Assembly: GCF_001513675.1 (NCBI RefSeq)
Contig: NZ_CP013859.1
Span: forward strand, 993,081 to 1,057,080
DNA: 64,000 nt
Direction of reading: 5' to 3'
Source of the DNA: Microbacterium sp. XT11
Lineage (GTDB): Bacteria; Actinomycetota; Actinomycetes; Actinomycetales; Microbacteriaceae
Shown: piece by piece, positions 1 to 64,000 of the stretch
Position numbering within the stretch: the first letter of the stretch is position 1
Layout: each line of letters opens with the position of its first letter
Position numbers and translations under genes: made by a program
Notes under the pieces: generated by a model
What the model saw: the letters and a program-made list of their open reading frames with translations, nothing else
Told to the model about the DNA's origin: nothing
Database searches by the model: none

Positions 1-180
1 CAGGGCATCCCGCTGCGCAGGTTCGACCAGGTGCTCGGCGGTGCGATCCTCGTCGCCCTGCTCGCGCTGATCGTCGACCTCCTGCTCGCCGCGGCGCAGC
101 ACGCCGCCGTCCCAGCCGGAGTGCGCACGCCGCGCCGCGTCCGCCGCCGGCCCGTCGTTCCCGCTCCGGCATCCGCCTGA
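1..180 (+). CDS. Osmoprotectant ABC transporter permease, C-terminal end (5' truncated by window)
   Basis: Only the last 59 codons are inside the window, read in the frame that ends at TGA 178-180. They hold one hydrophobic stretch (AILVALLALIVDLLLAAAQ) followed by an Arg/Pro-rich cytoplasmic tail, as at the end of OpuCB/OpuCD or YehW-type permeases. The assignment rests mainly on the next gene, a binding protein of the quaternary-amine family, because such permeases and binding proteins normally share an operon. The EAA loop lies outside the window, so the exact subfamily cannot be read. Confidence 0.65.
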   Translation, partial: QGIPLRRFDQVLGGAILVALLALIVDLLLAAAQHAAVPAGVRTPRRVRRRPVVPAPASA

Positions 181-244
181 TCTGCCTCCTACCGTCTTCC
201 GCCTCCCCCTCCGACCAACGCATCCGCCGCCGACCACAGCCCGC

Positions 245-342
245 CACACCAGAGCCGTCACACCGAAGTCATCACAGAGAAGTCGCCACAGAGAACTCGC
301 CACAGAGAAGTCGCCACAGAGAACTCGCCACAGAGAAGAGGA
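245..342. repeat. 14-bp tandem repeat running into a ribosome binding site
   Basis: Five clear units start at 273, 287, 301, 315 and 329 (consensus CACAGAGAASTCGC), with two degraded units at 245 and 259. The units alternate between AAGTCGC and AACTCGC, so the array looks like 28-bp duplications. The last copy ends in GAGAAGAGG, which is the likely Shine-Dalgarno of the lipoprotein gene starting at 349. Confidence 0.85.
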
Positions 343-348
343 AATCCC

Positions 349-1272
349 ATGTTCACCGCACGAAAGTCACGTCTGGTCCTCGCCGCAGGCACGGCCGTCG
401 CCGCTGCGCTGGTCCTCGCCGGCTGCGCGAGCAGCAATCCGCTCGACACCCCATCCGATTCCGGTTCCGACTCGGGAGGCGACGGCGACACCATCGTCAT
501 CGGCTCGCAGGCCTACTACTCCAACGAGATCATCGCCGAGATCTACGCGCAGGCGCTCGAAGACGTCGGCTTCACGGTCGACCGGCAGTTCAGCATCGGC
601 CAGCGCGACGCGTACATGCCCGATGTGGAGTCGGGGGCGATCGACCTGTTCCCGGAGTACACCGGCAACCTGCTGGAGTACCTCGACGACAGCGCGACCG
701 CGACGAGCCCCGACGACGTCTACGCGGCGCTGAAGGACGCGCTGCCCGACGGCCTCACGGCGCTCGACTACGCCGAGGCCTCGGATCAGGACACATACAC
801 GGTGCTCAAGAGCTTCGCCGACGAGCACGGTCTGAAGACGATCGGCGACCTGTCGAAGGTCACCACGCCCGTGACCATCGGTGCGGCGCCGGAGTTCGAG
901 CAGCGCCCGTACGGGCCGGCCGCCGCGAAGGAGGTCTACGGCGTGGATCTCGCGTTCTCCGCGACGGGGCCGACCACGCTCGAGTCGCTGCTCGCCGGCG
1001 AGATCCAGGTGGCCGACATCTACTCGGCCGACCCGGCCTTCCAGACCGAGGGCATCGTGGCTCTCGAAGACCCCGAGAACATCATCCTCGCGTCGAACGT
1101 CGTCCCGATCGCATCGAGCGATGTCGCCGACGAGATCGCCGACGTCATCGACGGGATCAGCGCGAAGCTCACCACCGAGGAGCTCGTGGGTCTCAATGTG
1201 CAGAGCACGGTCGACCAGAAGTCTCCCGAGGAGATCGCCACGGGTTGGCTGAAGGACCAGGGGCTCGTCTGA
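349..1272 (+). CDS. Osmoprotectant (betaine/choline/carnitine-type) ABC transporter substrate-binding lipoprotein
   Basis: This 307-residue protein has an N-terminal signal with a lipobox (LVLAGC, Cys26), so the mature protein should be a lipid-anchored extracellular binding protein. The body matches the OpuCC/OsmX/ProX-like quaternary-amine family: the first strand IVIGSQAYYSNEIIAEIY and the motif FPEYTGNLLEYL are typical of this group, and the length is normal. It probably delivers a compatible solute to the permease encoded just upstream. The ATG at 349 is preceded by GAAGAGGAAA, itself part of the 14-bp repeat array, so translation could vary with repeat length. The ligand cannot be read from sequence alone. 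Confidence 0.85.
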   Translation: MFTARKSRLVLAAGTAVAAALVLAGCASSNPLDTPSDSGSDSGGDGDTIVIGSQAYYSNEIIAEIYAQALEDVGFTVDRQFSIGQRDAYMPDVESGAIDLFPEYTGNLLEYLDDSATATSPDDVYAALKDALPDGLTALDYAEASDQDTYTVLKSFADEHGLKTIGDLSKVTTPVTIGAAPEFEQRPYGPAAAKEVYGVDLAFSATGPTTLESLLAGEIQVADIYSADPAFQTEGIVALEDPENIILASNVVPIASSDVADEIADVIDGISAKLTTEELVGLNVQSTVDQKSPEEIATGWLKDQGLV

Positions 1273-1359
1273 TACCCCGCGTCGGCGCGGAGACGGCTCA
1301 CGTCGCTTCCGTGCCGGCGCGGTTTCCGTGTCAGGCGGTTTCGCGTTTGCGTGGTTTCG

Positions 1360-1420
1360 GTGCCTGCGTGGGTTCCGTGCCTGCGCCCGTTTCCGCGCTT
1401 GCGCGGTTTGCGTGCCTGCG
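1360..1420. repeat. Irregular direct repeats of GTGCCTGCG
   Basis: GTGCCTGCG occurs at 1360, 1377 and 1412 in a T/G-rich intergenic stretch between the binding-protein gene and the chorismate mutase gene, among related words such as GTTTCCG and GCGTTTGCG. Spacing is irregular. No gene is seen in 1273-1450. Confidence 0.4.
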
Positions 1421-1450
1421 CCCGGATGGGATGCCGCGGGTCCGTAGAGT

Positions 1451-1756
1451 ATGACCATGACCGACGCCGTGGACCCGAACGTTGAACTGCTCCGGCTGCG
1501 CGCCAGCATCGACAACATCGACGCCGCCCTGATCTTCCTGCTCGCGGAACGGTTCCGTGCCACGCAGCAGGTCGGGCAGCTCAAGGCGGAGCATCGGATG
1601 CCGGCATCCGATCCGCGCCGGGAGGAGCAGCAGGTGGCGCGTCTGCGCGCACTTGCGGAGGAGGCGCACCTCGACCCGGAGTTCGCGGAGAAGTGGTTCA
1701 ACTTCGTCGTGGCCGAGGTCATCCGCCATCACACGGAGGCGGCGGAGAGCCGCTGA
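1451..1756 (+). CDS. Chorismate mutase (AroQ type)
   Basis: This small all-helical protein (101 residues, or 99 from the second ATG) matches the AroQ fold that converts chorismate to prephenate for Phe/Tyr synthesis. The N-terminal helix carries LRLRASIDNIDAALIFLLAERF, then VGQLKAEH with the expected Lys, and a DPRREEQQVARL segment typical of monofunctional actinobacterial mutases. A TAGAGT hexamer at 1445-1450 abuts the first ATG and lies 6 nt before the second ATG (1457). A leaderless transcript starting at 1457 is therefore plausible. The gene stands alone with no aromatic pathway neighbours. Confidence 0.85.
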   Translation: MTMTDAVDPNVELLRLRASIDNIDAALIFLLAERFRATQQVGQLKAEHRMPASDPRREEQQVARLRALAEEAHLDPEFAEKWFNFVVAEVIRHHTEAAESR

Positions 1757-1818
1757 TCGAGCTCCCCGGGCGGGCGACAGGTGTGTGCAGCACTCGCCCG
1801 CCCGGGGCGCCCAACTTC

Positions 1819-1833
1819 GTTTAATGAATAAAC
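1819..1833. promoter_or_regulatory. Inverted repeat GTTTA-N5-TAAAC, candidate ROK operator
   Basis: A perfect 5-bp inverted repeat with a 5-bp AT-rich spacer lies 64 bp upstream of the ROK regulator start at 1897, in the only AT-rich patch of the neighbourhood. ROK repressors such as XylR/NagC bind AT-rich palindromes of this form, so autoregulation is a reasonable inference. Confidence 0.5.
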
Positions 1834-1896
1834 TATGTCGAGGCTACGCACTGCCTCGTCGTGTGTCAACATTCTCTGCGACCCCGGAACCAGCCC

Positions 1897-3060
1897 ATGC
1901 TCACCAGCGATGACGCTCTCGACACCCAGGGTTCGGTGCGGCGCGCCAACCTCCGCCGAGCGCTGCAGTTGGTCTTCGACAGCCCGGGCATGCAGACGCG
2001 GGCCGGGATCGCCAGGGCGACCGGCCTCACGCCGGCCACGGCGTCGTCGCTCGTCGCGGAGCTCATCGAGGGCCGCCTCGTGGTCGAGGGGGAGCAGGCG
2101 GCGAGCACCGGGGGCAAGCGCGCGACCACGCTGCGCATGGATGCCGGTCACCACCTCATCCTCGTGATCGTGATCAGGCCGACGGACGCCCGCATCTCGC
2201 TCGTCGCCCTCGACGGCGCGGAGGTCGAGGCGCACAGCATCACCTACGACGCCGCGACGCGTGAGCGGAGACTCGACGACGAACTGGCGCGCATCGGGGC
2301 GGAGTACGCCGGACGGCTGCTGATCGCCGGTGCGCAGCTGCCAGGGGCCACCGACGGCAGGCGGGTGCTCGAGAGTGTGCAGCTCGGGTGGCGCGACGTG
2401 CCGCTCGCCGACCGGTTCGAGCGGCTCCTCGATGTGCCGGTGCTGCTGGTGAACGATGTCGACGCCGAGGCGATCGCCGAGGCGGCGCTCGAGGAAGGAG
2501 CCTCCGGGCATCGTCTCTTCCTCCACATCGGCGTCGGCATCGGCGCCGCGGTCACGCTCGACGGGGAGCCGGCACCGGGTCCTCGCGATCGCGCCGGTGA
2601 GATCGGGCACGTGCAGGTGGTGTTCGGCGACGAAGCTCGGCCGTGCCGGTGCGGACGGCACGGCTGCCTGGAGTCGGCCTCGTCGATGACGGCCATGCTC
2701 GGGGAGGCGTTCGACGACGCGCTGGACGCGGCGAGCATCCGGGCTCTTGCCGACGCCGCGGACCCCGCCCTGTTCGACGACGCGGCGCGAGCGCTCGCAC
2801 GCACGATCAAGCTCATCGCCGCGGTGCTCGACGCCGCCGAGGTCGTGATCGGCGGGCCGGTGCGCGCGCTGGGTGAACCGTTCCTGGAGCGGGTGCGTGC
2901 CGGTGTCGCCTACTCTGCGACGGGCACGGCCGATGTTCCGGTGCGGTACGCCGCCGCCGATGGTGCCCTTTCCCTCGGGGTCGCGCAGATCGCCCTCACC
3001 GCCGCGCTCGGGGTGCGCTGGAACCCGCAGCAGCTGCGCTCGGCATCCGCGCTTTCCTGA
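1897..3060 (+). CDS. ROK-family transcriptional regulator
   Basis: This 387-residue protein has an N-terminal winged helix-turn-helix (about residues 15-65; MQTRAGIARATGLTPATASS) followed by a ROK fold. The ROK zinc site CRCGRHGCLE is present. The usual kinase phosphate-binding motif DxGGT is replaced by an IVIRPTDARIS segment, so it is a sugar-sensing regulator and not a kinase. ATG 1897 was chosen because the protein from there begins with the family-typical GSVRRANLRRAL segment; a GTG at 1861 would add 12 residues. It is convergent with the sugar ABC transporter at 3149-6326, which it may regulate. Confidence 0.85.
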   Translation: MLTSDDALDTQGSVRRANLRRALQLVFDSPGMQTRAGIARATGLTPATASSLVAELIEGRLVVEGEQAASTGGKRATTLRMDAGHHLILVIVIRPTDARISLVALDGAEVEAHSITYDAATRERRLDDELARIGAEYAGRLLIAGAQLPGATDGRRVLESVQLGWRDVPLADRFERLLDVPVLLVNDVDAEAIAEAALEEGASGHRLFLHIGVGIGAAVTLDGEPAPGPRDRAGEIGHVQVVFGDEARPCRCGRHGCLESASSMTAMLGEAFDDALDAASIRALADAADPALFDDAARALARTIKLIAAVLDAAEVVIGGPVRALGEPFLERVRAGVAYSATGTADVPVRYAAADGALSLGVAQIALTAALGVRWNPQQLRSASALS

Positions 3061-3076
3061 CGAGGCGCCGGTCCGT

Positions 3077-3135
3077 TTCACGTCGCACGATTTGCCCCGA
3101 TCTCGGGCCGGAGAGGGCAAATCATGCGACTTGAA
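3077..3135. repeat. Dispersed palindromic element, copy 1 (possible bidirectional terminator)
   Basis: Two 21-bp arms (3077-3097 and 3115-3135) match at 19 positions as an inverted repeat, with the core GTCGCAYGATTTGCCC and a 17-bp loop. The element sits exactly between two convergent genes (stops at 3060 and 3149), as expected for a bidirectional terminator. A second copy of the same core lies at 53966-54032. Confidence 0.75.
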
Positions 3136-3148
3136 GCGGCTGGGGGCC

Positions 3149-4069
3149 CTACTTCACGCTGCCGGCGGTGAGGCCGCCGACGAGGCGCTTCTCGATGAGC
3201 ATGAAGAGGATCACCACGGGCAGGATCGCGACGATCGAGACCCCGAACACGTACTGCCAGCTCGTCTCGTACTGGCCGACGAACTTCGTGAGCGCCACGG
3301 AGAGCGGCTGGTTCTTGTCGGTGGACAGGATGACGAGCGATGCGGCGAACTCGTTCCAGCACGCGACGAACGTGAACACGATGGCCGTGACGATCCCCGG
3401 CCACACGAGCGGCAGGTTGATCTTGAACAGCACCGTGAAGCGTCCGGCGCCGTCGATCTGCGCGGCCTCGTCGACCTCCTTGGGGATGCCGGCGAAGAAC
3501 GAGTGCATGATCCATACGGCGAACGACAGGTTGAACGCGGCGTTGATGAAGATCATCGCCGCCCACGTGTCGCCCATGCCGAGGGTCGTGAACTGGCGGA
3601 ACAGGCCGGAGGTGAGCACTGCCGGCTGCAGCATCTGCGTCACGATCACCAGGAACAGGAACACCATGCGCCCGGGGAACCGGAAGCGCGCCGTGTAATA
3701 CGCCGCGGGCAGCGACACCGCGAGCACGAGCAGCGTCGCGAAGACGGAGATGACGATCGTGGAGACGAGGTTGTACGGCAGCGGCGTCTCGGGCGTCGAC
3801 CACATCGAGATGTAGTTCTCCCAGTGCCACTCCGTGGGGAAATAGGTCGGGTCCACCGACCGGATCTGCGGCTTGGTCTTCACCGAGCCGAAGAACATCA
3901 CGAGGTACGGCAGCACGAAGACCGCCAGCACGAGCAAGCCTGCGACGGTCCGGAGGATGACGCGGGGCAGCGACACCTGGTCCTCGGTGTAGCGGCGCTT
4001 GCGGCCGATCTGCGGGGCGCGCGCCCCGGGGCCGCGGGTGGTGACGAGGGCGGTCTCGGTGACGGTCAT
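3149..4069 (-). CDS. Carbohydrate ABC transporter permease (MalG type)
   Basis: This 306-residue inner-membrane permease has about six hydrophobic segments. Its cytoplasmic EAA loop reads EVDEAAQIDGAGRFTVLF near residue 200, the site that docks the ATPase. It ends in LVGGLTAGSVK, the usual C-terminus of MalG/LacG-type subunits. It is the last gene of a three-gene importer (binding protein, MalF, MalG), 2 nt after the MalF stop. No ATPase gene is present, which is normal where a shared MsmK/MsiK-type ATPase serves many importers. Confidence 0.92.
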   Translation of the reverse strand: MTVTETALVTTRGPGARAPQIGRKRRYTEDQVSLPRVILRTVAGLLVLAVFVLPYLVMFFGSVKTKPQIRSVDPTYFPTEWHWENYISMWSTPETPLPYNLVSTIVISVFATLLVLAVSLPAAYYTARFRFPGRMVFLFLVIVTQMLQPAVLTSGLFRQFTTLGMGDTWAAMIFINAAFNLSFAVWIMHSFFAGIPKEVDEAAQIDGAGRFTVLFKINLPLVWPGIVTAIVFTFVACWNEFAASLVILSTDKNQPLSVALTKFVGQYETSWQYVFGVSIVAILPVVILFMLIEKRLVGGLTAGSVK

Positions 4070-4071
4070 GG

Positions 4072-5043
4072 TCAGACCTCCTTCATCGGCTTGACGGCCT
4101 TGACGTAGACGGCCACGATCACGATCACGATGAGGAAGGCGACGACCGACAGGGCGCTGGCCACGTCGACCTTCTTCTGCAGCTCGATGTACTTGAAGAT
4201 CATCGTCATGATCGTGTCGGCGCCGTACCCGGGGATCGACCCGGTCATGACCTTGAGGATCGGCAGCGAGTTGAACACGTTGATGATGTTGATCAGCACC
4301 GCCACGGCCAGCGCGCTGCGCAGCTGCGGCAGCACGATCGTCCAGTAGGTGCGGGCGGCTCCGGCGCCGTCCATCTTCGCGGCCTCGATCGAGTCGGACG
4401 GCACGGTCTGCAGTCCGGCGAGGATCGTGTAGGTCGTGAAGGGGAGCGACACGAAGATCGCGATGACGATCGACCAGATGAACGCCGTGGTGGGGTTCTT
4501 GGTCCAGCCGTAGCCGACGGGATCACCGGAGAGGCCGACGTCGTAGAGGAACTTGTTCACGATGCCGAAGTACGGCTCGAGGCTGTAGTAGAACACCATG
4601 GTCGTCATGACGACGGATGCCGCCCACGGGATGATGACGGCCATGCGCACGATCTGACGTCCCGGGAACGCCTTGTTGAGGATCTGCGCGAGTGCCAGCG
4701 AGATCACCACCGTGAACGCCACCACCACGAGGACCCACACGATCGTGCGGAAGAAGATGGGCCAGAACTCGGAGAACCCGAACACGGTGGCGAAGTTGTC
4801 GAAGCCGACAGAGCCCTTGTCGAGTCCCGAGAGCGAGATCTTGCGCGTGGAGTTGTAGAACATCACTCCGGCGGGGAAGAGCACGACGCCGATGATGAGC
4901 ACCAGAGCCGGTGCGATCCACGGCAGCGCCTGAAGGAGGTCCTTCATGCCGGGGCGACCGCGCGCTGCTCCCGACGGCGCCGAGGTGCGGGGGCGGCTGC
5001 TCGCCGCCCCCGCGAGGTTCGAGGACTGTGTCGTCTGGCTCAT
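4072..5043 (-). CDS. Carbohydrate ABC transporter permease (MalF type)
   Basis: This 323-residue permease has a Ser/Pro/Arg-rich cytoplasmic N-terminus, then WIAPALVLIIGVVLFP and about five more membrane segments. The EAA loop is SIEAAKMDGAGAARTYWTI near residue 225. The start at 5043 (MSQTTQSS) follows 32 nt after the binding-protein stop, and GAGAGGTTCGGG provides a weak ribosome site. It pairs with the MalG subunit immediately downstream. Substrate is unknown from this gene alone. Confidence 0.92.
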   Translation of the reverse strand: MSQTTQSSNLAGAASSRPRTSAPSGAARGRPGMKDLLQALPWIAPALVLIIGVVLFPAGVMFYNSTRKISLSGLDKGSVGFDNFATVFGFSEFWPIFFRTIVWVLVVVAFTVVISLALAQILNKAFPGRQIVRMAVIIPWAASVVMTTMVFYYSLEPYFGIVNKFLYDVGLSGDPVGYGWTKNPTTAFIWSIVIAIFVSLPFTTYTILAGLQTVPSDSIEAAKMDGAGAARTYWTIVLPQLRSALAVAVLINIINVFNSLPILKVMTGSIPGYGADTIMTMIFKYIELQKKVDVASALSVVAFLIVIVIVAVYVKAVKPMKEV

Positions 5044-5075
5044 GGTCGTACCCGAACCTCTCCCTCTCTGCGGGC

Positions 5076-6326
5076 TCAGCCCGCGTCGACCTGCGCCTGG
5101 ATCTGCTTCAGCACATCGGCGGCGGGCTGCGACTGGAGCTGACCGAACAGGGACTTGAACGCGCCGTCGGCGGCCGACCACTTCGGGTTCGTCGACGGAT
5201 AGAACTGCGCGTCGGGGAGCACGTCGAGGAACGGCTTCAGCTTCTCGTCGCTGCCGAGCTGTTCCGCGCCCGACTTCGTCACAGGCAGGAAGCCCTCGGC
5301 CTGCACCCACGGCACGTACACGTCGGCCGAGTAGTAGTAGTCGAAGAACTTGGTGATCGCATCGGCCTTGTCGCCGTCGTTCTTGAACGCCATGAGCTGG
5401 TCCATGACGCCGAGGGTGAACGGCGATCCGTCCTTGGTCGGGATCGGCACGACCGAGTAGTCGAGCTCGGGGTTGCCCTCTTCGATCTGTCCGACGGTCG
5501 GCGGCAGTCCCACCTGCATGCCGATCTTGCCCTGCACGAAGATGTCCATGAGCGGCGAGCGGTTGGTCGAACCGGGGTCGGCCTGTGTGGCGCCCGCGTC
5601 GATCATCTTCTTGATCTGCTCGGCACCCGCCAGGTTCTCGGGGGTGTCGATCGTGATCTCCGAGGCATCGCCGAACGAGCCGCCTCCGCCCCAGAGCCAC
5701 ACGGCGGCTTCGGCCTGCGCCTCTTCGGATCCGAGCGGCATGCCGTAACCGGCGACGCCGCCGCCGAGGGCGGAGACCTTGGTGGCGGCATCCAGCAGCT
5801 CGTCCCAGGTGGTCGGCGCCTCGACGCCGGCCTGCTGCAGCAGCGTGTTGTTGACGAACAGCGCACGCGCCGACGCGATGAGGGGGAGCGCGTACGCGGT
5901 GCCGTCGACCTCGGCGTTCGCGAGGAAGGCGTCCTGGAAGTCGGCGTAGGTGTCCTCCGACACGACCTCCTCGACCGGGTAGAGCAGGTCGTCGCCGACG
6001 AAGCCCGCGAACGGGCCGCCGTTGTAGATGTCGGGAGCGTCGCCCGCCTGGATCTTGGTCGAGATGACCTTCTCGAGGTTGTCCCACGACTGCACTTCGA
6101 GCTTGACCGTGATGTCGGGGTTCTCCTTCTCGAACCCGGCGATCACGTCCTCCCAGAGGCCCTTGGTCTGGTCGGAATAGCTGGGGACGAGCATGTTCAG
6201 CGTGGTGCCGCTTCCGTCGCCGCTGCCGCCGTCTCCTCCGCTGCCGCCGCCGAAACCGCACGACGCGAGCGAGAGAGTGGCGACCGCTGCTACGGCCGCG
6301 GTGCCGAATCGCAGTGACTTCTTCAT
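5076..6326 (-). CDS. Sugar ABC transporter substrate-binding lipoprotein
   Basis: This 416-residue protein begins MKKSLRFG, has a lipobox ending at Cys23 (SLASC) and a Gly/Ser-rich linker, then a family-1 extracellular solute-binding fold (LNMLVPSYSDQTKGLWEDVIAGFEKENPD). It should capture an oligosaccharide or sugar outside the cell for the two permeases downstream. It is transcribed divergently from the SIS/ROK-kinase/PfkB/aldolase operon, which suggests that the same sugar is imported here and catabolised there. ATG 6326 is fixed by the signal peptide. Confidence 0.9.
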   Translation of the reverse strand: MKKSLRFGTAAVAAVATLSLASCGFGGGSGGDGGSGDGSGTTLNMLVPSYSDQTKGLWEDVIAGFEKENPDITVKLEVQSWDNLEKVISTKIQAGDAPDIYNGGPFAGFVGDDLLYPVEEVVSEDTYADFQDAFLANAEVDGTAYALPLIASARALFVNNTLLQQAGVEAPTTWDELLDAATKVSALGGGVAGYGMPLGSEEAQAEAAVWLWGGGGSFGDASEITIDTPENLAGAEQIKKMIDAGATQADPGSTNRSPLMDIFVQGKIGMQVGLPPTVGQIEEGNPELDYSVVPIPTKDGSPFTLGVMDQLMAFKNDGDKADAITKFFDYYYSADVYVPWVQAEGFLPVTKSGAEQLGSDEKLKPFLDVLPDAQFYPSTNPKWSAADGAFKSLFGQLQSQPAADVLKQIQAQVDAG

Positions 6327-6467
6327 GTGTGGTGCATCCTCACTGTGTTTGTTCCGCTCGGGGAGCGGATGCCCGCTCGCGGAGAGCGGACGTCGTGCAC
6401 AGTCGCAACACTTCACGCGACGGTGCGTGGTGAGCCGCCCGGGGGAGGGCGGCGGAGTTGTTCGATT

Positions 6468-6490
6468 ATTTGTCAGGCGAACGAACAAAT
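6468..6490. promoter_or_regulatory. Inverted repeat ATTTGT-N11-ACAAAT between divergent sugar operons
   Basis: Six-base arms at 6468-6473 and 6485-6490 lie in the 265-bp region between the ABC importer (start 6326, minus) and the SIS gene (start 6592, plus). It is AT-rich against a GC-rich background and could bind the DeoR regulator at 10251 or a ROK protein. The region also holds promoter-like ATACTATGAT near 6526. Confidence 0.45.
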
Positions 6491-6591
6491 CAAGCATCGG
6501 CTTGTGGGAATCGTTCCGATCGCAATACTATGATCGAATCCATCTCCAAACAATCACAACTACGCAACTTCTGCCTCAGGAAGGCCGAGCC

Positions 6592-7488
6592 ATGACCGAC
6601 GTCCAGCCTGGCGTGCACATGCGCACCGAACTCACCTCCCAGCCCGAGACCTGGGCGAAGGCCGCCGACCTGCGCGAAGCGCAGGCGCAGCTTCCGGCCT
6701 CGGGCGCCCGTATCGCCGTCGTCGGCTGCGGCACCTCGTGGTTCATCGCCCAGTCCTATGCCGCACGCCGCGAGAGCGCCGGGTTCGGCGAGACGGATGC
6801 GTACGCGGCATCCGAGGCCTTCATCGACCGCGGCTACGACGCCGTCGTCGCCCTCACCCGATCGGGGACCACCACCGAGGTGCTCGAACTCGTCGACCGC
6901 ATCAAGGGGCGCGTCCCCACGATCGGAGTGATCGGCGACCCGACGTCTCCGCTCGTCTCGATGGTCGACGAGGCCGTGCTGCTGCCGTTCGCCGACGAGA
7001 AGTCGGTCGTGCAGACGCGGTTCGCGACCACGGCGCTCGCGCTGTTCCGCGCCTCGCTCGGCGAAGACCTCACCGGCGCCATCGCAGACGCGGAGGCCGT
7101 GCTCGCCGCAACCGACGACGACGGGCTGCGCGATGCCGAGCAGTACACCTTCATCGGCCGCGGCTGGACGATCGGTCTCGCTCACGAAGCGGCGCTCAAG
7201 CTGCGCGAGTCGTCGCAGTCGTGGACCGAGTCGTACCCGTCGATGGACTACCGGCACGGCCCGATCGCGATCGCGGCTCCCGGCCGCGTGACCTGGCAGT
7301 TCGGCGAGGCGCCCGAAGGCCTCGCCGCGCAGGTCGAGGCGACGGGAGCGCGCTTCGTGCAGCATCCGATCGACCCGATGGCCGACCTCGTGCGCCTCCA
7401 TCGCGTCGCCCTCGACCGGGCCGTGTCGCGCGGCCTCGACCCCGACCAGCCGCGCAACCTCACGCGTTCCGTCATCCTTGATGCATGA
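6592..7488 (+). CDS. SIS-domain sugar isomerase/deaminase (AgaS / GlmS-C-like)
   Basis: This 298-residue protein has two sugar-isomerase (SIS) domains. The first has VVGCGTSWFIAQSYA and ALTRSGTTTEVLELV (phosphosugar binding); the second has FIGRGWTIGLAHEAALKL and the motif YRHGPIAI found in GlmS and AgaS. It lacks the glutaminase domain of GlmS, so it should isomerise or deaminate an imported amino-sugar phosphate or deglycate a fructosamine phosphate. It overlaps the next gene by 4 nt and leads a five-gene operon. The ribosome site CAGGAAGG precedes ATG 6592 by 7 nt. Confidence 0.85.
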   Translation: MTDVQPGVHMRTELTSQPETWAKAADLREAQAQLPASGARIAVVGCGTSWFIAQSYAARRESAGFGETDAYAASEAFIDRGYDAVVALTRSGTTTEVLELVDRIKGRVPTIGVIGDPTSPLVSMVDEAVLLPFADEKSVVQTRFATTALALFRASLGEDLTGAIADAEAVLAATDDDGLRDAEQYTFIGRGWTIGLAHEAALKLRESSQSWTESYPSMDYRHGPIAIAAPGRVTWQFGEAPEGLAAQVEATGARFVQHPIDPMADLVRLHRVALDRAVSRGLDPDQPRNLTRSVILDA

Positions 7489-8483
7489 TGACCTCCCCTG
7501 ACCCGAGCGGCGCCGTCGTGCCGGACGTCGTGCGCGACGCCTCAGGCGAGAGGCTCGCCGCCGTGCGGTCGCTCGGGCAGGGGGCGCCCGTGCTCGCCTT
7601 CGACGTGGGCGGCACCGACATCAAGTCCGCGCTCTTCGACGCCGACGGCACCGCGCTCGGTCTGCGCCGCACGCCGACTCCGGTGGCCGAGGGCGATCGC
7701 ACCGGAGTGCTGATCGAGCGGCTCGTCGTGCTCGCCCGCGAACTGCGCGCCGCCCACCCCGACGTCGAGCCGAAGGCCGTCGGTCTCGTCGTGCCGGGCA
7801 TCGTCGACGCCGATGCGGGCCTCGGTGTGTTCGCGAGCAACCTCGGCTGGCACGACTCCCCGATCCGCGACCTGGCGGCGGATGCTCTCGGCCTCCCCGT
7901 CGCTTTCGACCACGACGTGCGGGCGGCGAGCTGGGCCGAGCACCGGCTCGGCGGCGCGCGCGCCCACGCGGACTCCGTCGTGCTGGTGATCGGCACCGGG
8001 ATCGCCGGCGCCCTCCTCGTCGGCGGCGTGCCGTACACCGCGGGGGGCTACGCCGGCGAGATCGGTCATTCGCCCATCGCCGACGGTCCGGTCTGCGCGT
8101 GCGGAGCCCGCGGGTGCCTCGAGGCCGTCGCCTCGGCCGGAGCCATCGCGCGCCGCTACCGCGAAGCGACGGGCATCGCACCCGACGGCGCGAAGGACGT
8201 CATCGCGCGCGCCGCGGCGGGCGACGAGATCGCCGCGGAGATCTGGAACTCGGCCATCGACGCGCTCACCCTCTCGCTCGCGCAGCTGACCGCGGTCGTC
8301 GCGCCCGAGGCGGTCGTCATCGGCGGCGGCCTGTCGCGCGCCGGCGGCGCCCTGTTCGACGAGCTGCGCGCGCGCCTCGCCGCGAGGCTGAGCTTCCATC
8401 GCATCCCCGAGCTCGTCCCGGCGGAGCTGTCGGGCAACGCCGGCCTCATCGGTGCCGCGCTGCGCGCGAGGGAGCTCGCATGA
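7485..8483 (+). CDS. ROK-family sugar kinase
   Basis: This 332-residue cytoplasmic kinase carries the ATP phosphate motif FDVGGTDIKSALFD (near residue 38), the GTGIAGALL motif, EIGHSP, and the ROK zinc site CACGARGCLE. No DNA-binding domain is present, so it is an enzyme, plausibly an N-acetylhexosamine or hexose kinase acting before the SIS protein. The start overlaps the SIS stop, and its own stop overlaps the next start (ATGA), indicating translational coupling. Confidence 0.88.
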   Translation: MMTSPDPSGAVVPDVVRDASGERLAAVRSLGQGAPVLAFDVGGTDIKSALFDADGTALGLRRTPTPVAEGDRTGVLIERLVVLARELRAAHPDVEPKAVGLVVPGIVDADAGLGVFASNLGWHDSPIRDLAADALGLPVAFDHDVRAASWAEHRLGGARAHADSVVLVIGTGIAGALLVGGVPYTAGGYAGEIGHSPIADGPVCACGARGCLEAVASAGAIARRYREATGIAPDGAKDVIARAAAGDEIAAEIWNSAIDALTLSLAQLTAVVAPEAVVIGGGLSRAGGALFDELRARLAARLSFHRIPELVPAELSGNAGLIGAALRARELA

Positions 8484-9412
8484 TCCTCACCGTCACGCCC
8501 AACCCCGCACTCGACCTCACCTGGCACGTCGACCGGCTCGTCGTCGGCGCGACGCACAGGGCGGATGCCGGCGCCGTGCGCGCGGGCGGCAAGGGGCTCA
8601 ACGTCGCCAGGGTCGCGCACGCCCAGGGTGCCGAGGTCGTGGCGATCACGACGGTCGGCGGTCGCACGGGCATCGAGTTCGCCGCGGAGCTGACCGCGTC
8701 GGGCGTGCCGCACGCGCTCATCGAGGTCGCCGGAGCGACGAGGCAGAGCGTGGCGATCGTCGACGAGGCGCTCGGCGACACGACGGTCATCAACGAGCGC
8801 GGCATGAACCCGTCGGATGAGGAGTGGGCGGCAGTGCTCGCCGAGGTCGTCGACCGGCTGCCGACCGCGCGCGTGCTGGTGGTCTCGGGCAGCCTTCCCC
8901 CCGGCGCGCCCGGCAGCCTCCTCCCCCTGCTCATCGGTGTCGGCCGCGACGCCGGGGTGCCGGTCATCGTCGACACCTCGGGCCCCGCCCTGCTCCGCGC
9001 GGCGGACGCGGGGGCCACGGTCCTCAAGCCCAATGCGGCCGAGCTCGCCGATGCGACCGGCATCCCCGACCCGGTGGAGGGCGCACGATCGCTGCTCGAC
9101 CGCGGTGCGGAGCTGGTGCTGCTGTCGCTGGGGGCCGACGGAATGCTCGCCGTCACGGCGTCCGACACCCTGCACGCCCGTCTCGACGCGCCGCTGTCGG
9201 GCAATCCGACCGGGGCAGGAGACGCCGGCGTCGCCGCGTGCGCCGTGCTCTACGCCGAGGGGGAGCGCGATCCCGAGCGCATCCTCCGCCGTGCCACCGC
9301 CTGGTCTGCGGCGGCGGTGCTGATGCCGCTCGCCGGCGAGATCTCCGACACCTGGACCGACCTCGACGCCGCCCTCACGGTCGGCCCCTATGCTCCCAAG
9401 GACCCTGAATGA
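8480..9412 (+). CDS. PfkB-type 1-phosphofructokinase / tagatose-6-phosphate kinase
   Basis: This 310-residue PfkB kinase begins MILTVTPNPALDLTW, the diagnostic start of the FruK/LacC group, with AGGKGLNVARVA near residue 37 for sugar binding. The C-terminal catalytic motif is NPTGAGDAG, with Asp as the base. Together with the adjacent class II aldolase it would turn fructose-1-P or tagatose-6-P into a bisphosphate that is then cleaved to trioses. ATGA overlaps link it to both neighbours. Confidence 0.88.
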   Translation: MILTVTPNPALDLTWHVDRLVVGATHRADAGAVRAGGKGLNVARVAHAQGAEVVAITTVGGRTGIEFAAELTASGVPHALIEVAGATRQSVAIVDEALGDTTVINERGMNPSDEEWAAVLAEVVDRLPTARVLVVSGSLPPGAPGSLLPLLIGVGRDAGVPVIVDTSGPALLRAADAGATVLKPNAAELADATGIPDPVEGARSLLDRGAELVLLSLGADGMLAVTASDTLHARLDAPLSGNPTGAGDAGVAACAVLYAEGERDPERILRRATAWSAAAVLMPLAGEISDTWTDLDAALTVGPYAPKDPE

Positions 9413-10254
9413 CCCTCGTCTCCGCTCGCGATCTGGTGACGGATGCCGCACGCCGCGGCACCGGCATCGGCGCGTTCAACGTCATCCACCTCGAGACCGC
9501 GGAGGGGCTCGTCCGCGCCTCGGAGCAGGCGCAGCTGCCGGTGATCCTGCAGATCTCGCAGAACTGCGCCGATTACCACGGCGGCCTCGAGCCCATCGCG
9601 CTGGCCACGCTGGCGGTGGCGCGCCGGGCGCAGACGCCCGTGGCCGTGCATCTCGACCACGCCGAGCGCCCGGAGCTCGTCGACGAGGCGATCGCCCTCG
9701 GTTTCGGCTCGGTGATGTTCGACGGCGGCGCGCTGCCCTATGACGAGAATGTCGCGCTCACAGCCGCGGTCGCGACCCGCGCGCACGAGGCCGGCGTGTA
9801 CGTCGAGGGCGAGCTCGGCGAGGTGGGAGGCAAGGACGGCGCGCATGCGCCCGGCGTCCGCACCGACCCGGAGGAGGCACGCGCCTTCGTCGCGGCGACG
9901 GGCGTCGACGCCCTCGCGGTCGCGGTCGGCTCGTCGCACGCCATGCTCGACCGGTCGGCGTCTCTCGACCTCGACCTCATCGCCCGCCTGCACGCCGCGC
10001 TCGACGTGCCCCTCGTGCTGCACGGCTCCTCGGGCGTCGCGGACGCTGTGATCGTCGACGCGGTGCGGGCGGGCATGACCAAGATCAACGTCTCCACGCA
10101 CCTCAACGGCTTCTTCACTCGCGCGATCCGCGCCGGCCTGGCCGCGGACGAGTCGCTCGTCGACTCGCGCAAGTACCTGAAGCCCGCGCGGGAAGCCCTG
10201 GCCGGCGAGGCGTCGCGGATGCTGCGGCTGTTCGCGCTGGAGGGCGAAGCATGA
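9409..10254 (+). CDS. Class II ketose-bisphosphate aldolase (GatY/KbaY/Fba type)
   Basis: This 281-residue zinc aldolase shows the family landmarks: GAFNVIHLETAEGLV near the N-terminus, the metal-binding AVHLDHAE, the metal ligand motif VEGELGEVGG, and HGSSGV with KINVSTHLN for the substrate phosphate. It is shorter than glycolytic class II Fba and closer in size to GatY/KbaY tagatose-bisphosphate aldolases. With the PfkB kinase upstream it fits tagatose/galactosamine or fructosamine breakdown. Tagatose versus fructose bisphosphate cannot be decided by eye. Confidence 0.88.
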   Translation: MTLVSARDLVTDAARRGTGIGAFNVIHLETAEGLVRASEQAQLPVILQISQNCADYHGGLEPIALATLAVARRAQTPVAVHLDHAERPELVDEAIALGFGSVMFDGGALPYDENVALTAAVATRAHEAGVYVEGELGEVGGKDGAHAPGVRTDPEEARAFVAATGVDALAVAVGSSHAMLDRSASLDLDLIARLHAALDVPLVLHGSSGVADAVIVDAVRAGMTKINVSTHLNGFFTRAIRAGLAADESLVDSRKYLKPAREALAGEASRMLRLFALEGEA

Positions 10255-11030
10255 AGCGGGCGGCGCGGCTGAACGCGATCCTCGACCTCCTCGCCGATGC
10301 CGGAGAGGTGACGGTGGAGGAGCTCGTGGAGAGGTTCGGCGCTTCACCGGCGACGACGCGTCGCGACCTCGACAGCCTCGCCGAGCAGCGTCTGCTCACC
10401 CGGACCCATGGCGGCGCCGTGGCGCAGGCCGTCGCTTATGAGCTGCCCATCCGCTACAAGAGCCATCTCCGCACGCACCAGAAGGAGCGCATCGCGCAGG
10501 CTGCCGCGTCGCTGGTCGCACCAGGAATGGTCGTCGGGCTCTCCGGCGGCACCACGACGACCGCCATCGCCGCGGCGCTCGCGGCCCGAGACGACCTCTC
10601 GGGCGGGGGCGGACTCACGGTCGTCACGAACGCCGTGAACATCGCGGCGCAGCTGGCCACGCGTCCCGACATCAAGGTCGTCGTCACCGGCGGCGTGATC
10701 CACTCGCGCACGTACGAGCTCGTCGGGCCATTCGTCGAGCAGCTGCTGCGGGGAGTGCGGCTGGACATGGCCTTCATCGGCGTGAACGGCATGGACGCGG
10801 CATCCGGAGCCACCACGCAGGACGAGCGCGAGGCCGCCGTGAACAGGATGATGGCCGAGCGCTCCCGCCGCGCCGTGGTCGTGACCGACTCGAGCAAGCT
10901 CGGCCTCTCCGCCTTCGCCGCCGTGGGCGGAGTCGAGTTGTTCCCCTCGGTGATCACGGATGCCGAGGCCGACGCGGCATCCGTCGAAGCGCTGCGCGAC
11001 GCGGGGTACGAGGTGCTCCTCGCGGACTGA
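10251..11030 (+). CDS. DeoR-family transcriptional regulator
   Basis: This 259-residue regulator has the DeoR helix-turn-helix (VTVEELVERFGASPATTRRD, residues about 20-45) and the DeoRC sensor domain with VGLSGGTTTTAIAAAL and the TDSSKLG motif. It probably binds a sugar-phosphate intermediate of the operon. It is the last gene, overlapping the aldolase stop by 4 nt, and is followed by a strong terminator hairpin at 11128-11165. Confidence 0.9.
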   Translation: MKRAARLNAILDLLADAGEVTVEELVERFGASPATTRRDLDSLAEQRLLTRTHGGAVAQAVAYELPIRYKSHLRTHQKERIAQAAASLVAPGMVVGLSGGTTTTAIAAALAARDDLSGGGGLTVVTNAVNIAAQLATRPDIKVVVTGGVIHSRTYELVGPFVEQLLRGVRLDMAFIGVNGMDAASGATTQDEREAAVNRMMAERSRRAVVVTDSSKLGLSAFAAVGGVELFPSVITDAEADAASVEALRDAGYEVLLAD

Positions 11031-11036
11031 TTCCGC

Positions 11037-11144
11037 GGTGGCGACAGCAGGGGGCGCTTCCCTGGTGGCGAGTGCAGGGGGCGCTTCCCCGGTGGCGACA
11101 GCAGGGGGCGCTTCCCTGGTGGCGAGTGCAGGGGGTGCCGCGGT
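11037..11144. repeat. 27-bp tandem repeat, four units
   Basis: Four 27-bp units start at 11037, 11064, 11091 and 11118 (GGTGGCGA, then CAGC or GTGC, then AGGGGGCGCTTCCC). Units 1 and 3 are alike and 2 and 4 are alike, so the array grew by duplicating a 54-bp block. The last unit supplies the left arm of the terminator at 11128. Confidence 0.9.
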
Positions 11145-11165
11145 CGCCTCCGCGGCACCCCCTGC
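11128..11165 (+). terminator. Strong hairpin terminator after the DeoR gene
   Basis: A perfect 16-bp stem (GCAGGGGGTGCCGCGG, 11128-11143, and its complement 11150-11165) with loop TCGCCT follows the sugar operon. There is no long T-run, as is usual for actinobacterial I-shaped terminators. The left arm is the last 27-bp repeat unit. No gene is seen between 11166 and 11324. Confidence 0.85.
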
Positions 11166-11324
11166 CTGGTCGGTGTGTGTCGTCTTTCCGTGTTCCCCAG
11201 TGCACGGATCCCCAGTTCGACTGCGCCTCCCGCGCGCTTCGCCCTTCCGAAGCCCTTCGCATCTCACCGTCCGCAGATCAGGAGCGGGCGGCCGATCTTC
11301 TGATACATCGATTGGAAGAATTCT

Positions 11325-13793
11325 TCAGAGAACTTCTCCGAGGCCGTCGCCGTGGCATTGGAAGGGGGCGCGGTGTCCGGTAACGGCCGAGGCGGCGACG
11401 AGGGCGTCGGCTGGCGGAACCCCGCGCGCGAGGCCGTTGTGCACGGCGGCGAGCAGTTCGCACGCGATGTCGTCGGGGACGACGACGGGCGTCGCGATGA
11501 CGCACCGCGTTCCGGCATGCAGCCACACGCGCGTCATACCCAGCGCCTCCTCGCCCCAGCGCACCGACGACCGCCCGAGTTCGCACGCCGACAGCAGCAC
11601 GGTCTCGGGAGCGCGCGGAATCAGGTCGACGTCGTAGCCGAACAGCGTGCCGTCGGCCAGCTCGAAACCCGAGAACAGGGGATTGTCGACCGCGTGGCGC
11701 CCGTGCGCGGCGATGTGCAGCACGTCACTGGTCGCGGCGAGCTCGGTGACGGGCGACACCGAGGCGGCATCGCCGAGCAGGACGGCGGGATCGGGCCACG
11801 CCGCCGCTGCCGTGAGCACCTCCTCCTCGCCGCGCGCGACCCGGGGTCCTGCCACCATCGCGGCCGTCGTGCCTGCCGAGGGAGGCGCGGTGAGGGGAGC
11901 GGGAGCGCCACCCGCGGTGCGGTCCCCGAGCCAGCGCGAGACCGACAGAGCCAGGGTGAACGGGATGCCGCGCATGCCGGGCAGCATGGACCACGGGATG
12001 CCGCCCAGCACGCCGGGCGCCGTGAGCGCCACCCGCCGCGCACCGCCGACCGCGGCGAGCATCGGGGCGAGGAGCGCGGCGTCGAGGCGCGCGAGCCGGT
12101 CGTCGAGGGACTTCTCGATCACCGCGGCCATCGGCCCTCCGCGTGTGAGAGCCGCGACGTCGAGATCGGCGCGCAGTCCGTCGGCGGCAGCTCGAACGCG
12201 CGACCACGAGAGCGGGACGACCCGCGCAGCGGATGCCGTGACGGCCACGCCGAGCAGTTCTGTACCGGTGAAGACATACGAGAGCACCGCGGTGTCCGCG
12301 CCCACAGCCGTCTGGGCTTCTGCGAGGGTGACGCGGGTCCTGGCGTCTCCGGCTCCGGTCGCCGACCACTGCCTCTGTCGCGCGCGGTCCCGCAGGCGGC
12401 GCACTCTCGCGTCGACCGTCCAGTCCCCACCGGCGAGCTCGGCGCGCAGCATCCGCAGTTCCGCGAGGTCGTCCGCGAGCTCCGCGTCGCGCGGCGGACG
12501 CAGGGGTGCCACCTGCTGGCTGAGGTGCCGTGCGCGCTCGGACCACTCGAAGAGCCGTGCGGGGTCGCGCGTCCGCGCAGCCGCCGCCAGCCCCGTCAGC
12601 ATCAGGTCGGTGCCGTGCATGGCGACGGATGCCTGCAGATCCAGTGCGCCGAACGAGCGCTGCCAGGTCGTGAGCAGGTCGAGGCCGGCGGCGGCCGTGC
12701 GCATCGCGAGCCCGTCCCGCCCCGACGCGGCGGCGCGGACCGCCCGCACCTCATGCGCCCGCAGCCGCAACGGGGTCGGGGCGTCGGCGGGCAGCCGCGG
12801 CAGGGGTCCCGGCTCGGCGAGCTTCGCGGTGAGGCGCAGGCCCGTCGCCTCCGTGCGGAAGCCCGCTCGATCGAGGGCGGCGGCGGTGCGTGCGACGTCG
12901 TCTGGGGAGGCGTGACGTCCACGATGAGCCCGCACTCGGGCTTCGAGCAGCACGGCTTCGGCGCGCGCAGCCCATCCGTCGCTGCCGAGTGCTGCGAAGC
13001 GTCTTGACGCCATCGCCGCTGTGCGTTCGGCAGCGCGCAGGTCGTGCCGCAGCAGCGATCGAGCGAGGTGGAACTCCGCCTCGCCGCGGGCCTGGCGCAT
13101 GCGCTGTGCGCCGAACCGCGCGGCGACCTCGCCGAGCAGAGTCTCCGCTTCGGTGGTGAGGCCCGCGTCGCGCAGCACTTCGGCGCGGTCGAGGTCGCTG
13201 ATCGCGGCGGCGAGGTCGCTGCTTGCCGCGAGCACCGGACGCGACCTCGTCATCATCTCCAGAGCCGTGACGAGGTCGCCGCCGAGCAGCGCGGCATAGC
13301 CGAGGTTGTGCCGGGCCTCGGCGAGCGGCAGGGGGTCGCCGGTGCTCTCGTAGACGGCCACAGCCTCTTCGAGATCGGCGGTGCAGTCGGCGAGTTGGTG
13401 CCGCTGCATCCGCACCACTGCTCTGTTCATCAGCAGATTGGCGCGTTCGAGCGTCGGTGCGGGGAGCGCGTCGAGTGCGCGCGTGAGGGCGTCGTCGGCG
13501 TCGTCGAGTCGACCGGCATGCAGCAGGAGCGTGCCGAGTTGTCCATAGAGCAGGGCCCGCGTCTCGCCGGACAGGGCCGCGCGGTCGAGGGCCGCGCGGG
13601 TGAGCCGCTCGGCTTCGCCCTGGTCGCCGACCTGCGAGAGCACGTACGCGACGGTTCCGTCGATGCGCGCGCGGAGGTCTGGATCGTCGGTGCGGGCGGA
13701 TGCCGTCGCCAGCAGACGTCGAGCTTCGGCGAAGCGCCGTGCGTTGGCCGCCGCGACACCGCGTCGGTGCAGCTCACTCGCGGTCAGGGCCAT
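11325..13793 (-). CDS. TPR-CHAT protein: tetratricopeptide repeats plus caspase-like CHAT protease
   Basis: This 822-residue cytoplasmic protein has no signal peptide or membrane segment. Residues about 5-330 are helical TPR-like repeats (for example LLLHAGRLDDADDALTRAL, and ARHNLGYAALLGGDLVTALE). The C-terminal ~270 residues are a CHAT (caspase HetF associated with TPRs) domain with both catalytic residues: His697 in DVLHIAAHGRH and Cys737 in VLLSACELG. The fold ends with the usual APFQCHG. It should be a Cys protease triggered by a partner or ligand sensed through the TPRs. It is the last gene of a sigma/beta-domain/subtilase/CHAT cassette on this strand. The start at 13793 lies directly behind GGGAGG, so a nearby alternative start is possible. 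Confidence 0.85.
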   Translation of the reverse strand: MALTASELHRRGVAAANARRFAEARRLLATASARTDDPDLRARIDGTVAYVLSQVGDQGEAERLTRAALDRAALSGETRALLYGQLGTLLLHAGRLDDADDALTRALDALPAPTLERANLLMNRAVVRMQRHQLADCTADLEEAVAVYESTGDPLPLAEARHNLGYAALLGGDLVTALEMMTRSRPVLAASSDLAAAISDLDRAEVLRDAGLTTEAETLLGEVAARFGAQRMRQARGEAEFHLARSLLRHDLRAAERTAAMASRRFAALGSDGWAARAEAVLLEARVRAHRGRHASPDDVARTAAALDRAGFRTEATGLRLTAKLAEPGPLPRLPADAPTPLRLRAHEVRAVRAAASGRDGLAMRTAAAGLDLLTTWQRSFGALDLQASVAMHGTDLMLTGLAAAARTRDPARLFEWSERARHLSQQVAPLRPPRDAELADDLAELRMLRAELAGGDWTVDARVRRLRDRARQRQWSATGAGDARTRVTLAEAQTAVGADTAVLSYVFTGTELLGVAVTASAARVVPLSWSRVRAAADGLRADLDVAALTRGGPMAAVIEKSLDDRLARLDAALLAPMLAAVGGARRVALTAPGVLGGIPWSMLPGMRGIPFTLALSVSRWLGDRTAGGAPAPLTAPPSAGTTAAMVAGPRVARGEEEVLTAAAAWPDPAVLLGDAASVSPVTELAATSDVLHIAAHGRHAVDNPLFSGFELADGTLFGYDVDLIPRAPETVLLSACELGRSSVRWGEEALGMTRVWLHAGTRCVIATPVVVPDDIACELLAAVHNGLARGVPPADALVAASAVTGHRAPFQCHGDGLGEVL

Positions 13794-13845
13794 CCTCCCA
13801 GGATGCCGTGTCGGCGCCGCGCCGCGGTAGGCCGCGGATCCGCGT

Positions 13846-13939
13846 CGGCATGTGCGTGGGCGCCGGCATCCGTGTCGGCTGCCGGCATCCGTGTCTGCTC
13901 TCGGCATCCGTGTCTGCTGTCGGCATCCGTGTGTGCCTC
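13846..13939. repeat. 19-bp tandem repeat, four clear units plus one degenerate
   Basis: Units start at 13864, 13883, 13902 and 13921 (CGGCATCCGTGTCTGCTST), with a degraded copy at 13846. Each contains CGGCATCC, a word also frequent elsewhere in the window. The array sits between the CHAT gene and the subtilase gene, within a 415-bp stretch (13794-14208) that holds no recognisable gene. Confidence 0.85.
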
Positions 13940-13976
13940 CGGCCCGGCCGCGGTCATGCCGGACTCACCCCGCGTG

Positions 13977-14056
13977 CAGTTTGTCGGGAGATTTGCTGGA
14001 ATCGGCCCGGGAAAGCGGATTCTCTCCCGACAAATAGGAAATCTCCCGACAAACTG
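13977..14056. repeat. Perfect 18-bp inverted repeat with internal third copy
   Basis: CAGTTTGTCGGGAGATTT at 13977-13994 is exactly complementary to 14039-14056. The 44-bp spacer holds another TCTCCCGACAAA at 14024-14035, so the element has one forward and two reverse copies of the core TTTGTCGGGAGA. It could be a terminator or attenuator between the subtilase and CHAT genes, or a mobile palindrome. Confidence 0.85.
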
Positions 14057-14113
14057 GACGCGCTCGCGCGGGTGGCGTGCGCTGGGCGCAGGCGCGGTGT
14101 CGTGGCCCGCATG

Positions 14114-14200
14114 CGGATGCCGGCGGATGCCGAAGCCGGGCGGGCCGACACGTGCCGGCGGATGCCGAATCCGGGCAGGTTGGCGGATGCCGAATCCGCC
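14114..14200. repeat. Repeated CGGATGCCG words facing the 19-bp array
   Basis: CGGATGCCG occurs at 14114, 14122, 14157 and 14182, three times in the longer form GGCGGATGCCGAA. This is the reverse complement of the CGGCATCCG core of the array at 13864-13939, so the two sets face each other across the 18-bp palindrome. Confidence 0.75.
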
Positions 14201-14208
14201 CCCCGCGG

Positions 14209-15759
14209 CTACTCCCCGGCCGGGGCGGGGAGGCCCTTCAGCACCGCGTCGACGGCTGCGGTCGCGGCATCCGTCTGCACGCCCTGCGTCGGGACCGTGC
14301 CCAGCTGCGCGGCGATCCGCCCGGCCACGACGGGCGCTGCGAACGAGGTGCCGCTCCAGATCGCGAAGCCGCCGCGGTAGTCGTCGGGGTCGATGGTCTC
14401 GCGCCGCAGCCCGTCGACGTCCGCGCGGGTCGCGGCCTGCTGGCCTCCGACGAACGCGGGCGACGTGCTCACCACTCCGGCTCCCGGTGCGTACACACGC
14501 ACCCACGGCCCCACGTTCGAGAACAGGGCGACCGATCGGGCCGACGGGTTCAGCGCTCCCACTGAGACGAGCGGCGCGCCATTGTCGTGCGGGATGCCGT
14601 TGTCCGCTCCCGGCCACGGCCACAGCGACGCGGGGAACGTCGGTCGATCGATCGCGTCGTTCCCGGCGGAGCACACCACCACGCACCCGAGCGCACGCGC
14701 CTTCGCGAGCAGGGCGTGGAGGGTGAGACTGAACAGCCCATCGGCCGGCGTCTCGTGGTAGTAGCCGAGCGACAGGTTCAGCACGTCGATCGGATGCCCG
14801 GTCCCGGGGTCTTCGCGATGCAGCCGCAGGAGCTCCACGACCTGAGCGAGCGTCGTGAGGAAGGTGCTCTCGTCGACGACGCCGAGCGCCCCCGCGACAC
14901 GGACGGAGAGGATGTCGGCATCCGGAGCCGCCTGCCGGATGAGGCCGGCGATGAACGTCCCGTGCCCTGCCACGGCGTCGATCTCGCCGTCGAGCTGCCC
15001 GTACAGATCGGGGAAGCGCTCGGGATCGGCGTCGTCGGTGAGGCCGACCGGGATGCCGTCGAGCTCGATCCGCCGCGTGACGATGTCGTCGGGCAGCCAC
15101 TCGTGCACACCGCATCCGGTGTCGAGCACGGCGACGACCGGACGGCGGCCCTTTCGCGGCGCGGACTGGCGTGCCGGCGCCGGCCCCAGCCAGCTCACCG
15201 GCTGACGCGCTCCACGCCCCGGTTCGAGGTAGTCGTCGCTGCCGCCGGCCCCGGCGCCTCGAACGGGGTTCGTCCGGGTGAACGGGTTGGTGCGGGTGAA
15301 GGGATTGGTGCGCGTGAACGGGTTCAGTCCGACGGGGTCGATCGACAGCACGTGCTCCAGGCTTGTGCGCGGCATCGACGTGCGCGAGATGCGCCGGGCG
15401 CGCTGCAGCACGCGCCAGGCATCCGGCGGCACGGGGGACTCCCCGCGCACCGGCTCGTCCGGCGTCGTCAGGTGCGCACGGATGAACCACGGCACATCGT
15501 CGAGACGCGTGAGCCGCCGATCCGGCTCCTCCAGCTCGATCCGCCAGCCGAACGACCCCGCCGCCTCGTGCAGGGTGCGGATCTCCCTGTCGTACGCACC
15601 CTCGTCGTCGTCCTGCGTGACGAGCAGCCGCTCCGGCAGGTATGCGGTCGGGAACGCGCGGATGCCGTCGACCGGCTCGACGTTCGGATCCAGTGTCGTC
15701 CCCCGGCGGATCGAGCCCTCGGCCCTGTCCTGCCACGACCATCCCCGTGGCTGATCCAT
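14209..15759 (-). CDS. S8 family (subtilisin-like) serine protease, apparently cytoplasmic
   Basis: This 516-residue protein has a complete catalytic triad: Asp213 (VAVLDTGCG), His266 (GHGTFIAG) and Ser472 (SGTSFAAP), plus the oxyanion Asn in SAGND near residue 367. The first ~200 residues form an N-terminal region with no signal peptide, so the protease should act inside the cell, unlike most subtilases. Between this region and the catalytic core are three perfect NPFTRT repeats (residues 146-163), possibly a cleavable linker. It lies between the small beta-domain protein and the CHAT protease on the same strand. The site GGGAGAGG lies 7 nt before ATG 15759. Confidence 0.9.
   Translation of the reverse strand: MDQPRGWSWQDRAEGSIRRGTTLDPNVEPVDGIRAFPTAYLPERLLVTQDDDEGAYDREIRTLHEAAGSFGWRIELEEPDRRLTRLDDVPWFIRAHLTTPDEPVRGESPVPPDAWRVLQRARRISRTSMPRTSLEHVLSIDPVGLNPFTRTNPFTRTNPFTRTNPVRGAGAGGSDDYLEPGRGARQPVSWLGPAPARQSAPRKGRRPVVAVLDTGCGVHEWLPDDIVTRRIELDGIPVGLTDDADPERFPDLYGQLDGEIDAVAGHGTFIAGLIRQAAPDADILSVRVAGALGVVDESTFLTTLAQVVELLRLHREDPGTGHPIDVLNLSLGYYHETPADGLFSLTLHALLAKARALGCVVVCSAGNDAIDRPTFPASLWPWPGADNGIPHDNGAPLVSVGALNPSARSVALFSNVGPWVRVYAPGAGVVSTSPAFVGGQQAATRADVDGLRRETIDPDDYRGGFAIWSGTSFAAPVVAGRIAAQLGTVPTQGVQTDAATAAVDAVLKGLPAPAGE
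15271..15324 (-). repeat. Three in-frame 18-bp repeats encoding NPFTRT in the subtilase
   Basis: The coding DNA for residues 146-163 is three near-identical 18-bp units, followed by a partial fourth (NPVRG). It lies in the linker before the protease domain. Because 18 is a multiple of 3, expansions keep the frame, so length variation between strains is expected. Confidence 0.9.
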
Positions 15760-15800
15760 CGGTCATCCTCTCCCGGCGGCGAGCTCCGCGCGGCCGGCGC

Positions 15801-16268
15801 TCAAGTCAGTTCGAACTGCGGAGTCGACAGCGTGCGCTCGTCGCCGTCCGAGCGGGCGGTGAGTCGCACCCTCGTCATGCCCGATGGCACGTCGTCGAAC
15901 GCGAAGCGCCCCGTCTCGGTCGGGCTCGTCGTGCGCTCGCGGTCGCCCTGCTCGAGCACGACCTCGGCCGCAGCCGTGTCGACCCAGCCGTCGACGCGGT
16001 GACGGCCGTTGACGGTCGCGGTCACATGCAGCAGCACGCTCGTCGTCCCGTCGCTGAACTGCAGGGTGAGCGCGTCCGTCTCCGCACGGACGGCGCTGAG
16101 CGGCTGCTCGACCAGGGTGAGCAGGGCGTACTCCGACGCGAGGTCGTCGGAGGCGACCGCGGCGATCATGCGGTCGGCGAGCGTGACGGGTGCAGGGTCG
16201 AGCGCCTCCCACATGCCGCGGAGCCGCGCGAACAGAGCGGCGTCGTCTGGCCGGTCGCGAGCGCTCAT
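15801..16268 (-). CDS. Small protein with C-terminal carboxypeptidase-regulatory-like beta domain (sigma-linked)
   Basis: This 155-residue protein is coupled to the sigma gene by an ATGA overlap (ATG 16268). The N-terminal half has the helical segment DPAPVTLADRMIAAVASDDL. The C-terminal half reads as a beta-sandwich (EVVLEQGDRE, then GRFAFDDVPSGMTRVRLTAR) like carboxypeptidase regulatory-like or transthyretin-like domains. It lacks zinc-finger Cys/His residues and any membrane segment, so it is not a classical anti-sigma factor. It may be the sensor or adaptor of the cassette. The function is inferred only from position. Confidence 0.65.
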   Translation of the reverse strand: MSARDRPDDAALFARLRGMWEALDPAPVTLADRMIAAVASDDLASEYALLTLVEQPLSAVRAETDALTLQFSDGTTSVLLHVTATVNGRHRVDGWVDTAAAEVVLEQGDRERTTSPTETGRFAFDDVPSGMTRVRLTARSDGDERTLSTPQFELT

Positions 16269-16888
16269 GTCGCACCCTCCGCGCGAGGCGCCTGCAGCAT
16301 CGCGCGAAGCTTCGCCAAGCACCGCTGCCTCGTCGGCCCGATGCTGCCGATCGGCATCGACAGGTCGGCGGCGATGGCGGCGTAGTCGGGGCGGTCGTCG
16401 AACGCGACGACGCGCAGCAGGCGCTGGCAGCGTTCGTTCAGGGCGCGGACGGCCGACCACAGGCGCCGATTCTCATCGCCCGTCGCCGCGCGTTCCTCGG
16501 CCGAAGCCTGTTCGGGGAGGAGCACGTCGAGGTCGTCGGGCTCGGCGGTGTCGACTCGGCCCTGAGCCTTGCCTGCCTTCCACGCCTCGCGGCGTGCGGT
16601 GGTGGTGAGCCAGGCCGACACGGCCTTCGGGTCGGCGATCGTGCGCTGCGACCGCACGAGCCGCAGCCAGGTCGTCTGCACGACGTCCTCCGCGAGGGTG
16701 CGTTCGAGACCGTAGGCGCGCACCACATGCCACAGCACAGGCGTCATCAGCCGCACGAGGTCGTCCATCGCACGGCTGTCGCCGTCCCGCCACGCGCCGA
16801 AGAAGTGCGCCGCGCGTGTCCACCGCGCGGCGCCGTCCCCGGGTGCGAGATCGGCGTCGCCGGGAGCGCCGTCGATCATGAGTCCCAT
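16265..16888 (-). CDS. ECF-like sigma-70 family RNA polymerase sigma factor
   Basis: This 207-residue protein has sigma region 2 (DSRAMDDLVRLMTPVLWHVV, then ERTLAEDVVQTTWLRLV) and region 4 (LNERCQRLLRVVAF, then SMPIGSIGPTRQRCLAKLR). The GSIGPTR signature in the recognition helix is typical of one group of actinobacterial ECF-like sigma factors. It leads the beta-domain/subtilase/CHAT cassette and likely directs its own operon. The start is uncertain: ATG 16888 and ATG 16879 are both in frame and neither has a clear ribosome site. The palindrome TGTGATCACA abuts ATG 16888. Confidence 0.85.
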   Translation of the reverse strand: MGLMIDGAPGDADLAPGDGAARWTRAAHFFGAWRDGDSRAMDDLVRLMTPVLWHVVRAYGLERTLAEDVVQTTWLRLVRSQRTIADPKAVSAWLTTTARREAWKAGKAQGRVDTAEPDDLDVLLPEQASAEERAATGDENRRLWSAVRALNERCQRLLRVVAFDDRPDYAAIAADLSMPIGSIGPTRQRCLAKLRAMLQAPRAEGAT

Positions 16889-16893
16889 TGTGA

Positions 16894-17073
16894 TCACATC
16901 ACCAAGGAGCGCGGCAAGGGCTTGCTGATACATGACCGGAGGTCTTGTGCCGGGCTCCGGGTGTCGACGAGCACGGCGCGCCCTTCGGCGACCGCCTCCG
17001 CGGCCGCGACGACGTCGATCTCGTACGACAGCCGCGCGTCGACGAAGGCGAGGCGCGCCGCGATGTCGCTCAC
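16894..17073 (-). pseudogene. Truncated rhodanese-like domain gene (N-terminal remnant)
   Basis: A 59-codon frame begins at GTG 17073, overlapping the KDPG aldolase stop (GTGA), and ends at TGA 16894. Its first ~42 residues look like the start of an actinobacterial rhodanese: RLAFVDARLSYEID and then AVLVDTRSPA. The rest of the domain (W..G.I.GA.H, active-site Cys loop) is missing; after SPA the sequence turns into unrelated QDLRSCISKPL. The break lies just upstream of the sigma gene, suggesting that the protease cassette or a deletion removed the remainder. Confidence 0.65.
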
Positions 17074-17696
17074 GGCCGGTTCTTCGACTCGAGCAGATCG
17101 GCCAGCAGAGGGAGCTGCGCCGGGTCTTCAAGAGCCGAGCCGACGGCGACGACGCGAGCCCCGGCGCGCAGGTACTCGCCCGCGTTCGCGGCGCTCATGC
17201 CGCCCGTCGTGACGAACTGCGCCTGGGGGAACGGCCCCTGCATGGCCGACAGCCACGGCGTGCCCAGCACCGACGCGGGGAAGGCCTTCAGCCAGGTGAG
17301 CCCGGACTTCAGCGCCAGCTGCACCTCGCTCGGGGTCGCGACGCCGGGGAGGCTCAGCAGCCCCGCGTCGTGCGAGGCGCGTACGACGTCGAGGTCGAGC
17401 CCAGGGCTGACGGTGAACGCGGCTCCGGCATCCGCCGCCTGCGCCACGTGCTCGGTGGACACCACCGTGCCGGCGCCGACGATCTTGCCGCGCTCCCGCC
17501 CGGCCGCGGCGACGACGCGCAGCGCCTCGATGTCGCTTTCCGACTGGATCGGCAGCTCGACCACATCGATGCCGAGGTCCCAGGCGGTCGTCGACACCGC
17601 CAGGCTGCGTTCCGCGCCCATGCCGCGCAGGATCGCCATGAGCGTCGCGCCGCCGAAGAGCTCCTCGAAGCCGGAATTGTCCAGCGTGTTCGTCAT
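17070..17696 (-). CDS. eda: 2-dehydro-3-deoxy-6-phosphogluconate (KDPG/KDPGal) aldolase
   Basis: This 208-residue aldolase has the Eda landmarks: GATLMAILRGM at the start, VVELPIQS with the proton-relay Glu, GAGTVVSTEHV, and the Schiff-base Lys in TWLKAFPAS. It splits a 2-keto-3-deoxy-phospho-sugar acid into pyruvate and glyceraldehyde-3-P. It sits 16 nt after the KDG kinase that would make its substrate. ATG 17696 was preferred over 17702 because AGAGGA then lies 8 nt upstream. Confidence 0.92.
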   Translation of the reverse strand: MTNTLDNSGFEELFGGATLMAILRGMGAERSLAVSTTAWDLGIDVVELPIQSESDIEALRVVAAAGRERGKIVGAGTVVSTEHVAQAADAGAAFTVSPGLDLDVVRASHDAGLLSLPGVATPSEVQLALKSGLTWLKAFPASVLGTPWLSAMQGPFPQAQFVTTGGMSAANAGEYLRAGARVVAVGSALEDPAQLPLLADLLESKNRP

Positions 17697-17712
17697 CGTC
17701 ATCGTCCTCTCG

Positions 17713-18642
17713 TCATCGCGCGCGGGGTTCCGCGGCATCCGTACCGTCCGCTCCGACGACATCGCCGGTCGACTGCAGCACGAGGTGCGCCCGACGGTGT
17801 CCGCCCTGCAGCCGCTCCGCGGGCGCGTCGCCCGCGAGCAGACCGGCCAGGTATCCGGCGGCGAAGGCATCGCCCGCGCCCACCGCCTCGACCACGTCGG
17901 TCGGGATGGCCGGGGCGAACACGGTGCCGTCGGCGGAGTACTCGGTGGCCCCGACGTCGCCGTCCTTGACGACGAGGCGGCCGGCGTGGGGGAGCAGGGC
18001 CCTGACGTCGTCGGGAGTGGCCGTGCCCCACAGTGTCTGCGCTTCGTCGAGACCGACGAAGGCGATGTCCGCCCGGTCGGCGAGACCGCGCAGCACGGGA
18101 CCCGCGTCGGATGCCGACCACAGCGCGGCGCGGTGGTTCACGTCGAAGCTGAGCTGGGCATCGCCGGCAGCCACGCGTGCGATGACGCCGTCGATGAGGC
18201 GGGCGCATCCTGCCGAGAGCGCAGGCGTGATGCCGGAGATGTGCACGATCCGCGCCTGCTCCAGGGGTACGTCGGCGATGCTCTCCGGTGTCATTCGCGA
18301 CGCCGCCGAGCCGGCGCGGTAGTAGAGCACCCCGCGGCCGGGGTCTTTGAAGTAGACGCCGGTGGGGGCATCCGGGTCGAACCGCACCCACCGGGTATCG
18401 ACGCCCTGCGCGGAGATCGTGCGGTGCACGCGATGGCCGAGCACGTCGTCGCCCAGGGCGCCCGCCCAGGCCGTCCGGCGTCCGAGAGCTGCCGCATGCG
18501 CGGCCACGTTCGACTCGGCGCCGCCGATGCTCAGCCGCACGTCGACGGCGTCGGCGAGCGGTGTCGCGTCGCGCGGCGTGACCAGGGCCATGGTCTCGCC
18601 GAGGGCGATGAGCTCGGGGGTGGCGGTATGCATGGTTGTCAT
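17713..18642 (-). CDS. kdgK: 2-dehydro-3-deoxygluconate (KDG) kinase, PfkB family
   Basis: This 309-residue ribokinase-fold kinase has LSIGGAESNVAAHAAALG near the N-terminus for sugar binding and VEAVGAGDAFAAGYLAGLL near the C-terminus with the catalytic Asp. GVYFKDPGRGVLYYRAGSAAS is like KdgK (cut here into shorter motifs GVYFKD and YYRAGSAAS). With the adjacent KDPG aldolase it forms the lower part of a sugar-acid (gluconate/galacturonate-type) pathway. Two in-frame ATGs (18642, 18633) exist without a strong ribosome site. Confidence 0.88.
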   Translation of the reverse strand: MTTMHTATPELIALGETMALVTPRDATPLADAVDVRLSIGGAESNVAAHAAALGRRTAWAGALGDDVLGHRVHRTISAQGVDTRWVRFDPDAPTGVYFKDPGRGVLYYRAGSAASRMTPESIADVPLEQARIVHISGITPALSAGCARLIDGVIARVAAGDAQLSFDVNHRAALWSASDAGPVLRGLADRADIAFVGLDEAQTLWGTATPDDVRALLPHAGRLVVKDGDVGATEYSADGTVFAPAIPTDVVEAVGAGDAFAAGYLAGLLAGDAPAERLQGGHRRAHLVLQSTGDVVGADGTDAAEPRAR

Positions 18643-18676
18643 GATGACGACGGTGCGCAGCACCCGCAACGAGCGT

Positions 18677-18697
18677 TGCAGCATATGCACAGTGCAT
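18677..18697. promoter_or_regulatory. Palindromic motif in divergent KDG kinase / deaminase promoter
   Basis: TTGCAGCATATGCACAGTGC contains the 8-bp palindrome GCATATGC and three TGCA half-sites in 21 bp. It lies in the 107-bp gap between the minus-strand kinase and the plus-strand gene at 18750. It is a natural target for the IclR regulator encoded at 20049; this is inference. Confidence 0.45.
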
Positions 18698-18749
18698 TGA
18701 TCGGGGGTAGGTTCGAGCACGACGCGGATCGATCACCCGGGAGGACTCC

Positions 18750-20039
18750 ATGGCACAGCGGCTGATGCTCGACGGACTGGGCGCGCAGGTGCTCACCCCA
18801 CGGGAGAAGGGCATCCCCGAGCGCGCGTTCGGACTCACGGTCGACGAGTTCCTCGCCACCGGCCCGCGCCTCAGCGAGTTCTGGACGCCCCTCATCGCGC
18901 TCGACGACGCAGCGATGAATGCGAACATCGCCGTCATGGCCGACTGGACGGCCGCGCGCGGCCTGGAGCTCATGCCGCACGGCAAGACGACCATGGCCCC
19001 AGCGCTGTGGCAGCGCCAGCTCGACGCCGGATGCCCCGGCATCACCCTGGCCACCATGGGCCAGGTGCGCGCGGCGCGGACCTTCGGGCTCGACGAGGTG
19101 ATGCTCGCCAACGCCGTCGTCGACCGCCGGTCGCTGCACTGGCTGGCCGCGGAGCTCGCCGACCCCGACTTCCGCTTCGTGTCGTGGGCAGACTCGGTCG
19201 CGACCGTCGAGCGCATGCAGGGCGCGCTGAGGGAGACCGGCGTCCCGCGGCGCGTGGACGTGTGCGTCGAGCTCGGCGCGGCGGGCGGCCGCACCGGTGC
19301 CCGAACGCTCGACGAGGCCGTGGAGATCGCCGGGGCGATCGCGGCATCCGATGTGCTGCGCCTGGCCGGCGTCGCGGGCTACGAAGGGGCGCTCGGACAC
19401 GACCGTTCGCCCGCGGCGCTCGCCGCGGTGCGCGAGTACCTGCAGCTGCAGCTCGCCCTGCACTCCGCCGTGTCGGACCTGTACGACGACGAGGGCGACG
19501 TCTTCGTCACGGCGGGCGGCAGCGCCTACTTCGACGTGGTCGCGGATGTCTACGGCGAGGCGATCCGTGCGGGCGACGGCGTGCGCTGGACGATGCGCTC
19601 CGGGGCGTACATCGTGCACGACGACGGGTTCTACCGCGGCATCTCGCCGCTCGACGCGAGCTACGAGGGCGAGCACGACGCGCTGCGGGCCGCCATGCAC
19701 GGATACGCCCGTGTGGTGTCGCATCCGGAGCCTGGCCTGGCGCTCGTCGACGGCGGCAAGCGCGACTTCCCCTTCGACGAGGGCCTGCCCGAGCCGCAGA
19801 CCGTGGCCGGCGAGCTCGGGGGAGCCGGTGCGCCGCTGGGGGACGCGACGATCTCGGCCATGAACGACCAGCACTCCTTCCTTCGCCTCGCGGATGCGGG
19901 GGCGGATGCCGGTGTGGGCGACGTCGTGCGGCTCGGCCTCTCCCACCCCTGCACGGCCTTCGACAAGTGGGATCTGCTGCCCGTGGTCGCCTCGGCCGAC
20001 GACGACCGCGTCGTCGAGCTCGTTCGCACCTTCTTCTGA
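18750..20039 (+). CDS. D-serine dehydratase-like / alanine-racemase-fold amino acid deaminase
   Basis: This 429-residue PLP enzyme has an alanine racemase-type TIM barrel with the PLP lysine in LMPHGKTTMAP (near residue 78). The C-terminal D-serine dehydratase-like domain has the metal site LSHPCTAFDKW near residue 400. Members act on D-amino acids or beta-hydroxy amino acids such as D-serine or D-threonine. It starts 107 bp from the divergent KDG kinase and is followed 9 nt later by the IclR gene, so all four genes may be one regulatory unit. The ribosome site GGGAGG is 8 nt before ATG. Confidence 0.85.
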   Translation: MAQRLMLDGLGAQVLTPREKGIPERAFGLTVDEFLATGPRLSEFWTPLIALDDAAMNANIAVMADWTAARGLELMPHGKTTMAPALWQRQLDAGCPGITLATMGQVRAARTFGLDEVMLANAVVDRRSLHWLAAELADPDFRFVSWADSVATVERMQGALRETGVPRRVDVCVELGAAGGRTGARTLDEAVEIAGAIAASDVLRLAGVAGYEGALGHDRSPAALAAVREYLQLQLALHSAVSDLYDDEGDVFVTAGGSAYFDVVADVYGEAIRAGDGVRWTMRSGAYIVHDDGFYRGISPLDASYEGEHDALRAAMHGYARVVSHPEPGLALVDGGKRDFPFDEGLPEPQTVAGELGGAGAPLGDATISAMNDQHSFLRLADAGADAGVGDVVRLGLSHPCTAFDKWDLLPVVASADDDRVVELVRTFF

Positions 20040-20048
20040 GGAGCACAC

Positions 20049-20783
20049 GTGTCGCAGAGTGTCCGCCGAGCGGCCCGGATCCTGGACGCCATCGCCGCGA
20101 AGCCGAAGACGGTGGCCGAGCTCGCCGTCGAGTTCGGTCTGCACCGGTCGACCATGTTCCGTGAGCTGCAGACGCTCGAGGACGTGGGGTTCGCGCGCCG
20201 TCGTTCCGACGGCAGCTATGTGCTGGCCTTCCACCTCGTCTCGCTCGCGCAGGTCGCGCTGGAGAACCTCGACCTGCGGCAGGCGGCGTCCGCCCACGTG
20301 CGCGAGCTGCACGAAGTGGTCGGCAACACGCTGCACGTCGCGGCGCTCATCGACGACACGATCGTCTACGTCGACAAGGTCGAGGACCAGGGCGGCGTAC
20401 GCATGTACTCGCGCATCGGCTCGCGCGTGCTGCCGCACTGCACGGGGGTGGGCAAGGCGATCCTCGCCGACCTCGACGGAACGCGGCGAGACGCGGTGCT
20501 CGCCGGGACGGACTGGACGCCCCACACCGCGCGGACGATCACCTCGCGGGCCGACCTCGATGCCGAGCTCGACGCGGTCTCGGCGAGGGGGTGGGCCGTG
20601 GACGACGCGGAGTTCGAGGACTTCGTCAACTGCGTCGCGGTTCCCATCCGCAGCCCCGTCGGCGTGGTCGGCGCGCTCTCGCTCACCGCGATCAGGATGG
20701 TGCAGGACCTCGACGAGCTGGCCCTGCGCGTGCCGCTGCTGCAGCGCACGGCGGCGCGCATCGCCCGCGAGATCGGCTGGTGA
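20049..20783 (+). CDS. IclR-family transcriptional regulator
   Basis: This 244-residue regulator has a winged helix-turn-helix at the N-terminus (VAELAVEFGLHRSTMFRELQ) and an IclR effector domain with HVAALIDDTIVYVDKVE and PHCTGVGKAILA. It starts at GTG 20049, 9 nt after the deaminase stop with GAGGAGCAC upstream. It likely controls this deaminase and the divergent KDG kinase/KDPG aldolase pair. Confidence 0.9.
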   Translation: MSQSVRRAARILDAIAAKPKTVAELAVEFGLHRSTMFRELQTLEDVGFARRRSDGSYVLAFHLVSLAQVALENLDLRQAASAHVRELHEVVGNTLHVAALIDDTIVYVDKVEDQGGVRMYSRIGSRVLPHCTGVGKAILADLDGTRRDAVLAGTDWTPHTARTITSRADLDAELDAVSARGWAVDDAEFEDFVNCVAVPIRSPVGVVGALSLTAIRMVQDLDELALRVPLLQRTAARIAREIGW

Positions 20784-20874
20784 AGTATTCGGCTAGCTTG
20801 TCGCCGTATCCGCTTTCGATGCCGAGGAATTCCTGCGCCTGGCTGTTGCCGTGCCCTTGGCGGATCCAGCTCAT
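20784..20874 (-). pseudogene. 5' remnant of a gene coupled to the HicB-like gene
   Basis: An ATG at 20874 overlaps the stop of the HicB-like gene (ATGA) and reads MSWIRQGHGNSQAQEFLG and then IESGYGDKLAEYF, a plausible protein start with codon use less GC-biased than its surroundings. It then runs into the antisense of the IclR gene with no natural end. The family is not recognised. The junction near 20784 looks like a deletion or insertion boundary. Confidence 0.45.
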
Positions 20875-21176
20875 CGCTCCATGATGCCCGTTGTCGTCTG
20901 GGTGGTGGCGGCGGGCGCAGATGAGCTGCCTTCGTTCAGGAGGCTGTCGGACCACATGGGGTGCAGGGCGCTACGGCGCTTGATGATGACGTGGAACCGG
21001 TGTGGCTCGACGTCGAGCCACGTTGCGATGAGGTCGCGGGCCTGGTGCTCGGTCTCGCGGATTTTCAGCGCTTGGGAGACCGCGGCCGGGCCGAGTTCCG
21101 GGACCCGGACATGCCACCATCGGCCCTCTGGGTGGACTGTGACGAGGTAGGGCTTGCGCTGCACTCTTGACCGCAT
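20871..21176 (-). CDS. HicB-like small protein (possible antitoxin)
   Basis: This 101-residue protein has a short beta-strand core YLVTVHPEGRWWHVRVPELG followed by a helix (KIRETEHQARDLIATWL). This is the layout of HicB/DUF1902-type partial RNase H folds found in many actinobacterial antitoxin-like proteins. No helix-turn-helix is visible and no complete HicA toxin flanks it; the gene just downstream is a fragment. The Ser/Ala/Thr-rich tail is probably disordered. ATG 21176 was used; a GTG at 21194 is in frame. Confidence 0.5.
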   Translation of the reverse strand: MRSRVQRKPYLVTVHPEGRWWHVRVPELGPAAVSQALKIRETEHQARDLIATWLDVEPHRFHVIIKRRSALHPMWSDSLLNEGSSSAPAATTQTTTGIMER

Positions 21177-21297
21177 AAGAGAGCGACGATACACGCACCC
21201 GACGACGAGCCAGGAGAGTGATCGCTTCGCTGGTTGCGCTGAGGGTGACGGTGAGAGCCTGGTTGGTCCAGTCGAGTGACGCGCTGAGCTTCCCCAT
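21177..21297 (-). pseudogene. Possible degraded gene start upstream of the HicB-like gene
   Basis: A frame from ATG 21297 reads MGKLSASLDWTNQALTVTLS and then SEAITLLARRRVRVSSL, which looks like the beginning of a small beta protein. It loses coding character where it overlaps the HicB-like gene. No full-length product can be proposed. Confidence 0.25.
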
Positions 21298-21393
21298 GAA
21301 CGTCCCGGGGTGGTGAGTGCTAGGCTCGCCGATCCGATCGGCTTACGGACGGCGGAGTGTTCGTGCCCGCTCGTCGGGCGCGGTGCGACCGCG

Positions 21394-21399
21394 TATCGT
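21394..21399 (+). promoter_or_regulatory. -10 hexamer for a leaderless transcript
   Basis: TATCGT ends 6 nt before the GTG start at 21406, leaving no room for a Shine-Dalgarno. This is the geometry of leaderless mRNAs in Actinobacteria. Confidence 0.6.
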
Positions 21400-21405
21400 G
21401 GGGAA

Positions 21406-22527
21406 GTGCCTGACTTCCCCTACGCGCGCCTGCGGCGTCGGCCCGACGTCGAGGCCGCGAACCTGCAGGCGTACGACGCCACCGACGCCCTGCTCGTGGG
21501 CAGGGCTCTCGAGAGCGGCGTCCCGGGGCACGAGATCGCCGTCATCGGCGACGCGTACGGCGCGATCACCCTGCCGCTGACGGATGCCGGCCTCACCGGC
21601 ATCCGGGTGCATCAGGACCTCGCGACCGGCCGCCGGGCCCTCGCGCTCAACGCGGAAGAGCTCGGGCTCGCGGGGTTCTCGCCGCATGAGCTCGACGGAT
21701 CGCTGCTCGACGGCGCGCGGCTCGTGCTGCTGCAGCTGCCCAAGGCGCTCGCGGAGCTCGAGGAGATCGCAGACGCGGTCGCGCGGTGGGCGGCAGCCGA
21801 CGTCGTGCTCGTGGCAGGCGGCCGCGTGAAGCACATGACCCTCGCCCAGAACGACGTGCTCGGCCGCAGCTTCGCGCGGGTGCAGCCGCAGCGCGCCGAG
21901 CGGAAGTCCCGGCTGATCGTCGCGACGGAGCCGCGTGCGGTGCCGGCTCAGCCGCCGTATCCCGTGCGGGCGCACCATGAAGGCCTCGTGCTCGTGGCGC
22001 ACGGCGGGGCGTTCGCGGGGGCCAAGCTCGACATCGGCACCAGGGTGCTGCTCGACGTGCTCGCCGAGCTCCCCGGTTCTTCCCCTGCGTCTGTTCGCAC
22101 AGTCGTCGACCTCGGCTGCGGCACCGGCGCGCTCGCCGTCTCCGCGGCGATCGCGCACGCAGGCGCCCGGGTGGTCGCGACCGATCGTTCTGCAGCGGCC
22201 GTGGCCTCGGCACGCGCGACGGCGGAGGCGAACGGACTCGCCGACCGCATCGAGGTGACGCACGACGACGCCGGATCGCGGATTCCCGACGCGAGCGTGG
22301 ACGTCGTGCTGCTCAACCCGCCCTTCCATCTCGGCAGCAGTGTGCACACGGGAGCCGCGACCCGGCTGTTCGAGGCGGCGGCGCGGATGCTGCGCCCAGG
22401 CGGCGAGCTGCTCACGGTCTTCAACTCCGCCCTGGCGTACCGCCCCGAGCTCACGGCGCTCATCGGCCCGACCGAGCAGCTCCGCCGCACGCCGAAGTTC
22501 ACCGTCACACGAAGCATCCGTCGCTGA
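21406..22527 (+). CDS. Class I SAM-dependent rRNA guanine-N2 methyltransferase (RsmC/RlmG-like)
   Basis: This 373-residue protein is a tandem of two methyltransferase-like halves, as in RsmC and RlmG. The N-terminal half is degenerate, and the C-terminal half has the SAM motif VVDLGCGTGALAVSA and the catalytic motif LLNPPFHLG (NPPF of N2-guanine and N6-adenine enzymes). It should methylate a guanine in ribosomal RNA. GTG 21406 fits the leaderless promoter directly upstream. It has no functional partner nearby. Confidence 0.8.
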   Translation: MPDFPYARLRRRPDVEAANLQAYDATDALLVGRALESGVPGHEIAVIGDAYGAITLPLTDAGLTGIRVHQDLATGRRALALNAEELGLAGFSPHELDGSLLDGARLVLLQLPKALAELEEIADAVARWAAADVVLVAGGRVKHMTLAQNDVLGRSFARVQPQRAERKSRLIVATEPRAVPAQPPYPVRAHHEGLVLVAHGGAFAGAKLDIGTRVLLDVLAELPGSSPASVRTVVDLGCGTGALAVSAAIAHAGARVVATDRSAAAVASARATAEANGLADRIEVTHDDAGSRIPDASVDVVLLNPPFHLGSSVHTGAATRLFEAAARMLRPGGELLTVFNSALAYRPELTALIGPTEQLRRTPKFTVTRSIRR

Positions 22528-22659
22528 CCCGTCCTGCACACTCCGCGTGAGCCGAGGGTTCTCCACACATACTGGAATTCGGCCGCTAAGCGGGGCTTTT
22601 CTTCCCCTGGGCACTGGCAATCTGGGAGCGGACGGACCCATGATGGAAAGGTGCTCACC

Positions 22660-23139
22660 GTGACAGAACCGCAGATCTGGACAGCCCTCGGCATTCTTGC
22701 CGCGGCCCTCACCGGCATGATCGCCGTGGCGACGCAGCTGATGATGCGCACCATCGCGGCGCAGTTCGACGGGTTCGGCGGGATGTTCGCGGTAAGGGTG
22801 GAGGCGCTGCGCACGGAGATGATCGCCGGCTTCGAGAAGGTGCATCTCCGATTCGAGGCGGTGGATCGGCAGTTCGAAGCGGTCGACCGGCGGTTCGAGC
22901 ACATGGACGAGCGGCTCGACGGGATGGACAAGCGGCTCGACGGCATGGAGAAGCGGCTCGACGGGATGGACAAGCGGCTCGACGGCATGGAGAAGCGGCT
23001 CGATCGTGTCGAGCTCCGACTCGACGGTCTCGACGGAGATGTCCGCACGCTGATGGCGCGCACGATGCCCCTCGAGGCGACCCGTGCACGGGGTGCAGAC
23101 GGCGGGCCTGTTGGCCCCGGAATCGGCGACGCGACCTGA
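22660..23139 (+). CDS. Membrane-anchored coiled-coil protein with heptad repeats
   Basis: This 159-residue protein has one N-terminal membrane helix (ALGILAAALTGMIAVATQL), then a long amphipathic helix. Its centre is a perfect seven-residue repeat, KRLDGMD / KRLDGME, four times, flanked by looser copies (FEAVDRQ, FEHMDER). This is a parallel coiled coil that should oligomerise at the inner membrane. The tail after residue 125 is Gly/Pro-rich. GTG 22660 is chosen with GAAAGG 9 nt upstream; GTG 22651 is also in frame. The function is unknown. Confidence 0.7.
   Translation: MTEPQIWTALGILAAALTGMIAVATQLMMRTIAAQFDGFGGMFAVRVEALRTEMIAGFEKVHLRFEAVDRQFEAVDRRFEHMDERLDGMDKRLDGMEKRLDGMDKRLDGMEKRLDRVELRLDGLDGDVRTLMARTMPLEATRARGADGGPVGPGIGDAT
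22912..22995 (+). repeat. 21-bp coding minisatellite, four units
   Basis: Units start at 22912, 22933, 22954 and 22975 (CGGCTCGACGGSATGGASAAG) and alternate in two forms, so a 42-bp block was duplicated. Each unit encodes one coiled-coil heptad, so copy-number changes keep frame and register. Confidence 0.9.
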
Positions 23140-23461
23140 GTCGCGGCGTCCGGCGCGCGACCCGTCATTCCCCCGGTCAGGCCAGGAAACCGAACGAGGC
23201 TCAGCGTTACGGATTTGCCCCTGACCGGCCATTTCGTTAGGTTGGTCTGTGGGCCTCACGGCCCCAAGACCAGTCCGCGGCCGCGTCCTTCTTTCGATCT
23301 GCTGTGCTGCGAAGAGGCGTGGGCGTACGGTCGATGTTCTCTGCGGTGGATCCGAAATCCGCCGCCTGCGCCGCCACAGCACTGCCCTCGAAACGGCCCC
23401 GTGAACATCACCCGGGCGTAACCGAAGCGGGCTCGCCCACGAGGTGAGCCGTGGGGGAGAC
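23140..23461. promoter_or_regulatory. Leader/promoter region of the glycine betaine ABC operon
   Basis: This 322-bp stretch holds no gene. TTGCCC (23215-23220), a 17-bp spacer and TAGGTT (23238-23243) make a good housekeeping promoter. Immediately after is an imperfect hairpin (TGGTCTGTGGGC and GGCCCCAAGACCA, about 23243-23272) at the likely 5' end of a ~200-nt leader. The leader could carry osmotic or c-di-AMP control, but no known riboswitch motif was recognised. Confidence 0.5.
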
Positions 23462-24781
23462 GTGTCCGAAATCGCACTCGAAGCGCGCCATCTGTACAAG
23501 GTGTTCGGGAGGAACCCGAATCAGGTCGTACGGCGCCTGAAAGCAGGACAGAACCGGGGCGAGGTCGCCGATGCCGGCACCGCCGCCGTGATCGACGCCA
23601 GCTTCACCGTGAACCGCGGTGAGATCTTCGTGATCATGGGGCTCTCGGGCTCCGGCAAGTCCACCATCATCCGCATGCTCAACGGTCTCCACGAGGCGAC
23701 CGACGGGAGCGTAGTCGTCGTCGGCGACCCCATCACCGGCATCCCCGCGTCGAAGCTCCGCGAGATCCGCCGTGACCGCATCTCGATGGTGTTCCAGCAC
23801 TTCGCCCTGCTGCCGCATCGTACGGTCGCCGCGAATGTCGCCTATCCGCTCGAGCTCAAGGGCGTGCCCAAGGCCCAGCGCCTGGCGAAGGCCGACGAGA
23901 TCCTGTCGCTGGTCGGCCTCGCCGGTCTCGGCGACAAGCTGCCCAGTGAGCTTTCGGGCGGCATGCAGCAGCGCGTCGGCATCGCCCGCGCGCTCGCAGC
24001 CGACACCGACATCCTGCTCATGGACGAGGCGTTCAGCGCGCTCGACCCGCTGATCCGCCGGGAGATGCAGGAGCAGCTGCTCGAGCTGCAGCAGAAGCTG
24101 CACAAGACCATCGTGTTCATCACGCACGACCTCAACGAGGCGATGTTCCTCGGCGACCGCATCGCCGTGATGCGCGACGGCCGCATCGTGCAGATCGGCA
24201 CGCCGGAAGACATCCTCACCGACCCGGCCAACGACTACGTCGAGCAGTTCGTGCAAGACGTCGACCGTGCCCGCGTGCTCACGGCCGCGAACGTCATGGA
24301 GCGTCCGCGCCCGGTGGTGGCGCACACGGCAGGACCCCGCACGGCTCTGCGGCAGATGCGTGATTCCTCGATGTCGGCGACGTACGTGGTCGGCCGCGAC
24401 CGCCAGCTGGTCGGCATCGTGACCGACCGCGACGCGGTCAAGCTCGTGCGCAAGGGCGTGACCACCCTCGACTCGATCCTCAAGCCGGTGCCCCTCGCGG
24501 TGAACGAGGACGAGGTGCTCATGAACCTCTTCATCCCGTCCATCGAATCGCCCGTGCCCCTGGCCGTGACGGATGCCGCCGGCCGCCTGGTCGGCGTGAT
24601 CCCGCGTGTCACGCTGCTGGCGGCGCTCGGCCCCGGACCCGGCGCGACCGGCGAGCTCACCCTGCCTCTGCTGCCGATGCCGCAGGCCGAGATCGACGCC
24701 GTGCTCGGCGAAGCGGAGGTGGCGGCGGAGGCCGAGGCGCAGCCCGCCGCGGCGCCGCAGATCGAGGGAGGGAACCGCTGA
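23462..24781 (+). CDS. proV: Glycine betaine/proline ABC transporter ATP-binding protein (ProV/OpuAA type)
   Basis: This 439-residue ATPase has Walker A (GLSGSGKST), the signature LSGGMQQR and Walker B ([12 protein letters not shown]). It ends with two CBS domains (about residues 280-400; [18 protein letters not shown]), which in OpuA sense ionic strength or bind c-di-AMP. The insertion [18 protein letters not shown] between strand 1 and Walker A is typical of this family. GTG 23462 follows GGGGGAG; an upstream GTG at 23444 is also in frame. It is the first gene of a three-gene osmoprotectant importer. Confidence 0.92.
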
Positions 24782-25728
24782 TGCCCGCGCTCAACATCGC
24801 CCCGATGGCGGACGGCTTCCGCATCCCCGTCGGAGACGCGGCGAAGTTCGTCGTCGACTGGATCCGCGACAACCTGAAGATCCTGCTCGACGTCGTCTCG
24901 AACGTCGTCGGCTTCCTCGTCGAGGGGCTCGCCGACGTGCTGAACTTCCTCCCCGCGCCCCTCATGATCGTGCTGTTCGCGGCGATCGCCTGGCTGCTGC
25001 GTTCGTGGCAGCTCGCGGTGGGCACGGCCGTGACGTTCGCGCTCATCGTCGGCATGGACCAGTGGGATCACGCCATGGAGACGCTCGCGCTCGTGCTCGT
25101 CGCGGCGCTGGTGACGGTGGCGATCTCGGTGCCGCTCGGCATCTGGGCTGCGCGCAACGACAGGGTCAGCGCGATCGTGAAGCCCGTGCTCGACTTCATG
25201 CAGACGATGCCGTCGATGGTGTACCTGATCCCGGTGATCGTGTTCTTCGGCGTCGGCTTCGTGCCCGGCGTCATCGCGACCGTGATCTTCTCGCTGCCTC
25301 CCGGCGTGCGGCTGACCGAGCTCGGCATCCGCGGTGTCGACTCCGAGACCGTTGAGGCCGGCCACGCCTTCGGCGCTGCACCGGGGCAGATCCTGCGCGG
25401 CATCCAGCTGCCGCTGGCCATGCCGACGATCATGGCCGGCATCAACCAGGTCATCATGCTCGCGCTGTCGATGGCGGTCATCGCCGGCATCGGCGGTGCC
25501 AACGGTCTCGGCAAGGAGGTCGCCGCGGCGCTGGCGACCATCAACATCCCGCAGGGCGTCGAGGCCGGGCTCGGCGTCGTGTTCATCGCGGTCTTCCTCG
25601 ACCGCGTCACCGCGGCGCTGGGAACGCCGAGCGATCACCCGTCGTCGCTCCTGGGCATGCTCGCCCGGCGCCGCAACGCGCGCCGCCAGGCGATCGCGGA
25701 TGCCGCGGCGCAGCCGGTCGCCGTCTGA
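24781..25728 (+). CDS. proW: Glycine betaine/proline ABC transporter permease (ProW/OpuAB type)
   Basis: This 315-residue inner-membrane protein has about seven hydrophobic segments, the family motif TMPSMVYLIPVIVFFGVG, and the EAA-like loop ETVEAGHAFGAAPGQIL. Its ATG overlaps the ATPase stop by one base, so the two are translated together. It should form the translocation channel for betaine with the binding protein at 25777. Confidence 0.92.
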   Translation: MPALNIAPMADGFRIPVGDAAKFVVDWIRDNLKILLDVVSNVVGFLVEGLADVLNFLPAPLMIVLFAAIAWLLRSWQLAVGTAVTFALIVGMDQWDHAMETLALVLVAALVTVAISVPLGIWAARNDRVSAIVKPVLDFMQTMPSMVYLIPVIVFFGVGFVPGVIATVIFSLPPGVRLTELGIRGVDSETVEAGHAFGAAPGQILRGIQLPLAMPTIMAGINQVIMLALSMAVIAGIGGANGLGKEVAAALATINIPQGVEAGLGVVFIAVFLDRVTAALGTPSDHPSSLLGMLARRRNARRQAIADAAAQPVAV

Positions 25729-25776
25729 CTCACAGTACCCATACGAAACGCACGAGAACATACGAAAGGACGCACC

Positions 25777-26691
25777 ATGAAGAAGTTCCGGCACATCACA
25801 GCAGGGGTGGCACTCGCTGCCGCCGCATCCCTCGCCCTCGCGGGCTGCGCGAGCGGCGACGACGGAGCCGCGGGAGGCGACGGCGACAACGGTGACAAGG
25901 GCACCATCACCCTCGGCTACCTGCCCAGCTGGACCGACGGCCTCAGCATGGCCTACCTCGCGCAGGACCAGCTCGAGAAGCTCGGCTACACGGTCGAGAT
26001 GGAGGAGATGACCGAGGCGGGCCCGCTGTTCACCGGCCTCGCCAGGGGCGACTTCGACGTGTATCCCTCGGCGTGGCCCCAGGTCACCCACAAGGAGTAC
26101 ATGGAAACCTACGGCGACGACCTGGAGGACCTCGGCGCGTACTACGACGGCGCGGTGCTCACCATCGCCGTACCGTCGTACATGGACGACATCGACTCGA
26201 TCGAGGACCTCGCAGGCCAGGCCGACCGGTTCGGCGGCAAGATCGTCGGCATCGAGCCGGGTGCGGGCCTGACGGGTGTGACGAAGGACTCGATGATGCC
26301 CGAGTACGGTCTCGACGGCGAGTACGAGCTGCTCACCTCGTCGACCGCGGGCATGCTCGCCGAGCTCGACACCGCCTACGCCGCCGAGGAGGACATCGTC
26401 GTTACGCTGTGGCGGCCGTTCTGGGCGTACAACAGCTGGGACATGAAGGACCTCGAAGACCCGAAGGGCGCCATGGGCAAGCCCGAGACGCTGAACTTCA
26501 TCGCGCACGCCGGTGTCAGCGACGAGTTCCCCGAGGCCGCCGAGCTGTTCGGCAAGATCACGCTGAACGACGAGCAGTACGGCGCGCTCGAGGGCCTCGT
26601 GACCAGCGAGGAGTACAAGGGCAAGCCGGCCGAGGCCGTCGACAAGTGGATCGAGGAGAACGGCGACCAGTTCGACTGGATCGTCGAGTAA
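25777..26691 (+). CDS. proX: Glycine betaine ABC transporter substrate-binding lipoprotein (ProX/OpuAC type)
   Basis: This 304-residue lipoprotein has a signal peptide and lipobox (LALAGC, Cys24). It carries the OpuAC fold with ITLGYLPSWTDGLSMAYL, DVYPSAWPQVTHKEYM and VVTLWRPFWAYNSWD, where Trp residues would form the aromatic box that holds a trimethylammonium group. The ribosome site GAAAGGA precedes ATG 25777. It completes the ProVWX-type operon and is followed by a terminator hairpin at 26701. Confidence 0.9.
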   Translation: MKKFRHITAGVALAAAASLALAGCASGDDGAAGGDGDNGDKGTITLGYLPSWTDGLSMAYLAQDQLEKLGYTVEMEEMTEAGPLFTGLARGDFDVYPSAWPQVTHKEYMETYGDDLEDLGAYYDGAVLTIAVPSYMDDIDSIEDLAGQADRFGGKIVGIEPGAGLTGVTKDSMMPEYGLDGEYELLTSSTAGMLAELDTAYAAEEDIVVTLWRPFWAYNSWDMKDLEDPKGAMGKPETLNFIAHAGVSDEFPEAAELFGKITLNDEQYGALEGLVTSEEYKGKPAEAVDKWIEENGDQFDWIVE

Positions 26692-26700
26692 CCCGTATAC

Positions 26701-26726
26701 ACATCTGGGGCCGACTCGCCAGATGT
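26701..26726 (+). terminator. Hairpin terminator after the betaine operon
   Basis: ACATCTGG (26701-26708) pairs perfectly with CCAGATGT (26719-26726) across a 10-nt loop, 10 nt after the stop codon. Confidence 0.7.
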
Positions 26727-26846
26727 CGGACGGGATGCACGTCTCGTCCGACCGGTGGGTGTCGGCCCCGGTTCGTGTCGCTAGGCCAAAGGGCGGCGGT
26801 GTGCAACGGGCACCCGGCGAGACGGCGGCGGGCGTAGCCTGTCGGT

Positions 26847-28307
26847 GTGGACGGGTTCGCTGCGGTCGACTTCGGGTTCGCCCGCGAGGCGCTCCAGCGG
26901 GGCATCGCGGCGCTGTACCTCGTCGCGTTCCTCTCGACGCTCAACCAGTTCCGCCCGCTGCTCGGCGAGCGCGGCCTTCTCCCCGCACCGGCACTGCTGG
27001 AGTGGGTGGCCGCCTCCGACTCCCGCCGGCGGATGCTGCATCCGACGCTGTTCCGCCGCATCCGTTACACCGACCGTCGCCTCGTCGCTCTGTGCTGGTG
27101 CGGCATCGCCGTGGCCGCGCTGCTCGTCGTCGGCCTTCCGCAGCTCGCCCCGCCGTGGGTGCCCATGATCTGCTTCCTCGCGTTGTGGCTCGGGTACATG
27201 TCGATCGTCAGCATCGGGCAGACGTTCTACTCCTTCGGGTGGGAGACGCTGCTGCTCGAATGCGGCTTCCTGGCGGCCTTCCTCGGCTCACGCGACCAGC
27301 CGCCGCCGACCGTCGTGATCGTGCTGTTCTGGTGGCTGCTGTTCCGGCTGGAGTTCGGCGCTGGCATGATCAAGATCCGCGGAGGCCGCGAATGGCGCGA
27401 CCTCACGGCGCTCATGTACCACCACGAGACACAGCCGATGCCCGGTCCGCTCAGCCGTCAGGCCCACCTGCTGCCGAGGTGGTTCCATCGCGGGGAGGTG
27501 CTCGGCAATCACTTCGCGCAGCTGGTCGTGCCGTTCTTCCTCTTCGCGCCGATCCTGTCGCTGTGGGTGCCCGGCCCTGTGCCGCAGATCGTGGGGACCG
27601 TCGCCGCGGCGATCGTGATCGCGACGCAGGCCTGGCTCGTGCTCACCGGCAACTTCGCGTGGCTCAACTGGGCGACCATCGTCATCGCGTTCTCGGCGGT
27701 CTCGATTCCTGGCGTCGGGGCACCGTCCGACCGCGGCGCCGACTGGCCCGGCATCCCGCTGTACTGGTTCGTCATCACGTGCGCCGTCGGCCTGCTCTAC
27801 GTCGTGCTCAGCTGGCCCGCGCTGCGCAACCTCTTCGCCCGGCGCCAGCTCATGAATGCCAGCTTCAACCGGTGGCAGCTCGCGAACGCCTACGGCGCCT
27901 TCGGCACCGTCACGAAGGAGCGCATCGAGTACGTGGTCGAGGGCTCGCCCGATGACAACGGCTCCGAGTGGCGCGAGTACGAGTTCAAGGGCAAGCCCGG
28001 CGACGTGCACCGCATCCCCCGCCAGTTCGCGCCGTACCACCTGCGACTCGACTGGCTGATGTGGTTCCTCCCGCTGGGGCGATCGCTCGACGACTGGTTC
28101 ACGGCGTTCCTCGTGCGGCTGCTCGAAGCGGATGCTCCGACGCTGGCGCTGCTGCGCGTCGACCCCTTCCACGGAGAGCAGCCGCGCATGGTGCGCGTCG
28201 TGTCGTATCGGTATCGATTCGCGACACGCGCCGAGCGCAGAGCGGACGGGGTCAGATGGGTGCGCACGGGCCGACGCGTGATCCTCGGGCCCGTGGGACT
28301 GCGGTGA
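26847..28307 (+). CDS. Lipase maturation factor-like membrane protein (LMF1 family)
   Basis: This 486-residue protein has eight or more membrane segments in the first ~350 residues and a soluble C-terminal part. The family signatures are clear: SFGWETLLLECGFLAAFLG, then LLFRLEFGAGMIKIRGG with EWRDLTALMYHHETQPMP, and YEFKGKPGDVHRIPRQFAPYH in shorter pieces (EYEFKGKPGD, RQFAPYHLRLDW). Vertebrate LMF1 helps fold lipases; the bacterial role is unknown. A TAGCCT hexamer at 26835-26840 lies 6 nt before GTG 26847, indicating a leaderless transcript. Confidence 0.85.
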   Translation: MDGFAAVDFGFAREALQRGIAALYLVAFLSTLNQFRPLLGERGLLPAPALLEWVAASDSRRRMLHPTLFRRIRYTDRRLVALCWCGIAVAALLVVGLPQLAPPWVPMICFLALWLGYMSIVSIGQTFYSFGWETLLLECGFLAAFLGSRDQPPPTVVIVLFWWLLFRLEFGAGMIKIRGGREWRDLTALMYHHETQPMPGPLSRQAHLLPRWFHRGEVLGNHFAQLVVPFFLFAPILSLWVPGPVPQIVGTVAAAIVIATQAWLVLTGNFAWLNWATIVIAFSAVSIPGVGAPSDRGADWPGIPLYWFVITCAVGLLYVVLSWPALRNLFARRQLMNASFNRWQLANAYGAFGTVTKERIEYVVEGSPDDNGSEWREYEFKGKPGDVHRIPRQFAPYHLRLDWLMWFLPLGRSLDDWFTAFLVRLLEADAPTLALLRVDPFHGEQPRMVRVVSYRYRFATRAERRADGVRWVRTGRRVILGPVGLR

Positions 28308-28397
28308 CGCGGGTGATCGTCCCCTCCTCGTCCGAGCGCGGCGAAACGCCCCGGCCGGGGAGAGCCCGGACGGAGCGTTCCGTCTCACTCGGTGCGA

Positions 28398-29165
28398 TCA
28401 CCGGATCCGCTTGCGGTACGAGAGCATCGCCAGCATGTAAGCCACCACGAGGATGCCGACGCACCACGCCAGCGCCACCCAGATGTCGGAGCCGACCGGC
28501 TGCTCGGCGAACAGCGCCTGGATCGTGTTGACGATCGAGGTCACCGGCTGGTTCTCGGCGAACCACCGCACCGGGCCCGGCATGGTGTCGGTCGGCACGA
28601 ACGCCGAGCTGATGAACGGCAGGAAGATGAGCGGGTACGAGAACGCGCTCGCTCCGTCGACGGTCTTCGCGCTGAGCCCCGCGATGATCGCCAGCCACGT
28701 GAGCGCCAGCGTGAACAGCAGCAGGATGCCGATGGCGCCAAGCCACGCCAGCACGCCTGCGCCGGTGCGGAACCCCATGAGGAATCCCACCGCGAAGATG
28801 ATCGCCAGCGTGATCGCGTTCGCGACGAGCGACGTGATCACGTGCGCCCACAGCACGCTCGACCGCGCGATCGGCATGGAGTGGAACCGCTCGAAGATGC
28901 CGCTCTGCAAGTCGGTGAACAGCCGGAACGCCGTGTAGGCGATCCCCGACGCGATCGCGATGAGCAGGATGCCGGGGAGCAGGTAGTTGACGTAGTTCTC
29001 CGCGCCCGTGCTCTGACGCAGTGCGCCGCCGAACACGTACACGAACAGCAGCATCAGGGCGATCGGGGTGACCGCGGTCGTGATGATGGTGTCCGCGCTG
29101 CGGAAGATGTGCCGCAGGGAGCGGCCGGTGAGTGTCGCCGTGTCGGCGATGACGTGCGTGGTCAT
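28398..29165 (-). CDS. ABC-2 type transporter permease (drug efflux, DrrB-like)
   Basis: This 255-residue membrane protein has six hydrophobic segments with the ABC-2 order. The motif YVNYLLPGILLIAIASGIAYTA (quoted in part: LLPGILLIA) and FHSMPIARSSVLWAHV are typical of daunorubicin-resistance type permeases. It overlaps the ATPase stop by 4 nt and is the last gene of the PadR/DUF1048/ATPase/permease operon. Convergent with the LMF gene; the 90-bp gap holds a GC-rich palindrome but no clear terminator. Confidence 0.9.
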   Translation of the reverse strand: MTTHVIADTATLTGRSLRHIFRSADTIITTAVTPIALMLLFVYVFGGALRQSTGAENYVNYLLPGILLIAIASGIAYTAFRLFTDLQSGIFERFHSMPIARSSVLWAHVITSLVANAITLAIIFAVGFLMGFRTGAGVLAWLGAIGILLLFTLALTWLAIIAGLSAKTVDGASAFSYPLIFLPFISSAFVPTDTMPGPVRWFAENQPVTSIVNTIQALFAEQPVGSDIWVALAWCVGILVVAYMLAMLSYRKRIR

Positions 29166-29947
29166 GCTGCGCGCTCCTTCTGGGTTTCAGGGTCGGAACC
29201 GGGTCCGACGAGGGTGAGGAAGATCTCTTCCAGGCTCGGCTGCTTCTCGACGTACTCGACCTTCGCCGCCGGCAGCAGCGCCTTGAGCTCGGCGAGCGTG
29301 CCGTCGGCGATGATGCGGCCCTGGTGCAGGATCGCGATGCGGTCGGCAAGCTGCTCGGCCTCGTCGAGGTACTGAGTGGTGAGCAGCACCGTGGTGCCGG
29401 AGCTCGCCAGCTGCTTCACGACCTCCCACACCTCGATGCGCGCCTCGGGGTCGAGGCCCGTCGTCGGCTCGTCGAGGTAGATGACCTCGGGGTCGCCGAC
29501 CAGGCTCATCGCGATGTCGAGCCGGCGCCGCATGCCGCCGGAGTACGTGCCGGCCTTGCGGCCACCGGCATCCGTGAGCCGGAAGGTCGCGAGCAGCCGG
29601 TCGGCGATCGCGCCGGGGTCGGGCAGATGCCGCAGCTTCGCCACGAGCACGAGGTTCTCGCGCCCGGTGAGCACCTCGTCGACCGCGGCGAACTGGCCGG
29701 TGAGGCTAATCGACTCGCGCACCTTCAGCGGGTCGGCTGTGACATCGTGCCCCTGCACCGACGCCGTACCGGCATCCGGTGTGAGCAGCGTCGACAGGAT
29801 GCGCACCATGGTGGTCTTGCCGGCGCCGTTCGAGCCGAGCAGGGCGAAGATCGAGCCCTTCTCGACCTCGAAGTCGACGCCGCGCAGCACGTGCAGGTCC
29901 TTGTAGGACTTCTCGATGCCGCGCACCGAGATGGCGGGGGTGGTCAT
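29162..29947 (-). CDS. ABC transporter ATP-binding protein (DrrA-like)
   Basis: This 261-residue ATPase has Walker A (LGSNGAGKTTM), the signature YSGGMRRRLDIA and Walker B (VIYLDEPTTGLD), plus a C-terminal extension ending SLEEIFLTLVG as in DrrA/CcmA drug exporters. It should power the permease at 28398. The start overlaps the DUF1048 stop by 4 nt, showing tight coupling. Confidence 0.92.
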   Translation of the reverse strand: MTTPAISVRGIEKSYKDLHVLRGVDFEVEKGSIFALLGSNGAGKTTMVRILSTLLTPDAGTASVQGHDVTADPLKVRESISLTGQFAAVDEVLTGRENLVLVAKLRHLPDPGAIADRLLATFRLTDAGGRKAGTYSGGMRRRLDIAMSLVGDPEVIYLDEPTTGLDPEARIEVWEVVKQLASSGTTVLLTTQYLDEAEQLADRIAILHQGRIIADGTLAELKALLPAAKVEYVEKQPSLEEIFLTLVGPGSDPETQKERAA

Positions 29948-30315
29948 GGTCGTCCTTCCTTTCCGATGGCCTCGTCGACGGCTGCGATGAGCTTCGTGCG
30001 CTCCTTGTCGATCCAGCGCTTGCCGCCGTACGACTCGGCGAAGGTCTCGGTGAACTCCACGGGGTCGTCGCCGACGATGGCGCCGACGGGGGTGCCGTCG
30101 ATCGCGGCGCGCTCCCACAGGTCGGCGAGGTCGGTGAACATCTGCACGAGGGTGTCGCCGTCGGTGACGCCTCCGTACACGAGGTAGTAGCGGTGCTGTG
30201 CGGTCGCGACCCCGCGGTAAGGCTCAGGGAGAGCCTCGATGCGCTTCTTCGCCTCGCGGTACTGCTTCTTCTGGTCGAGCGGCCCGGTGATCATCTCGAT
30301 CCATTTGGCGGCCAT
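29944..30315 (-). CDS. DUF1048 family protein
   Basis: This 123-residue soluble helical protein starts MAAKWIEMITGPLDQKKQYRE and contains LPEPYRGVATAQHRYYLVYG. Both are typical of DUF1048 proteins, which are regularly encoded between PadR regulators and ABC exporters. The role is unknown; a co-regulator or chaperone of the transporter has been guessed from context. It starts 1 nt after the PadR stop and overlaps the ATPase start. Confidence 0.85.
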   Translation of the reverse strand: MAAKWIEMITGPLDQKKQYREAKKRIEALPEPYRGVATAQHRYYLVYGGVTDGDTLVQMFTDLADLWERAAIDGTPVGAIVGDDPVEFTETFAESYGGKRWIDKERTKLIAAVDEAIGKEGRP

Positions 30316-30316
30316 G

Positions 30317-30667
30317 TCAGTTCTCCTTCGACGTGGTGTCGGTCTTGTGGGTGTTCAGCTTCTCGATGTGCTGCACGAGGAAGTCCCAGGTCTTCCAGAA
30401 CTCCTCGAGCTCGGCGGCGCCCTGCGCGTTGAGGGAGTACACCTTGCGGGGCGGACCCTTCTCACTCGGCACCTTCTCGACGTCGACGAGGCTCTTCTGC
30501 TCGATACGGACGAGCAGGGCGTAGATCGTGCCCTCGGCGATGTCGGTGAATCCGTGGTCGCGCAGTCTGGCGGTGATCTCGTATCCGTACGCCGGCTGCT
30601 CCGCCAGGAGCGCGAGGACGATGCCCTCGAGCGTGCCCTTGAGCATCTCGGTCATCTGCTTGCCCAT
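30317..30667 (-). CDS. PadR-family transcriptional regulator
   Basis: This 116-residue regulator has the PadR winged helix: LKGTLEGIVLALLAEQPAYGYEI (in part), then GTIYALLVRIEQKSLV, and a short dimerisation helix. It probably represses its own four-gene drug-export operon and is relieved by a toxic compound. ATG 30667 is preferred over 30679 because GGAGGG lies 5 nt upstream. A large palindrome at 30689-30743 covers its promoter. Confidence 0.9.
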   Translation of the reverse strand: MGKQMTEMLKGTLEGIVLALLAEQPAYGYEITARLRDHGFTDIAEGTIYALLVRIEQKSLVDVEKVPSEKGPPRKVYSLNAQGAAELEEFWKTWDFLVQHIEKLNTHKTDTTSKEN

Positions 30668-30688
30668 CGGACCCTCCATTCACTACTT

Positions 30689-30743
30689 GGTGTTGTTGAG
30701 TACCGGTACAAAGTAACACTAGGTACCGCTACTCAGCAACACC
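30689..30743. promoter_or_regulatory. Long inverted repeat, candidate PadR operator
   Basis: GGTGTTGTTGAGTA (30689-30702) and TACTCAGCAACACC (30730-30743) are complementary at 13 of 14 positions. Nested inside is a second inverted repeat, GGTAC and GTACC, around an AT-rich centre. The site lies 22 bp upstream of the PadR start and extends toward the end of the MFS gene. Confidence 0.75.
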
Positions 30744-30772
30744 GAATACTGAAGAAGTTCCCGTGTCGGCGT

Positions 30773-32230
30773 TCACCGCCCCGGACTGGCCTCCGTGATC
30801 TGCTCGCGCTCGGCTTCGAGATGGGCGCGGACGGCCCGGATGCCGGGAAGAAGCAGGGCCGCGGCGGCCGCGACACCGAGCCCGATCAGCGCCACGACCA
30901 CCGAGGCTCCGAGGGCGTCGAGCACGCGCGGCTGCGTCCACTCGCCGTTCACGACGCCGAAGAACACCGTGGTCGACACGGCGATGCCGGCTGCGGCCCC
31001 GAGCTGCTGGAATGTGCTGTACGTGCCGGAGGCGGCGCCGGCATCAGACACCGGCACGGTCGCGAGGGCGACGTCGATGAGCGGGATGATGATGAGCGAG
31101 AGCCCTACGCCGGCCGTGAGCATCGCGGGCGCCGCCGTCCATCCGCCGAAGCCTGCGCCGTCTGCCGACAGCACGGCGAATGTCCACGCGATGCCGGCGG
31201 CCATGAGCACGCATCCGATGACGATCATGATCTTGCCGAGCTTGGTGGTCATCGGCACGGCGATCCCCGTGCCGATCATGGCCCCGATGCTGAAGGCGAG
31301 CAGGTTGAGTCCGGCGGCGAGGGCGTCGAAGCCGAGCGCGAGCTGCAGGTAGAGGATGAACGGCAGCGTGAACGCGTTCATCGCGCCCTGGAACATCGCC
31401 TGCGTGACGAGTCCGGCCGAGAAGCCGCGGTTGCGGAACAGCGGCAGCGGCAGCAGGGCCGAGCCGTCTCGTGCCGCCCGGCGGCGTGCGTGGGCGACGA
31501 ACAGCACGAGCAGCGCGACGCCTGTCGCGTCGAGGGCCCACAGCCACGCGGGCCACTCGAGAGTCCGCCCCTCGATGAGCGGGATCATCAGGCACAGCAG
31601 TGCGGCGGTGAGCAGCGCGACGCCGGTGAGATCGGTGCGAAGGGGACGGTCGGAGCGGGTCTCGGGCACGCTGCGCACGGCGATCGCGTAGATGACCACG
31701 CCGACGGGGACGTTGATGAGCAGGATCGAACGCCAGCCGAGCCCGAGCAGGTCGGCGTCGACGAGCCAGCCGCCGAGGATCGGGCCGACGACGGCGGCGA
31801 TTCCGCTGACGGCGCCGATGATGCCGTAGACGGGCGTGCGCTCGCGTGGCGTGTAGAGGGCCTGCACGGTCGCCAGCAGCTGCGGCACCATGAGCGCGGC
31901 GAAGAGTCCCTGGATCACGCGGAAGGTGACGAGAGGCGGGCCCGACCACGCGGCGGCTCCCGCTGCCGATGCAAGTGTGAAGCCGACGATGCCGACGAGG
32001 AAGAGGCGCCTGCGGCCGAAGATGTCGCCGAGCCGGCCGCCGGTGATGAGCGCGACCGCGAACGCCAGCATGTAGCCGGAGACGATCCACTCCAGCTCCG
32101 CATCGCGGGCGTCGAGACCCTGGCCGATGGCGGGGAGTGCGACCTGCACGATCGTCGCATCGAGCAGGTCCATGAACGAGGCGAAGAGCAGGATGCCGAC
32201 GGCCAGGCCGCGGCGAGAGGTGTCGGCCAT
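30773..32230 (-). CDS. MFS drug transporter, DHA2 (EmrB/QacA) family
   Basis: This 485-residue protein has 14 predicted membrane segments. Motif A is GRLGDIFGRRRLF and motif C-like GIAAVVGPILGGWLVD follows in helix 5. The start LLFASFMDLLDATIVQVALP is typical of DHA2 exporters, where the Asp residues couple drug export to proton entry. It is divergent from a MarR gene with several palindromes between, so efflux is probably drug-inducible. The ATG at 32230 begins the protein shortly before the first helix. Confidence 0.9.
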   Translation of the reverse strand: MADTSRRGLAVGILLFASFMDLLDATIVQVALPAIGQGLDARDAELEWIVSGYMLAFAVALITGGRLGDIFGRRRLFLVGIVGFTLASAAGAAAWSGPPLVTFRVIQGLFAALMVPQLLATVQALYTPRERTPVYGIIGAVSGIAAVVGPILGGWLVDADLLGLGWRSILLINVPVGVVIYAIAVRSVPETRSDRPLRTDLTGVALLTAALLCLMIPLIEGRTLEWPAWLWALDATGVALLVLFVAHARRRAARDGSALLPLPLFRNRGFSAGLVTQAMFQGAMNAFTLPFILYLQLALGFDALAAGLNLLAFSIGAMIGTGIAVPMTTKLGKIMIVIGCVLMAAGIAWTFAVLSADGAGFGGWTAAPAMLTAGVGLSLIIIPLIDVALATVPVSDAGAASGTYSTFQQLGAAAGIAVSTTVFFGVVNGEWTQPRVLDALGASVVVALIGLGVAAAAALLLPGIRAVRAHLEAEREQITEASPGR

Positions 32231-32249
32231 GCGAGGCCCCCTTCTAGAA

Positions 32250-32295
32250 TGAGGTGTCTCAGGAATGAGATATTCCCAAAGTGGGAAGATCCCAC
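32250..32295. promoter_or_regulatory. Overlapping palindromes, candidate MarR operator
   Basis: Three inverted repeats lie in the 94-bp divergent region: TGAG-N4-CTCA (32250-32261), TTCCCA-AAG-TGGGAA (32273-32287) and GTGGGA-AGA-TCCCAC (32281-32295); the last two overlap and share an arm. MarR dimers bind 15-20 bp palindromes, so this region probably represses both the pump and the regulator. Confidence 0.7.
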
Positions 32296-32324
32296 GACGG
32301 AGAGAATATGACTGGGGGTCCTCC

Positions 32325-32786
32325 ATGTCAAGCAAGGCCGACGTCACGCGACGCCTCCTCGACCTCATGCAGGTGTTCATCGCGGATGCCGTGCTCACGA
32401 ACGAGCGCATCGCACGGTCGCTCGGGCTCAGCGTCGTCGACCTTCAGGCGTTCGGCGTGCTGGTCCGCGCGGGGCGTCCGCTCACGGCGGGGGAGCTGAG
32501 CCAGCGCACCGAGCTGCCGACCAGCACGACCACGCGCGTGATCGACCGGCTGGAGCGCGAGGGGTTCCTGCAGCGCGCCGCCGATCCTGCCGACCGGCGC
32601 CGGGTCGTGCTGCACCCGCGCCCTGATGCGTTCGAGCGCTTCGCCTCAGGCGAGCAGGGCGACCCTTACGCCGACGTCACGGCCCAGGTCGAGCGCGCGC
32701 ACGAGCAGTTCACCGTCGCGGAGCTCGAGACCGTCGCCCGGTACTTCGAGGCCGTGTCGGCTGCCGCGACCCCGCCCCGACCCTGA
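32325..32786 (+). CDS. MarR-family transcriptional regulator
   Basis: This 153-residue regulator has the MarR winged helix: LTAGELSQRTELPTSTTTRVID (recognition helix) and the wing RAADPADRRRVVL. It is divergent from the DHA2 pump it most likely controls. ATG 32325 begins MSSKADVTRRLLDLM. The stop codon lies inside a 23-bp tandem repeat. Confidence 0.88.
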   Translation: MSSKADVTRRLLDLMQVFIADAVLTNERIARSLGLSVVDLQAFGVLVRAGRPLTAGELSQRTELPTSTTTRVIDRLEREGFLQRAADPADRRRVVLHPRPDAFERFASGEQGDPYADVTAQVERAHEQFTVAELETVARYFEAVSAAATPPRP

Positions 32787-32825
32787 CCTGATCCCGGGCC
32801 TGACCCTGACCTGATCCCGGGCCTG
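32780..32825. repeat. 23-bp tandem duplication over the MarR stop codon
   Basis: ACCCTGACCTGATCCCGGG plus CCTG occurs at 32780-32802 and 32803-32825, followed by further partial copies. The first copy contains the TGA stop of the MarR gene. Confidence 0.8.
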
Positions 32826-32898
32826 ACCTGACCCCGCCGCGCTCCCGAGCGTCCCTCCGCGCTCCTGCATCCGCTCCGCGCCTCCGCGGGGACGGCGC

Positions 32899-33900
32899 TC
32901 AAAGCCAGCGCTTGTACTTGAAGACCCCGTACAGGCCGACGGCGAAGGCGGCCATCGCGCCGATCGCGAGGGGGTAACCGTAGGTCCACTTCAGCTCCGG
33001 CATGACCTCGAAGTTCATGCCGTAGACCGTGCCGACGAGCGTGGGCGCGAAGATGATCGCGGCCCACGAGGAGATCTTCTTGATCTCGTCGTTCTGCGCG
33101 AGCCCGGCCTCGGAGTGCCGCCGCGCGACGAGGGCCGACTGCACGGTCAGCGCGTTCTCGAGGATCGCGCGGAACGAGTCGACGCGCTCGTTGACCCGGA
33201 TGGTGTGGTCGAGCACGTCGCGCAGCGACCGCTGCAGCTCCTCGTCGATGCGGTACTTGTCCGAGCCGCGCCGCAGCCACTCCAGCATCCCGGTGAGCGG
33301 GTGCACCGCCCGCTGGAAGTTGATGACCTCGCGCGAGAGCTCGTAGATGCGGCGGGAGAGCGCGTCGTCGTCGCTGTCGCCGAACAGCTGGTCCTCGATC
33401 TCGTCGATGTCGTTCTCGAGCCCTGCGACGATGGGCTCGTACTCGTCGACGACCTCGTCGAGGATCGCGTAGAGCACGGCCTCCGGGCCCATCGCGAGCA
33501 GTTCAGGGTTCGCCTCCATGCGGCGTCGGACCGCGGCGAGGTTCGGCGATTCGGCGTGCCGGATCGTGACCACGAAGTCGGGGCCGATGAAGAGGTGCAG
33601 CTCGCCGAACTCGACCGACTCCTGCTCGTCGCGGTAGCGGGCGGGCCGCAGCACCGCGAACAGGGTGTCGCCGTAGCGCTCGACCTTGGAGCGCTGGTGC
33701 CCGGACAGCGCATCTTCGACGGCCAGCGGATGCAGGTCGAACTCGCGCGCGACCGAGTGCACCTCCTGCGGACTCGGCCGGTACAGGCCGATCCACGCGA
33801 TGCCTCCGACCGCGTCGAGGATGCGGTAGGTCTCGTCGAGGTTCTTCGGGGTCTCCACTCGGCGTCCCTGGACGTACACGCCGTTGTCGATGAGCGCCAT
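32899..33900 (-). CDS. corA: CorA-family magnesium/cobalt transporter
   Basis: This 333-residue protein has the CorA layout: an acidic cytoplasmic funnel domain, a long coiled helix (EELQRSLRDVLDHTIRVNERVDSF in part), and two C-terminal membrane helices with the ion-selectivity motif YGMNF. The tail ends in basic FKYKRWL. It should let Mg2+ (or Co2+/Ni2+) enter as a pentamer. ATG 33900 has GGAG 7-8 nt upstream. The 257-bp upstream region is unusually long and structured and contains a short frame (34026-34088). Confidence 0.9.
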   Translation of the reverse strand: MALIDNGVYVQGRRVETPKNLDETYRILDAVGGIAWIGLYRPSPQEVHSVAREFDLHPLAVEDALSGHQRSKVERYGDTLFAVLRPARYRDEQESVEFGELHLFIGPDFVVTIRHAESPNLAAVRRRMEANPELLAMGPEAVLYAILDEVVDEYEPIVAGLENDIDEIEDQLFGDSDDDALSRRIYELSREVINFQRAVHPLTGMLEWLRRGSDKYRIDEELQRSLRDVLDHTIRVNERVDSFRAILENALTVQSALVARRHSEAGLAQNDEIKKISSWAAIIFAPTLVGTVYGMNFEVMPELKWTYGYPLAIGAMAAFAVGLYGVFKYKRWL

Positions 33901-34025
33901 GATGCGGCTCCGTTCTCGCGGGCGCACACGGCGTCGTCGTGCCGGGTGCGCGAATCCATCGGGGGTGCGGAGGACGCCGCCGACGGCTGCGGAAGATCAG
34001 GCCTGCGGGATCGCGGAGCGGATGC

Positions 34026-34088
34026 TCAACGCGAGGCCGTGCGCGACGCAGCGAAGGCGGCGTCGTGACTATCACCGGACATCGCCAT
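34026..34088 (-). promoter_or_regulatory. Candidate leader peptide/structured leader upstream of corA
   Basis: A 20-codon frame beginning MAMSGDSHDAAF sits behind GGCGG, between a TATGCT hexamer (34124-34129 on this strand) and the corA start. Its beginning falls in a stem-loop (GGCGG...CCGCC with inner GTGAT-AGTCAC). Mg2+ transporters are often controlled by leader peptides or RNA switches, but no known M-box element was recognised, so the role is inference. Confidence 0.35.
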
Positions 34089-34157
34089 CACCGCCTTTCG
34101 CGCACTCGGGGGTCGCCGGACCCGATAGACCAGCATACTCCTGTTCGTCTGGGCGAG

Positions 34158-35183
34158 TCAGGGGAGCGCGACGACCTCGCCGCCTCGCGCGGCCGACGCC
34201 TGCGCGGCCTTCACGATCTCGACGGTGCGGATGCCGACTCCGGCGTCGGGCTGCGGCTGCCGCCCCTCGCGCACGGCGGCGACGAACTCGTCGAGCAGGA
34301 GGGCGTCGAGGTCTGCGCCCACCGGATCCCACGTCTCGCCCTGGGCGTCGTGACCGGCGACCCCCTTCGCGAACGGGCTCACCGTGAGGGTGCCGTGCTC
34401 GGCGACGATCTGCAGCGTCACGCCTCCCCAGGTCGCCGAGCTCATCGGCCAGCTCCACGAACAGTCGATGGTGGCGATCACACCCGAGGGGTACTGCACG
34501 GTGACGAGCCCGCCCGTCTCGACCTGGAGGTCGCGATGCCCGTGCAGGATGCTGTTCGACACGGCGCGCACCGAGGCCGCGCGTTCTCCGAGCAGCTCGT
34601 CGAGCAGGTCGGCGCAGTGCACCACGTGATCGACGAGCGCCCCGCCGCCGGCGAGCGCGGGGTCGGTGAACCACGCCCTGTCCTGCGGCAGCTTGCCGTT
34701 GTTCACGCCGGTGACGCCCAGCACGCGCCCCAGCCGGCCGCTGCGCAGCTGGGCCACGGCGTCGCGCACGACCGGGGCGAACCGAACGGGGTACGCCACC
34801 ATGAGGATCACGCCGGCGCGCTCGCACGCCTCGCGCATCGCGACGGCGTCGTCGACCGTGGTGGCCAGGGGCTTCTCGCACAGCACGTGCGCTCCGGCCG
34901 CCGCCGCGCGTTCGACCAGCTCGCGGTGCCGCGCATTCTCGGCGGTGACGACCACCGCGTCCGGTCCCCACGCGAACGCCTCGTCGTACGTGTCGACGTA
35001 GGCGACACCGAGCTCGGCGGCCAGAGCGGCGCCGCGCGGGGCGTCGTCGGGGGCGGCCGCGCCGTCGGGGTCGGCCGCGATCACCTCGACGCCCGGCATC
35101 GCCGTGAGCGCGCTGACGTAGCTGAGGGCGTGCGTGTGCGCGAACGACAGCACGGCGATCCGCAGGGGTGCGGGGGTGTTCAT
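34158..35183 (-). CDS. Gfo/Idh/MocA family NAD(P)-dependent oxidoreductase
   Basis: This 341-residue enzyme has an N-terminal Rossmann domain (LRIAVLSFAHTHALSYV, where the usual GxGxxG is replaced by SFAHTH) and the family motif AHVLCEKPLATTVDDA, whose Lys helps bind the nucleotide. The C-terminal alpha/beta domain has GGALVDHVVHCADLL, the substrate-binding helix with His. It probably oxidises or reduces a sugar or inositol derivative. The altered nucleotide motif resembles the other Gfo/Idh protein at 43748. It overlaps the next upstream gene by 4 nt. Confidence 0.85.
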   Translation of the reverse strand: MNTPAPLRIAVLSFAHTHALSYVSALTAMPGVEVIAADPDGAAAPDDAPRGAALAAELGVAYVDTYDEAFAWGPDAVVVTAENARHRELVERAAAAGAHVLCEKPLATTVDDAVAMREACERAGVILMVAYPVRFAPVVRDAVAQLRSGRLGRVLGVTGVNNGKLPQDRAWFTDPALAGGGALVDHVVHCADLLDELLGERAASVRAVSNSILHGHRDLQVETGGLVTVQYPSGVIATIDCSWSWPMSSATWGGVTLQIVAEHGTLTVSPFAKGVAGHDAQGETWDPVGADLDALLLDEFVAAVREGRQPQPDAGVGIRTVEIVKAAQASAARGGEVVALP

Positions 35184-36181
35184 CGGGGGTCCTCCTCGGC
35201 CTCGGCGGTCAGCGATACGGGGGCCCCGGCGGCGATCGACGCGTACGCCGCCTCGGCCACGGCCACCGCGTCGATGCCGTCGCGCGGAGTGACGAGGGCG
35301 TCGCGGCCCTCCGCGATGGCGGTGACGAAGTCGGCGATCTCGGCGTAGTACGGACTCTCCTGCGGCGACATCGGCGGCAGGTAGTCGGGGGAGCCGGGGG
35401 CGGCGACGGCATCCGTGCGCAGCGAGAGGTCTTCTGCGCTGTCGTAGCGCACGCGCCCGGCGGAGCCTGCGACCTCGACGCTCGTGCGGAACGGCATGCC
35501 CGCCGCCACCCAGCTGCCGTGGATGTGGCTGATGACGCCGCTGCGGTGGGTGAGCACGACGTGAGACGTCACGGGCGCAGGCACGCGGTCGTCGACGGTC
35601 GGCGGGTTCTGCACCGCGAACACCTGGGCGACAGGGCCGGCGAACCACATCGCCTGGTCGATGTCGTGGATCATGAGATCGCGCACCACGCCTCCTCCCG
35701 TGCTCTCGCGGAAGAACCACGGCGTGAGCGGGGCCGATCCCGCTCTGCTGAAGCGCTGCACTGCCACGGTGCCGATGCGCCCTGCGTCGATGGTCTCCTT
35801 GATCTTGCGGTACTCGCCCATGTACCGCACCACGTGCGCGGGGAACAGCCGCACCCCGGCGGCATCGGCGGCGCGCGCGACGGCCGCGGCATCCGCGGCG
35901 GTGGGGGCGAGCGGCTTCTCGCACACGACGTGCCGGCCTCGGGCGATGGCGCGGAGGGCGAAGTCGGCGTGCGTGCTGCTCGGCGTGACGATGTCGACCA
36001 CGTCGACGCGGTCGATCAGGGTGTCGACGTCGGCGACCTCGGTGAAACCGTACTCGGCGGCGATCTCGTCTGCGCCTTCGAGCGACGTCACGAACCCCTC
36101 GGCGCCGAGTGCGCGCCACGCGTCGGCGTGCACGCGGGAGATGCCCCCTGCGCCGATGAGTCCGACCTTCAGCGTGCTCAC
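35180..36181 (-). CDS. Gfo/Idh/MocA family NAD(P)-dependent oxidoreductase
   Basis: This 333-residue enzyme has a canonical nucleotide fold start (LKVGLIGAGGISRVHADAW), the EKPL motif (GRHVVCEKPLAP) and the C-terminal catalytic helix motif GGGVVRDLMIHDIDQAMWF, where Asp and His act on the sugar. It starts at GTG 36181 within the ROK stop (GTGA), so ROK, this gene and the next are translationally coupled. It likely acts on the same sugar derivative as the divergent ABC importer. Confidence 0.88.
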   Translation of the reverse strand: MSTLKVGLIGAGGISRVHADAWRALGAEGFVTSLEGADEIAAEYGFTEVADVDTLIDRVDVVDIVTPSSTHADFALRAIARGRHVVCEKPLAPTAADAAAVARAADAAGVRLFPAHVVRYMGEYRKIKETIDAGRIGTVAVQRFSRAGSAPLTPWFFRESTGGGVVRDLMIHDIDQAMWFAGPVAQVFAVQNPPTVDDRVPAPVTSHVVLTHRSGVISHIHGSWVAAGMPFRTSVEVAGSAGRVRYDSAEDLSLRTDAVAAPGSPDYLPPMSPQESPYYAEIADFVTAIAEGRDALVTPRDGIDAVAVAEAAYASIAAGAPVSLTAEAEEDPR

Positions 36182-37347
36182 TTCTTCTCCTCGGTGGTAT
36201 CTGGTGCTGCGGCGTCGTGCGGCAGCGGCGTGATCGGGGGAACTGGCATGTCGTCGAGGCCGTAGACCTCGCCGGGGTGGCGGCGGAACGCATGCACCAG
36301 GGCTCCGTGCGCTGCGGCCTCGGCGCCGAGCCGCGCTTCGGTCAGCGGCACCTGGAACGGCAGACGGATGTGGCGGGGGAGCGCCTCACGAAGCGGGTCG
36401 AGCAGCCGCTCATGGGCCTCGGACAGGCCGCCGCCGATCACCACCATCGCCGGGTCGACCGTCATGATGAGCATCGCGATGCCGTGCGAGAGCTCTTCGA
36501 TGAAGGCGTCGAGCTCGGCCTGCGCGTCGCGGTCCCCGCCGCGCGCGAGGGCGAACACCTCGGCGGCGGTGGGTGCCGTGCGCCACAGGAGCTGGCCGGT
36601 CTCGTTGCTGATCCCGCGGAACGCGAGGCGGCCGATGTCGCCGGCGGCGTTGTGGATGCCGCGCCGCGGCTGGCCGCCCAGGATGAGGCCCATCGCGATG
36701 CGGTTGCCGACCGAGAGGTACACGACGTCGTCGACGAGCTGCGCGACCCCCAGGTGGTGCTCGGCCACGGCGGCGAGGCGGACGCCGTTGTCGACCGCGA
36801 CGGGGCATCCGAAGGCGTGCCGCAGCTGCGAACCGATGTCGATGCCCGACCACTCGGGGATGACGACGGATGCTGTGACCCTCCCGGCGTCGTCGACGAT
36901 GCCGGGGAGCGAGACGCCGATCGTCCGCACGCGCGAGGCGGGGATGCTCGCGTCGGCGAGCGTGCGGCGGATGTCGTCGATGACGGCGGCGAGCTTGGCA
37001 GGCCCGTCCGGGCGTCCGGCGACGCCGTCGAAGGTGCGCTGGGCGACGACGGCACCGCCCAGGTCGGAGACGACCACGCGGATGCTGGCGACGCCGATGT
37101 CGACGCCGACGACGGCTCCGGCATCCGACTGGAAGGCGTAGCGGCGGGCCGGGCGTCCCGCTCCCCCGCCGGGGACGAGGGGGGCGTCGGCGACGAGCCC
37201 CGCCTGGGTGAGGACGCCGACGGCGGTCTCGACAGAGGTGCGGGAGACCTCCAGCGACCGTGACAGCTCGCTGACCGTGGCTGGTCCGACGTCGCGCAGG
37301 TGGAGCGCGGAACGCGCGACGATCGACAAGGGCGCTGGCACGGCCAT
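36178..37347 (-). CDS. ROK-family regulator lacking the zinc motif
   Basis: This 389-residue protein has an N-terminal helix-turn-helix (VSELSRSLEVSRTSVETAVGV) and a ROK domain with GVDIGVASIRVVV and VIGGGLSEAHE. The ROK zinc-binding CxCGxxGC motif is absent; the matching region reads GDIGRLAFRGISNETGQ. The DxGGT motif is also degenerate (DIGVA), so kinase activity is unlikely. It should sense a sugar and regulate the coupled oxidoreductases and the divergent importer. ATG 37347 has GAAGGAAGG 7 nt upstream. Confidence 0.85.
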   Translation of the reverse strand: MAVPAPLSIVARSALHLRDVGPATVSELSRSLEVSRTSVETAVGVLTQAGLVADAPLVPGGGAGRPARRYAFQSDAGAVVGVDIGVASIRVVVSDLGGAVVAQRTFDGVAGRPDGPAKLAAVIDDIRRTLADASIPASRVRTIGVSLPGIVDDAGRVTASVVIPEWSGIDIGSQLRHAFGCPVAVDNGVRLAAVAEHHLGVAQLVDDVVYLSVGNRIAMGLILGGQPRRGIHNAAGDIGRLAFRGISNETGQLLWRTAPTAAEVFALARGGDRDAQAELDAFIEELSHGIAMLIMTVDPAMVVIGGGLSEAHERLLDPLREALPRHIRLPFQVPLTEARLGAEAAAHGALVHAFRRHPGEVYGLDDMPVPPITPLPHDAAAPDTTEEKK

Positions 37348-37379
37348 GTGCGGACCTTCCTTCTCGCTGTCGCAGGTTT

Positions 37380-37498
37380 CGATCAAAATAGCACACTCGA
37401 TTTTTAGATCACAGGCGTTGTTTTCCTGCGAGAAACACGCGTGTAACAAAGCGATGAGACGGTGTACTTGACGAATTATCCCACTTCAATGTCATAAT
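37380..37498 (+). promoter_or_regulatory. AT-rich divergent promoter region of the second sugar locus
   Basis: This is among the most AT-rich stretches in the window. TTGACG (37468-37473) and CATAAT (37493-37498), 19 bp apart, form a sigma-70 promoter for the importer genes. Upstream, GATCAAAAT (37381) and ATTTTTAGATC (about 37403) make an imperfect inverted repeat close to the ROK gene start, a candidate operator. Confidence 0.55.
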
Positions 37499-37534
37499 AA
37501 ACCGTACTCAGCACGGTATGAGCAAAGGAGCACC

Positions 37535-38773
37535 ATGCGCGTCAGTAAGTTCATCGGCGTCACCGCGGGCGTCGCGGCCGCCACGCTGTTGGCCGGATGC
37601 TCGGCGGGCGGAGACGCCGCCGAAGGCACGAAGCACATCACGGTCTGGCTCTACCCGGTCATCGCCGACGAAGCGGTGCACAAGGACTTCTGGGACACCA
37701 CGATCGCCGACTTCGAGAAGAAGCACGACGACATCACGGTCGACTACGAGATCTTCCCGTGGGCCAATCGCGACGAAGCGCTCCAGACGGCGATCGCCGC
37801 AGGCAAGGGACCCGACGTGGTCTACCTCATCCCCGATCAGCTCGCCGCTTACCAGAAGTCGATCGCGCCGCTGAACTCGCTGCTGAGCACCGAGCGTCAG
37901 GACGAGATCCTGCCGAACGTCAAGGAGTCCGTCACCATCGACGGCGACATCCTCGGCGCGCCGATCCTCACCAGCGCTCAGCCCCTGCTGTGCAACGCGG
38001 CCGCCTTCGAGGCCGCCGGCGTCACCGAGTACCCCGAGACGTGGGACGACATCACCGAGATCGCCCCGAAGTTCACCGAGAAGGGCATGTACGTCCTCAA
38101 CTACCCGGCGTCCGCCGAGAACACCCTCAACCTCACGTTCTATCCGCTGCTCTGGCAGGCCGGCGGCGAGGTCTACTCGACGGACGGAGGCGTCGGCTTC
38201 GACAGCAAGGCGGGCGAAGAGGCGCTGACGTTCCTCACCGATCTCGCCGAAGCGGGAGCGCTCGATCCCGAGGCGCTCACGACCAACGTGCCTCTCGAGC
38301 AGACCGCGATCGCGCAGGGCAAGGTCGCCTGCACCTGGAACAACGCGGTCACCGAGGTCGAGCCGTTCTGGGGCGAGGAGAACGTCAAGGTCCTCGCTCC
38401 GCTGACCGACGAGAAGTCCGTCGCCTACGGCACGGTCGGCTCGCTCTCGGTCTTGAAGGGGTCGAAGGCGCAGGATGCCGCGGCCGAGTTCGTCGAGTTC
38501 GCCACGGGTGCCGACGTGGTCGAGCCGTACCTGAAGGCGGCCGGCTACTTCTCCGCGCTGAGCACCACGGGTCCGCTGTACGCCGACGACCCGCTCCTCG
38601 GCGAGGTCGAGAAGTACGTGCCCGACACCACGGTCGGTGAGCTCGCGACGAGCTCGCGCGCGCTCATGGGCGTGCTCGCTCCCGAGATCCAGGCGGCGCT
38701 CCTCGGCCAGAAGTCCCCGAAGGACGCGCTGTCCGCCGCGGCGGACGCCGCGGCGCCCCTGCTGAACAAGTGA
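37535..38773 (+). CDS. Sugar ABC transporter substrate-binding lipoprotein
   Basis: This 412-residue protein has a signal peptide with lipobox (TLLAGC, Cys22) and a family-1 solute-binding fold (HITVWLYPVIADEAVHKDFW; PDVVYLIPDQLAAY). It begins a plus-strand operon with two permeases and catabolic enzymes, divergent from the ROK gene. AAAGGAG lies 6-7 nt before ATG 37535. A strong hairpin follows the stop, probably to raise its mRNA level over the permeases. Confidence 0.9.
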   Translation: MRVSKFIGVTAGVAAATLLAGCSAGGDAAEGTKHITVWLYPVIADEAVHKDFWDTTIADFEKKHDDITVDYEIFPWANRDEALQTAIAAGKGPDVVYLIPDQLAAYQKSIAPLNSLLSTERQDEILPNVKESVTIDGDILGAPILTSAQPLLCNAAAFEAAGVTEYPETWDDITEIAPKFTEKGMYVLNYPASAENTLNLTFYPLLWQAGGEVYSTDGGVGFDSKAGEEALTFLTDLAEAGALDPEALTTNVPLEQTAIAQGKVACTWNNAVTEVEPFWGEENVKVLAPLTDEKSVAYGTVGSLSVLKGSKAQDAAAEFVEFATGADVVEPYLKAAGYFSALSTTGPLYADDPLLGEVEKYVPDTTVGELATSSRALMGVLAPEIQAALLGQKSPKDALSAAADAAAPLLNK

Positions 38774-38778
38774 CACGA

Positions 38779-38811
38779 GCGGGGCGCACGGCCGACCGTC
38801 GTGCGCCCCGC
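38779..38811 (+). terminator. Intra-operon hairpin between binding protein and permeases
   Basis: GCGGGGCGCACG (38779-38790) pairs perfectly with 38800-38811 across a 9-nt loop, 6 nt after the binding-protein stop. As in other importer operons it probably acts as a partial terminator or mRNA stabiliser, because the permease genes continue on the same strand 34 nt later. Confidence 0.75.
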
Positions 38812-38844
38812 CATCCCGCCCCCCGACCCGCGAGGTATCGACCA

Positions 38845-39750
38845 ATGACGACGGCAACGAGCCAGAGAAGGCCCGCAGGGCGGGTCGCCAGGGTGCTGTC
38901 CCGGCGCGAAGCCCGCGTGGCGTTCCTCTTCGTGCTCCCGGCCTTCCTGCTCTTCATCGCGTTCCGCTTCGGCCCCAGCATCGTCGGCGTCGCGCTGAGC
39001 TTCTTCGACTACGACATCAGCGGCGAGGTCGCCTGGCGAGGGCTCGACCACTTCCAGCGGCTCGTCGCCGATCCGCTGTTCTGGCGTGCGATGGGCACCA
39101 CCGTGATCTACACGGTGTTCGCGGTGCCGATCGCTCTCGTGCTGTCGACGGTCATGGCGCTCGGCGTGCGGAGGGCGTTCCGCGGCGCGCGCTTCTTCCG
39201 GTCGATCTTCTTCCTCCCCGTCATCACCTCGCTCGTGCTCGCCGGCTCGATCTTCGTGTGGATCTTCTCCAGCACCGGCCCGTGGTCGGCGGTCATGGCT
39301 CCGCTGGGTCTCGGCGGATCGTGGCTCGGCAGCACCGTGCTCGTCATCCCGGCCATCGTCGTCGTCGGCGTCTGGTCGCGGTTCGGCTACGGGATGATGA
39401 TCATGATCGCCGCCATGCAGGACATCCCGCGGGAGCTGGAGGAGGCCGCGCTCGTCGACGGCGCCAACGCGTGGCAGCGCTTCCGGTGGATCGTGCTGCC
39501 GCACCTGCGCCCGACCATCTTCTTCCTCGCCGTCATCGAGACGACCGCGGCCTTCCAGGTCTTCGACGTCATCTACGTCATGACCCAGGGCGGCCCCGCC
39601 AACGCGAGCTACTCGCTCGTCTACCTGCTCTACGACCAGGGCTTCCGGTACTTCGACTACGGGTACGCGGCGGCCGTGGGCGTCGCCCTGTTCCTCATGA
39701 CCCTCGTCGTCGCGCTGATCCAGCGCCTCGTGATCGGAAAGCAGAAATGA
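38845..39750 (+). CDS. Carbohydrate ABC transporter permease (MalF/UgpA type)
   Basis: This 301-residue permease has six membrane segments (AFLFVLPAFLLFIAFRFGP first) and the EAA loop ELEEAALVDGANAWQRF near residue 200. It ends LVIGKQK and overlaps the next permease by 4 nt (ATGA). ATG 38845 is supported by CGAGG 9 nt upstream. Confidence 0.9.
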   Translation: MTTATSQRRPAGRVARVLSRREARVAFLFVLPAFLLFIAFRFGPSIVGVALSFFDYDISGEVAWRGLDHFQRLVADPLFWRAMGTTVIYTVFAVPIALVLSTVMALGVRRAFRGARFFRSIFFLPVITSLVLAGSIFVWIFSSTGPWSAVMAPLGLGGSWLGSTVLVIPAIVVVGVWSRFGYGMMIMIAAMQDIPRELEEAALVDGANAWQRFRWIVLPHLRPTIFFLAVIETTAAFQVFDVIYVMTQGGPANASYSLVYLLYDQGFRYFDYGYAAAVGVALFLMTLVVALIQRLVIGKQK

Positions 39751-40622
39751 CCGCCGTGAGCCCGACGATGAACCGATCGAGGAACCGCTCGTTCCGCGCG
39801 CTCGAGCCCACGGGGTGGGGCGTCGTCGTCCGCTGGATCTGGCTGAGCATCGCCGGCATCCTCAGCTTCTTCCCCTTCTACGCGATGGTCGTGCTGAGCC
39901 TGAAGCCGGGCAAGGTCGTCGAGCTGCCCGGCTCCCTGCTCCCGTGGACCGACATCTCGTTCGACTCCTACGCGCAGGTCCTCGGCGGCCAGAACATCCT
40001 CGGCTGGCTCGGCAACACGCTCGTCTACTCGCTCGTCTCCGTCGTCGCCGTGCTCTTCCTGTCGGCGATGGCCGGATACGCCTTCGCCAAGAAGCGCTTC
40101 GCCGGCAAGGAGGTGATGTTCTGGTCGTTCCTCTCCATGGTGATGGTGCCGTTCCACGTCACGCTCATCCCGACCTTCATCCTCATGGCGAACCTCGGCG
40201 GCGTCGACACCTACTGGGGACTTATCCTGCCCACGCTCGCGAACGCGCAGGCCGTGTTCCTCATGCGTCAGTTCATCCAGGGGCTGCCCGACGAGCTGTT
40301 CGAGGCCGCGCGCATCGACGGCGCGGGGGAGTTCCGCATCTTCCTCCGCATCGTGCTGCCGCTGTGCAAGCCGATCCTCGCCACCCTGGGCATCTTCGTC
40401 TTCCTGTGGCACTGGAACGACTTCCTCTGGCCGCTCATCATCGCGAAGTCGAACGCGATGTTCACACTCACCGTCGGCATCTCCTCGCTGCAGCAGCAGA
40501 ACGTCCCGCTGAGCACCATGCTCGCAGGGTCGGTCGTCGCGCTGCTGCCGATCTTCCTCGCCTACCTCATCGCCCAGAGGTACGTGCAGGAGGGTGTCGC
40601 CGGCACCGGAATCAAGGGCTGA
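39747..40622 (+). CDS. Carbohydrate ABC transporter permease (MalG/UgpE type)
   Basis: This 291-residue permease has six membrane segments and the EAA loop ELFEAARIDGAGEFRIF. The C-terminus YVQEGVAGTGIKG is the usual ending of UgpE/MalG subunits. It completes the importer started at 37535. No ATPase gene is present, so a shared MsmK-like ATPase elsewhere is expected. Confidence 0.92.
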   Translation: MTAVSPTMNRSRNRSFRALEPTGWGVVVRWIWLSIAGILSFFPFYAMVVLSLKPGKVVELPGSLLPWTDISFDSYAQVLGGQNILGWLGNTLVYSLVSVVAVLFLSAMAGYAFAKKRFAGKEVMFWSFLSMVMVPFHVTLIPTFILMANLGGVDTYWGLILPTLANAQAVFLMRQFIQGLPDELFEAARIDGAGEFRIFLRIVLPLCKPILATLGIFVFLWHWNDFLWPLIIAKSNAMFTLTVGISSLQQQNVPLSTMLAGSVVALLPIFLAYLIAQRYVQEGVAGTGIKG

Positions 40623-40639
40623 CAGGGAAGGACATCACC

Positions 40640-41674
40640 GTGACTGCGCATGCATTCGCCTCAGAGGCCGAGCTGGAGGAGGCGCTGACCACGCCGAGCC
40701 GCGCGCTCGTCGACGACCTCGCCGCCGGATCGGGCGACCTGGTGATCCTCGGCGCCGGGGGCAAGATGGGCCCGACCCTCGCGGTGCTCGCCCGCCGCGG
40801 GCTGGATGCCGCGGGGCGCGAAGGCGACGAGGTCTACGCCGTGTCGCGGTTCGGCGACGCCGCGCTCCGTGCGCGCCTCGAGGATGCTCGCGTGAGGGTC
40901 GTGCCGTTCGACCTCATCGAGAACGACGACCTCTCGTCGCTGCCCGATGCGCCGAACGTCGTGTTCATGGTCGGCGCCAAGTTCGGCGCGGCGACCAACG
41001 CCTCCTGGGCATGGGAGGTCAACGCGGCGCTTCCCGACCGCGTCGCCCGCCGCTACCGCGACAGCGCCATCTCCGTGCTCTCCACGGGCAACGTCTACCC
41101 CTTCGTACCCGCATCGTCGGGCGGCGCATCCGAAGACGTCGCCCCCGCGCCGATCGGGGAGTACGCGCAGTCGTGCCTCGGCCGCGAGCGCGTGTTCGAG
41201 TTCGGCGCGCAGGAGCGCGGCACGCGTGTGTCGCTCATCCGCCTCAACTACGCCGTCGACCTGCGCTACGGCGTGCTCGCCGACATCGGCAGCGCCGTGC
41301 ACTCCGGTCAGCCCGTGTCGGTCGCGACGGCGAACGTGAACGTCGTGTGGCAGGGCTACGCGAACGAGGTCGTGCTGCGCAGCCTCTCGCACGCCTCGAC
41401 CGACGTCTTCACCATCAACCTCACTGGCCCCGAGCTGCTCAGCGTCGAGTCGATCGCGCACCGCTTCGGGGCGCTGTTCGACCGCGAGGTGGAGATCGTC
41501 GACGACCCGCAGCCGACCGCCCTGCTCAGCGATGCGCGCCGCTGCATGGCGCTGTTCGGGTACCCGTCCGTGCCTGCCGAGGAGCTGATCCGCCTGCAGG
41601 CCGAGTGGATCGCCGCCGGACTGCCCCTGTCGGCCAAGCCCACCAAGTGGGCCGTGCGGGACGGGAAGTTCTGA
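40640..41674 (+). CDS. NAD-dependent epimerase/dehydratase-family protein
   Basis: This 344-residue protein has a Rossmann fold whose nucleotide motif reads VILGAGGKMGPTLAVLA, and an extended SDR domain. The usual YxxxK is not obvious (the region GEYAQSCLGRER lacks the Lys), so catalysis may differ from classic epimerases. It starts at GTG 40640 with GGGAAGGA upstream, and its stop overlaps the next ATG. It probably modifies the sugar imported by the preceding ABC system; the reaction is unknown. Confidence 0.75.
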   Translation: MTAHAFASEAELEEALTTPSRALVDDLAAGSGDLVILGAGGKMGPTLAVLARRGLDAAGREGDEVYAVSRFGDAALRARLEDARVRVVPFDLIENDDLSSLPDAPNVVFMVGAKFGAATNASWAWEVNAALPDRVARRYRDSAISVLSTGNVYPFVPASSGGASEDVAPAPIGEYAQSCLGRERVFEFGAQERGTRVSLIRLNYAVDLRYGVLADIGSAVHSGQPVSVATANVNVVWQGYANEVVLRSLSHASTDVFTINLTGPELLSVESIAHRFGALFDREVEIVDDPQPTALLSDARRCMALFGYPSVPAEELIRLQAEWIAAGLPLSAKPTKWAVRDGKF

Positions 41675-42735
41675 TGTCCGTTCCCGCACTCCGCCCGCAG
41701 GCCGCGGCGACCCTCGCCAGAGGCGCCGTGATCCCGGCGCATCCGCTCGCCCTCACCGCCGGCCGGCGTCTCGACGAACGCCGTCAGCGCGCGCTCACCC
41801 GGTACTACCTCGATGCGGGAGCCGGCGGCATCGCGATCGGCGTGCACACCACCCAGTTCGAGATTCGCGACCCCGAGCACGCGCTGTTCGAGCCCGTGCT
41901 CGCGCTCGCGGCCGAAGAGCTCGACGCCAGGGCGGGTGCCGAGATCGTGCGCATCGCGGGCGTCGCCGGCGACACGGCGCAGGCGGTGGCCGAGGCCGAG
42001 CTCGCGCGCAGCCTCGGCTACGACGCCGTGCTCGTGAGTCCTCGGGTGGCCGGGGCCGACGAGCGCGCTCTGCTCGACCGGGCCCGCGCCGTGGGCGAGG
42101 TGCTCCCCGTCGTCGGCTTCTACCTGCAGACCGCCATCGGCGGCCCCGTGCTCGACCGGGAGTTCTGGCGCGAGTTCGCCTCGATCCCCGCCGTGGTCGC
42201 GGTGAAGGCCGCGCCGTTCGACCGCTACCGCACGCTGGAGCTGGTGCGCGGTGTCGCGGCATCCGGTCGCGCCGATGAGATCTCCCTGTACACCGGCAAC
42301 GACGACGCGATCGTCGCCGACCTGCTCTCCGAGTTCCACGTCGACTCCCCCGACGGGCGGCGCACCCTGCGCTTCGTCGGCGGCCTGCTCGGCCAGTGGG
42401 CGGTGGGCACGCGTGCGGCGGTCGCCCTGCTGGAGCGGGCGCGCAGCGCGATGGAGGGGGATGCCGAGGCGTACCGCGAGCTGGGATTGCTGGCGTCCGA
42501 CATGGTCGACGTCAACCAGGCAGTGTTCGACCCCGGCAACGACTTCCACGGCGTGATCGCCGGCGTGCACGAGATGCTGCGTCAGCAGGGACTGCTCGAG
42601 GGCATCTGGTGCCTGGACCCCGCCGAGGGCCTCTCTCCTGGACAGGCCGACGAGATCGCCCGCGTGCGACGCGCCTACCCCCACCTCAACGACGACGCCT
42701 TCATCGCCGAGCACCTCGAGGACTGGCTGCGATGA
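41674..42735 (+). CDS. DapA-like (dihydrodipicolinate synthase/N-acetylneuraminate lyase superfamily) aldolase
   Basis: This 353-residue TIM-barrel protein shows DapA-superfamily traits: an activated start AVIPAHPLALTAGRRLDERRQ, the LSP-like VLVSPRVAGADE, and the Schiff-base Lys candidate in VVAVKAAPFDRYRTLE. It is longer than DapA (about 290), with a C-terminal extension. In a sugar operon it is more likely a keto-acid aldolase or dehydratase than a lysine enzyme. Overlaps link it to both neighbours. Confidence 0.75.
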   Translation: MSVPALRPQAAATLARGAVIPAHPLALTAGRRLDERRQRALTRYYLDAGAGGIAIGVHTTQFEIRDPEHALFEPVLALAAEELDARAGAEIVRIAGVAGDTAQAVAEAELARSLGYDAVLVSPRVAGADERALLDRARAVGEVLPVVGFYLQTAIGGPVLDREFWREFASIPAVVAVKAAPFDRYRTLELVRGVAASGRADEISLYTGNDDAIVADLLSEFHVDSPDGRRTLRFVGGLLGQWAVGTRAAVALLERARSAMEGDAEAYRELGLLASDMVDVNQAVFDPGNDFHGVIAGVHEMLRQQGLLEGIWCLDPAEGLSPGQADEIARVRRAYPHLNDDAFIAEHLEDWLR

Positions 42736-43745
42736 GCGCCGCCGCCGCGGTCGCCCCCGCCGTGGTAGCCGTGGTGCCGGAGGGGCTGTTCGCGGAGTTC
42801 TTCTCGGATGCCGACGAGGCACGCCTGCGGGCGGCGGCCGAGCGCCTCGGCGGGGAGTTCGTGCGGGTGGACCGGCTCGACGAGGTCGACGCATCGGCGG
42901 CGCGCGTCGTGATCACGAGCTGGGGTGCTCCCCCGTTCGACGAGACCGTGCTGGCGACTCTGCCCGCGCTCGAACTCGTCGCGCACACCGGTGCGACGGT
43001 GAAGTTCTTCGCCACGGATGCCCTCTTCGACCGCGGCGTGCGGGTGACGCAGGCCGGCGCGGGCATGGCCCGATCGGTGGCGGAAGTGTCGCTGGCCTTC
43101 ACGCTGGCGCTGCTGCACCGCGTGCCCGAGATGCACGAGGCCGTGCGCGCGGGCGGCTGGTACGACGCCGAAGCCGTCGGTGCGCAGCATGAGCTCCTCG
43201 GGGCTCCCATCGCCGTGATCGGCGCCTCGCGCACCGGCCGTGCGTACCTGGAGCTGCTTCGGGCGCTGGGGGCGGAGCCGCTGCTCGTCGACCCCACGAT
43301 CACCGCGGCCGCTGCCGAGGAGCTGGGCGCCGCGCTCGTGCCCCTCGACGAGGCGCTGCGGCGCGCGCGCATCGTCGCCGTGCACGCGCCGACCCTGCCG
43401 GAGACGCATCACCTCATCGGGGGCGCGGAACTCGCGCTGATGCCTGACGGCGCCGGCCTCGTCAACACCGCGCGCTCGTGGCTCGTCGACGAGCAGGCGC
43501 TGCTGACCGAGCTGCGCAGCGGACGCCTGCGCGCGGCGATCGACGTCTTCGACGAGGAGCCGCTGCCCGCGGACAGCCCGTTCCGTCGTGTCCCCGGGGT
43601 GCTGCTGACACCGCACCGTGCCGCGGGGACGACCGAGGGGCGGCTGCGTCAGGGCCGCATCGTGGCCGACGAGCTCGACGCCTTCTCGGCAGGAGAGCCC
43701 CTCGTGCACGCCGTCGACCGTTCGCAGCTGTCGACGATGGGCTGA
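42732..43745 (+). CDS. D-isomer-specific 2-hydroxyacid dehydrogenase
   Basis: This 337-residue NAD enzyme has a nucleotide domain with PIAVIGASRTGRAYLELL (GxxxxG variant of GxGxxG) and the family's catalytic segments: the Arg in LVNTARSWLVDE, the Glu in IDVFDEEPLP, and the His in LLTPHRAAGTTE. It likely reduces or oxidises a 2-keto/2-hydroxy sugar acid made in this operon. The ATG lies inside the DapA-like stop (ATGA). Confidence 0.85.
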   Translation: MSAAAAVAPAVVAVVPEGLFAEFFSDADEARLRAAAERLGGEFVRVDRLDEVDASAARVVITSWGAPPFDETVLATLPALELVAHTGATVKFFATDALFDRGVRVTQAGAGMARSVAEVSLAFTLALLHRVPEMHEAVRAGGWYDAEAVGAQHELLGAPIAVIGASRTGRAYLELLRALGAEPLLVDPTITAAAAEELGAALVPLDEALRRARIVAVHAPTLPETHHLIGGAELALMPDGAGLVNTARSWLVDEQALLTELRSGRLRAAIDVFDEEPLPADSPFRRVPGVLLTPHRAAGTTEGRLRQGRIVADELDAFSAGEPLVHAVDRSQLSTMG

Positions 43746-43747
43746 CG

Positions 43748-44770
43748 ATGACGGCTCTCCGCGTCGCGTTCGCCGGCCTCGCCCACTCGCATCCGTTCAC
43801 GGACGCGCAGAACGTGCTCGCGCAGGGCGGGGAGGTCGTCGCGGTGCACGATGCGGATCCTGCGGCCGCGGCGGGCTTCGCCGGGCGGTTCGACGCGGTC
43901 GTGGCGCCGTCGACCGAGGCGCTGGCGTCGTACGGCGCCGACCTCGTGATCGCGACGCCGCGGTGGGACGAGACGGTGCCTGCCCTGCGCGGGCTGACCG
44001 GTGCGGATGCCGCGGCCCCCGTGTTCGTGAACAAGACGGTCGCGGCGACGCCGGCGCAGGTGTCGGCCTTCGCCGCCGCCGTGGCGGACGCGCACGTCGC
44101 CGTCGGCACCTCGTCGGTGCTGCGGTTCGCCCCTGCGGTCGTCGCGCTGGCCGAGGCTGTCGCCGCAGACCGTGCGGCAGGGGCGGAGGTGCTCGCGGTC
44201 CGCGTGCACGCGCAGCACGACGCCGCGGCGTTCCGCCTGCCGGGGCGCGAGTGGCAGGACGACCCCGAGCGCGGCGGCGGCACCCTCGTGACCGTCGGGG
44301 TGCACGCATGGGAGATGGTCGACGCGGTGCTGCCCGGCGCGGCGCTCGTCGCGCCGTCGGGGTCGACGCGGCGGATCGCGGGATCGGCGACGCGCTCGGA
44401 AGACCTCGGCGTCGTGTGCGGGATGCTGGAGGTGCCGGGCGCGGCGGTGACCTCGCGGGCTGCACCACCGGCCGTGCCCGCGTCGACCGCCGGACGTGTG
44501 GCGTCGGCCGTGGAGCGGATCCCGGTGCAGGTGCTGGTATCCGGAGTGCCAGGCCCCGACGCGTACCGGATCGAGGTGGTCACGGCCGCCGGCGTGCGTG
44601 CGGCCGACCTCGACGTCGACGACGCGAACGAATCGCTCGGCTTCGCCGGACTCGTGCGTGCGCTGCGCGCCGCGGCCGGTGATGGTCGCGCGGCGGCGCC
44701 GTGGAGCGAGGCGGAGGTCGTCGTGCGCAACACCGTGACGGCGGCCATGGCCGCGCGGGAGGGTCGATGA
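43748..44770 (+). CDS. Gfo/Idh/MocA-like oxidoreductase with divergent active site
   Basis: This 340-residue protein has a Rossmann start LRVAFAGLAHSHPFTDA, where GLAHSH replaces the dinucleotide motif. The family EKP motif is replaced by FVNKTVAAT, retaining the Lys. The C-terminal helix motif is GGGTLVTVGVHAWEMVDAVL, with His. It resembles the locus's other AHTH-type protein at 34158. It begins 2 nt after the dehydrogenase stop and overlaps the GNAT gene. The reaction is unknown. Confidence 0.75.
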   Translation: MTALRVAFAGLAHSHPFTDAQNVLAQGGEVVAVHDADPAAAAGFAGRFDAVVAPSTEALASYGADLVIATPRWDETVPALRGLTGADAAAPVFVNKTVAATPAQVSAFAAAVADAHVAVGTSSVLRFAPAVVALAEAVAADRAAGAEVLAVRVHAQHDAAAFRLPGREWQDDPERGGGTLVTVGVHAWEMVDAVLPGAALVAPSGSTRRIAGSATRSEDLGVVCGMLEVPGAAVTSRAAPPAVPASTAGRVASAVERIPVQVLVSGVPGPDAYRIEVVTAAGVRAADLDVDDANESLGFAGLVRALRAAAGDGRAAAPWSEAEVVVRNTVTAAMAAREGR

Positions 44771-45741
44771 GCGGCGACGCGGTGATCCGACCGGCGACCG
44801 CGGCGGACGAACCCGCCCTCGCCCGGCTCTGGGCCGCCGCGTTCACGCCTCCGCTGGCACCGGATCAATGGCTCGTGGATGCGCGGCGGCACAAGCACAC
44901 GCTGGTCGCGGAGGATGCGGACGGCCTGTGCGGGTCGATCTACGGCGTGCCCAAGAGACTGCGCGAGCGCGACGGCGGAACAGCCGCCGTGCACGCCATC
45001 GGCAGCGTCGCGGTCGACGCCAGGGCGCGCGGCCGGGGACTCGCGCGCCGTCTCGTCGCGGCCTCGCTGCAGACGGCGGGGGATGCGGACTGGGCGCTGC
45101 TGTTCACCGGCACCCCCGAGGTCTACCGGTCGAGCGGTTTCGAGACGTTCGCGATGGATCGCGTGCTCGCGGGGCCGTGGAGAGCACCGTCCGCTGCGGA
45201 GGGAGCCGCCGGAGTGCCCGCCGGCACCGGCGACGGGGTGCTGCGGCGGCGGATCGGTGCGAACGGCGGCCGGCCCTCGGCATCCGGAGCTGCCGTCCTT
45301 CCCGACGCCGTGCGCATCGCCTACGAGCACTCCCGGGAAGGTCTGGTGCTCGCGCCGGTGCGCAGGGAGGTGGACTGGGAGATGGCCGCCGTGCGGCTCC
45401 GCGGCGCGCTCCTGTACACGCACGAGACGACCGACTCGGCCTACGTCGTCGCCACGATCCGCGGAACGACCGGCGTGGTGTGCGAGGCCGCGCTGCCGAC
45501 GGATGCCGATGCCGACGGCATCCGTCATGCGCTCCTCACCGCGCTCGCCGCGGACTGGGAGGCCGCCGATGTGACGGACTGCGACATCGCTGTTCCCGCC
45601 CGCCCCGGTGATGAGGGCGCGTTCGCTGGCTTCGCGCCGGAGGCGAGGCGCCTCACCGATCACACCGGCATGACTCGTGCACTGCGGCGCCGTCCGCGCC
45701 TCGACGGCATCCGACACTTCACGGAGGCCGACTACTTCTGA
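44767..45741 (+). CDS. GNAT-family N-acetyltransferase (Eis-like)
   Basis: This 324-residue protein starts with a GNAT domain (VIRPATAADEPALARLWAAAF) and an acetyl-CoA loop VDARARGRGLARRLVAASL near residue 90. The second half resembles the extra domains of Eis-type acetyltransferases but is shorter. Its ATG lies inside the Gfo/Idh stop, so it is part of the sugar operon and may acetylate an amino group on the substrate or a derivative. The substrate is unknown. Confidence 0.75.
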   Translation: MSGDAVIRPATAADEPALARLWAAAFTPPLAPDQWLVDARRHKHTLVAEDADGLCGSIYGVPKRLRERDGGTAAVHAIGSVAVDARARGRGLARRLVAASLQTAGDADWALLFTGTPEVYRSSGFETFAMDRVLAGPWRAPSAAEGAAGVPAGTGDGVLRRRIGANGGRPSASGAAVLPDAVRIAYEHSREGLVLAPVRREVDWEMAAVRLRGALLYTHETTDSAYVVATIRGTTGVVCEAALPTDADADGIRHALLTALAADWEAADVTDCDIAVPARPGDEGAFAGFAPEARRLTDHTGMTRALRRRPRLDGIRHFTEADYF

Positions 45742-45843
45742 ACAGGTTCGACACCGACTCTGGGGAACTGGGGATCGATACGAGGCGCGGCCGACCGGTC
45801 CGCCCAGGAAACAGCGGCGATGTCGCCGTGAGGAGGGATGACG

Positions 45844-47985
45844 ATGACGCGTGATGAGAACACCGACCCCGGCGCGCTGCGCAGCAGGCGCATGGTGCTG
45901 GCCGGCTTCGGGGCAGCCGCGCTCGGCGGAGTGGCGGCCGTGGCCACGCACACGCCGGCGCAGGCGGCGGGGCCGGCCGTGCCGCAGGCCGCGACGAGCG
46001 CCCGCTCGGTCGGCAGTGCCGGGACCGTCGACGAGCTCAGCGGGGTGAAGGGCAAGGCCGGCGACCTCGTCGCGGTGGCCGGACACACGACACCCGGCGA
46101 CGGCGGAGGCGGAACATACCGGCTCGTGACCGCCGACCCGCCCGCACCCAACGGCGGCACCGTCGTGGCGGGCAAGGGCGGATCGTGGGTGCTCGTGCAC
46201 TCCGGCGTGGTGGACTTCCGGGTGTTCGGGCTGTTCGACGCCTCGCAGCCGGCGGATGACGCGCTCGACGCCATGGTGGGCGATCCCTCCATCCACCGCA
46301 TCGAGGCGCACACCGACCTCAACTTCGTTCGCAGGCACCGGTTCTCGCGCTCGAACATCGCGTTCGACTTCGGCAACCACCTCATGACGACCGAGGGCAT
46401 CGAGAACGCAGGGAAGGACGATCCGTTCGCCGCGGTCATGTTCTTCCGCGGCGAGGTGACGGATGCCGTGCAGGAGGCGCGGCTCGGCGAGGACGTGCCC
46501 GACCTCGCCGACGTCTTCCCCGTGGCCGACTCGTCGTTCTTCGCGGTCGGCGAGTGGTATGCGGCCGAGGTGAATCCGCTCAAGGGCCGATGGGAGCGCG
46601 AGCTGCAGCGGCTCGTACAGGTCACGCAGATCGTCGACGGCACGCACATCCGCGTGAACTACCAGAACGGCTGGCCGCTGGGGAAGGACCGCTCGATCAC
46701 GTGGCGGCGCATCGTCCCCGTGCACGACGTGCGCGTCTCGAACCTGCGGTTCCGAGGCGGCGGGGCCGACGAGTTCACCGGATCGCATCCGCTCGCGTTT
46801 GAATACGCGGTGCGCTGCGACGTCGACCACATCGACGGCACCGCCACGTTCTGGCCGCTCATCCAGCGCCGGTGGAACACCTACTACTCGACGGAGAGCT
46901 GCAACCTGACCAACCCGACGTCGGTCACCTGGGGCGGCGCCGGGTACCTGACGCAGCAGATCTACTGCCTCTACGGCTACGTCGCGAACTGCCACACGTC
47001 GAACGCACGGCACCTCAACGACTTCACGGCGAGCGCCTACTGCCTGGTGGAGAACTGCCACGGCGACGGCGACGACCAGGGGCCGTTCGTCACCCACGGA
47101 CAGTACGAGCACGACCTCACCTACGTCGGCAACTCGGGCCTCATGACGTTCGCGAACTCGGGCGCGGCGTGGGGCTCTGCGGCAAAGCGCATCACGGTGC
47201 GCAAGCACGTCTGCTCGTGGTTCGTGGCCCGCGTGCGCGTCACCGACCTCACCCTGGAGGACGTGCGGGTCATCGGGAAGCCGTCGCTGGCGGGGTCGGG
47301 CATGCTGTGGATCAACGCCGACGGGGCGCAGCTGCGCGGGTGCACGGCATCCGACACGCTCATCATCACCCAGCAGTCGGATGCCTCGTCGCGACCGACC
47401 GTCATCGCGGACTCGAACTTCACGTTCACCGCGCCAAGCGAGCTCACGAACGCCTCGGTCACGACGCCCGTGACGTTCGTCGACACCGTGCTCGACGGCG
47501 TGGGCGGCATGAAGGTCAACGGCCCCGGTGCCGTGACGTTCCGCGGTGCGACGTTGACCGCACCCGCGACGGCGGATCCCGTCTCGCTTGCATCGGCGCG
47601 CGTGCGTTTCGACGGGGCCACCCTGTCGGGTGCGCGTGTCGTCGCGGCGGGGCCGGACGGACAGGAGATCGAGTTCACCGGCACGACGGTCGAAGGGGCG
47701 TCAGGAGCGGTGATCTCGCGTGCGGGTTCGGGGGAGCGCCGCGTGCTGCTCTCCGGGTCGACGCTGCGGGGGAAGGACGCCGTTCACGTCGCGCTCACCG
47801 ACGGGCGCAACCATTACCGTGCCGTCGGCACCCGCTTCGAGGGCGGAGCGATCGAGCTGCGGGATTCCGGGTTCGGCGACGGATCGACGCTGCTGCACAC
47901 GGGCAACGTCGAGCTCGGGGTGACGCGCACCGCGTTCCCGGAGGCGGGCGACAGGGTCGTCGACACCGCGAACGTGGTGGCATGA
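45844..47985 (+). CDS. Tat-exported right-handed beta-helix protein, paralogue 1
   Basis: This 713-residue protein has a twin-arginine signal (ALRSRRMVLAGFG, Arg15-16) ending near AQAA. The N-terminal domain (about 45-115) has GTVVAGKGGSWVLVHSGVVDFRVFG (in part), a fold entry seen in tailspike-like proteins. The middle and C-terminal parts are a pectate-lyase-like parallel beta-helix of short V/I/T-rich rungs. The most conserved block against its paralogue (50322) is NARHLNDFTASAYC, ENCHGDGDDQG and THGQYEHDLT, near residues 386-430, rich in His/Asp/Glu and a likely active site. It may be a polysaccharide lyase or hydrolase of undescribed type. ATG 45844 is preferred (AGGAGG 7 nt upstream). 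Confidence 0.75.
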   Translation: MTRDENTDPGALRSRRMVLAGFGAAALGGVAAVATHTPAQAAGPAVPQAATSARSVGSAGTVDELSGVKGKAGDLVAVAGHTTPGDGGGGTYRLVTADPPAPNGGTVVAGKGGSWVLVHSGVVDFRVFGLFDASQPADDALDAMVGDPSIHRIEAHTDLNFVRRHRFSRSNIAFDFGNHLMTTEGIENAGKDDPFAAVMFFRGEVTDAVQEARLGEDVPDLADVFPVADSSFFAVGEWYAAEVNPLKGRWERELQRLVQVTQIVDGTHIRVNYQNGWPLGKDRSITWRRIVPVHDVRVSNLRFRGGGADEFTGSHPLAFEYAVRCDVDHIDGTATFWPLIQRRWNTYYSTESCNLTNPTSVTWGGAGYLTQQIYCLYGYVANCHTSNARHLNDFTASAYCLVENCHGDGDDQGPFVTHGQYEHDLTYVGNSGLMTFANSGAAWGSAAKRITVRKHVCSWFVARVRVTDLTLEDVRVIGKPSLAGSGMLWINADGAQLRGCTASDTLIITQQSDASSRPTVIADSNFTFTAPSELTNASVTTPVTFVDTVLDGVGGMKVNGPGAVTFRGATLTAPATADPVSLASARVRFDGATLSGARVVAAGPDGQEIEFTGTTVEGASGAVISRAGSGERRVLLSGSTLRGKDAVHVALTDGRNHYRAVGTRFEGGAIELRDSGFGDGSTLLHTGNVELGVTRTAFPEAGDRVVDTANVVA

Positions 47986-47989
47986 CCGA

Positions 47990-48025
47990 GGCGGGGCGGG
48001 ATGCCGGACGGCGTCCCGCTCCGCC
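47990..48025. terminator. Bidirectional terminator between beta-helix gene 1 and GntR
   Basis: GGCGGGGCGGGATGCC (47990-48005) pairs with 48010-48025 with about two mismatches and a 4-nt loop. It sits between convergent genes. Confidence 0.75.
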
Positions 48026-48059
48026 GGTGAACGCGATCAGGTCTCGCGTTCTTTCCGTC

Positions 48060-48728
48060 TCAGCCGGCGTCGGCGGCGGGTTCGGCGAGGTGTGCGATGC
48101 GGTCGACGGCCTGGCGCACGTGCTCGGCGATCACCTGGCCCGCGCGGTCGGGGTCGCCACTGGCGATCGCGTCGAGGATGAGGCGATGGCTGCGCACGTG
48201 CTCCGCCTGTTCACGGGGCGGCAGGGCGGCGTTGGCCGCGGTGATGAAGCCGGTGATCCGTCCGCGCAGCTGTGCGCTCAGCTCGGTGAGGAAGCGGTGA
48301 TCGGAGAGCTCGGCGAGCGCCTGGTGGAACGCGCGGTCCTGTCGCAGCACCTCCGCCATGTCGCCGGGCTCGGCGGCCTCCATCGCCGCGATGATCGCCT
48401 CCAGCCGCGCAGCGGACTCGCTCGTCCAGCGCTCCTGCACGCGCACGGCCATGAACTGCTCGAGCACGATGCGCAGGCTTGCGATCTCTTCGAGGTCGCG
48501 GGCGCTGAGCTCCGCCACGCGCGCTCCGCGGCGGGGCTCCCGCGTGATCAGGCCCTCCTCGGCGAGCCGCGTCAGGGCTTCCCGCACGGGGATGTGGCTG
48601 ACGCCGAGCAGCTCGGCGAGCTTGCGCTCGACGAGACGTTCACCCGGGGCGAGCTCGCCGGAGTGGATCGCCGACCGCAGTTCGTCGGTGACCTGCTCGG
48701 CGATGTTCTGATCCGAGACACTGCGCAT
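48060..48728 (-). CDS. GntR-family regulator, FadR/FCD subfamily
   Basis: This 222-residue repressor has the GntR winged helix (LVERKLAELLGVSHIPVREAL) and an all-helical FCD sensor domain with the metal-binding pattern (RQDRAFHQAL, SHRLILDAI with His residues). ATG 48728 has GAGGAGGG 8 nt upstream. It is divergent from the MFS gene, and TGCTATAGCA palindromes lie between them. It is the best candidate for the protein that binds TGCTATAGCA across this locus. Confidence 0.88.
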   Translation of the reverse strand: MRSVSDQNIAEQVTDELRSAIHSGELAPGERLVERKLAELLGVSHIPVREALTRLAEEGLITREPRRGARVAELSARDLEEIASLRIVLEQFMAVRVQERWTSESAARLEAIIAAMEAAEPGDMAEVLRQDRAFHQALAELSDHRFLTELSAQLRGRITGFITAANAALPPREQAEHVRSHRLILDAIASGDPDRAGQVIAEHVRQAVDRIAHLAEPAADAG

Positions 48729-48799
48729 GAGTGCGACCCTCCTCGACGCCGCGCACACGCCGTTTCCGTCGCGGTGGTGCGCATCCGTCGTCCGCTCGA

Positions 48800-48857
48800 T
48801 GCTATGGCATCCACGGAGAGGGTGGACAAATCCGTCGGAGTGCTAGATGCTATAGCA
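48800..48857. promoter_or_regulatory. Two TGCTATAGCA-type operators in the GntR/MFS divergent promoter
   Basis: TGCTATGGCA (48800-48809, one mismatch) and the perfect palindrome TGCTATAGCA (48848-48857) flank the promoters of the GntR gene and the MFS gene. The same 10-mer recurs at 54047, 57873 (one mismatch) and 57924. Confidence 0.8.
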
Positions 48858-48885
48858 AACATCTGAGCGAGACGAAGGAGCTGTG

Positions 48886-50325
48886 ATGTCCGAGACCCGA
48901 GCGGCCACCGACGTACGTCCCCCGGAGGAGGTCGGTGCACGTGCGATGAAGAAGGCGATCTGGCGGCTGGGGCCGTTCCTCGGCCTGCTGTACCTCGTCG
49001 CGTACATCGACAGGAACAACGCAGGGTTCGCGAAGCTCGAGATGACCCAGGCGCTGCAGATCACCGAGGCCGCCTTCGGGTTCGCCGCCGGCATCTTCTT
49101 CATCGGCTACCTGCTGTTCGAGGTGCCGAGCAACCTGCTGCTCGAGCGCTTCGGCGCCCGCAAGTGGATCGCCCGCATCATGATCTCGTGGGGCATCGTC
49201 GCCGCCCTGACGGCCTTCGTGCAGGACGAGACGCAGTTCGCGATCGCTCGATTCGTGCTCGGTATCGCCGAGGCCGGATTCTTCCCCGGCGTGCTGCTCT
49301 ACCTCACGCTGTGGTTCCCGCGGCAGTACCGCACCCAGGTGCTCGCGGTGTTCGTGCTGTCCAACCCGATCGCCAACGCCGTCGCCGCGCCTCTGTCCGG
49401 ATGGATGCTGGAGCTGCACGGTCTGTGGGGACTCGACGGCTGGCAGCTCGTGTTCCTGCTTCAGGGCATCCCCGCGGTGCTCCTCGCGTTCGTCGTGTTC
49501 TTCTGGCTCCCGGATCGCCCGCAGGACGCCCGCTGGCTGGATGCCGCGGAGCAGCGCTGGATCACCGACACCCTCGCCGCTGAGACGCAGGCCACCGAGC
49601 GCAGGCACGGACGGCTCCGGTTGCGCGAGGTCTTCGGCAACGGCAGGCTCTGGACGCTCATCGTGCTGTTCTTCGGTGTCGTCTTCGGCGCCTACGGCCT
49701 CGGGATGTGGCTGCCGACGATCGTCAAGAACATGGGCGACTTCTCGAACGGCACCACCGGCTGGCTCGTCGCGCTGCCCAACCTCTGCGCCGCGCTGGTG
49801 ATGCTGCCGTGGGAGCGCGCCGCGCGCAGGCAGGGCAACATCCCGCTGCAGATCGGCATCACGCTGACGGTCACCGCGCTGTCGTTGATCGCCGCCGTCG
49901 CCGCGCAGGACACGCCCGTCGTCGCGCTCATCGCGCTGTGCGTCGGCATGTCGGCGCTGTTCTCGACGACGCCGCTCTTCTGGAGCCTGCCGCCGATGGT
50001 GCTCACCGGCACGGCGGCGGCAGCCGGGCTGGCGTTCATCAACTCCGTCGGCAACCTCGCCGGGTTCGCCGGTCCGTATGCCATCGGCTGGGTCAGCCAG
50101 GCGTCGGGATCCGCCGTATGGGGACTGCTGCTCGTCTCGGGCCTCACCCTGCTCGGCGCGGTGATCGCGTTCGTGCTGAGCCGCCGCGCGGACTTCACGA
50201 CCGCGCCCGACGCCGTGACCGCACCCGACCCCGTGACCGCGGTCGACGGCGCAGCCGTGCCGGCATCCGATGACGGGGATGCCGTGACCCGTCGCGGCAC
50301 GGGACTGGCAGGAGACGGACGATGA
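48886..50325 (+). CDS. MFS transporter, anion:cation symporter (ACS) type
   Basis: This 479-residue importer has 12 membrane segments. RLGPFLGLLYLVAYIDRNNAGFA and LGIAEAGFFPGVLLYLTLWFPR are signatures of the ACS group (hexuronate, galactonate, tartrate and phthalate permeases). It probably imports a sugar acid or oligosaccharide released outside by the beta-helix proteins. Its stop overlaps the start of beta-helix gene 2 (ATGA), so importer and exported protein are translationally coupled. ATG 48886 has AAGGAG 5 nt upstream. Confidence 0.88.
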   Translation: MSETRAATDVRPPEEVGARAMKKAIWRLGPFLGLLYLVAYIDRNNAGFAKLEMTQALQITEAAFGFAAGIFFIGYLLFEVPSNLLLERFGARKWIARIMISWGIVAALTAFVQDETQFAIARFVLGIAEAGFFPGVLLYLTLWFPRQYRTQVLAVFVLSNPIANAVAAPLSGWMLELHGLWGLDGWQLVFLLQGIPAVLLAFVVFFWLPDRPQDARWLDAAEQRWITDTLAAETQATERRHGRLRLREVFGNGRLWTLIVLFFGVVFGAYGLGMWLPTIVKNMGDFSNGTTGWLVALPNLCAALVMLPWERAARRQGNIPLQIGITLTVTALSLIAAVAAQDTPVVALIALCVGMSALFSTTPLFWSLPPMVLTGTAAAAGLAFINSVGNLAGFAGPYAIGWVSQASGSAVWGLLLVSGLTLLGAVIAFVLSRRADFTTAPDAVTAPDPVTAVDGAAVPASDDGDAVTRRGTGLAGDGR

Positions 50326-52532
50326 CCATCCTGGACGCGGAGGACGGGGCACCAGCGGTCGCCGGCGACGAGGTGCGGTCGGCGGGCCGCCGCCGTGCGC
50401 TCATGGCCGGACTCGGCGCGGTCGCGATGGGTGCGGCCGGCGCCCTCGGGGGCTCGGCGTCCGCGCAGGCAGCTCCCCTCGCGGCCGGTGCGAAAGACGT
50501 CACGAGAGCGGAATCGGTCGCCGACCTGGCGCGCCTGAAGGCTCGGGACGGCGAGGTGGCGGTCGTCGCCGGTTACCGCACACCGGGCGATGCCGGACTG
50601 CTCGTGTACGTGGGCAGCGAAGACGCGACGGCCGCGGCCAACGGCGGCACCGTCATCGCGGGCGCCCGCGACACCCGCTGGATGCTGCAGCACGACGGCA
50701 CGGTCGACTTCCGGGTCTTCGGCATCACCGGGCCCGAGGCCCCGGCCGACGACGCGCTCGACGCCATGGTGAACGACCCCCGTGTCCGCCGCATCGAGGC
50801 CGGAACCGACCTGCTGTTCCAGCGGCGGCACCGCTTCACGCGGTCCCACCTGGAGATCGACTTCGGCGGTCACCTCGTCACCACCGACGGCATCGAGAAG
50901 AACACCCACGACAACCCGTTCGGCGCCGTGCTGTTCTTCACCGGTGTGTCGAAGGACGTCGTGGTCGAGCATCCGCTCGCTGAGCCCTGGCCGGAGCTGA
51001 CGGACGCCGTCGCCGTGCCGGACGCTTCGCGCTTCCCCGTCGACTCGTGGTGGGCGGTGCAGTGCGACCCCGTCGCCGGAGGCGGAGCGGACGAGCGCGA
51101 GCTCCAGCGTTTCGTGCGGGTGACGCAGCAGATCGACGGCACGCACATCCGGATCGACTACCTGAACGGCTGGCCCCTCGACGCGGGCCGCCGGCTCACC
51201 TGGCGGCAGATGGACCCCGTGTCCGGCATCCGCATCGCGAACATGCGATTCCTCGGGGCGGGGCCTTTCGACGGCCCGACCGACGGCTCCTTCCCCGACT
51301 CCCGCGAACTCACCGGATCGCATCCGATCGCGTTCGAGTACGCCATCCACTGCGACGTCGCCGACGTGCACGCGAGCCGCACCTGGTGGCCCGTCATCAT
51401 GCGGCGGTGGAACACCCACTTCACGACCGAGCGCTGCTCCGTCGAGAACCCGCCCACCGTGTTCTACGGCGGCGCGGGGTACCTCACGCAGCAGATCTAC
51501 AGCCTCTACGGGCGGGTGAGCGACTGCAGCTCGTCGAACGCCCGGCACCTCAACGACCTCACCGCCAGCGCCTACTGCATCGTCGAGAACTGCCACGGCG
51601 ACGGCGACGACCAGGGCGGCAACCCCTTCACCACGCACGGGCAGTACGAGCACGACCTCACCTTCATCGGCAACTCCGGCCTCATGGACATCGCGAACTC
51701 GGGCGCACAGTGGGGTACGGCCGCCAAGCGCATCACGGTGCGCGACCACGTGTGCTCGTGGTTCGTCGCCGGCACGAAGATCAGCGACCTCACCCTGGAG
51801 AACGTGCGGGTCATCGGCCGCTCGACCTTCGATCCGCAGGCGACCATGACCATCAACGCCGACGGCGCGCAGGTGCGCGGCTGCACCGCGGGGCTGCTCG
51901 CCATCGGGCAGCGCTCGTCGCGCTCCTCGCGGCCGACGGTCATCGAGGACTCCGCCTTCGCCCTCCCCAAGGACCAGGTGCTCGTCCAGACGCCGGTCAC
52001 GGCATCCGTCCGCTTCGTCGGCTGCACCATCACCGGGATCGACGGGGTCAAGGCACGCGGCTCCGGTCCCGTCGAGTTCGTGGACTGCCGCCTCAGCGGT
52101 CCCGTCGAGGGAGCGCCGATGGAGATCGGCGGCGCGCGGGTCACCCTCCGCGGGGGCTCGGTGCGCGACGTGCGACTGAGCGCCACCGCGGTGCGCGACC
52201 AACTCTTCGTGCTCGACGGGGTCGAGTTCGGCACGGAGCGCGCCGACGGTGCCCTTGTATCCAGGGCGGCCGGCGCCGGCGTGGTCACCTGGCGCGTGAC
52301 CGGGGTGACCTCGACGGTGCCGAAGGGCGCAGCGCACCTCGACATCGCGACCGGCGTCAACCACGCGCGCATCATCGGCGGCCAGTTCACCGGCGGACGG
52401 CTGCGGCTCGCCGACGGGTTCGCCGAGCCGTCGACACTGCTGTACACCGACACGGTGGAGCGCGGCGTCGAGACCGCGCTGCCCGAGGCGGGACCGCGCG
52501 TGCTCATCGCCGACGTGCTGACGAGCGCGTGA
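50322..52532 (+). CDS. Tat-exported right-handed beta-helix protein, paralogue 2
   Basis: This 736-residue paralogue of the protein at 45844 keeps the same architecture: Tat signal (SAGRRRALMAGLG, Arg23-25), N-terminal domain with WMLQHDGTVDFRVFG, then a long beta-helix. The conserved block NARHLNDLTASAYC, ENCHGDGDDQGG and THGQYEHDLT is at about residues 405-446. GYLTQQIYSLYGRVSDC before it is also shared, with Cys pairs that could form disulphides outside. An insert (FDGPTDGSFPDSRE) near residue 320 is unique to this copy. Two copies in one locus suggest division of labour on one polymer. Confidence 0.75.
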   Translation: MTILDAEDGAPAVAGDEVRSAGRRRALMAGLGAVAMGAAGALGGSASAQAAPLAAGAKDVTRAESVADLARLKARDGEVAVVAGYRTPGDAGLLVYVGSEDATAAANGGTVIAGARDTRWMLQHDGTVDFRVFGITGPEAPADDALDAMVNDPRVRRIEAGTDLLFQRRHRFTRSHLEIDFGGHLVTTDGIEKNTHDNPFGAVLFFTGVSKDVVVEHPLAEPWPELTDAVAVPDASRFPVDSWWAVQCDPVAGGGADERELQRFVRVTQQIDGTHIRIDYLNGWPLDAGRRLTWRQMDPVSGIRIANMRFLGAGPFDGPTDGSFPDSRELTGSHPIAFEYAIHCDVADVHASRTWWPVIMRRWNTHFTTERCSVENPPTVFYGGAGYLTQQIYSLYGRVSDCSSSNARHLNDLTASAYCIVENCHGDGDDQGGNPFTTHGQYEHDLTFIGNSGLMDIANSGAQWGTAAKRITVRDHVCSWFVAGTKISDLTLENVRVIGRSTFDPQATMTINADGAQVRGCTAGLLAIGQRSSRSSRPTVIEDSAFALPKDQVLVQTPVTASVRFVGCTITGIDGVKARGSGPVEFVDCRLSGPVEGAPMEIGGARVTLRGGSVRDVRLSATAVRDQLFVLDGVEFGTERADGALVSRAAGAGVVTWRVTGVTSTVPKGAAHLDIATGVNHARIIGGQFTGGRLRLADGFAEPSTLLYTDTVERGVETALPEAGPRVLIADVLTSA

Positions 52533-52566
52533 CCGACGGCATCATGGAGACCAGGGAGGACCACGC

Positions 52567-53958
52567 GTGAACGACACCGCATCGCGGACGCGCATCGGCG
52601 ACAGCATCCGCATCCCCCGCACGGCCGCCCGCATCGGCGTCGCCCGTCGCGACATCACCCCGCCCGTCGGCATCCGTGCCAAGAACTGGGGCCCCGCCGA
52701 CTGGGAGCGTTCCGAGGGCGCGCACCGACCGTTCACGCTCACCGCCCTCGCCGTGATCGGCGGGGATGGGCGCCCGCGCGTGCTGCTGGCCGTCGACGGC
52801 ACCTGGTGGCGGCGTGTGGCCGACGAGCGGGGCGTGCGCGGCACGATCCTCGACGCGCTCGGCCTGGAGCCCGACCAGCTCATGGTGTCGCTGTCGCACA
52901 CCCACGCCGGCGCCGTGCTGTGCGCAGCCGACGCGCATCTGCCCGGCGGCGAGCTCATCCCCGGATATCTGGAGTCGCTCGCCGCGGCGGGCGTCGCGGC
53001 CGGGCGCGATGCGCTCGACGGCGCTCGACCCGGACTGATCGAGTGGACGTCGGGCCGGTGCACCCTTGCCGCCGACCGCGAGCTCGACGTCGACGGGAGG
53101 GCGCTGGTGGGCTACAACCCCGGCGCTCCCGCCGACGACACCGTGATGATCGGCCGGCTCAGCGTCGGCGGCGAGGTGCGCGCGACGCTGGTGAACTACG
53201 CGTGCCACCCGACGACTCTCGCCTGGCAGAACCGCGAGGTGTCGCCCGACTACGTCGGCGCGATGCGCGACATCGTCGAGCGGGAGACCGGGGCGCCGTG
53301 CCTGTTCGTGCAGGGCGCGTCTGGAGAGCTGGCCCCGCGCGAGCAGTACACGGGCGACGTCGGGGTGGCCGACCGGCACGGGCGCTCGTTGGGGCACGCC
53401 GTGCTCGCCGCGCTCGATGCGCTGCCGGCTCCGGGCGAGCAGCTGACGCTCGAGGGCGTGGTCGAGTCGGGGGCGCCGCTGGCGATCTGGGCCGGCGCGC
53501 CCGCGGAGGCCGGCGATGCGGCGGCGGGGTCTCTCACGAGCGTCGAGCTGACGCTGCGCGATCTGCCGACGCTCGACGAGCTCGCCGAGGAGTGGAAGGA
53601 CATCGACCCGCGCTCGCGCGAGGAGCGTCTTGGTCGTGCGCGCAACCTGCGCGAGGGGTACATCGACGGGCCGACCGTGCAGCATCCGGTGTGGGCGTGG
53701 CGATGGGGCGACGCGGTGCTCGTCGCGCATCCGGGCGAGGCGTACTCGCGGCTGCAGACCACGCTGCGCGCGCGGTTCCCTGACACGCCGATTCTCGTGA
53801 TGAACCTCACCAACGGCCCGGGCTTCGTGTACCTGCCCACTCGCGACGCGTACGACCGCGGCGCGTACCAGGCATGGCAGACCCCGCTCGCCCCCGGCGC
53901 GCTGGACGCGCTGGAGCAGCACGCCGTCTCGGTGGTCGCCGGTCTTCTGGGCCGCTGA
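52567..53958 (+). CDS. Neutral/alkaline ceramidase-like hydrolase
   Basis: This 463-residue protein matches the N-terminal domain of neutral/alkaline non-lysosomal ceramidases: ARRDITPPVG at the start, MVSLSHTHAG near residue 110 (zinc His pair), NYACHPTTLAW near 212 and LFVQGASGELAP near 245. There is no signal peptide and the C-terminal ceramidase domain is short, so it is probably cytoplasmic and unlikely to act on ceramide. In this sugar locus it may hydrolyse an amide or ester on an imported fragment. GTG 52567 has GGAGG 7 nt upstream. Confidence 0.8.
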   Translation: MNDTASRTRIGDSIRIPRTAARIGVARRDITPPVGIRAKNWGPADWERSEGAHRPFTLTALAVIGGDGRPRVLLAVDGTWWRRVADERGVRGTILDALGLEPDQLMVSLSHTHAGAVLCAADAHLPGGELIPGYLESLAAAGVAAGRDALDGARPGLIEWTSGRCTLAADRELDVDGRALVGYNPGAPADDTVMIGRLSVGGEVRATLVNYACHPTTLAWQNREVSPDYVGAMRDIVERETGAPCLFVQGASGELAPREQYTGDVGVADRHGRSLGHAVLAALDALPAPGEQLTLEGVVESGAPLAIWAGAPAEAGDAAAGSLTSVELTLRDLPTLDELAEEWKDIDPRSREERLGRARNLREGYIDGPTVQHPVWAWRWGDAVLVAHPGEAYSRLQTTLRARFPDTPILVMNLTNGPGFVYLPTRDAYDRGAYQAWQTPLAPGALDALEQHAVSVVAGLLGR

Positions 53959-53965
53959 CCCCCGG

Positions 53966-54032
53966 GGGTTTCGAGTCGCATGAATCGCCCTCATTCGCCC
54001 CAGGAGAGGGCAAAACATGCGACTCGAAACCC
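53966..54032. repeat. Dispersed palindromic element, copy 2
   Basis: Arms 53966-53992 and 54006-54032 form a 27-bp stem with about four mismatches (outer GGGTTTCGAGTCGCATG). It shares the core GTCGCATGA-T-GCCC with the element at 3077-3135. It lies after the ceramidase-like gene and just before the operator and promoter of the SDR gene at 54074. Confidence 0.8.
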
Positions 54033-54046
54033 GGGGCCACTAGGCT

Positions 54047-54056
54047 TGCTATAGCA
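54047..54056 (+). promoter_or_regulatory. TGCTATAGCA operator before the SDR/enolase/SDR operon
   Basis: A perfect copy of the palindrome, in the wider context GCTTGCTATAGCAAAAC, ends 17 nt before ATG 54074. A regulator bound here would block transcription or initiation of the three-gene operon. Confidence 0.8.
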
Positions 54057-54073
54057 AAACTCGGAGGAGAGAC

Positions 54074-54832
54074 ATGACACAGGCACCCGTCGCGATCGTC
54101 ACCGGAGGCTCGGCCGGCATCGGCTGGGAGATCGGCCGCCGCCTCGCCGACGACGGCTACCTCGTCATCGCCGCCGACCGCGTCCCCGGCTTCACGGAGG
54201 GCGACAACCCCGCCGGCATCCTCTGGCGCGAGCTCGACGTCACCGACCACGCCGCCGTCGATCGCGTGTTCGGCGAGATCGAGGCCGAGCTCGGCCCCAT
54301 CGAGGTGCTCGTGAACAATGCCGGGATTCAGCGGCACCGCGGCATCGAGGACCTCACCTGGGACGAGTGGGCAGCCGTCGTCGACGTCAACCTGCACGGC
54401 GTGTTCTCGGCGCTGCAGGCGGCAGGAAAGCGGATGCTGGCGCACGGCGGCGGGCGCATCGTGAACATCTCGTCGATCTCGTCGCGCGGATCGGCGGGGC
54501 GGGCGCCGTACGCCACCACCAAGGCCGCCGTCATCGGACTCACCGCCACCGCCGGCGCCGAGTGGGCGGCCAGGGGCGTGCGCGTCAACGCGGTCGCCCC
54601 CGGCTACGTCGACACCGGTGTCTTCCGCCAGGGCGTCGAGCAGGGCACGCTCAGCCTCGACACGATCCTCGCGCGCATCCCCGCGAAGCGCTTGGCCGAC
54701 GCGAGCGAGATCGCCGCGGCCGTGAGCTTCCTCGTCTCGGACGAGTCGCGATACATGAACGGGCAGACGCTGTACGTCGACGGCGGCTTCATGGTCGATT
54801 ACGGCATCCCTCTCGCGAAGAAGCCGGAATGA
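54074..54832 (+). CDS. Short-chain dehydrogenase/reductase (SDR) 1
   Basis: This 252-residue classical SDR has the cofactor motif TGGSAGIGWEIG, NNAG in VLVNNAGIQRH, catalytic Ser in ISSISSRG, and YATTK (Tyr-x-x-x-Lys). It probably oxidises a sugar or sugar lactone precursor as an early step of the sugar-acid pathway. GGAGGAGA lies before ATG 54074, and the stop overlaps the enolase-family gene. Confidence 0.9.
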   Translation: MTQAPVAIVTGGSAGIGWEIGRRLADDGYLVIAADRVPGFTEGDNPAGILWRELDVTDHAAVDRVFGEIEAELGPIEVLVNNAGIQRHRGIEDLTWDEWAAVVDVNLHGVFSALQAAGKRMLAHGGGRIVNISSISSRGSAGRAPYATTKAAVIGLTATAGAEWAARGVRVNAVAPGYVDTGVFRQGVEQGTLSLDTILARIPAKRLADASEIAAAVSFLVSDESRYMNGQTLYVDGGFMVDYGIPLAKKPE

Positions 54833-55911
54833 CCGCCATCGCGCGCATCGACACCGCGACGGCGGTGCTCCCCCTTCCCGCCCCGCTGCAGCTGGGCGCG
54901 ATGACGGTGACGCGGCGCGAGTACAGCGCCGTTCGGGTCGTGGACGCCGACGGCGTCGAGGGCGTCGCCTACTGCCTGTCGCGCGAAGCGCCCATGGCCG
55001 AGATCGTCGAGCGGCTCGTCGCCCCGCACGCGCGAGGGGCGGACGCCGACGATCCGGCATCCGCATGGGAGCGGATGCTGCGCGGCAGCGCCATCGTCGG
55101 GCGCGTAGGGCTGGTGCGCCGCGCGATCGGCCTCGTCGACATCGCTCTGTGGGACATCGCCGCCCGTCGAGCAGGGCAGCCGCTCTGGCGGATGCTCGGC
55201 ACCGGGAGCGCCCCGAGCGACGCGATGCTCGTGGCTGCCTACCCGTCGCCGTCGCGGACCCCGCGCGAGGTCGCCGACGAGGTGCTGTCCCAGGCCGCGG
55301 GCTGGTCGACGGTGAAGATCTCGCGCACGCCCGACCCGTCGTACATGCGTGAGCTGATCGCGCTGATCACAGCCGAGCTCCCCGTCGAGACGGGGCTGGT
55401 GGTCGACGTGGGCTTCGGGTGGACCGACGCGGATGCCGCGCTCGCCGAGATCGCGCAGTGGGGAGACCCGCGGCTCGCCTGGCTCGAAGACCCGCTGCTG
55501 CCGGAGGACGCGGCCGGGTGCGCGCGCATCCGCCGGGAGTCGGGTCTCGCGATCGGGGTGGGCGACGAGGTCACCGACCCCGACGTGCTGCGGAGGCTCG
55601 TCGATGAACAGGCCGTCGACGTGCTGCGGCTCGACGTCGTGGCGATCGGCGGTGTCACGCCGGCGCTGGACGTGATCGCGTGGGCGGCGGAGCGCGGTGT
55701 GCCGGTCTCGGGCCACGTGTATCCCGAGGTCACGGCGCACCTGGGCATCGGCGTGGAGACCTTCGCGCGCGGCGTCAACCCGTACGACCCTGCGCCGTCG
55801 TTCGTGCGCGGGGGTCCGTCGTTCGACGGACGGGTCGTACCCGCGGACGCGCCGGGCCTCGGCTTCACGCTCGACAGCGGGGTGTTCGATTTCGGAGGGA
55901 GCGCACGATGA
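54829..55911 (+). CDS. Enolase-superfamily (mandelate racemase/muconate lactonizing) sugar-acid dehydratase-like enzyme
   Basis: This 360-residue enzyme has an N-terminal capping domain and a TIM barrel. Visible catalytic pieces are the Lys in STVKISRTP (near 163), Asp in VVDVGFGW (near 192), Glu in WLEDPLLP (near 220), Glu in IGVGDEVTD (near 247) and His in VSGHVYPE (near 296), the Lys/His arrangement of mandelate-racemase-type acid-sugar dehydratases. It should dehydrate an aldonate to a 2-keto-3-deoxy acid, which the later dehydrogenase and FAH-family protein could process. It overlaps SDRs on both sides. Confidence 0.85.
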   Translation: MTAIARIDTATAVLPLPAPLQLGAMTVTRREYSAVRVVDADGVEGVAYCLSREAPMAEIVERLVAPHARGADADDPASAWERMLRGSAIVGRVGLVRRAIGLVDIALWDIAARRAGQPLWRMLGTGSAPSDAMLVAAYPSPSRTPREVADEVLSQAAGWSTVKISRTPDPSYMRELIALITAELPVETGLVVDVGFGWTDADAALAEIAQWGDPRLAWLEDPLLPEDAAGCARIRRESGLAIGVGDEVTDPDVLRRLVDEQAVDVLRLDVVAIGGVTPALDVIAWAAERGVPVSGHVYPEVTAHLGIGVETFARGVNPYDPAPSFVRGGPSFDGRVVPADAPGLGFTLDSGVFDFGGSAR

Positions 55912-56744
55912 CCACGTCTTCGACGGATTCTTCGTCGGATGCCGGCACGACGGCATCCATTCGTCCGCGCAGCGCCGTGGTGACGGGCAGCGGCAAGGGC
56001 ATCGGCCGGGCCATCGCCGAACGGCTGACGGCCGACGGCTGGATCGTCGTCGGGCTGGAGCGCTCCCCGGGCTCCGGCACCGTCGAGGAGGGCATCTGCG
56101 CCGAGGTCGTGCTCGGCGACTCGTCGGAGCGAGCCGCGCACCTCCGCGCCGCCGAGGCCGCGATCGCGAGGGCGCCGCTGGCCGGCTGGGTGAACAACGC
56201 CGGGATCACGAAGCGCACCGCGCTGCACGAGCTCGACGAGGACGTCGTGCGCGAGATCGTCGGCATCAACGGCTTCGGCTACGTCTGGGGGTGTTCGGCG
56301 GCGGTCAGCGCCTTCGTCGACCAGGGCGTGCCCGGCGCGATCGTGAACATCGGCTCCATCCACGGTCGTGCCAGCCACCCCGACCACGCGGCCTACGAGT
56401 TCACCAAGGGCGGCATCGACGCGCTCACCCGCAGCGTCGCGGTGACGTACGGCGGGCTCGGCATCCGCGCGAACACGGTCGCGCCAGGCGGTGTGCGCAC
56501 ACCCCACCTGGAGGCGCAGATCGCGGCCGCCGCCGATCCCGCGGCCGAGGAGAGGGCGCTCGCCGAGGGCCCGCCGATGGGGCGCATCGCCCGCGCCGAG
56601 GAGGTCGCCGCGATCACGGCGTTCCTGCTGTCGGACGAGGCGCCGTATGTCACGGGACAGTCGATCGCGGTCGACGGCGGCTGGACGGCATCCTTCGGCG
56701 ACGTCTCGGTGGACCCGGCCTTGCGGGCCCGCTTCCGCTCCTGA
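55908..56744 (+). CDS. Short-chain dehydrogenase/reductase (SDR) 2
   Basis: This 278-residue SDR has TGSGKGIGRAIAERL, NNAG in WVNNAGITKR, the catalytic Ser in NIGSIHG and Tyr-x-x-x-Lys as YEFTK. A 20-residue Ser/Thr-rich N-terminus precedes the fold. The ATG lies in the enolase-family stop. It would oxidise a 2-keto-3-deoxy sugar acid or the starting sugar. It ends the plus-strand trio that begins under the TGCTATAGCA site at 54047. Confidence 0.88.
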   Translation: MTTSSTDSSSDAGTTASIRPRSAVVTGSGKGIGRAIAERLTADGWIVVGLERSPGSGTVEEGICAEVVLGDSSERAAHLRAAEAAIARAPLAGWVNNAGITKRTALHELDEDVVREIVGINGFGYVWGCSAAVSAFVDQGVPGAIVNIGSIHGRASHPDHAAYEFTKGGIDALTRSVAVTYGGLGIRANTVAPGGVRTPHLEAQIAAAADPAAEERALAEGPPMGRIARAEEVAAITAFLLSDEAPYVTGQSIAVDGGWTASFGDVSVDPALRARFRS

Positions 56745-56756
56745 CCCCGCGCGGCG

Positions 56757-57122
56757 TCAGGCCTTGAGCATCGAGGCGCGGGAGATCAGCCCGCCGACCA
56801 CGTCGAAGGTCGCGATGGTCTCGGTGGCGACGCCCGCGTTGATGACCCGCTCCTGCGCGACGACCCAGCGCGTGCCGAACTGCACGGTCGTGTCGATGAC
56901 GCATGACAGCTCGGGGTTCTGCAGCCGCGGCTCGTAGAACGCGCGGATCGCGGCGGAGCCCGTGAGCGGCTCGGGGGCGACCCCGGTGATGACGGCATCC
57001 GGCGCGTAGGCGGCCACGAAGGCGTCGAGGTCGTGCGCGTTGAACGCGTCGAGCTGCGCCTGCACGGTATCGAGGGCGGAACGCCCGGTGGCCGGACGGT
57101 CGAGGGCGGCGGGCTCAGTCAA
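56757..57122 (-). CDS. NTF2/SnoaL-like small protein
   Basis: This 121-residue protein reads as one alpha+beta cone: VQAQLDAFNAHDLDAFVAAYAPDAVI, then SAAIRAFYEPRL and a final sheet with RWVVAQERV. The family includes isomerases, hydrolases and ligand-binding proteins; the substrate is unknown. It starts at TTG 57122, overlapping the SDR 3 stop by 8 nt, so it is coupled to that gene. Confidence 0.75.
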   Translation of the reverse strand: MTEPAALDRPATGRSALDTVQAQLDAFNAHDLDAFVAAYAPDAVITGVAPEPLTGSAAIRAFYEPRLQNPELSCVIDTTVQFGTRWVVAQERVINAGVATETIATFDVVGGLISRASMLKA

Positions 57123-57864
57123 TGCGTACTCCTCCGTTGACGTCGTAGGTGGCTCCGGTGATGAAGCGGGCGCGGTCCGAGGCGAGCGACGCGATGATCC
57201 AGGCGACGTCGGCGGGCCGGCCGAACGCCCCGAGGGGGATGGAGGCCTCGAGCTTCTCGCGACCCGCTCCCTGCAGCTGGTCGGTGATGGCGCTCGCGAC
57301 CGGCCCCGGCGTCACGGCGTTGACGCGGATGCCCTCAGACGCGAGGTGCCGCGCGAAACTGCGGGTGATCGCGAGGATCGCGCCCTTGCTGGCGGCGTAG
57401 TGCATCCCGGTCTGCAGCGCGCCGACCTGCCCCGCGATCGACGAGATGTTCACGACCGACCGGTCGCCCTCGGCTGCGCGCAGCAGCGGCAGCGCGGCGC
57501 GCGTGAGCAGGAAGGTCCCGCGGGCGTTGGTCTCCATGACGAGGTCCCACTCGTCGATGTCGATGTCGTCGAACGGCGTGTAGGGGCACACGCCGCCGTT
57601 GTTGACGAGCACGTGCAGCTCGCTCCACGCCTCGTCGATCTCCTTCACGAGAGACATCACGGATGCCGGATCGCGCAGGTCGAGGCGCGAGACGCGCACC
57701 TCGGCGGCCCCGGCGCGTCGGCAGTCGTCGGCGACGCGGGCGGCCTCGCTCTCACGTCCTGCATAGGTGATCCAGAGGGCGTACCCGTCGCGGGCGAGTT
57801 CGAGGGCGGATGCCGTTCCGATGCCGGAACTGGCGCCGGTGAGGAGTGCGCGGCGAACAGTCAT
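57115..57864 (-). CDS. Short-chain dehydrogenase/reductase (SDR) 3
   Basis: This 249-residue SDR has TGASSGIGTASALEL, NNGG in VLVNNGGVCPY (Gly for the usual Ala), Ser in VNISSIAGQ and YAASK. ATG 57864 lies 8 bp from a TGCTATAGCG operator at 57873-57882. It is transcribed with the NTF2-like gene, divergent from the dehydrogenase at 57943. Confidence 0.9.
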   Translation of the reverse strand: MTVRRALLTGASSGIGTASALELARDGYALWITYAGRESEAARVADDCRRAGAAEVRVSRLDLRDPASVMSLVKEIDEAWSELHVLVNNGGVCPYTPFDDIDIDEWDLVMETNARGTFLLTRAALPLLRAAEGDRSVVNISSIAGQVGALQTGMHYAASKGAILAITRSFARHLASEGIRVNAVTPGPVASAITDQLQGAGREKLEASIPLGAFGRPADVAWIIASLASDRARFITGATYDVNGGVRID

Positions 57865-57872
57865 ACACCAAA

Positions 57873-57933
57873 CGCTATAGCAAATTCGGGTGCGAAGGAA
57901 CCGCTTATGCCCATGTTGCTAGATGCTATAGCA
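57873..57933. promoter_or_regulatory. Paired TGCTATAGCA operators in a divergent promoter
   Basis: CGCTATAGCA (57873-57882, one mismatch) and the perfect TGCTATAGCA (57924-57933) lie 8 and 9 bp from the start codons of the two divergent genes. The pair is 51 bp centre to centre, about five helical turns, which would allow cooperative binding or looping. Confidence 0.82.
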
Positions 57934-57942
57934 TTCTGATTC

Positions 57943-58932
57943 ATGGTAACTCCCTTCGTCCTCCTCACCGACTGCGATCTCCCCGGCGACGCTGCCGAGC
58001 AGACGCTGCGCGCCGCCGGCATCCGCGTCGAGCGGGCGCCCGACACCTCGTTCGACACGCTGGCGCGGCTCGGCGCCGAGGCGGAGGGACTCATCGTGCA
58101 GTGGCACCGCATCGACGGCAGCCTCCTCGATCGGATGCCGAAGCTGCGGATGATCAGCCGGCTCGGCATCGGCTACGACATGGTCGACGTGGCGGCGGCC
58201 ACCGCCCGCGGCATCGCCGTCGCCAACACTCCCGGGTACTGCGTCGAGGAGGTCGCGGCGCACACGATCGCCATGATCATGACGCAGGCCCGCGGACTCC
58301 CGGAGTACGACCGCGCCCTGCGTGCGGGTGAGTGGAGGCCGGTCGCCGCGCGGCCCATGGCCGTGCGGCCGTCGCGGACGACGGTGTCGGTGCTCGGGTT
58401 CGGCCGCATCGGCTCGCTCGTGGCCCGCGGATGCCGAGCGCTCGGGTTCCGCGTGCTCGTGGCCGACCCGTACGCCCCCGCGGAGGCGGTGCGCGCCGCC
58501 GACTGCGAACCCGTCTCGATCGACGAGGCCATCGCCGGCGCCGACCTGCTCACGCTGCACGTGCCGCTCACCGACGAGACGCGGCACCTCATCGACGCCG
58601 ACAGCATCGCCATGATGCGCCGGGGCGTCGTGATCGTCAACACCTGCCGCGGCCCGCTGATCGACGAGAGCGCCCTCGTCGACGCTCTGCGGAGCGGGCG
58701 CGTCGGCGCTGCGGCCCTCGACGTGTTCGAGACCGAACCGCTGGCCCCGGATGCTGCGCTGCGCGATGCGCCGAACGTGCTGCTCACCCCGCACGCCGCC
58801 TGGTACTCGCCCCAGGCGATGGAGGACCTGCCGGTGCACGCGGCGCAGAACCTCGTGGACTTCTTCGCCGGGCGCCCTGTGCCGGCGATCGTCAACCGCG
58901 AGTACGCCGGAACCACAGCGGCGACCGCGTGA
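57943..58932 (+). CDS. D-2-hydroxyacid dehydrogenase (CtBP/phosphoglycerate dehydrogenase-like)
   Basis: This 329-residue NAD enzyme has the Rossmann motif VLGFGRIGSLVARG near residue 150 and the catalytic Arg in VNTCRGPLIDE, Glu in DVFETEPLAP and His in LLTPHAAWYS. ATG 57943 has no ribosome site, only the operator upstream, so the transcript may be nearly leaderless. It probably handles a 2-keto or 2-hydroxy acid from the sugar pathway. The FAH-family gene follows 25 nt later. Confidence 0.88.
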   Translation: MVTPFVLLTDCDLPGDAAEQTLRAAGIRVERAPDTSFDTLARLGAEAEGLIVQWHRIDGSLLDRMPKLRMISRLGIGYDMVDVAAATARGIAVANTPGYCVEEVAAHTIAMIMTQARGLPEYDRALRAGEWRPVAARPMAVRPSRTTVSVLGFGRIGSLVARGCRALGFRVLVADPYAPAEAVRAADCEPVSIDEAIAGADLLTLHVPLTDETRHLIDADSIAMMRRGVVIVNTCRGPLIDESALVDALRSGRVGAAALDVFETEPLAPDAALRDAPNVLLTPHAAWYSPQAMEDLPVHAAQNLVDFFAGRPVPAIVNREYAGTTAATA

Positions 58933-58957
58933 CGCGAGAAGCGAGGGAGGAGCAGCC

Positions 58958-59815
58958 ATGGAGCTCATGAGAAGAGGGCCGTTCGGGGCCGAGCGCCCCT
59001 ACGTCCGTGACGATGCAGGGGTCGTGCGCGACCTCTCGCCGCTGACGCCCGACATCGACGGGGAGTTCCTCGCCGCCGACGGCGTCGCCCGCGTGCGGAG
59101 GGCACTCGCGGCGGGGGGGCGCCCCGAGGCCGATGTCTACGGGCTGCGGATCGGCGCACCCATCGCGCGGCCGTCGGCCGTGATCTGCATCGGCCAGAAC
59201 TATGCCGCGCACGCGGCCGAGTCGGGGGCCGAGCAGCCGCAGCATCCGGTGGTCTTCTTCAAGCACCCCAACACGGTCGTCGGTCCGGATGACGTGGTGC
59301 TGCTCCCGCCCGGCGCGGAGAAGGTCGACTGGGAGGTGGAGCTCGCCGTCGTCATCGGGCGGAAGGCCCGATATCTGGGGTCGCCGGACGCCGCGCGTGA
59401 CGTGATCGCGGGGTACGCGATCTCGAACGACGTGTCGGAGCGCGCGTATCAGCTCGACGTGTCGGGCGGGCAGTGGTCGAAGGGCAAGTGCTCTGAGACG
59501 TTCAACCCGCTGGGACCCGTGCTCGTGCCCGCCGACGAGCTCGATCCGCAGGCACTCAGGCTGCGTTCCTTCGTCAACGGCCAGCCCCGGCAGGATTCGT
59601 CGACGGCCGACATGATCTTCCCGGTGCTGCAGCTCGTGCACGAGCTGAGCCAGTACATGGTGCTCGAGCCCGGCGACGTCATCAACACCGGCACACCGCA
59701 GGGCGTCGCGCTCTCGGGCCGGTTCCCGTACCTCGCCGACGGCGACGTCATGACCATCGAGATCGAGGGGCTCGGCCGCCAGCAGCAGCGCACCGAGCGC
59801 GCCGTGGTCGGCTGA
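58958..59815 (+). CDS. Fumarylacetoacetate hydrolase (FAH) family protein
   Basis: This 285-residue protein has the FAH fold: CIGQNYAAHAAESG, VVFFKHPNTVVGPDD, and the metal ligands in DWEVELAVVIG and AISNDVSERAYQ. GDVINTGTPQGVA near the C-terminus is diagnostic. In sugar-acid loci such proteins act on 2,4-diketo-3-deoxy acids (as in L-fucose or L-rhamnose oxidation), giving pyruvate plus a hydroxyacid, or as 2-keto-3-deoxy-acid dehydratases. This fits with the SDRs and the enolase-family enzyme. GGGAGGAG precedes ATG 58958. Confidence 0.88.
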   Translation: MELMRRGPFGAERPYVRDDAGVVRDLSPLTPDIDGEFLAADGVARVRRALAAGGRPEADVYGLRIGAPIARPSAVICIGQNYAAHAAESGAEQPQHPVVFFKHPNTVVGPDDVVLLPPGAEKVDWEVELAVVIGRKARYLGSPDAARDVIAGYAISNDVSERAYQLDVSGGQWSKGKCSETFNPLGPVLVPADELDPQALRLRSFVNGQPRQDSSTADMIFPVLQLVHELSQYMVLEPGDVINTGTPQGVALSGRFPYLADGDVMTIEIEGLGRQQQRTERAVVG

Positions 59816-59837
59816 CCGGGGAACGGCGGCGGTCTGC

Positions 59838-59879
59838 GCCCGCGGCACGGTTCTTCGCTGAGTGCACCGTGCCGTGGGC
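59838..59879. terminator. Bidirectional terminator between FAH and lactonase genes
   Basis: GCCCGCGGCACGGT (59838-59851) pairs with 59866-59879 (one G-U), 14-nt loop, between convergent genes with stops at 59815 and 59888. Confidence 0.8.
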
Positions 59880-59887
59880 GGAGATCG

Positions 59888-60742
59888 TCAGCCGGCGAAC
59901 GGCGTGACGGCGACCCCCACTGCGCCGGGGCGAACGGCGAACAGCGAGCCCGCAGCGGTGTCGTGATCGCCGTCAAGGCCCTGCGCGGAGGTCGTGATGT
60001 AGAGCGTCGAGAGGTCGTCTCCGCCGAACGTGCAAGCGCTGACCTGAGCGACCGGCAGGCCGACGCGCTCCGTGAGCGCGCCGTCGGGGGAGTACGCGTG
60101 CACGGCCGAGCCTCCCCACAGCGCGACCCAGACGCGTCCATCGGCCGAGACGGTGAGCCCGTCGGGCATGCCCTGTTCCTCGGGGATCTCGACGAGAGGG
60201 CGGCGGTCGACGAGTGCGCCGTCGTCGTGCACGTCGAACACGTCGATGCGGTGTGTCGCGCTGTCGACGTAATACGCGTGCTCCCCGCCCGCCGAGAACC
60301 CGAGCCCGTTCGAGACCGTGACCGCGGTCAGGACGGTCGTCGTGCCGAGGCGGCCGTCCACGCGCAGCAGGGTGCCGGAGGGGCTCGTGCCGTCGTACGC
60401 CATCGAGCCCGCGAGAAGTCGGCCCGCCGGATCGCAGCATCCGTCGTTCATCCGCACACGGCCGTCGTGCGTCAGCGCGATCACAGGGTCGAACCGGCCA
60501 TCGGGCTCAGACGACAGGTGCAGCGTGCGCGCGCCCACCGCGGCGAGTCCGCCCGCCGCGCGCGGCCGCACGAAGGCGAGGTACTCGTCGTCGACGTGGC
60601 GCCTGCGGATGCCGTGGGGTGTGAGCGCGAGGAGATCGCCGGCCTCGCCGTCGACCCACAGCAGAGTGCGCTCCTCCGCCCACCACACCGGCGCCTCGGC
60701 GTGGTGCGCGATAGGTCCAGTGACGTTCTCGGCGGTCAGCAC
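59888..60742 (-). CDS. SMP-30/gluconolactonase-family sugar lactonase
   Basis: This 284-residue six-bladed beta-propeller shows family metal-site motifs: HHAEAPVWWAEERTLLWVD at the start (Glu ligand), MNDGCCDPAGRLLAGSM, VSNGLGFSAGG (Asn ligand) and MPDGLTVSADG (Asp ligand). It should open an aldonolactone to an aldonate, feeding the enolase-family dehydratase. It starts at GTG 60742, with TAGGCT 7 nt upstream suggesting a leaderless mRNA. No TGCTATAGCA site is seen at its promoter. Confidence 0.88.
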   Translation of the reverse strand: MLTAENVTGPIAHHAEAPVWWAEERTLLWVDGEAGDLLALTPHGIRRRHVDDEYLAFVRPRAAGGLAAVGARTLHLSSEPDGRFDPVIALTHDGRVRMNDGCCDPAGRLLAGSMAYDGTSPSGTLLRVDGRLGTTTVLTAVTVSNGLGFSAGGEHAYYVDSATHRIDVFDVHDDGALVDRRPLVEIPEEQGMPDGLTVSADGRVWVALWGGSAVHAYSPDGALTERVGLPVAQVSACTFGGDDLSTLYITTSAQGLDGDHDTAAGSLFAVRPGAVGVAVTPFAG

Positions 60743-60752
60743 GCCTTCGAGC

Positions 60753-61496
60753 CTATTCGCCGGCCGCAGGCTCGGCGGGGAGCTCGCGGGCGACCTTCTT
60801 CTCCAGCACCTCGACCGCCTCGTCGGAGAGCAGGATGAGTCCGTCGAGCTCGTCGCGCACGCGCTTGTAGGCGACGTTGCGCTCGGCCTGCGTGGCGGAT
60901 TCGTCGACGGCCACCTTGAGCAGCTGCTGCGCGCGCTCCAAGCGCTTGCGCTCCGCCTCCGAGAAGGTCGAGTCGCGCAGGCGCCGCGCGTCCTTCTCGG
61001 CGACCTCGAACGCCACGGCGTACGCGCCGACCGCGTCGAGGTAGTCGGAGATCTGCTTGTCCGAGACCGGCGCGTCGGCTGACGACGGACGCAGCGCGTC
61101 CGCCGTCTTCTTGGCGCGGAGGAAGGCGGCGACGAGCGGCTGGCGGCCGTCGCTCATGGCCGGGTACGCGATGAGCTTCGAGACGTCGAGCTCGTAGTCG
61201 AGCCAGCGCGCGGTGATCTCGTCGTGCTCGGCGAACAGGCGCGTGAGCAGTTCGGAGGGAGCCACGGATGCCGTCGTGTCGACGACGTGCGCCCCGGTAG
61301 GCGCCGGACCGCTCATCACGGACCGCGCCTCGAACTCTGCGGCCTTGAGCTGCGCCTTGACGCGCAGCGTCTCGAGGCGTCGCTCGTGGCGGCGGCGCGC
61401 CGCCCACTCCCAGCGCTTGGCCGCGGCGCCGGCCACGCCCATGAGCGGGAACACGAGCCACCAATAGTGGCCGAGCCACTCGAAGAGGGGTTGCAT
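60753..61496 (-). CDS. Membrane-anchored helical protein of unknown function
   Basis: This 247-residue protein has one N-terminal membrane helix (WWLVFPLMGVAGAAA), then a basic segment (KRWEWAARRRHERRLETLRV) and a long charged helical region to about residue 235 with coiled-coil character (DARRLRDSTFSEAERKRLER, then VRDELDGLILLSDEAVEVL). No catalytic motif was recognised. It is probably anchored to the inner face of the membrane. Similar proteins occur widely in Actinobacteria without an assigned role. It lies 10 bp upstream of the lactonase start on the same strand. Confidence 0.7.
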   Translation of the reverse strand: MQPLFEWLGHYWWLVFPLMGVAGAAAKRWEWAARRRHERRLETLRVKAQLKAAEFEARSVMSGPAPTGAHVVDTTASVAPSELLTRLFAEHDEITARWLDYELDVSKLIAYPAMSDGRQPLVAAFLRAKKTADALRPSSADAPVSDKQISDYLDAVGAYAVAFEVAEKDARRLRDSTFSEAERKRLERAQQLLKVAVDESATQAERNVAYKRVRDELDGLILLSDEAVEVLEKKVARELPAEPAAGE

Positions 61497-61693
61497 GATG
61501 CCTCAGCCTACTTCGCGACACCACCGCGCGGTACGTCCACCGCATGTCGTCGTGCTCGCAGCCGTACGATGTTTGCGACGGTATCCCCTCTGCCGTCGTC
61601 GACGAGCGACCTTCGGTTGAAGACGCCTACCCGAATCCGGCGCTGATCTCGCGGTTTCTCGCCGTGCCCCTCCTCACCATGCAAGGAACCTCC

Positions 61694-62401
61694 ATGTCCC
61701 TGGCCGATGTCGTCGAGCACCCCTCGACCGTATCCACCTCCGTCCCTTCGTTCACCGCCCACGACGGCCCGACGATCTCCCTGAGGAGAAGCCGCCCTGC
61801 CGTGTCGGCTCTCGCCGAGGAAGCCTTCCACGGCATCGCCGGCCGCATCGCCAATGGCATCTATCAGCCGGGCGACCGCATCAGCGACAAGCAGCTCGCT
61901 CAGGAGTTCGGATTCTCCCGCACACCCGTCCGCGAGGCTCTGCAGCGCCTCGAACGCATCGGACTCGTCGAGATGCACCCGAGCCGATACACCGTCGTCA
62001 CCGCGATCACCCCCGAGATGGCCCGGGCCACGTGGGAGTTCACCGGCCTCTTCGCCGGGAACGTCGTGCGCCTCGCGTTCCCGCGGCTCGGCGAGACCGA
62101 GCGGGCCCAGGTCGTGGAGCTCATCGCTGCGGCGATCGAGAAGGTCCCGTCGAACGCCGAGTGGCTCACCGCGCAGATCGCGCTGTTCGGCTATCTCGCC
62201 GACCGCGCCCACAACGATCTCTACCGGTCGCTGCTCGGCGATTCGTGGTACCTGATCCTGCGCAACCTCGCCCGCATCGGCATCTCGCCCGCGGGCCAGG
62301 CCGAGAGCATCCGCGCCCTCCACCTGCTCTCCGATGCGTTCGTCGAGGGCGACCTGCTTGCGGCGGAGCGCGCAGCCCAGCGGGTCTACGGGCTGGCGTG
62401 A
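61694..62401 (+). CDS. GntR-family transcriptional regulator (FCD-like)
   Basis: This 235-residue regulator has a winged helix (ISDKQLAQEFGFSRTPVREALQRLERIGLV, in parts) after a ~45-residue N-terminal extension. An FCD-like helical domain follows, although the metal His residues are not obvious. ATG 61694 is chosen because AAGGA lies 6-7 nt upstream; upstream in-frame ATGs at 61544 and 61679 exist. It stands alone, followed by a terminator, so its target is unknown. Confidence 0.8.
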   Translation: MSLADVVEHPSTVSTSVPSFTAHDGPTISLRRSRPAVSALAEEAFHGIAGRIANGIYQPGDRISDKQLAQEFGFSRTPVREALQRLERIGLVEMHPSRYTVVTAITPEMARATWEFTGLFAGNVVRLAFPRLGETERAQVVELIAAAIEKVPSNAEWLTAQIALFGYLADRAHNDLYRSLLGDSWYLILRNLARIGISPAGQAESIRALHLLSDAFVEGDLLAAERAAQRVYGLA

Positions 62402-62406
62402 GCGCG

Positions 62407-62447
62407 GGCGTCCGGTCGCGCGAAGGGATGCCGTGCGACCGGACGCC
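62407..62447 (+). terminator. Hairpin terminator after the GntR gene
   Basis: GGCGTCCGGTCGC (62407-62419) pairs perfectly with 62435-62447 across a 15-nt loop. It serves the convergent GntR and DksA/TraR-like genes. Confidence 0.85.
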
Positions 62448-62488
62448 TGACCATGCCCTCGTGCGGGGCACGCCGCCGTCGCGCACGC

Positions 62489-62848
62489 TCAGCGGCCGAG
62501 CTTCTCGGCGCACGCGACGCAGTGGGACGCGAAAGGCCGCACCTCGAGGCGGGCGCCCGGGATCTCGTTTCCGCACGACGCGCAGACCCCGTAGCTCCCC
62601 GCGTCGAGCCGGGCGATCGCATCGTCGACCGCCCGCAGCTCGGCGGCCGCCGCGTCGGTGAGCCCGGTCAGCCGCGACCACTCGGACGAGAGTGTGACGC
62701 CCTCGGGGTCGTGCTCGTCGTCGTCGTTCGACCCTTCGCGGTCGTGCGCGAGCGCGTCGAGAGTCGCGCGCGTCGCCGCGAGCCGTGCCTCGGCCTGTGC
62801 TCGCAGTTCGCCGAGCAGGGCGCGGAACCGTGCGTCGTCGGAGGTCAT
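62489..62848 (-). CDS. DksA/TraR-family zinc-finger protein
   Basis: This 119-residue protein has a helical coiled-coil N-terminus ([20 protein letters not shown]) and a C-terminal four-Cys zinc finger ([12 protein letters not shown], then [11 protein letters not shown]). LDAGSYGVC is the DksA/TraR signature. It likely binds RNA polymerase in its secondary channel. ATG 62848 is used; a GTG at 62854 is in frame. It stands alone, convergent with the GntR gene. Confidence 0.88.
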
Positions 62849-62970
62849 GCGCACACTCTAGGCGGAGCATCCGACGCCGGGCCGTCCAGGGCGTTGAGTC
62901 GCACAGGTGCGCGTGCCAGGATGAGCGCGGATCGGTCCGCCGTGGACGGATCCCGTCGGGAGGAGCAGAC

Positions 62971-64000
62971 ATGCAGCTGGCCATGATCGGACTGGGACGG
63001 ATGGGCGCCAACATCGTCCGCCGTCTGATGCGCGACGGACACGAGTGCGTCGTCTACGACGTCAATCCGGATGCCGTCGCCGCGCTCGCCGCGGAGGGCG
63101 CGATCGGCGCCGACAGCGTCGCCGACCTCGCCGCCAAGCTGCAGTCGCCCCGTGTGGTCTGGCTCATGGTGCCGGCATCCCTCACCGGTCGCGTCGTCGA
63201 CGAGGTGGCCGCAGTGCTCGACAAGGGCGACATCATCATCGACGGCGGCAACTCCAACTATCGCGACGACGTGCGCCGGGCGGCGGCGCTGCGCGAGCGC
63301 GGCATCGAGTTCGTCGACATCGGCACGAGCGGCGGCGTCTTCGGCCTCGAACGCGGCTACTGCCTCATGGTCGGCGGATCGGATGCGGCGGTGCAGCACA
63401 TCGAGCCGATCCTGAAGACCATCGCACCGGGCATCGGCGAGATCGAGCGCACGCCCGGCCGCAGCGGAGAGCCGTCGCCGGAGGAGCAGGGGTACCTGCA
63501 TTGCGGGCCGTCCGGCGCGGGCCACTTCGTCAAGATGGTGCACAACGGCATCGAGTACGGCATCATGGCCGCCATCGCCGAGGGTCTCAACCTGCTCGAG
63601 AACGCGGATGCCGGAGTGCGCGAGGCCGAGCACTCGGCCGAGGTCGCGCCGCTGGAGGAGCCCGAGTTCTACCAGTTCCCGATCGACACGGCCAAGGTCG
63701 CCGAGCTGTGGCGGCGCGGATCGGTGATCTCGTCGTGGCTGCTCGACCTCACCGCCGCCGCTCTGCACGAGAACCCCACGCTCGACGGTCTCGCCGGCCG
63801 GGTGTCCGACTCTGGCGAGGGGAGGTGGACGGTCAAGGCCGCGGTGGACGTCGGCGTTCCCGTTCCCGTTCTGGCGGCCTCGCTGTTCGAGCGTTTCGCG
63901 TCGCGCGACGAGGACCGCTTCGCGAACCAGGTGCTCTCCGCCATGCGCCTGCAGTTCGGCGGTCACCAGGAGCGACCTGCCGGAGACGTGCTGGAGGCCG
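62971..64000 (+). CDS. gnd: 6-phosphogluconate dehydrogenase, decarboxylating (3' truncated by window)
   Basis: The first 343 codons are present. The Rossmann motif is [19 protein letters not shown], followed by [11 protein letters not shown] (substrate binding), [21 protein letters not shown] in parts, and the catalytic [17 protein letters not shown] with Lys. The short form with GRMGANI and the GTSGG motif is the GndA/YqeC type that often uses NAD+. It yields ribulose-5-P and CO2 in the pentose phosphate pathway. GGGAGGAG precedes ATG 62971. Confidence 0.92.

Follow-up and report, generated by a model that had tools for sequence, protein, structure and literature searches.

Beta-helical depolymerases are known both from phage particles and from bacteria. 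The Klebsiella K1 capsule lyase (NTUH-K2044-K1-1 ORF34; 7w1c/7w1d) is a phage particle protein in which Arg333/His334 line the -1 site, H373A abolishes activity, and Y311A and R397A leave about 0.4% and about 0.04% of it, respectively (PMC8822698). The enzyme of phage LKA1 is a lyase by NMR, with a putative site composed of Asp497, His494, His499, Arg459, and Arg329 (PMC5701251). On the bacterial side, WceF from Pantoea stewartii (6tgf) is a Tat-exported hydrolase (PMC7949094), a tailspike-like beta-helix protein encoded by a single gene in an exopolysaccharide synthesis cluster.

Here we describe two tailspike-like beta-helix proteins, BH1 and BH2, from a stretch of 64,000 nucleotides of Microbacterium sp. 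XT11 (NZ_CP013859.1), referred to as the window. BH1 (713 aa; 45844..47985, plus strand) and BH2 (736 aa; 50322..52532, plus strand) are encoded by open, intact reading frames, are 51% identical over 674 aa, and resemble WceF in length. An earlier note on this DNA had described them as paralogues on either side of a GntR/MFS pair, and the reading frames and neighbouring genes bear this out. The motifs NARHLND, TASAYC, ENCHGDGDDQG, and HGQYEHDLT are indeed common to both, with a single conservative F/L change after NARHLND. We read BH1 and BH2 as secreted tailspike-type depolymerases, a set of two enzymes with which the cell grows on a polysaccharide, and assign this reading as a whole a probability of roughly 0.65. 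Depolymerase activity as such is highly probable, judging from the fold, the invariant residues, the phage relatives, and the operon.

Fold and proposed active site

With BH1 and BH2 as queries, no Pfam or NCBIfam family scored above its curated cut-off, no PDB entry matched by sequence, and a literature search found no publication on the family. DUF4148, ASD1, and Pentapeptide_3 were rejected as families of these proteins, the matches being at chance level. WceF gave no sequence match either, whether by phmmer (at E up to 1) or in the search with the profile (at E up to 10). The “tailspike-like N-terminal entry” of the earlier note is weakly upheld: residues 42-151 of BH2 have marginal matches to tail fibre PHROGs, and the matching N-terminal part of the BH profile aligns with the equivalent region of tailspikes of known structure at E 0.008-0.1.

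Structure prediction, which the earlier note had proposed as a check, confirmed the beta-helix. The BH1 model, built as a monomer from a 57-sequence alignment, is a right-handed beta-helix with a mean pLDDT of 94.6 and a pTM of 0.91; the proteins themselves are likely to be trimeric. Phage tailspikes occupy ranks 1-8 of its structural matches (Z 22.8-28.2), among them the K1 lyase (7w1c; Z 28.2, rmsd 4.2, 479 residues), phi297 gp61 (4ru5; Z 27.1, rmsd 3.1, 417 residues), S2-4 (9k4a; Z 26.6, rmsd 4.1, 484 residues), LKA1 gp49 (4ru4; Z 26.2, rmsd 3.5, 415 residues), and AP22 gp54 (4y9v; Z 25.9, rmsd 3.2, 406 residues). Phage depolymerases were again best in a Foldseek search with the same model. 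The next matches, epimerases, GH91 enzymes, and polygalacturonases at Z 20-22, are expected because the beta-helix is common to all of them, and a common fold is by itself no proof of function. WceF (6tgf) is not among the 50 structural matches listed, which says nothing against a structural likeness. Like LKA1, BH1 carries an insertion beta-barrel (about residues 209-297; 46468..46734, plus strand), which hhalign aligned with the insertion domain of LKA1 gp49.

The His/Asp-rich block singled out in the earlier note falls, by motif order and hhalign, on the region that holds the active site in tailspike lyases. The proposed active-site block comprises residues 364-440 of BH1 (46933..47163, plus strand), with Tyr368, Arg389-His390, Asp393, His418, Glu422-His423, and Asn438, and residues 383-461 of BH2 (51468..51704, plus strand), with Arg408-His409 and His439. 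Across 122 aligned sequences, phage included, Arg389, His390, Asp393, Thr417, His418, Gly419, Glu422, His423, and Asn438 are invariant (BH1 numbering), as is Glu320, and Tyr368 is invariant save for two phage-type sequences with His. Arg389, His390, Asp393, His418, Glu422, and His423 are also kept in 11/11 of the most divergent sequences. The order Tyr-x6-Cys-x13-Arg-His, then His-Gly, is identical in LKA1 and AP22 and nearly so in K1. Unaided, hhalign placed the Tyr, Arg-His, and His-Gly of the BH proteins on those of LKA1 and their Arg-His on that of AP22, and covered the N-terminal part only of the K1 lyase; all of these alignments are weak (E 1e-4 to 0.02 in single comparisons, probability 2-55%). 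By sequence order and the alignment with LKA1, the Arg-His pair and the key His occupy places matching those of the K1 and LKA1 lyases.

The likeness has limits. Identity to the K1 lyase is 14% over the structural alignment, with no significant sequence match. The Asp found two residues before the key His in LKA1 (Asp497) and K1 (Asp371) is Val or Thr at position 416 in nearly all relatives, and His494 of LKA1 is likewise replaced. Arg397 of K1, which neutralises the carboxylate, has no clear counterpart in BH1; the candidates are Arg449, Asn438, and Lys448, of which Arg449 is missing from the phage relatives. Asp393 may have taken over the role of the Asp497-type residue. We do not file the BH proteins as K1/LKA1-type lyases because they lack the Asp ahead of the key His, a defining feature of that site; by analogy they may nevertheless work like them. 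The LKA1, phi297, and AP22 tailspikes further differ in their C-terminal part and have no transport or catabolic operon, and the K1 lyase belongs to a phage particle, whereas the BH proteins are cell-encoded with secretion leaders. Measured against Pfam, NCBIfam, and PDB, they are best read as a known kind of protein in a new sequence family, put to an uncommon use.

Locus organization, export, and catabolic context

Upstream of BH1, on the same strand, 4-base overlaps join the genes for an ABC sugar-binding protein (37535..38773), permease 1 (38770..39750), and permease 2 (39747..40622). They likewise join those for a Rossmann/epimerase-like conserved protein (40700..41674, start uncertain, assigned by eye), a DHDPS-family-like aldolase/lyase (41671..42735), a D-2-hydroxyacid dehydrogenase (42732..43745), a Gfo/Idh-like oxidoreductase recognised by a weak match (43742..44770), and a GNAT acetyltransferase (44767..45741). 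Because of these overlaps, 37535-47985 looks like one operon, as far as reading-frame coordinates can tell. For BH1, the start at 45844 is preferred over an ATG further upstream at 45838 because it lies at the better distance from the GAGGAGG ribosome site. The GntR/FCD regulator (48060..48758, minus strand) and an MFS symporter (48883..50325, plus strand), whose nearest subfamilies are the D-galactonate transporter and HpaX, separate BH1 from BH2. The MFS stop overlaps the BH2 start in an ATGA (50322..50325, plus strand), and the translational fusion of BH2 to the importer gene claimed earlier is thus wrong; the arrangement is one of translational coupling.

Both N-termini, RSRRMVLAGFGAAALGG and GRRRALMAGLGAVAMGAAG, have a twin-arginine motif, a hydrophobic stretch, and A-x-A. 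The predicted Tat-type signal peptides extend from residue 1 to about 42 in BH1 (45844..45969, plus strand), where AQA follows, and to about 51 in BH2 (50322..50474, plus strand). A strict Tat pattern was found in 56/106 relatives with a readable N-terminus, compared with 6/2120 shuffled N-termini. The Tat export proposed earlier is therefore well supported for both copies and many relatives, but not for every family member, since a homologue from Subdoligranulum is without a signal peptide. With this reservation, the proposal of a Tat-exported enzyme acting on an extracellular polymer finds good support in the fold, the invariant polar residues, the relationship to phage depolymerases, and the operon.

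The surroundings are conserved. Of the 52 loci at least 20 kb long, 45 carry the complete core of six genes, which encode the binding protein, both permeases, the Rossmann-type protein, the DHDPS-like aldolase, and the 2-hydroxyacid dehydrogenase. The Rossmann-type protein itself, named for its Rossmann-like N-terminus, has no Pfam, NCBIfam, or PDB match and is conserved in 47/52 of these loci, with a truncated copy in Subdoligranulum. Around this core, Microbacterium, Leifsonia, Cellulosimicrobium, and Oerskovia have a side module of GntR, a ceramidase-fold hydrolase, SDRs, and a sugar-acid dehydratase, joined in the window and several Microbacterium loci by an FAH hydrolase. In Streptomyces, Micromonospora, and Nonomuraea, the side module consists of IclR, a class III aminotransferase, another dehydratase, Amidohydro_2, and an SDR, many with FAH.

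In the window, this module follows BH2 with a cytosolic hydrolase of neutral-ceramidase fold (52567..53958), an SDR dehydrogenase (54074..54832), an enolase-superfamily sugar-acid dehydratase (54829..55911), and SDR dehydrogenase 2 (55908..56744), all on the plus strand. SDR dehydrogenase 3 (57115..57864, minus strand), D-2-hydroxyacid dehydrogenase 2 (57943..58932, plus strand), and an FAH-family hydrolase near L-2,4-diketo-3-deoxyrhamnonate hydrolase (58943..59815, plus strand, start uncertain) come next. The first of these proteins is without a Pfam or PDB sequence match; its predicted structure (mean pLDDT 76) resembles neutral ceramidases, with a Foldseek E of 1e-16 and a TM of 0.6, and its gene is kept beside BH2 in Microbacterium and the Cellulosimicrobium group.

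The non-phosphorylating L-fucose/L-rhamnose route 3 (PMC11199699) uses enzymes of the linked types, namely SDRs, an enolase-superfamily dehydratase, and an FAH hydrolase here and Amidohydro_2 in other genera, which gives a hint that the polymer contains a 6-deoxyhexose or an aldonate. Since no protein reached a curated cut-off, the connection is a lead only; moreover, the dehydratase in the window is nearer to L-talarate/galactarate dehydratase, and the route leaves several linked enzymes unaccounted for. More broadly, a polymer with uronic acid and/or 6-deoxyhexose can be put forward tentatively. A glutamate-1-semialdehyde-aminomutase-like class III aminotransferase (L050:5039-6421) occurs in 25 loci, from Streptomyces, Micromonospora, and others, and hints at a nitrogen-containing sugar or at the recruitment of an aminomutase. 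Separately, a Gfo/Idh-family protein of about 430 aa with a Cys-rich CPxxxxCPYxAP stretch (L093:11952-13259; 41 loci in all) adjoins BH1 in most non-Microbacterium loci.

Relatives and distribution

A scan of one genome per species (84,980 species) recovered at least 225 stretches encoding BH relatives; of these, 79 loci were retained, and the titles of all of them point to actinobacteria. A single-sequence genome search across phylum and family gave almost no matches because the locus is patchy in distribution, and its four borderline matches (E 4e-4 to 1e-3) are short stretches each. Within Microbacterium, the locus is accessory, being present in 15/149 genomes. Two copies occur in 34 of the 52 long loci (at least 20 kb). 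In the tree, BH2 forms a clade apart from the rest (support 0.999) with 37 proteins from many genera, and the pair is therefore old and retained. Fixed differences between the BH1 and BH2 clades, e.g. V416T, T435D, F436I, and A442Q (BH1 numbering), are near His418 and Asn438 in the sequence and are compatible with different specificities; there is an even chance that the two enzymes divide labour.

Although a plain BH1 scan of viral contigs gave no match, tblastn identified three Vibrio phage proteins and the Escherichia phage ESCO8 tail spike (UPW37474.1; E 6e-37) as relatives. The latter is a true homologue, 24-26% identical over 518 aa in an alignment reaching the C-terminal tip, with the key residues kept except for His in place of Tyr368, and has a phage N-terminal adaptor where the BH proteins have a signal peptide. 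Shared ancestry of the family with phage tailspikes is the best reading. Two homologues lie on viral contigs, one of them adjoining an integrase gene. A tandem pair filed as viral (L014:1-4011), the first member frameshifted in the deposited contig, is probably from an enterobacterial chromosome because oqxAB-like genes (76% identical) adjoin it. A human faecal phage record (MT835975.1:3-104) encodes a 34-residue stretch 73.5% identical to residues 663-696 in the C-terminal part of BH2. That the genes in the window are a phage remnant was rejected, as no tail gene was recognised nearby and the proteins have Tat leaders and a metabolic operon.

The Subdoligranulum homologue (L008:4721-6292; 49% identity, E 1e-137) lacks the C-terminal part as well as the signal peptide and sits between ABC transporter genes and genes for 2-hydroxyacid dehydrogenase, Gfo/Idh, and GNAT proteins. 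It may act inside the cell.

Mode of action and biological role

The K1 and LKA1 lyases suggest by analogy that BH1 and BH2 might cleave by beta-elimination, to which we give slightly less than an even chance. We go no higher because GH88/GH105 and KduI, looked for in support of a lyase route, had no match in the genome and because WceF is a hydrolase. GH88/GH105 and KduI are the usual partners of uronate lyases. The same observations would suit glycoside hydrolases, or intramolecular transglycosylases like inulin fructotransferase, using the carboxylates of Asp393, Glu422, or Glu320, all of which are invariant; GH91 enzymes, moreover, match the model at Z about 20-21. This alternative is a serious one and still somewhat doubtful, given that both the closest structural matches and the order of the Tyr, Arg-His, and His motifs point to lyases.

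WceF also raises the possibility that the bacterium trims its own exopolysaccharide, as it is a Tat-exported tailspike-like enzyme from the very producer of its polymer, stewartan. Such self-directed activity is improbable here: a scan of the neighbouring genes recognised none for exopolysaccharide synthesis, what is conserved beside the BH genes is a set of importers, catabolic enzymes, and GntR or IclR regulators, and the locus is accessory in Microbacterium. Least probable are non-catalytic polymer-binding or surface adhesin/structural beta-helices, one or both feeding the importer as receptors, since the presence of PfbA among the structural matches and the existence of adhesins among beta-helix surface proteins are set against a strictly invariant His/Arg/Glu/Asp cluster where known active sites sit, in phage and bacteria, and against the linkage to import and catabolism genes.

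The reading as a pair of secreted depolymerases for growth on a polysaccharide builds on a fold, a residue conservation, two old clades, and a conserved operon that computation establishes. Because the BH genes adjoin genes for sugar import and sugar-acid breakdown, this soil bacterium most likely feeds on the polysaccharide. BH1 and BH2 would be exported by Tat in folded form and cut the extracellular polymer in the groove of Tyr368, Arg389-His390, Asp393, His418, and Glu422-His423, perhaps at different bonds. The oligosaccharides would enter via the linked sugar ABC importer, acidic pieces perhaps via the MFS symporter, and the aldolase, dehydrogenases, sugar-acid dehydratase, and FAH hydrolase of the locus would then break them down. 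A bolder version, which we consider rather unlikely, is an actinobacterial two-enzyme polysaccharide system in which a phage-type tailspike was duplicated, each copy cutting another bond, and a new cytosolic route of Rossmann-type protein, divergent aldolase, and ceramidase-fold hydrolase replaces GH88/KduI.

The operon thus restricts the substrate class of a nameless sequence family, and the conserved pair with its fixed active-site differences makes a division of labour directly testable. If our reading is true, phage-type tailspike depolymerases serve as secreted nutritional enzymes at a large scale, in at least 225 genome loci, and the family would offer naturally occurring enzymes for use against capsules or exopolysaccharides.
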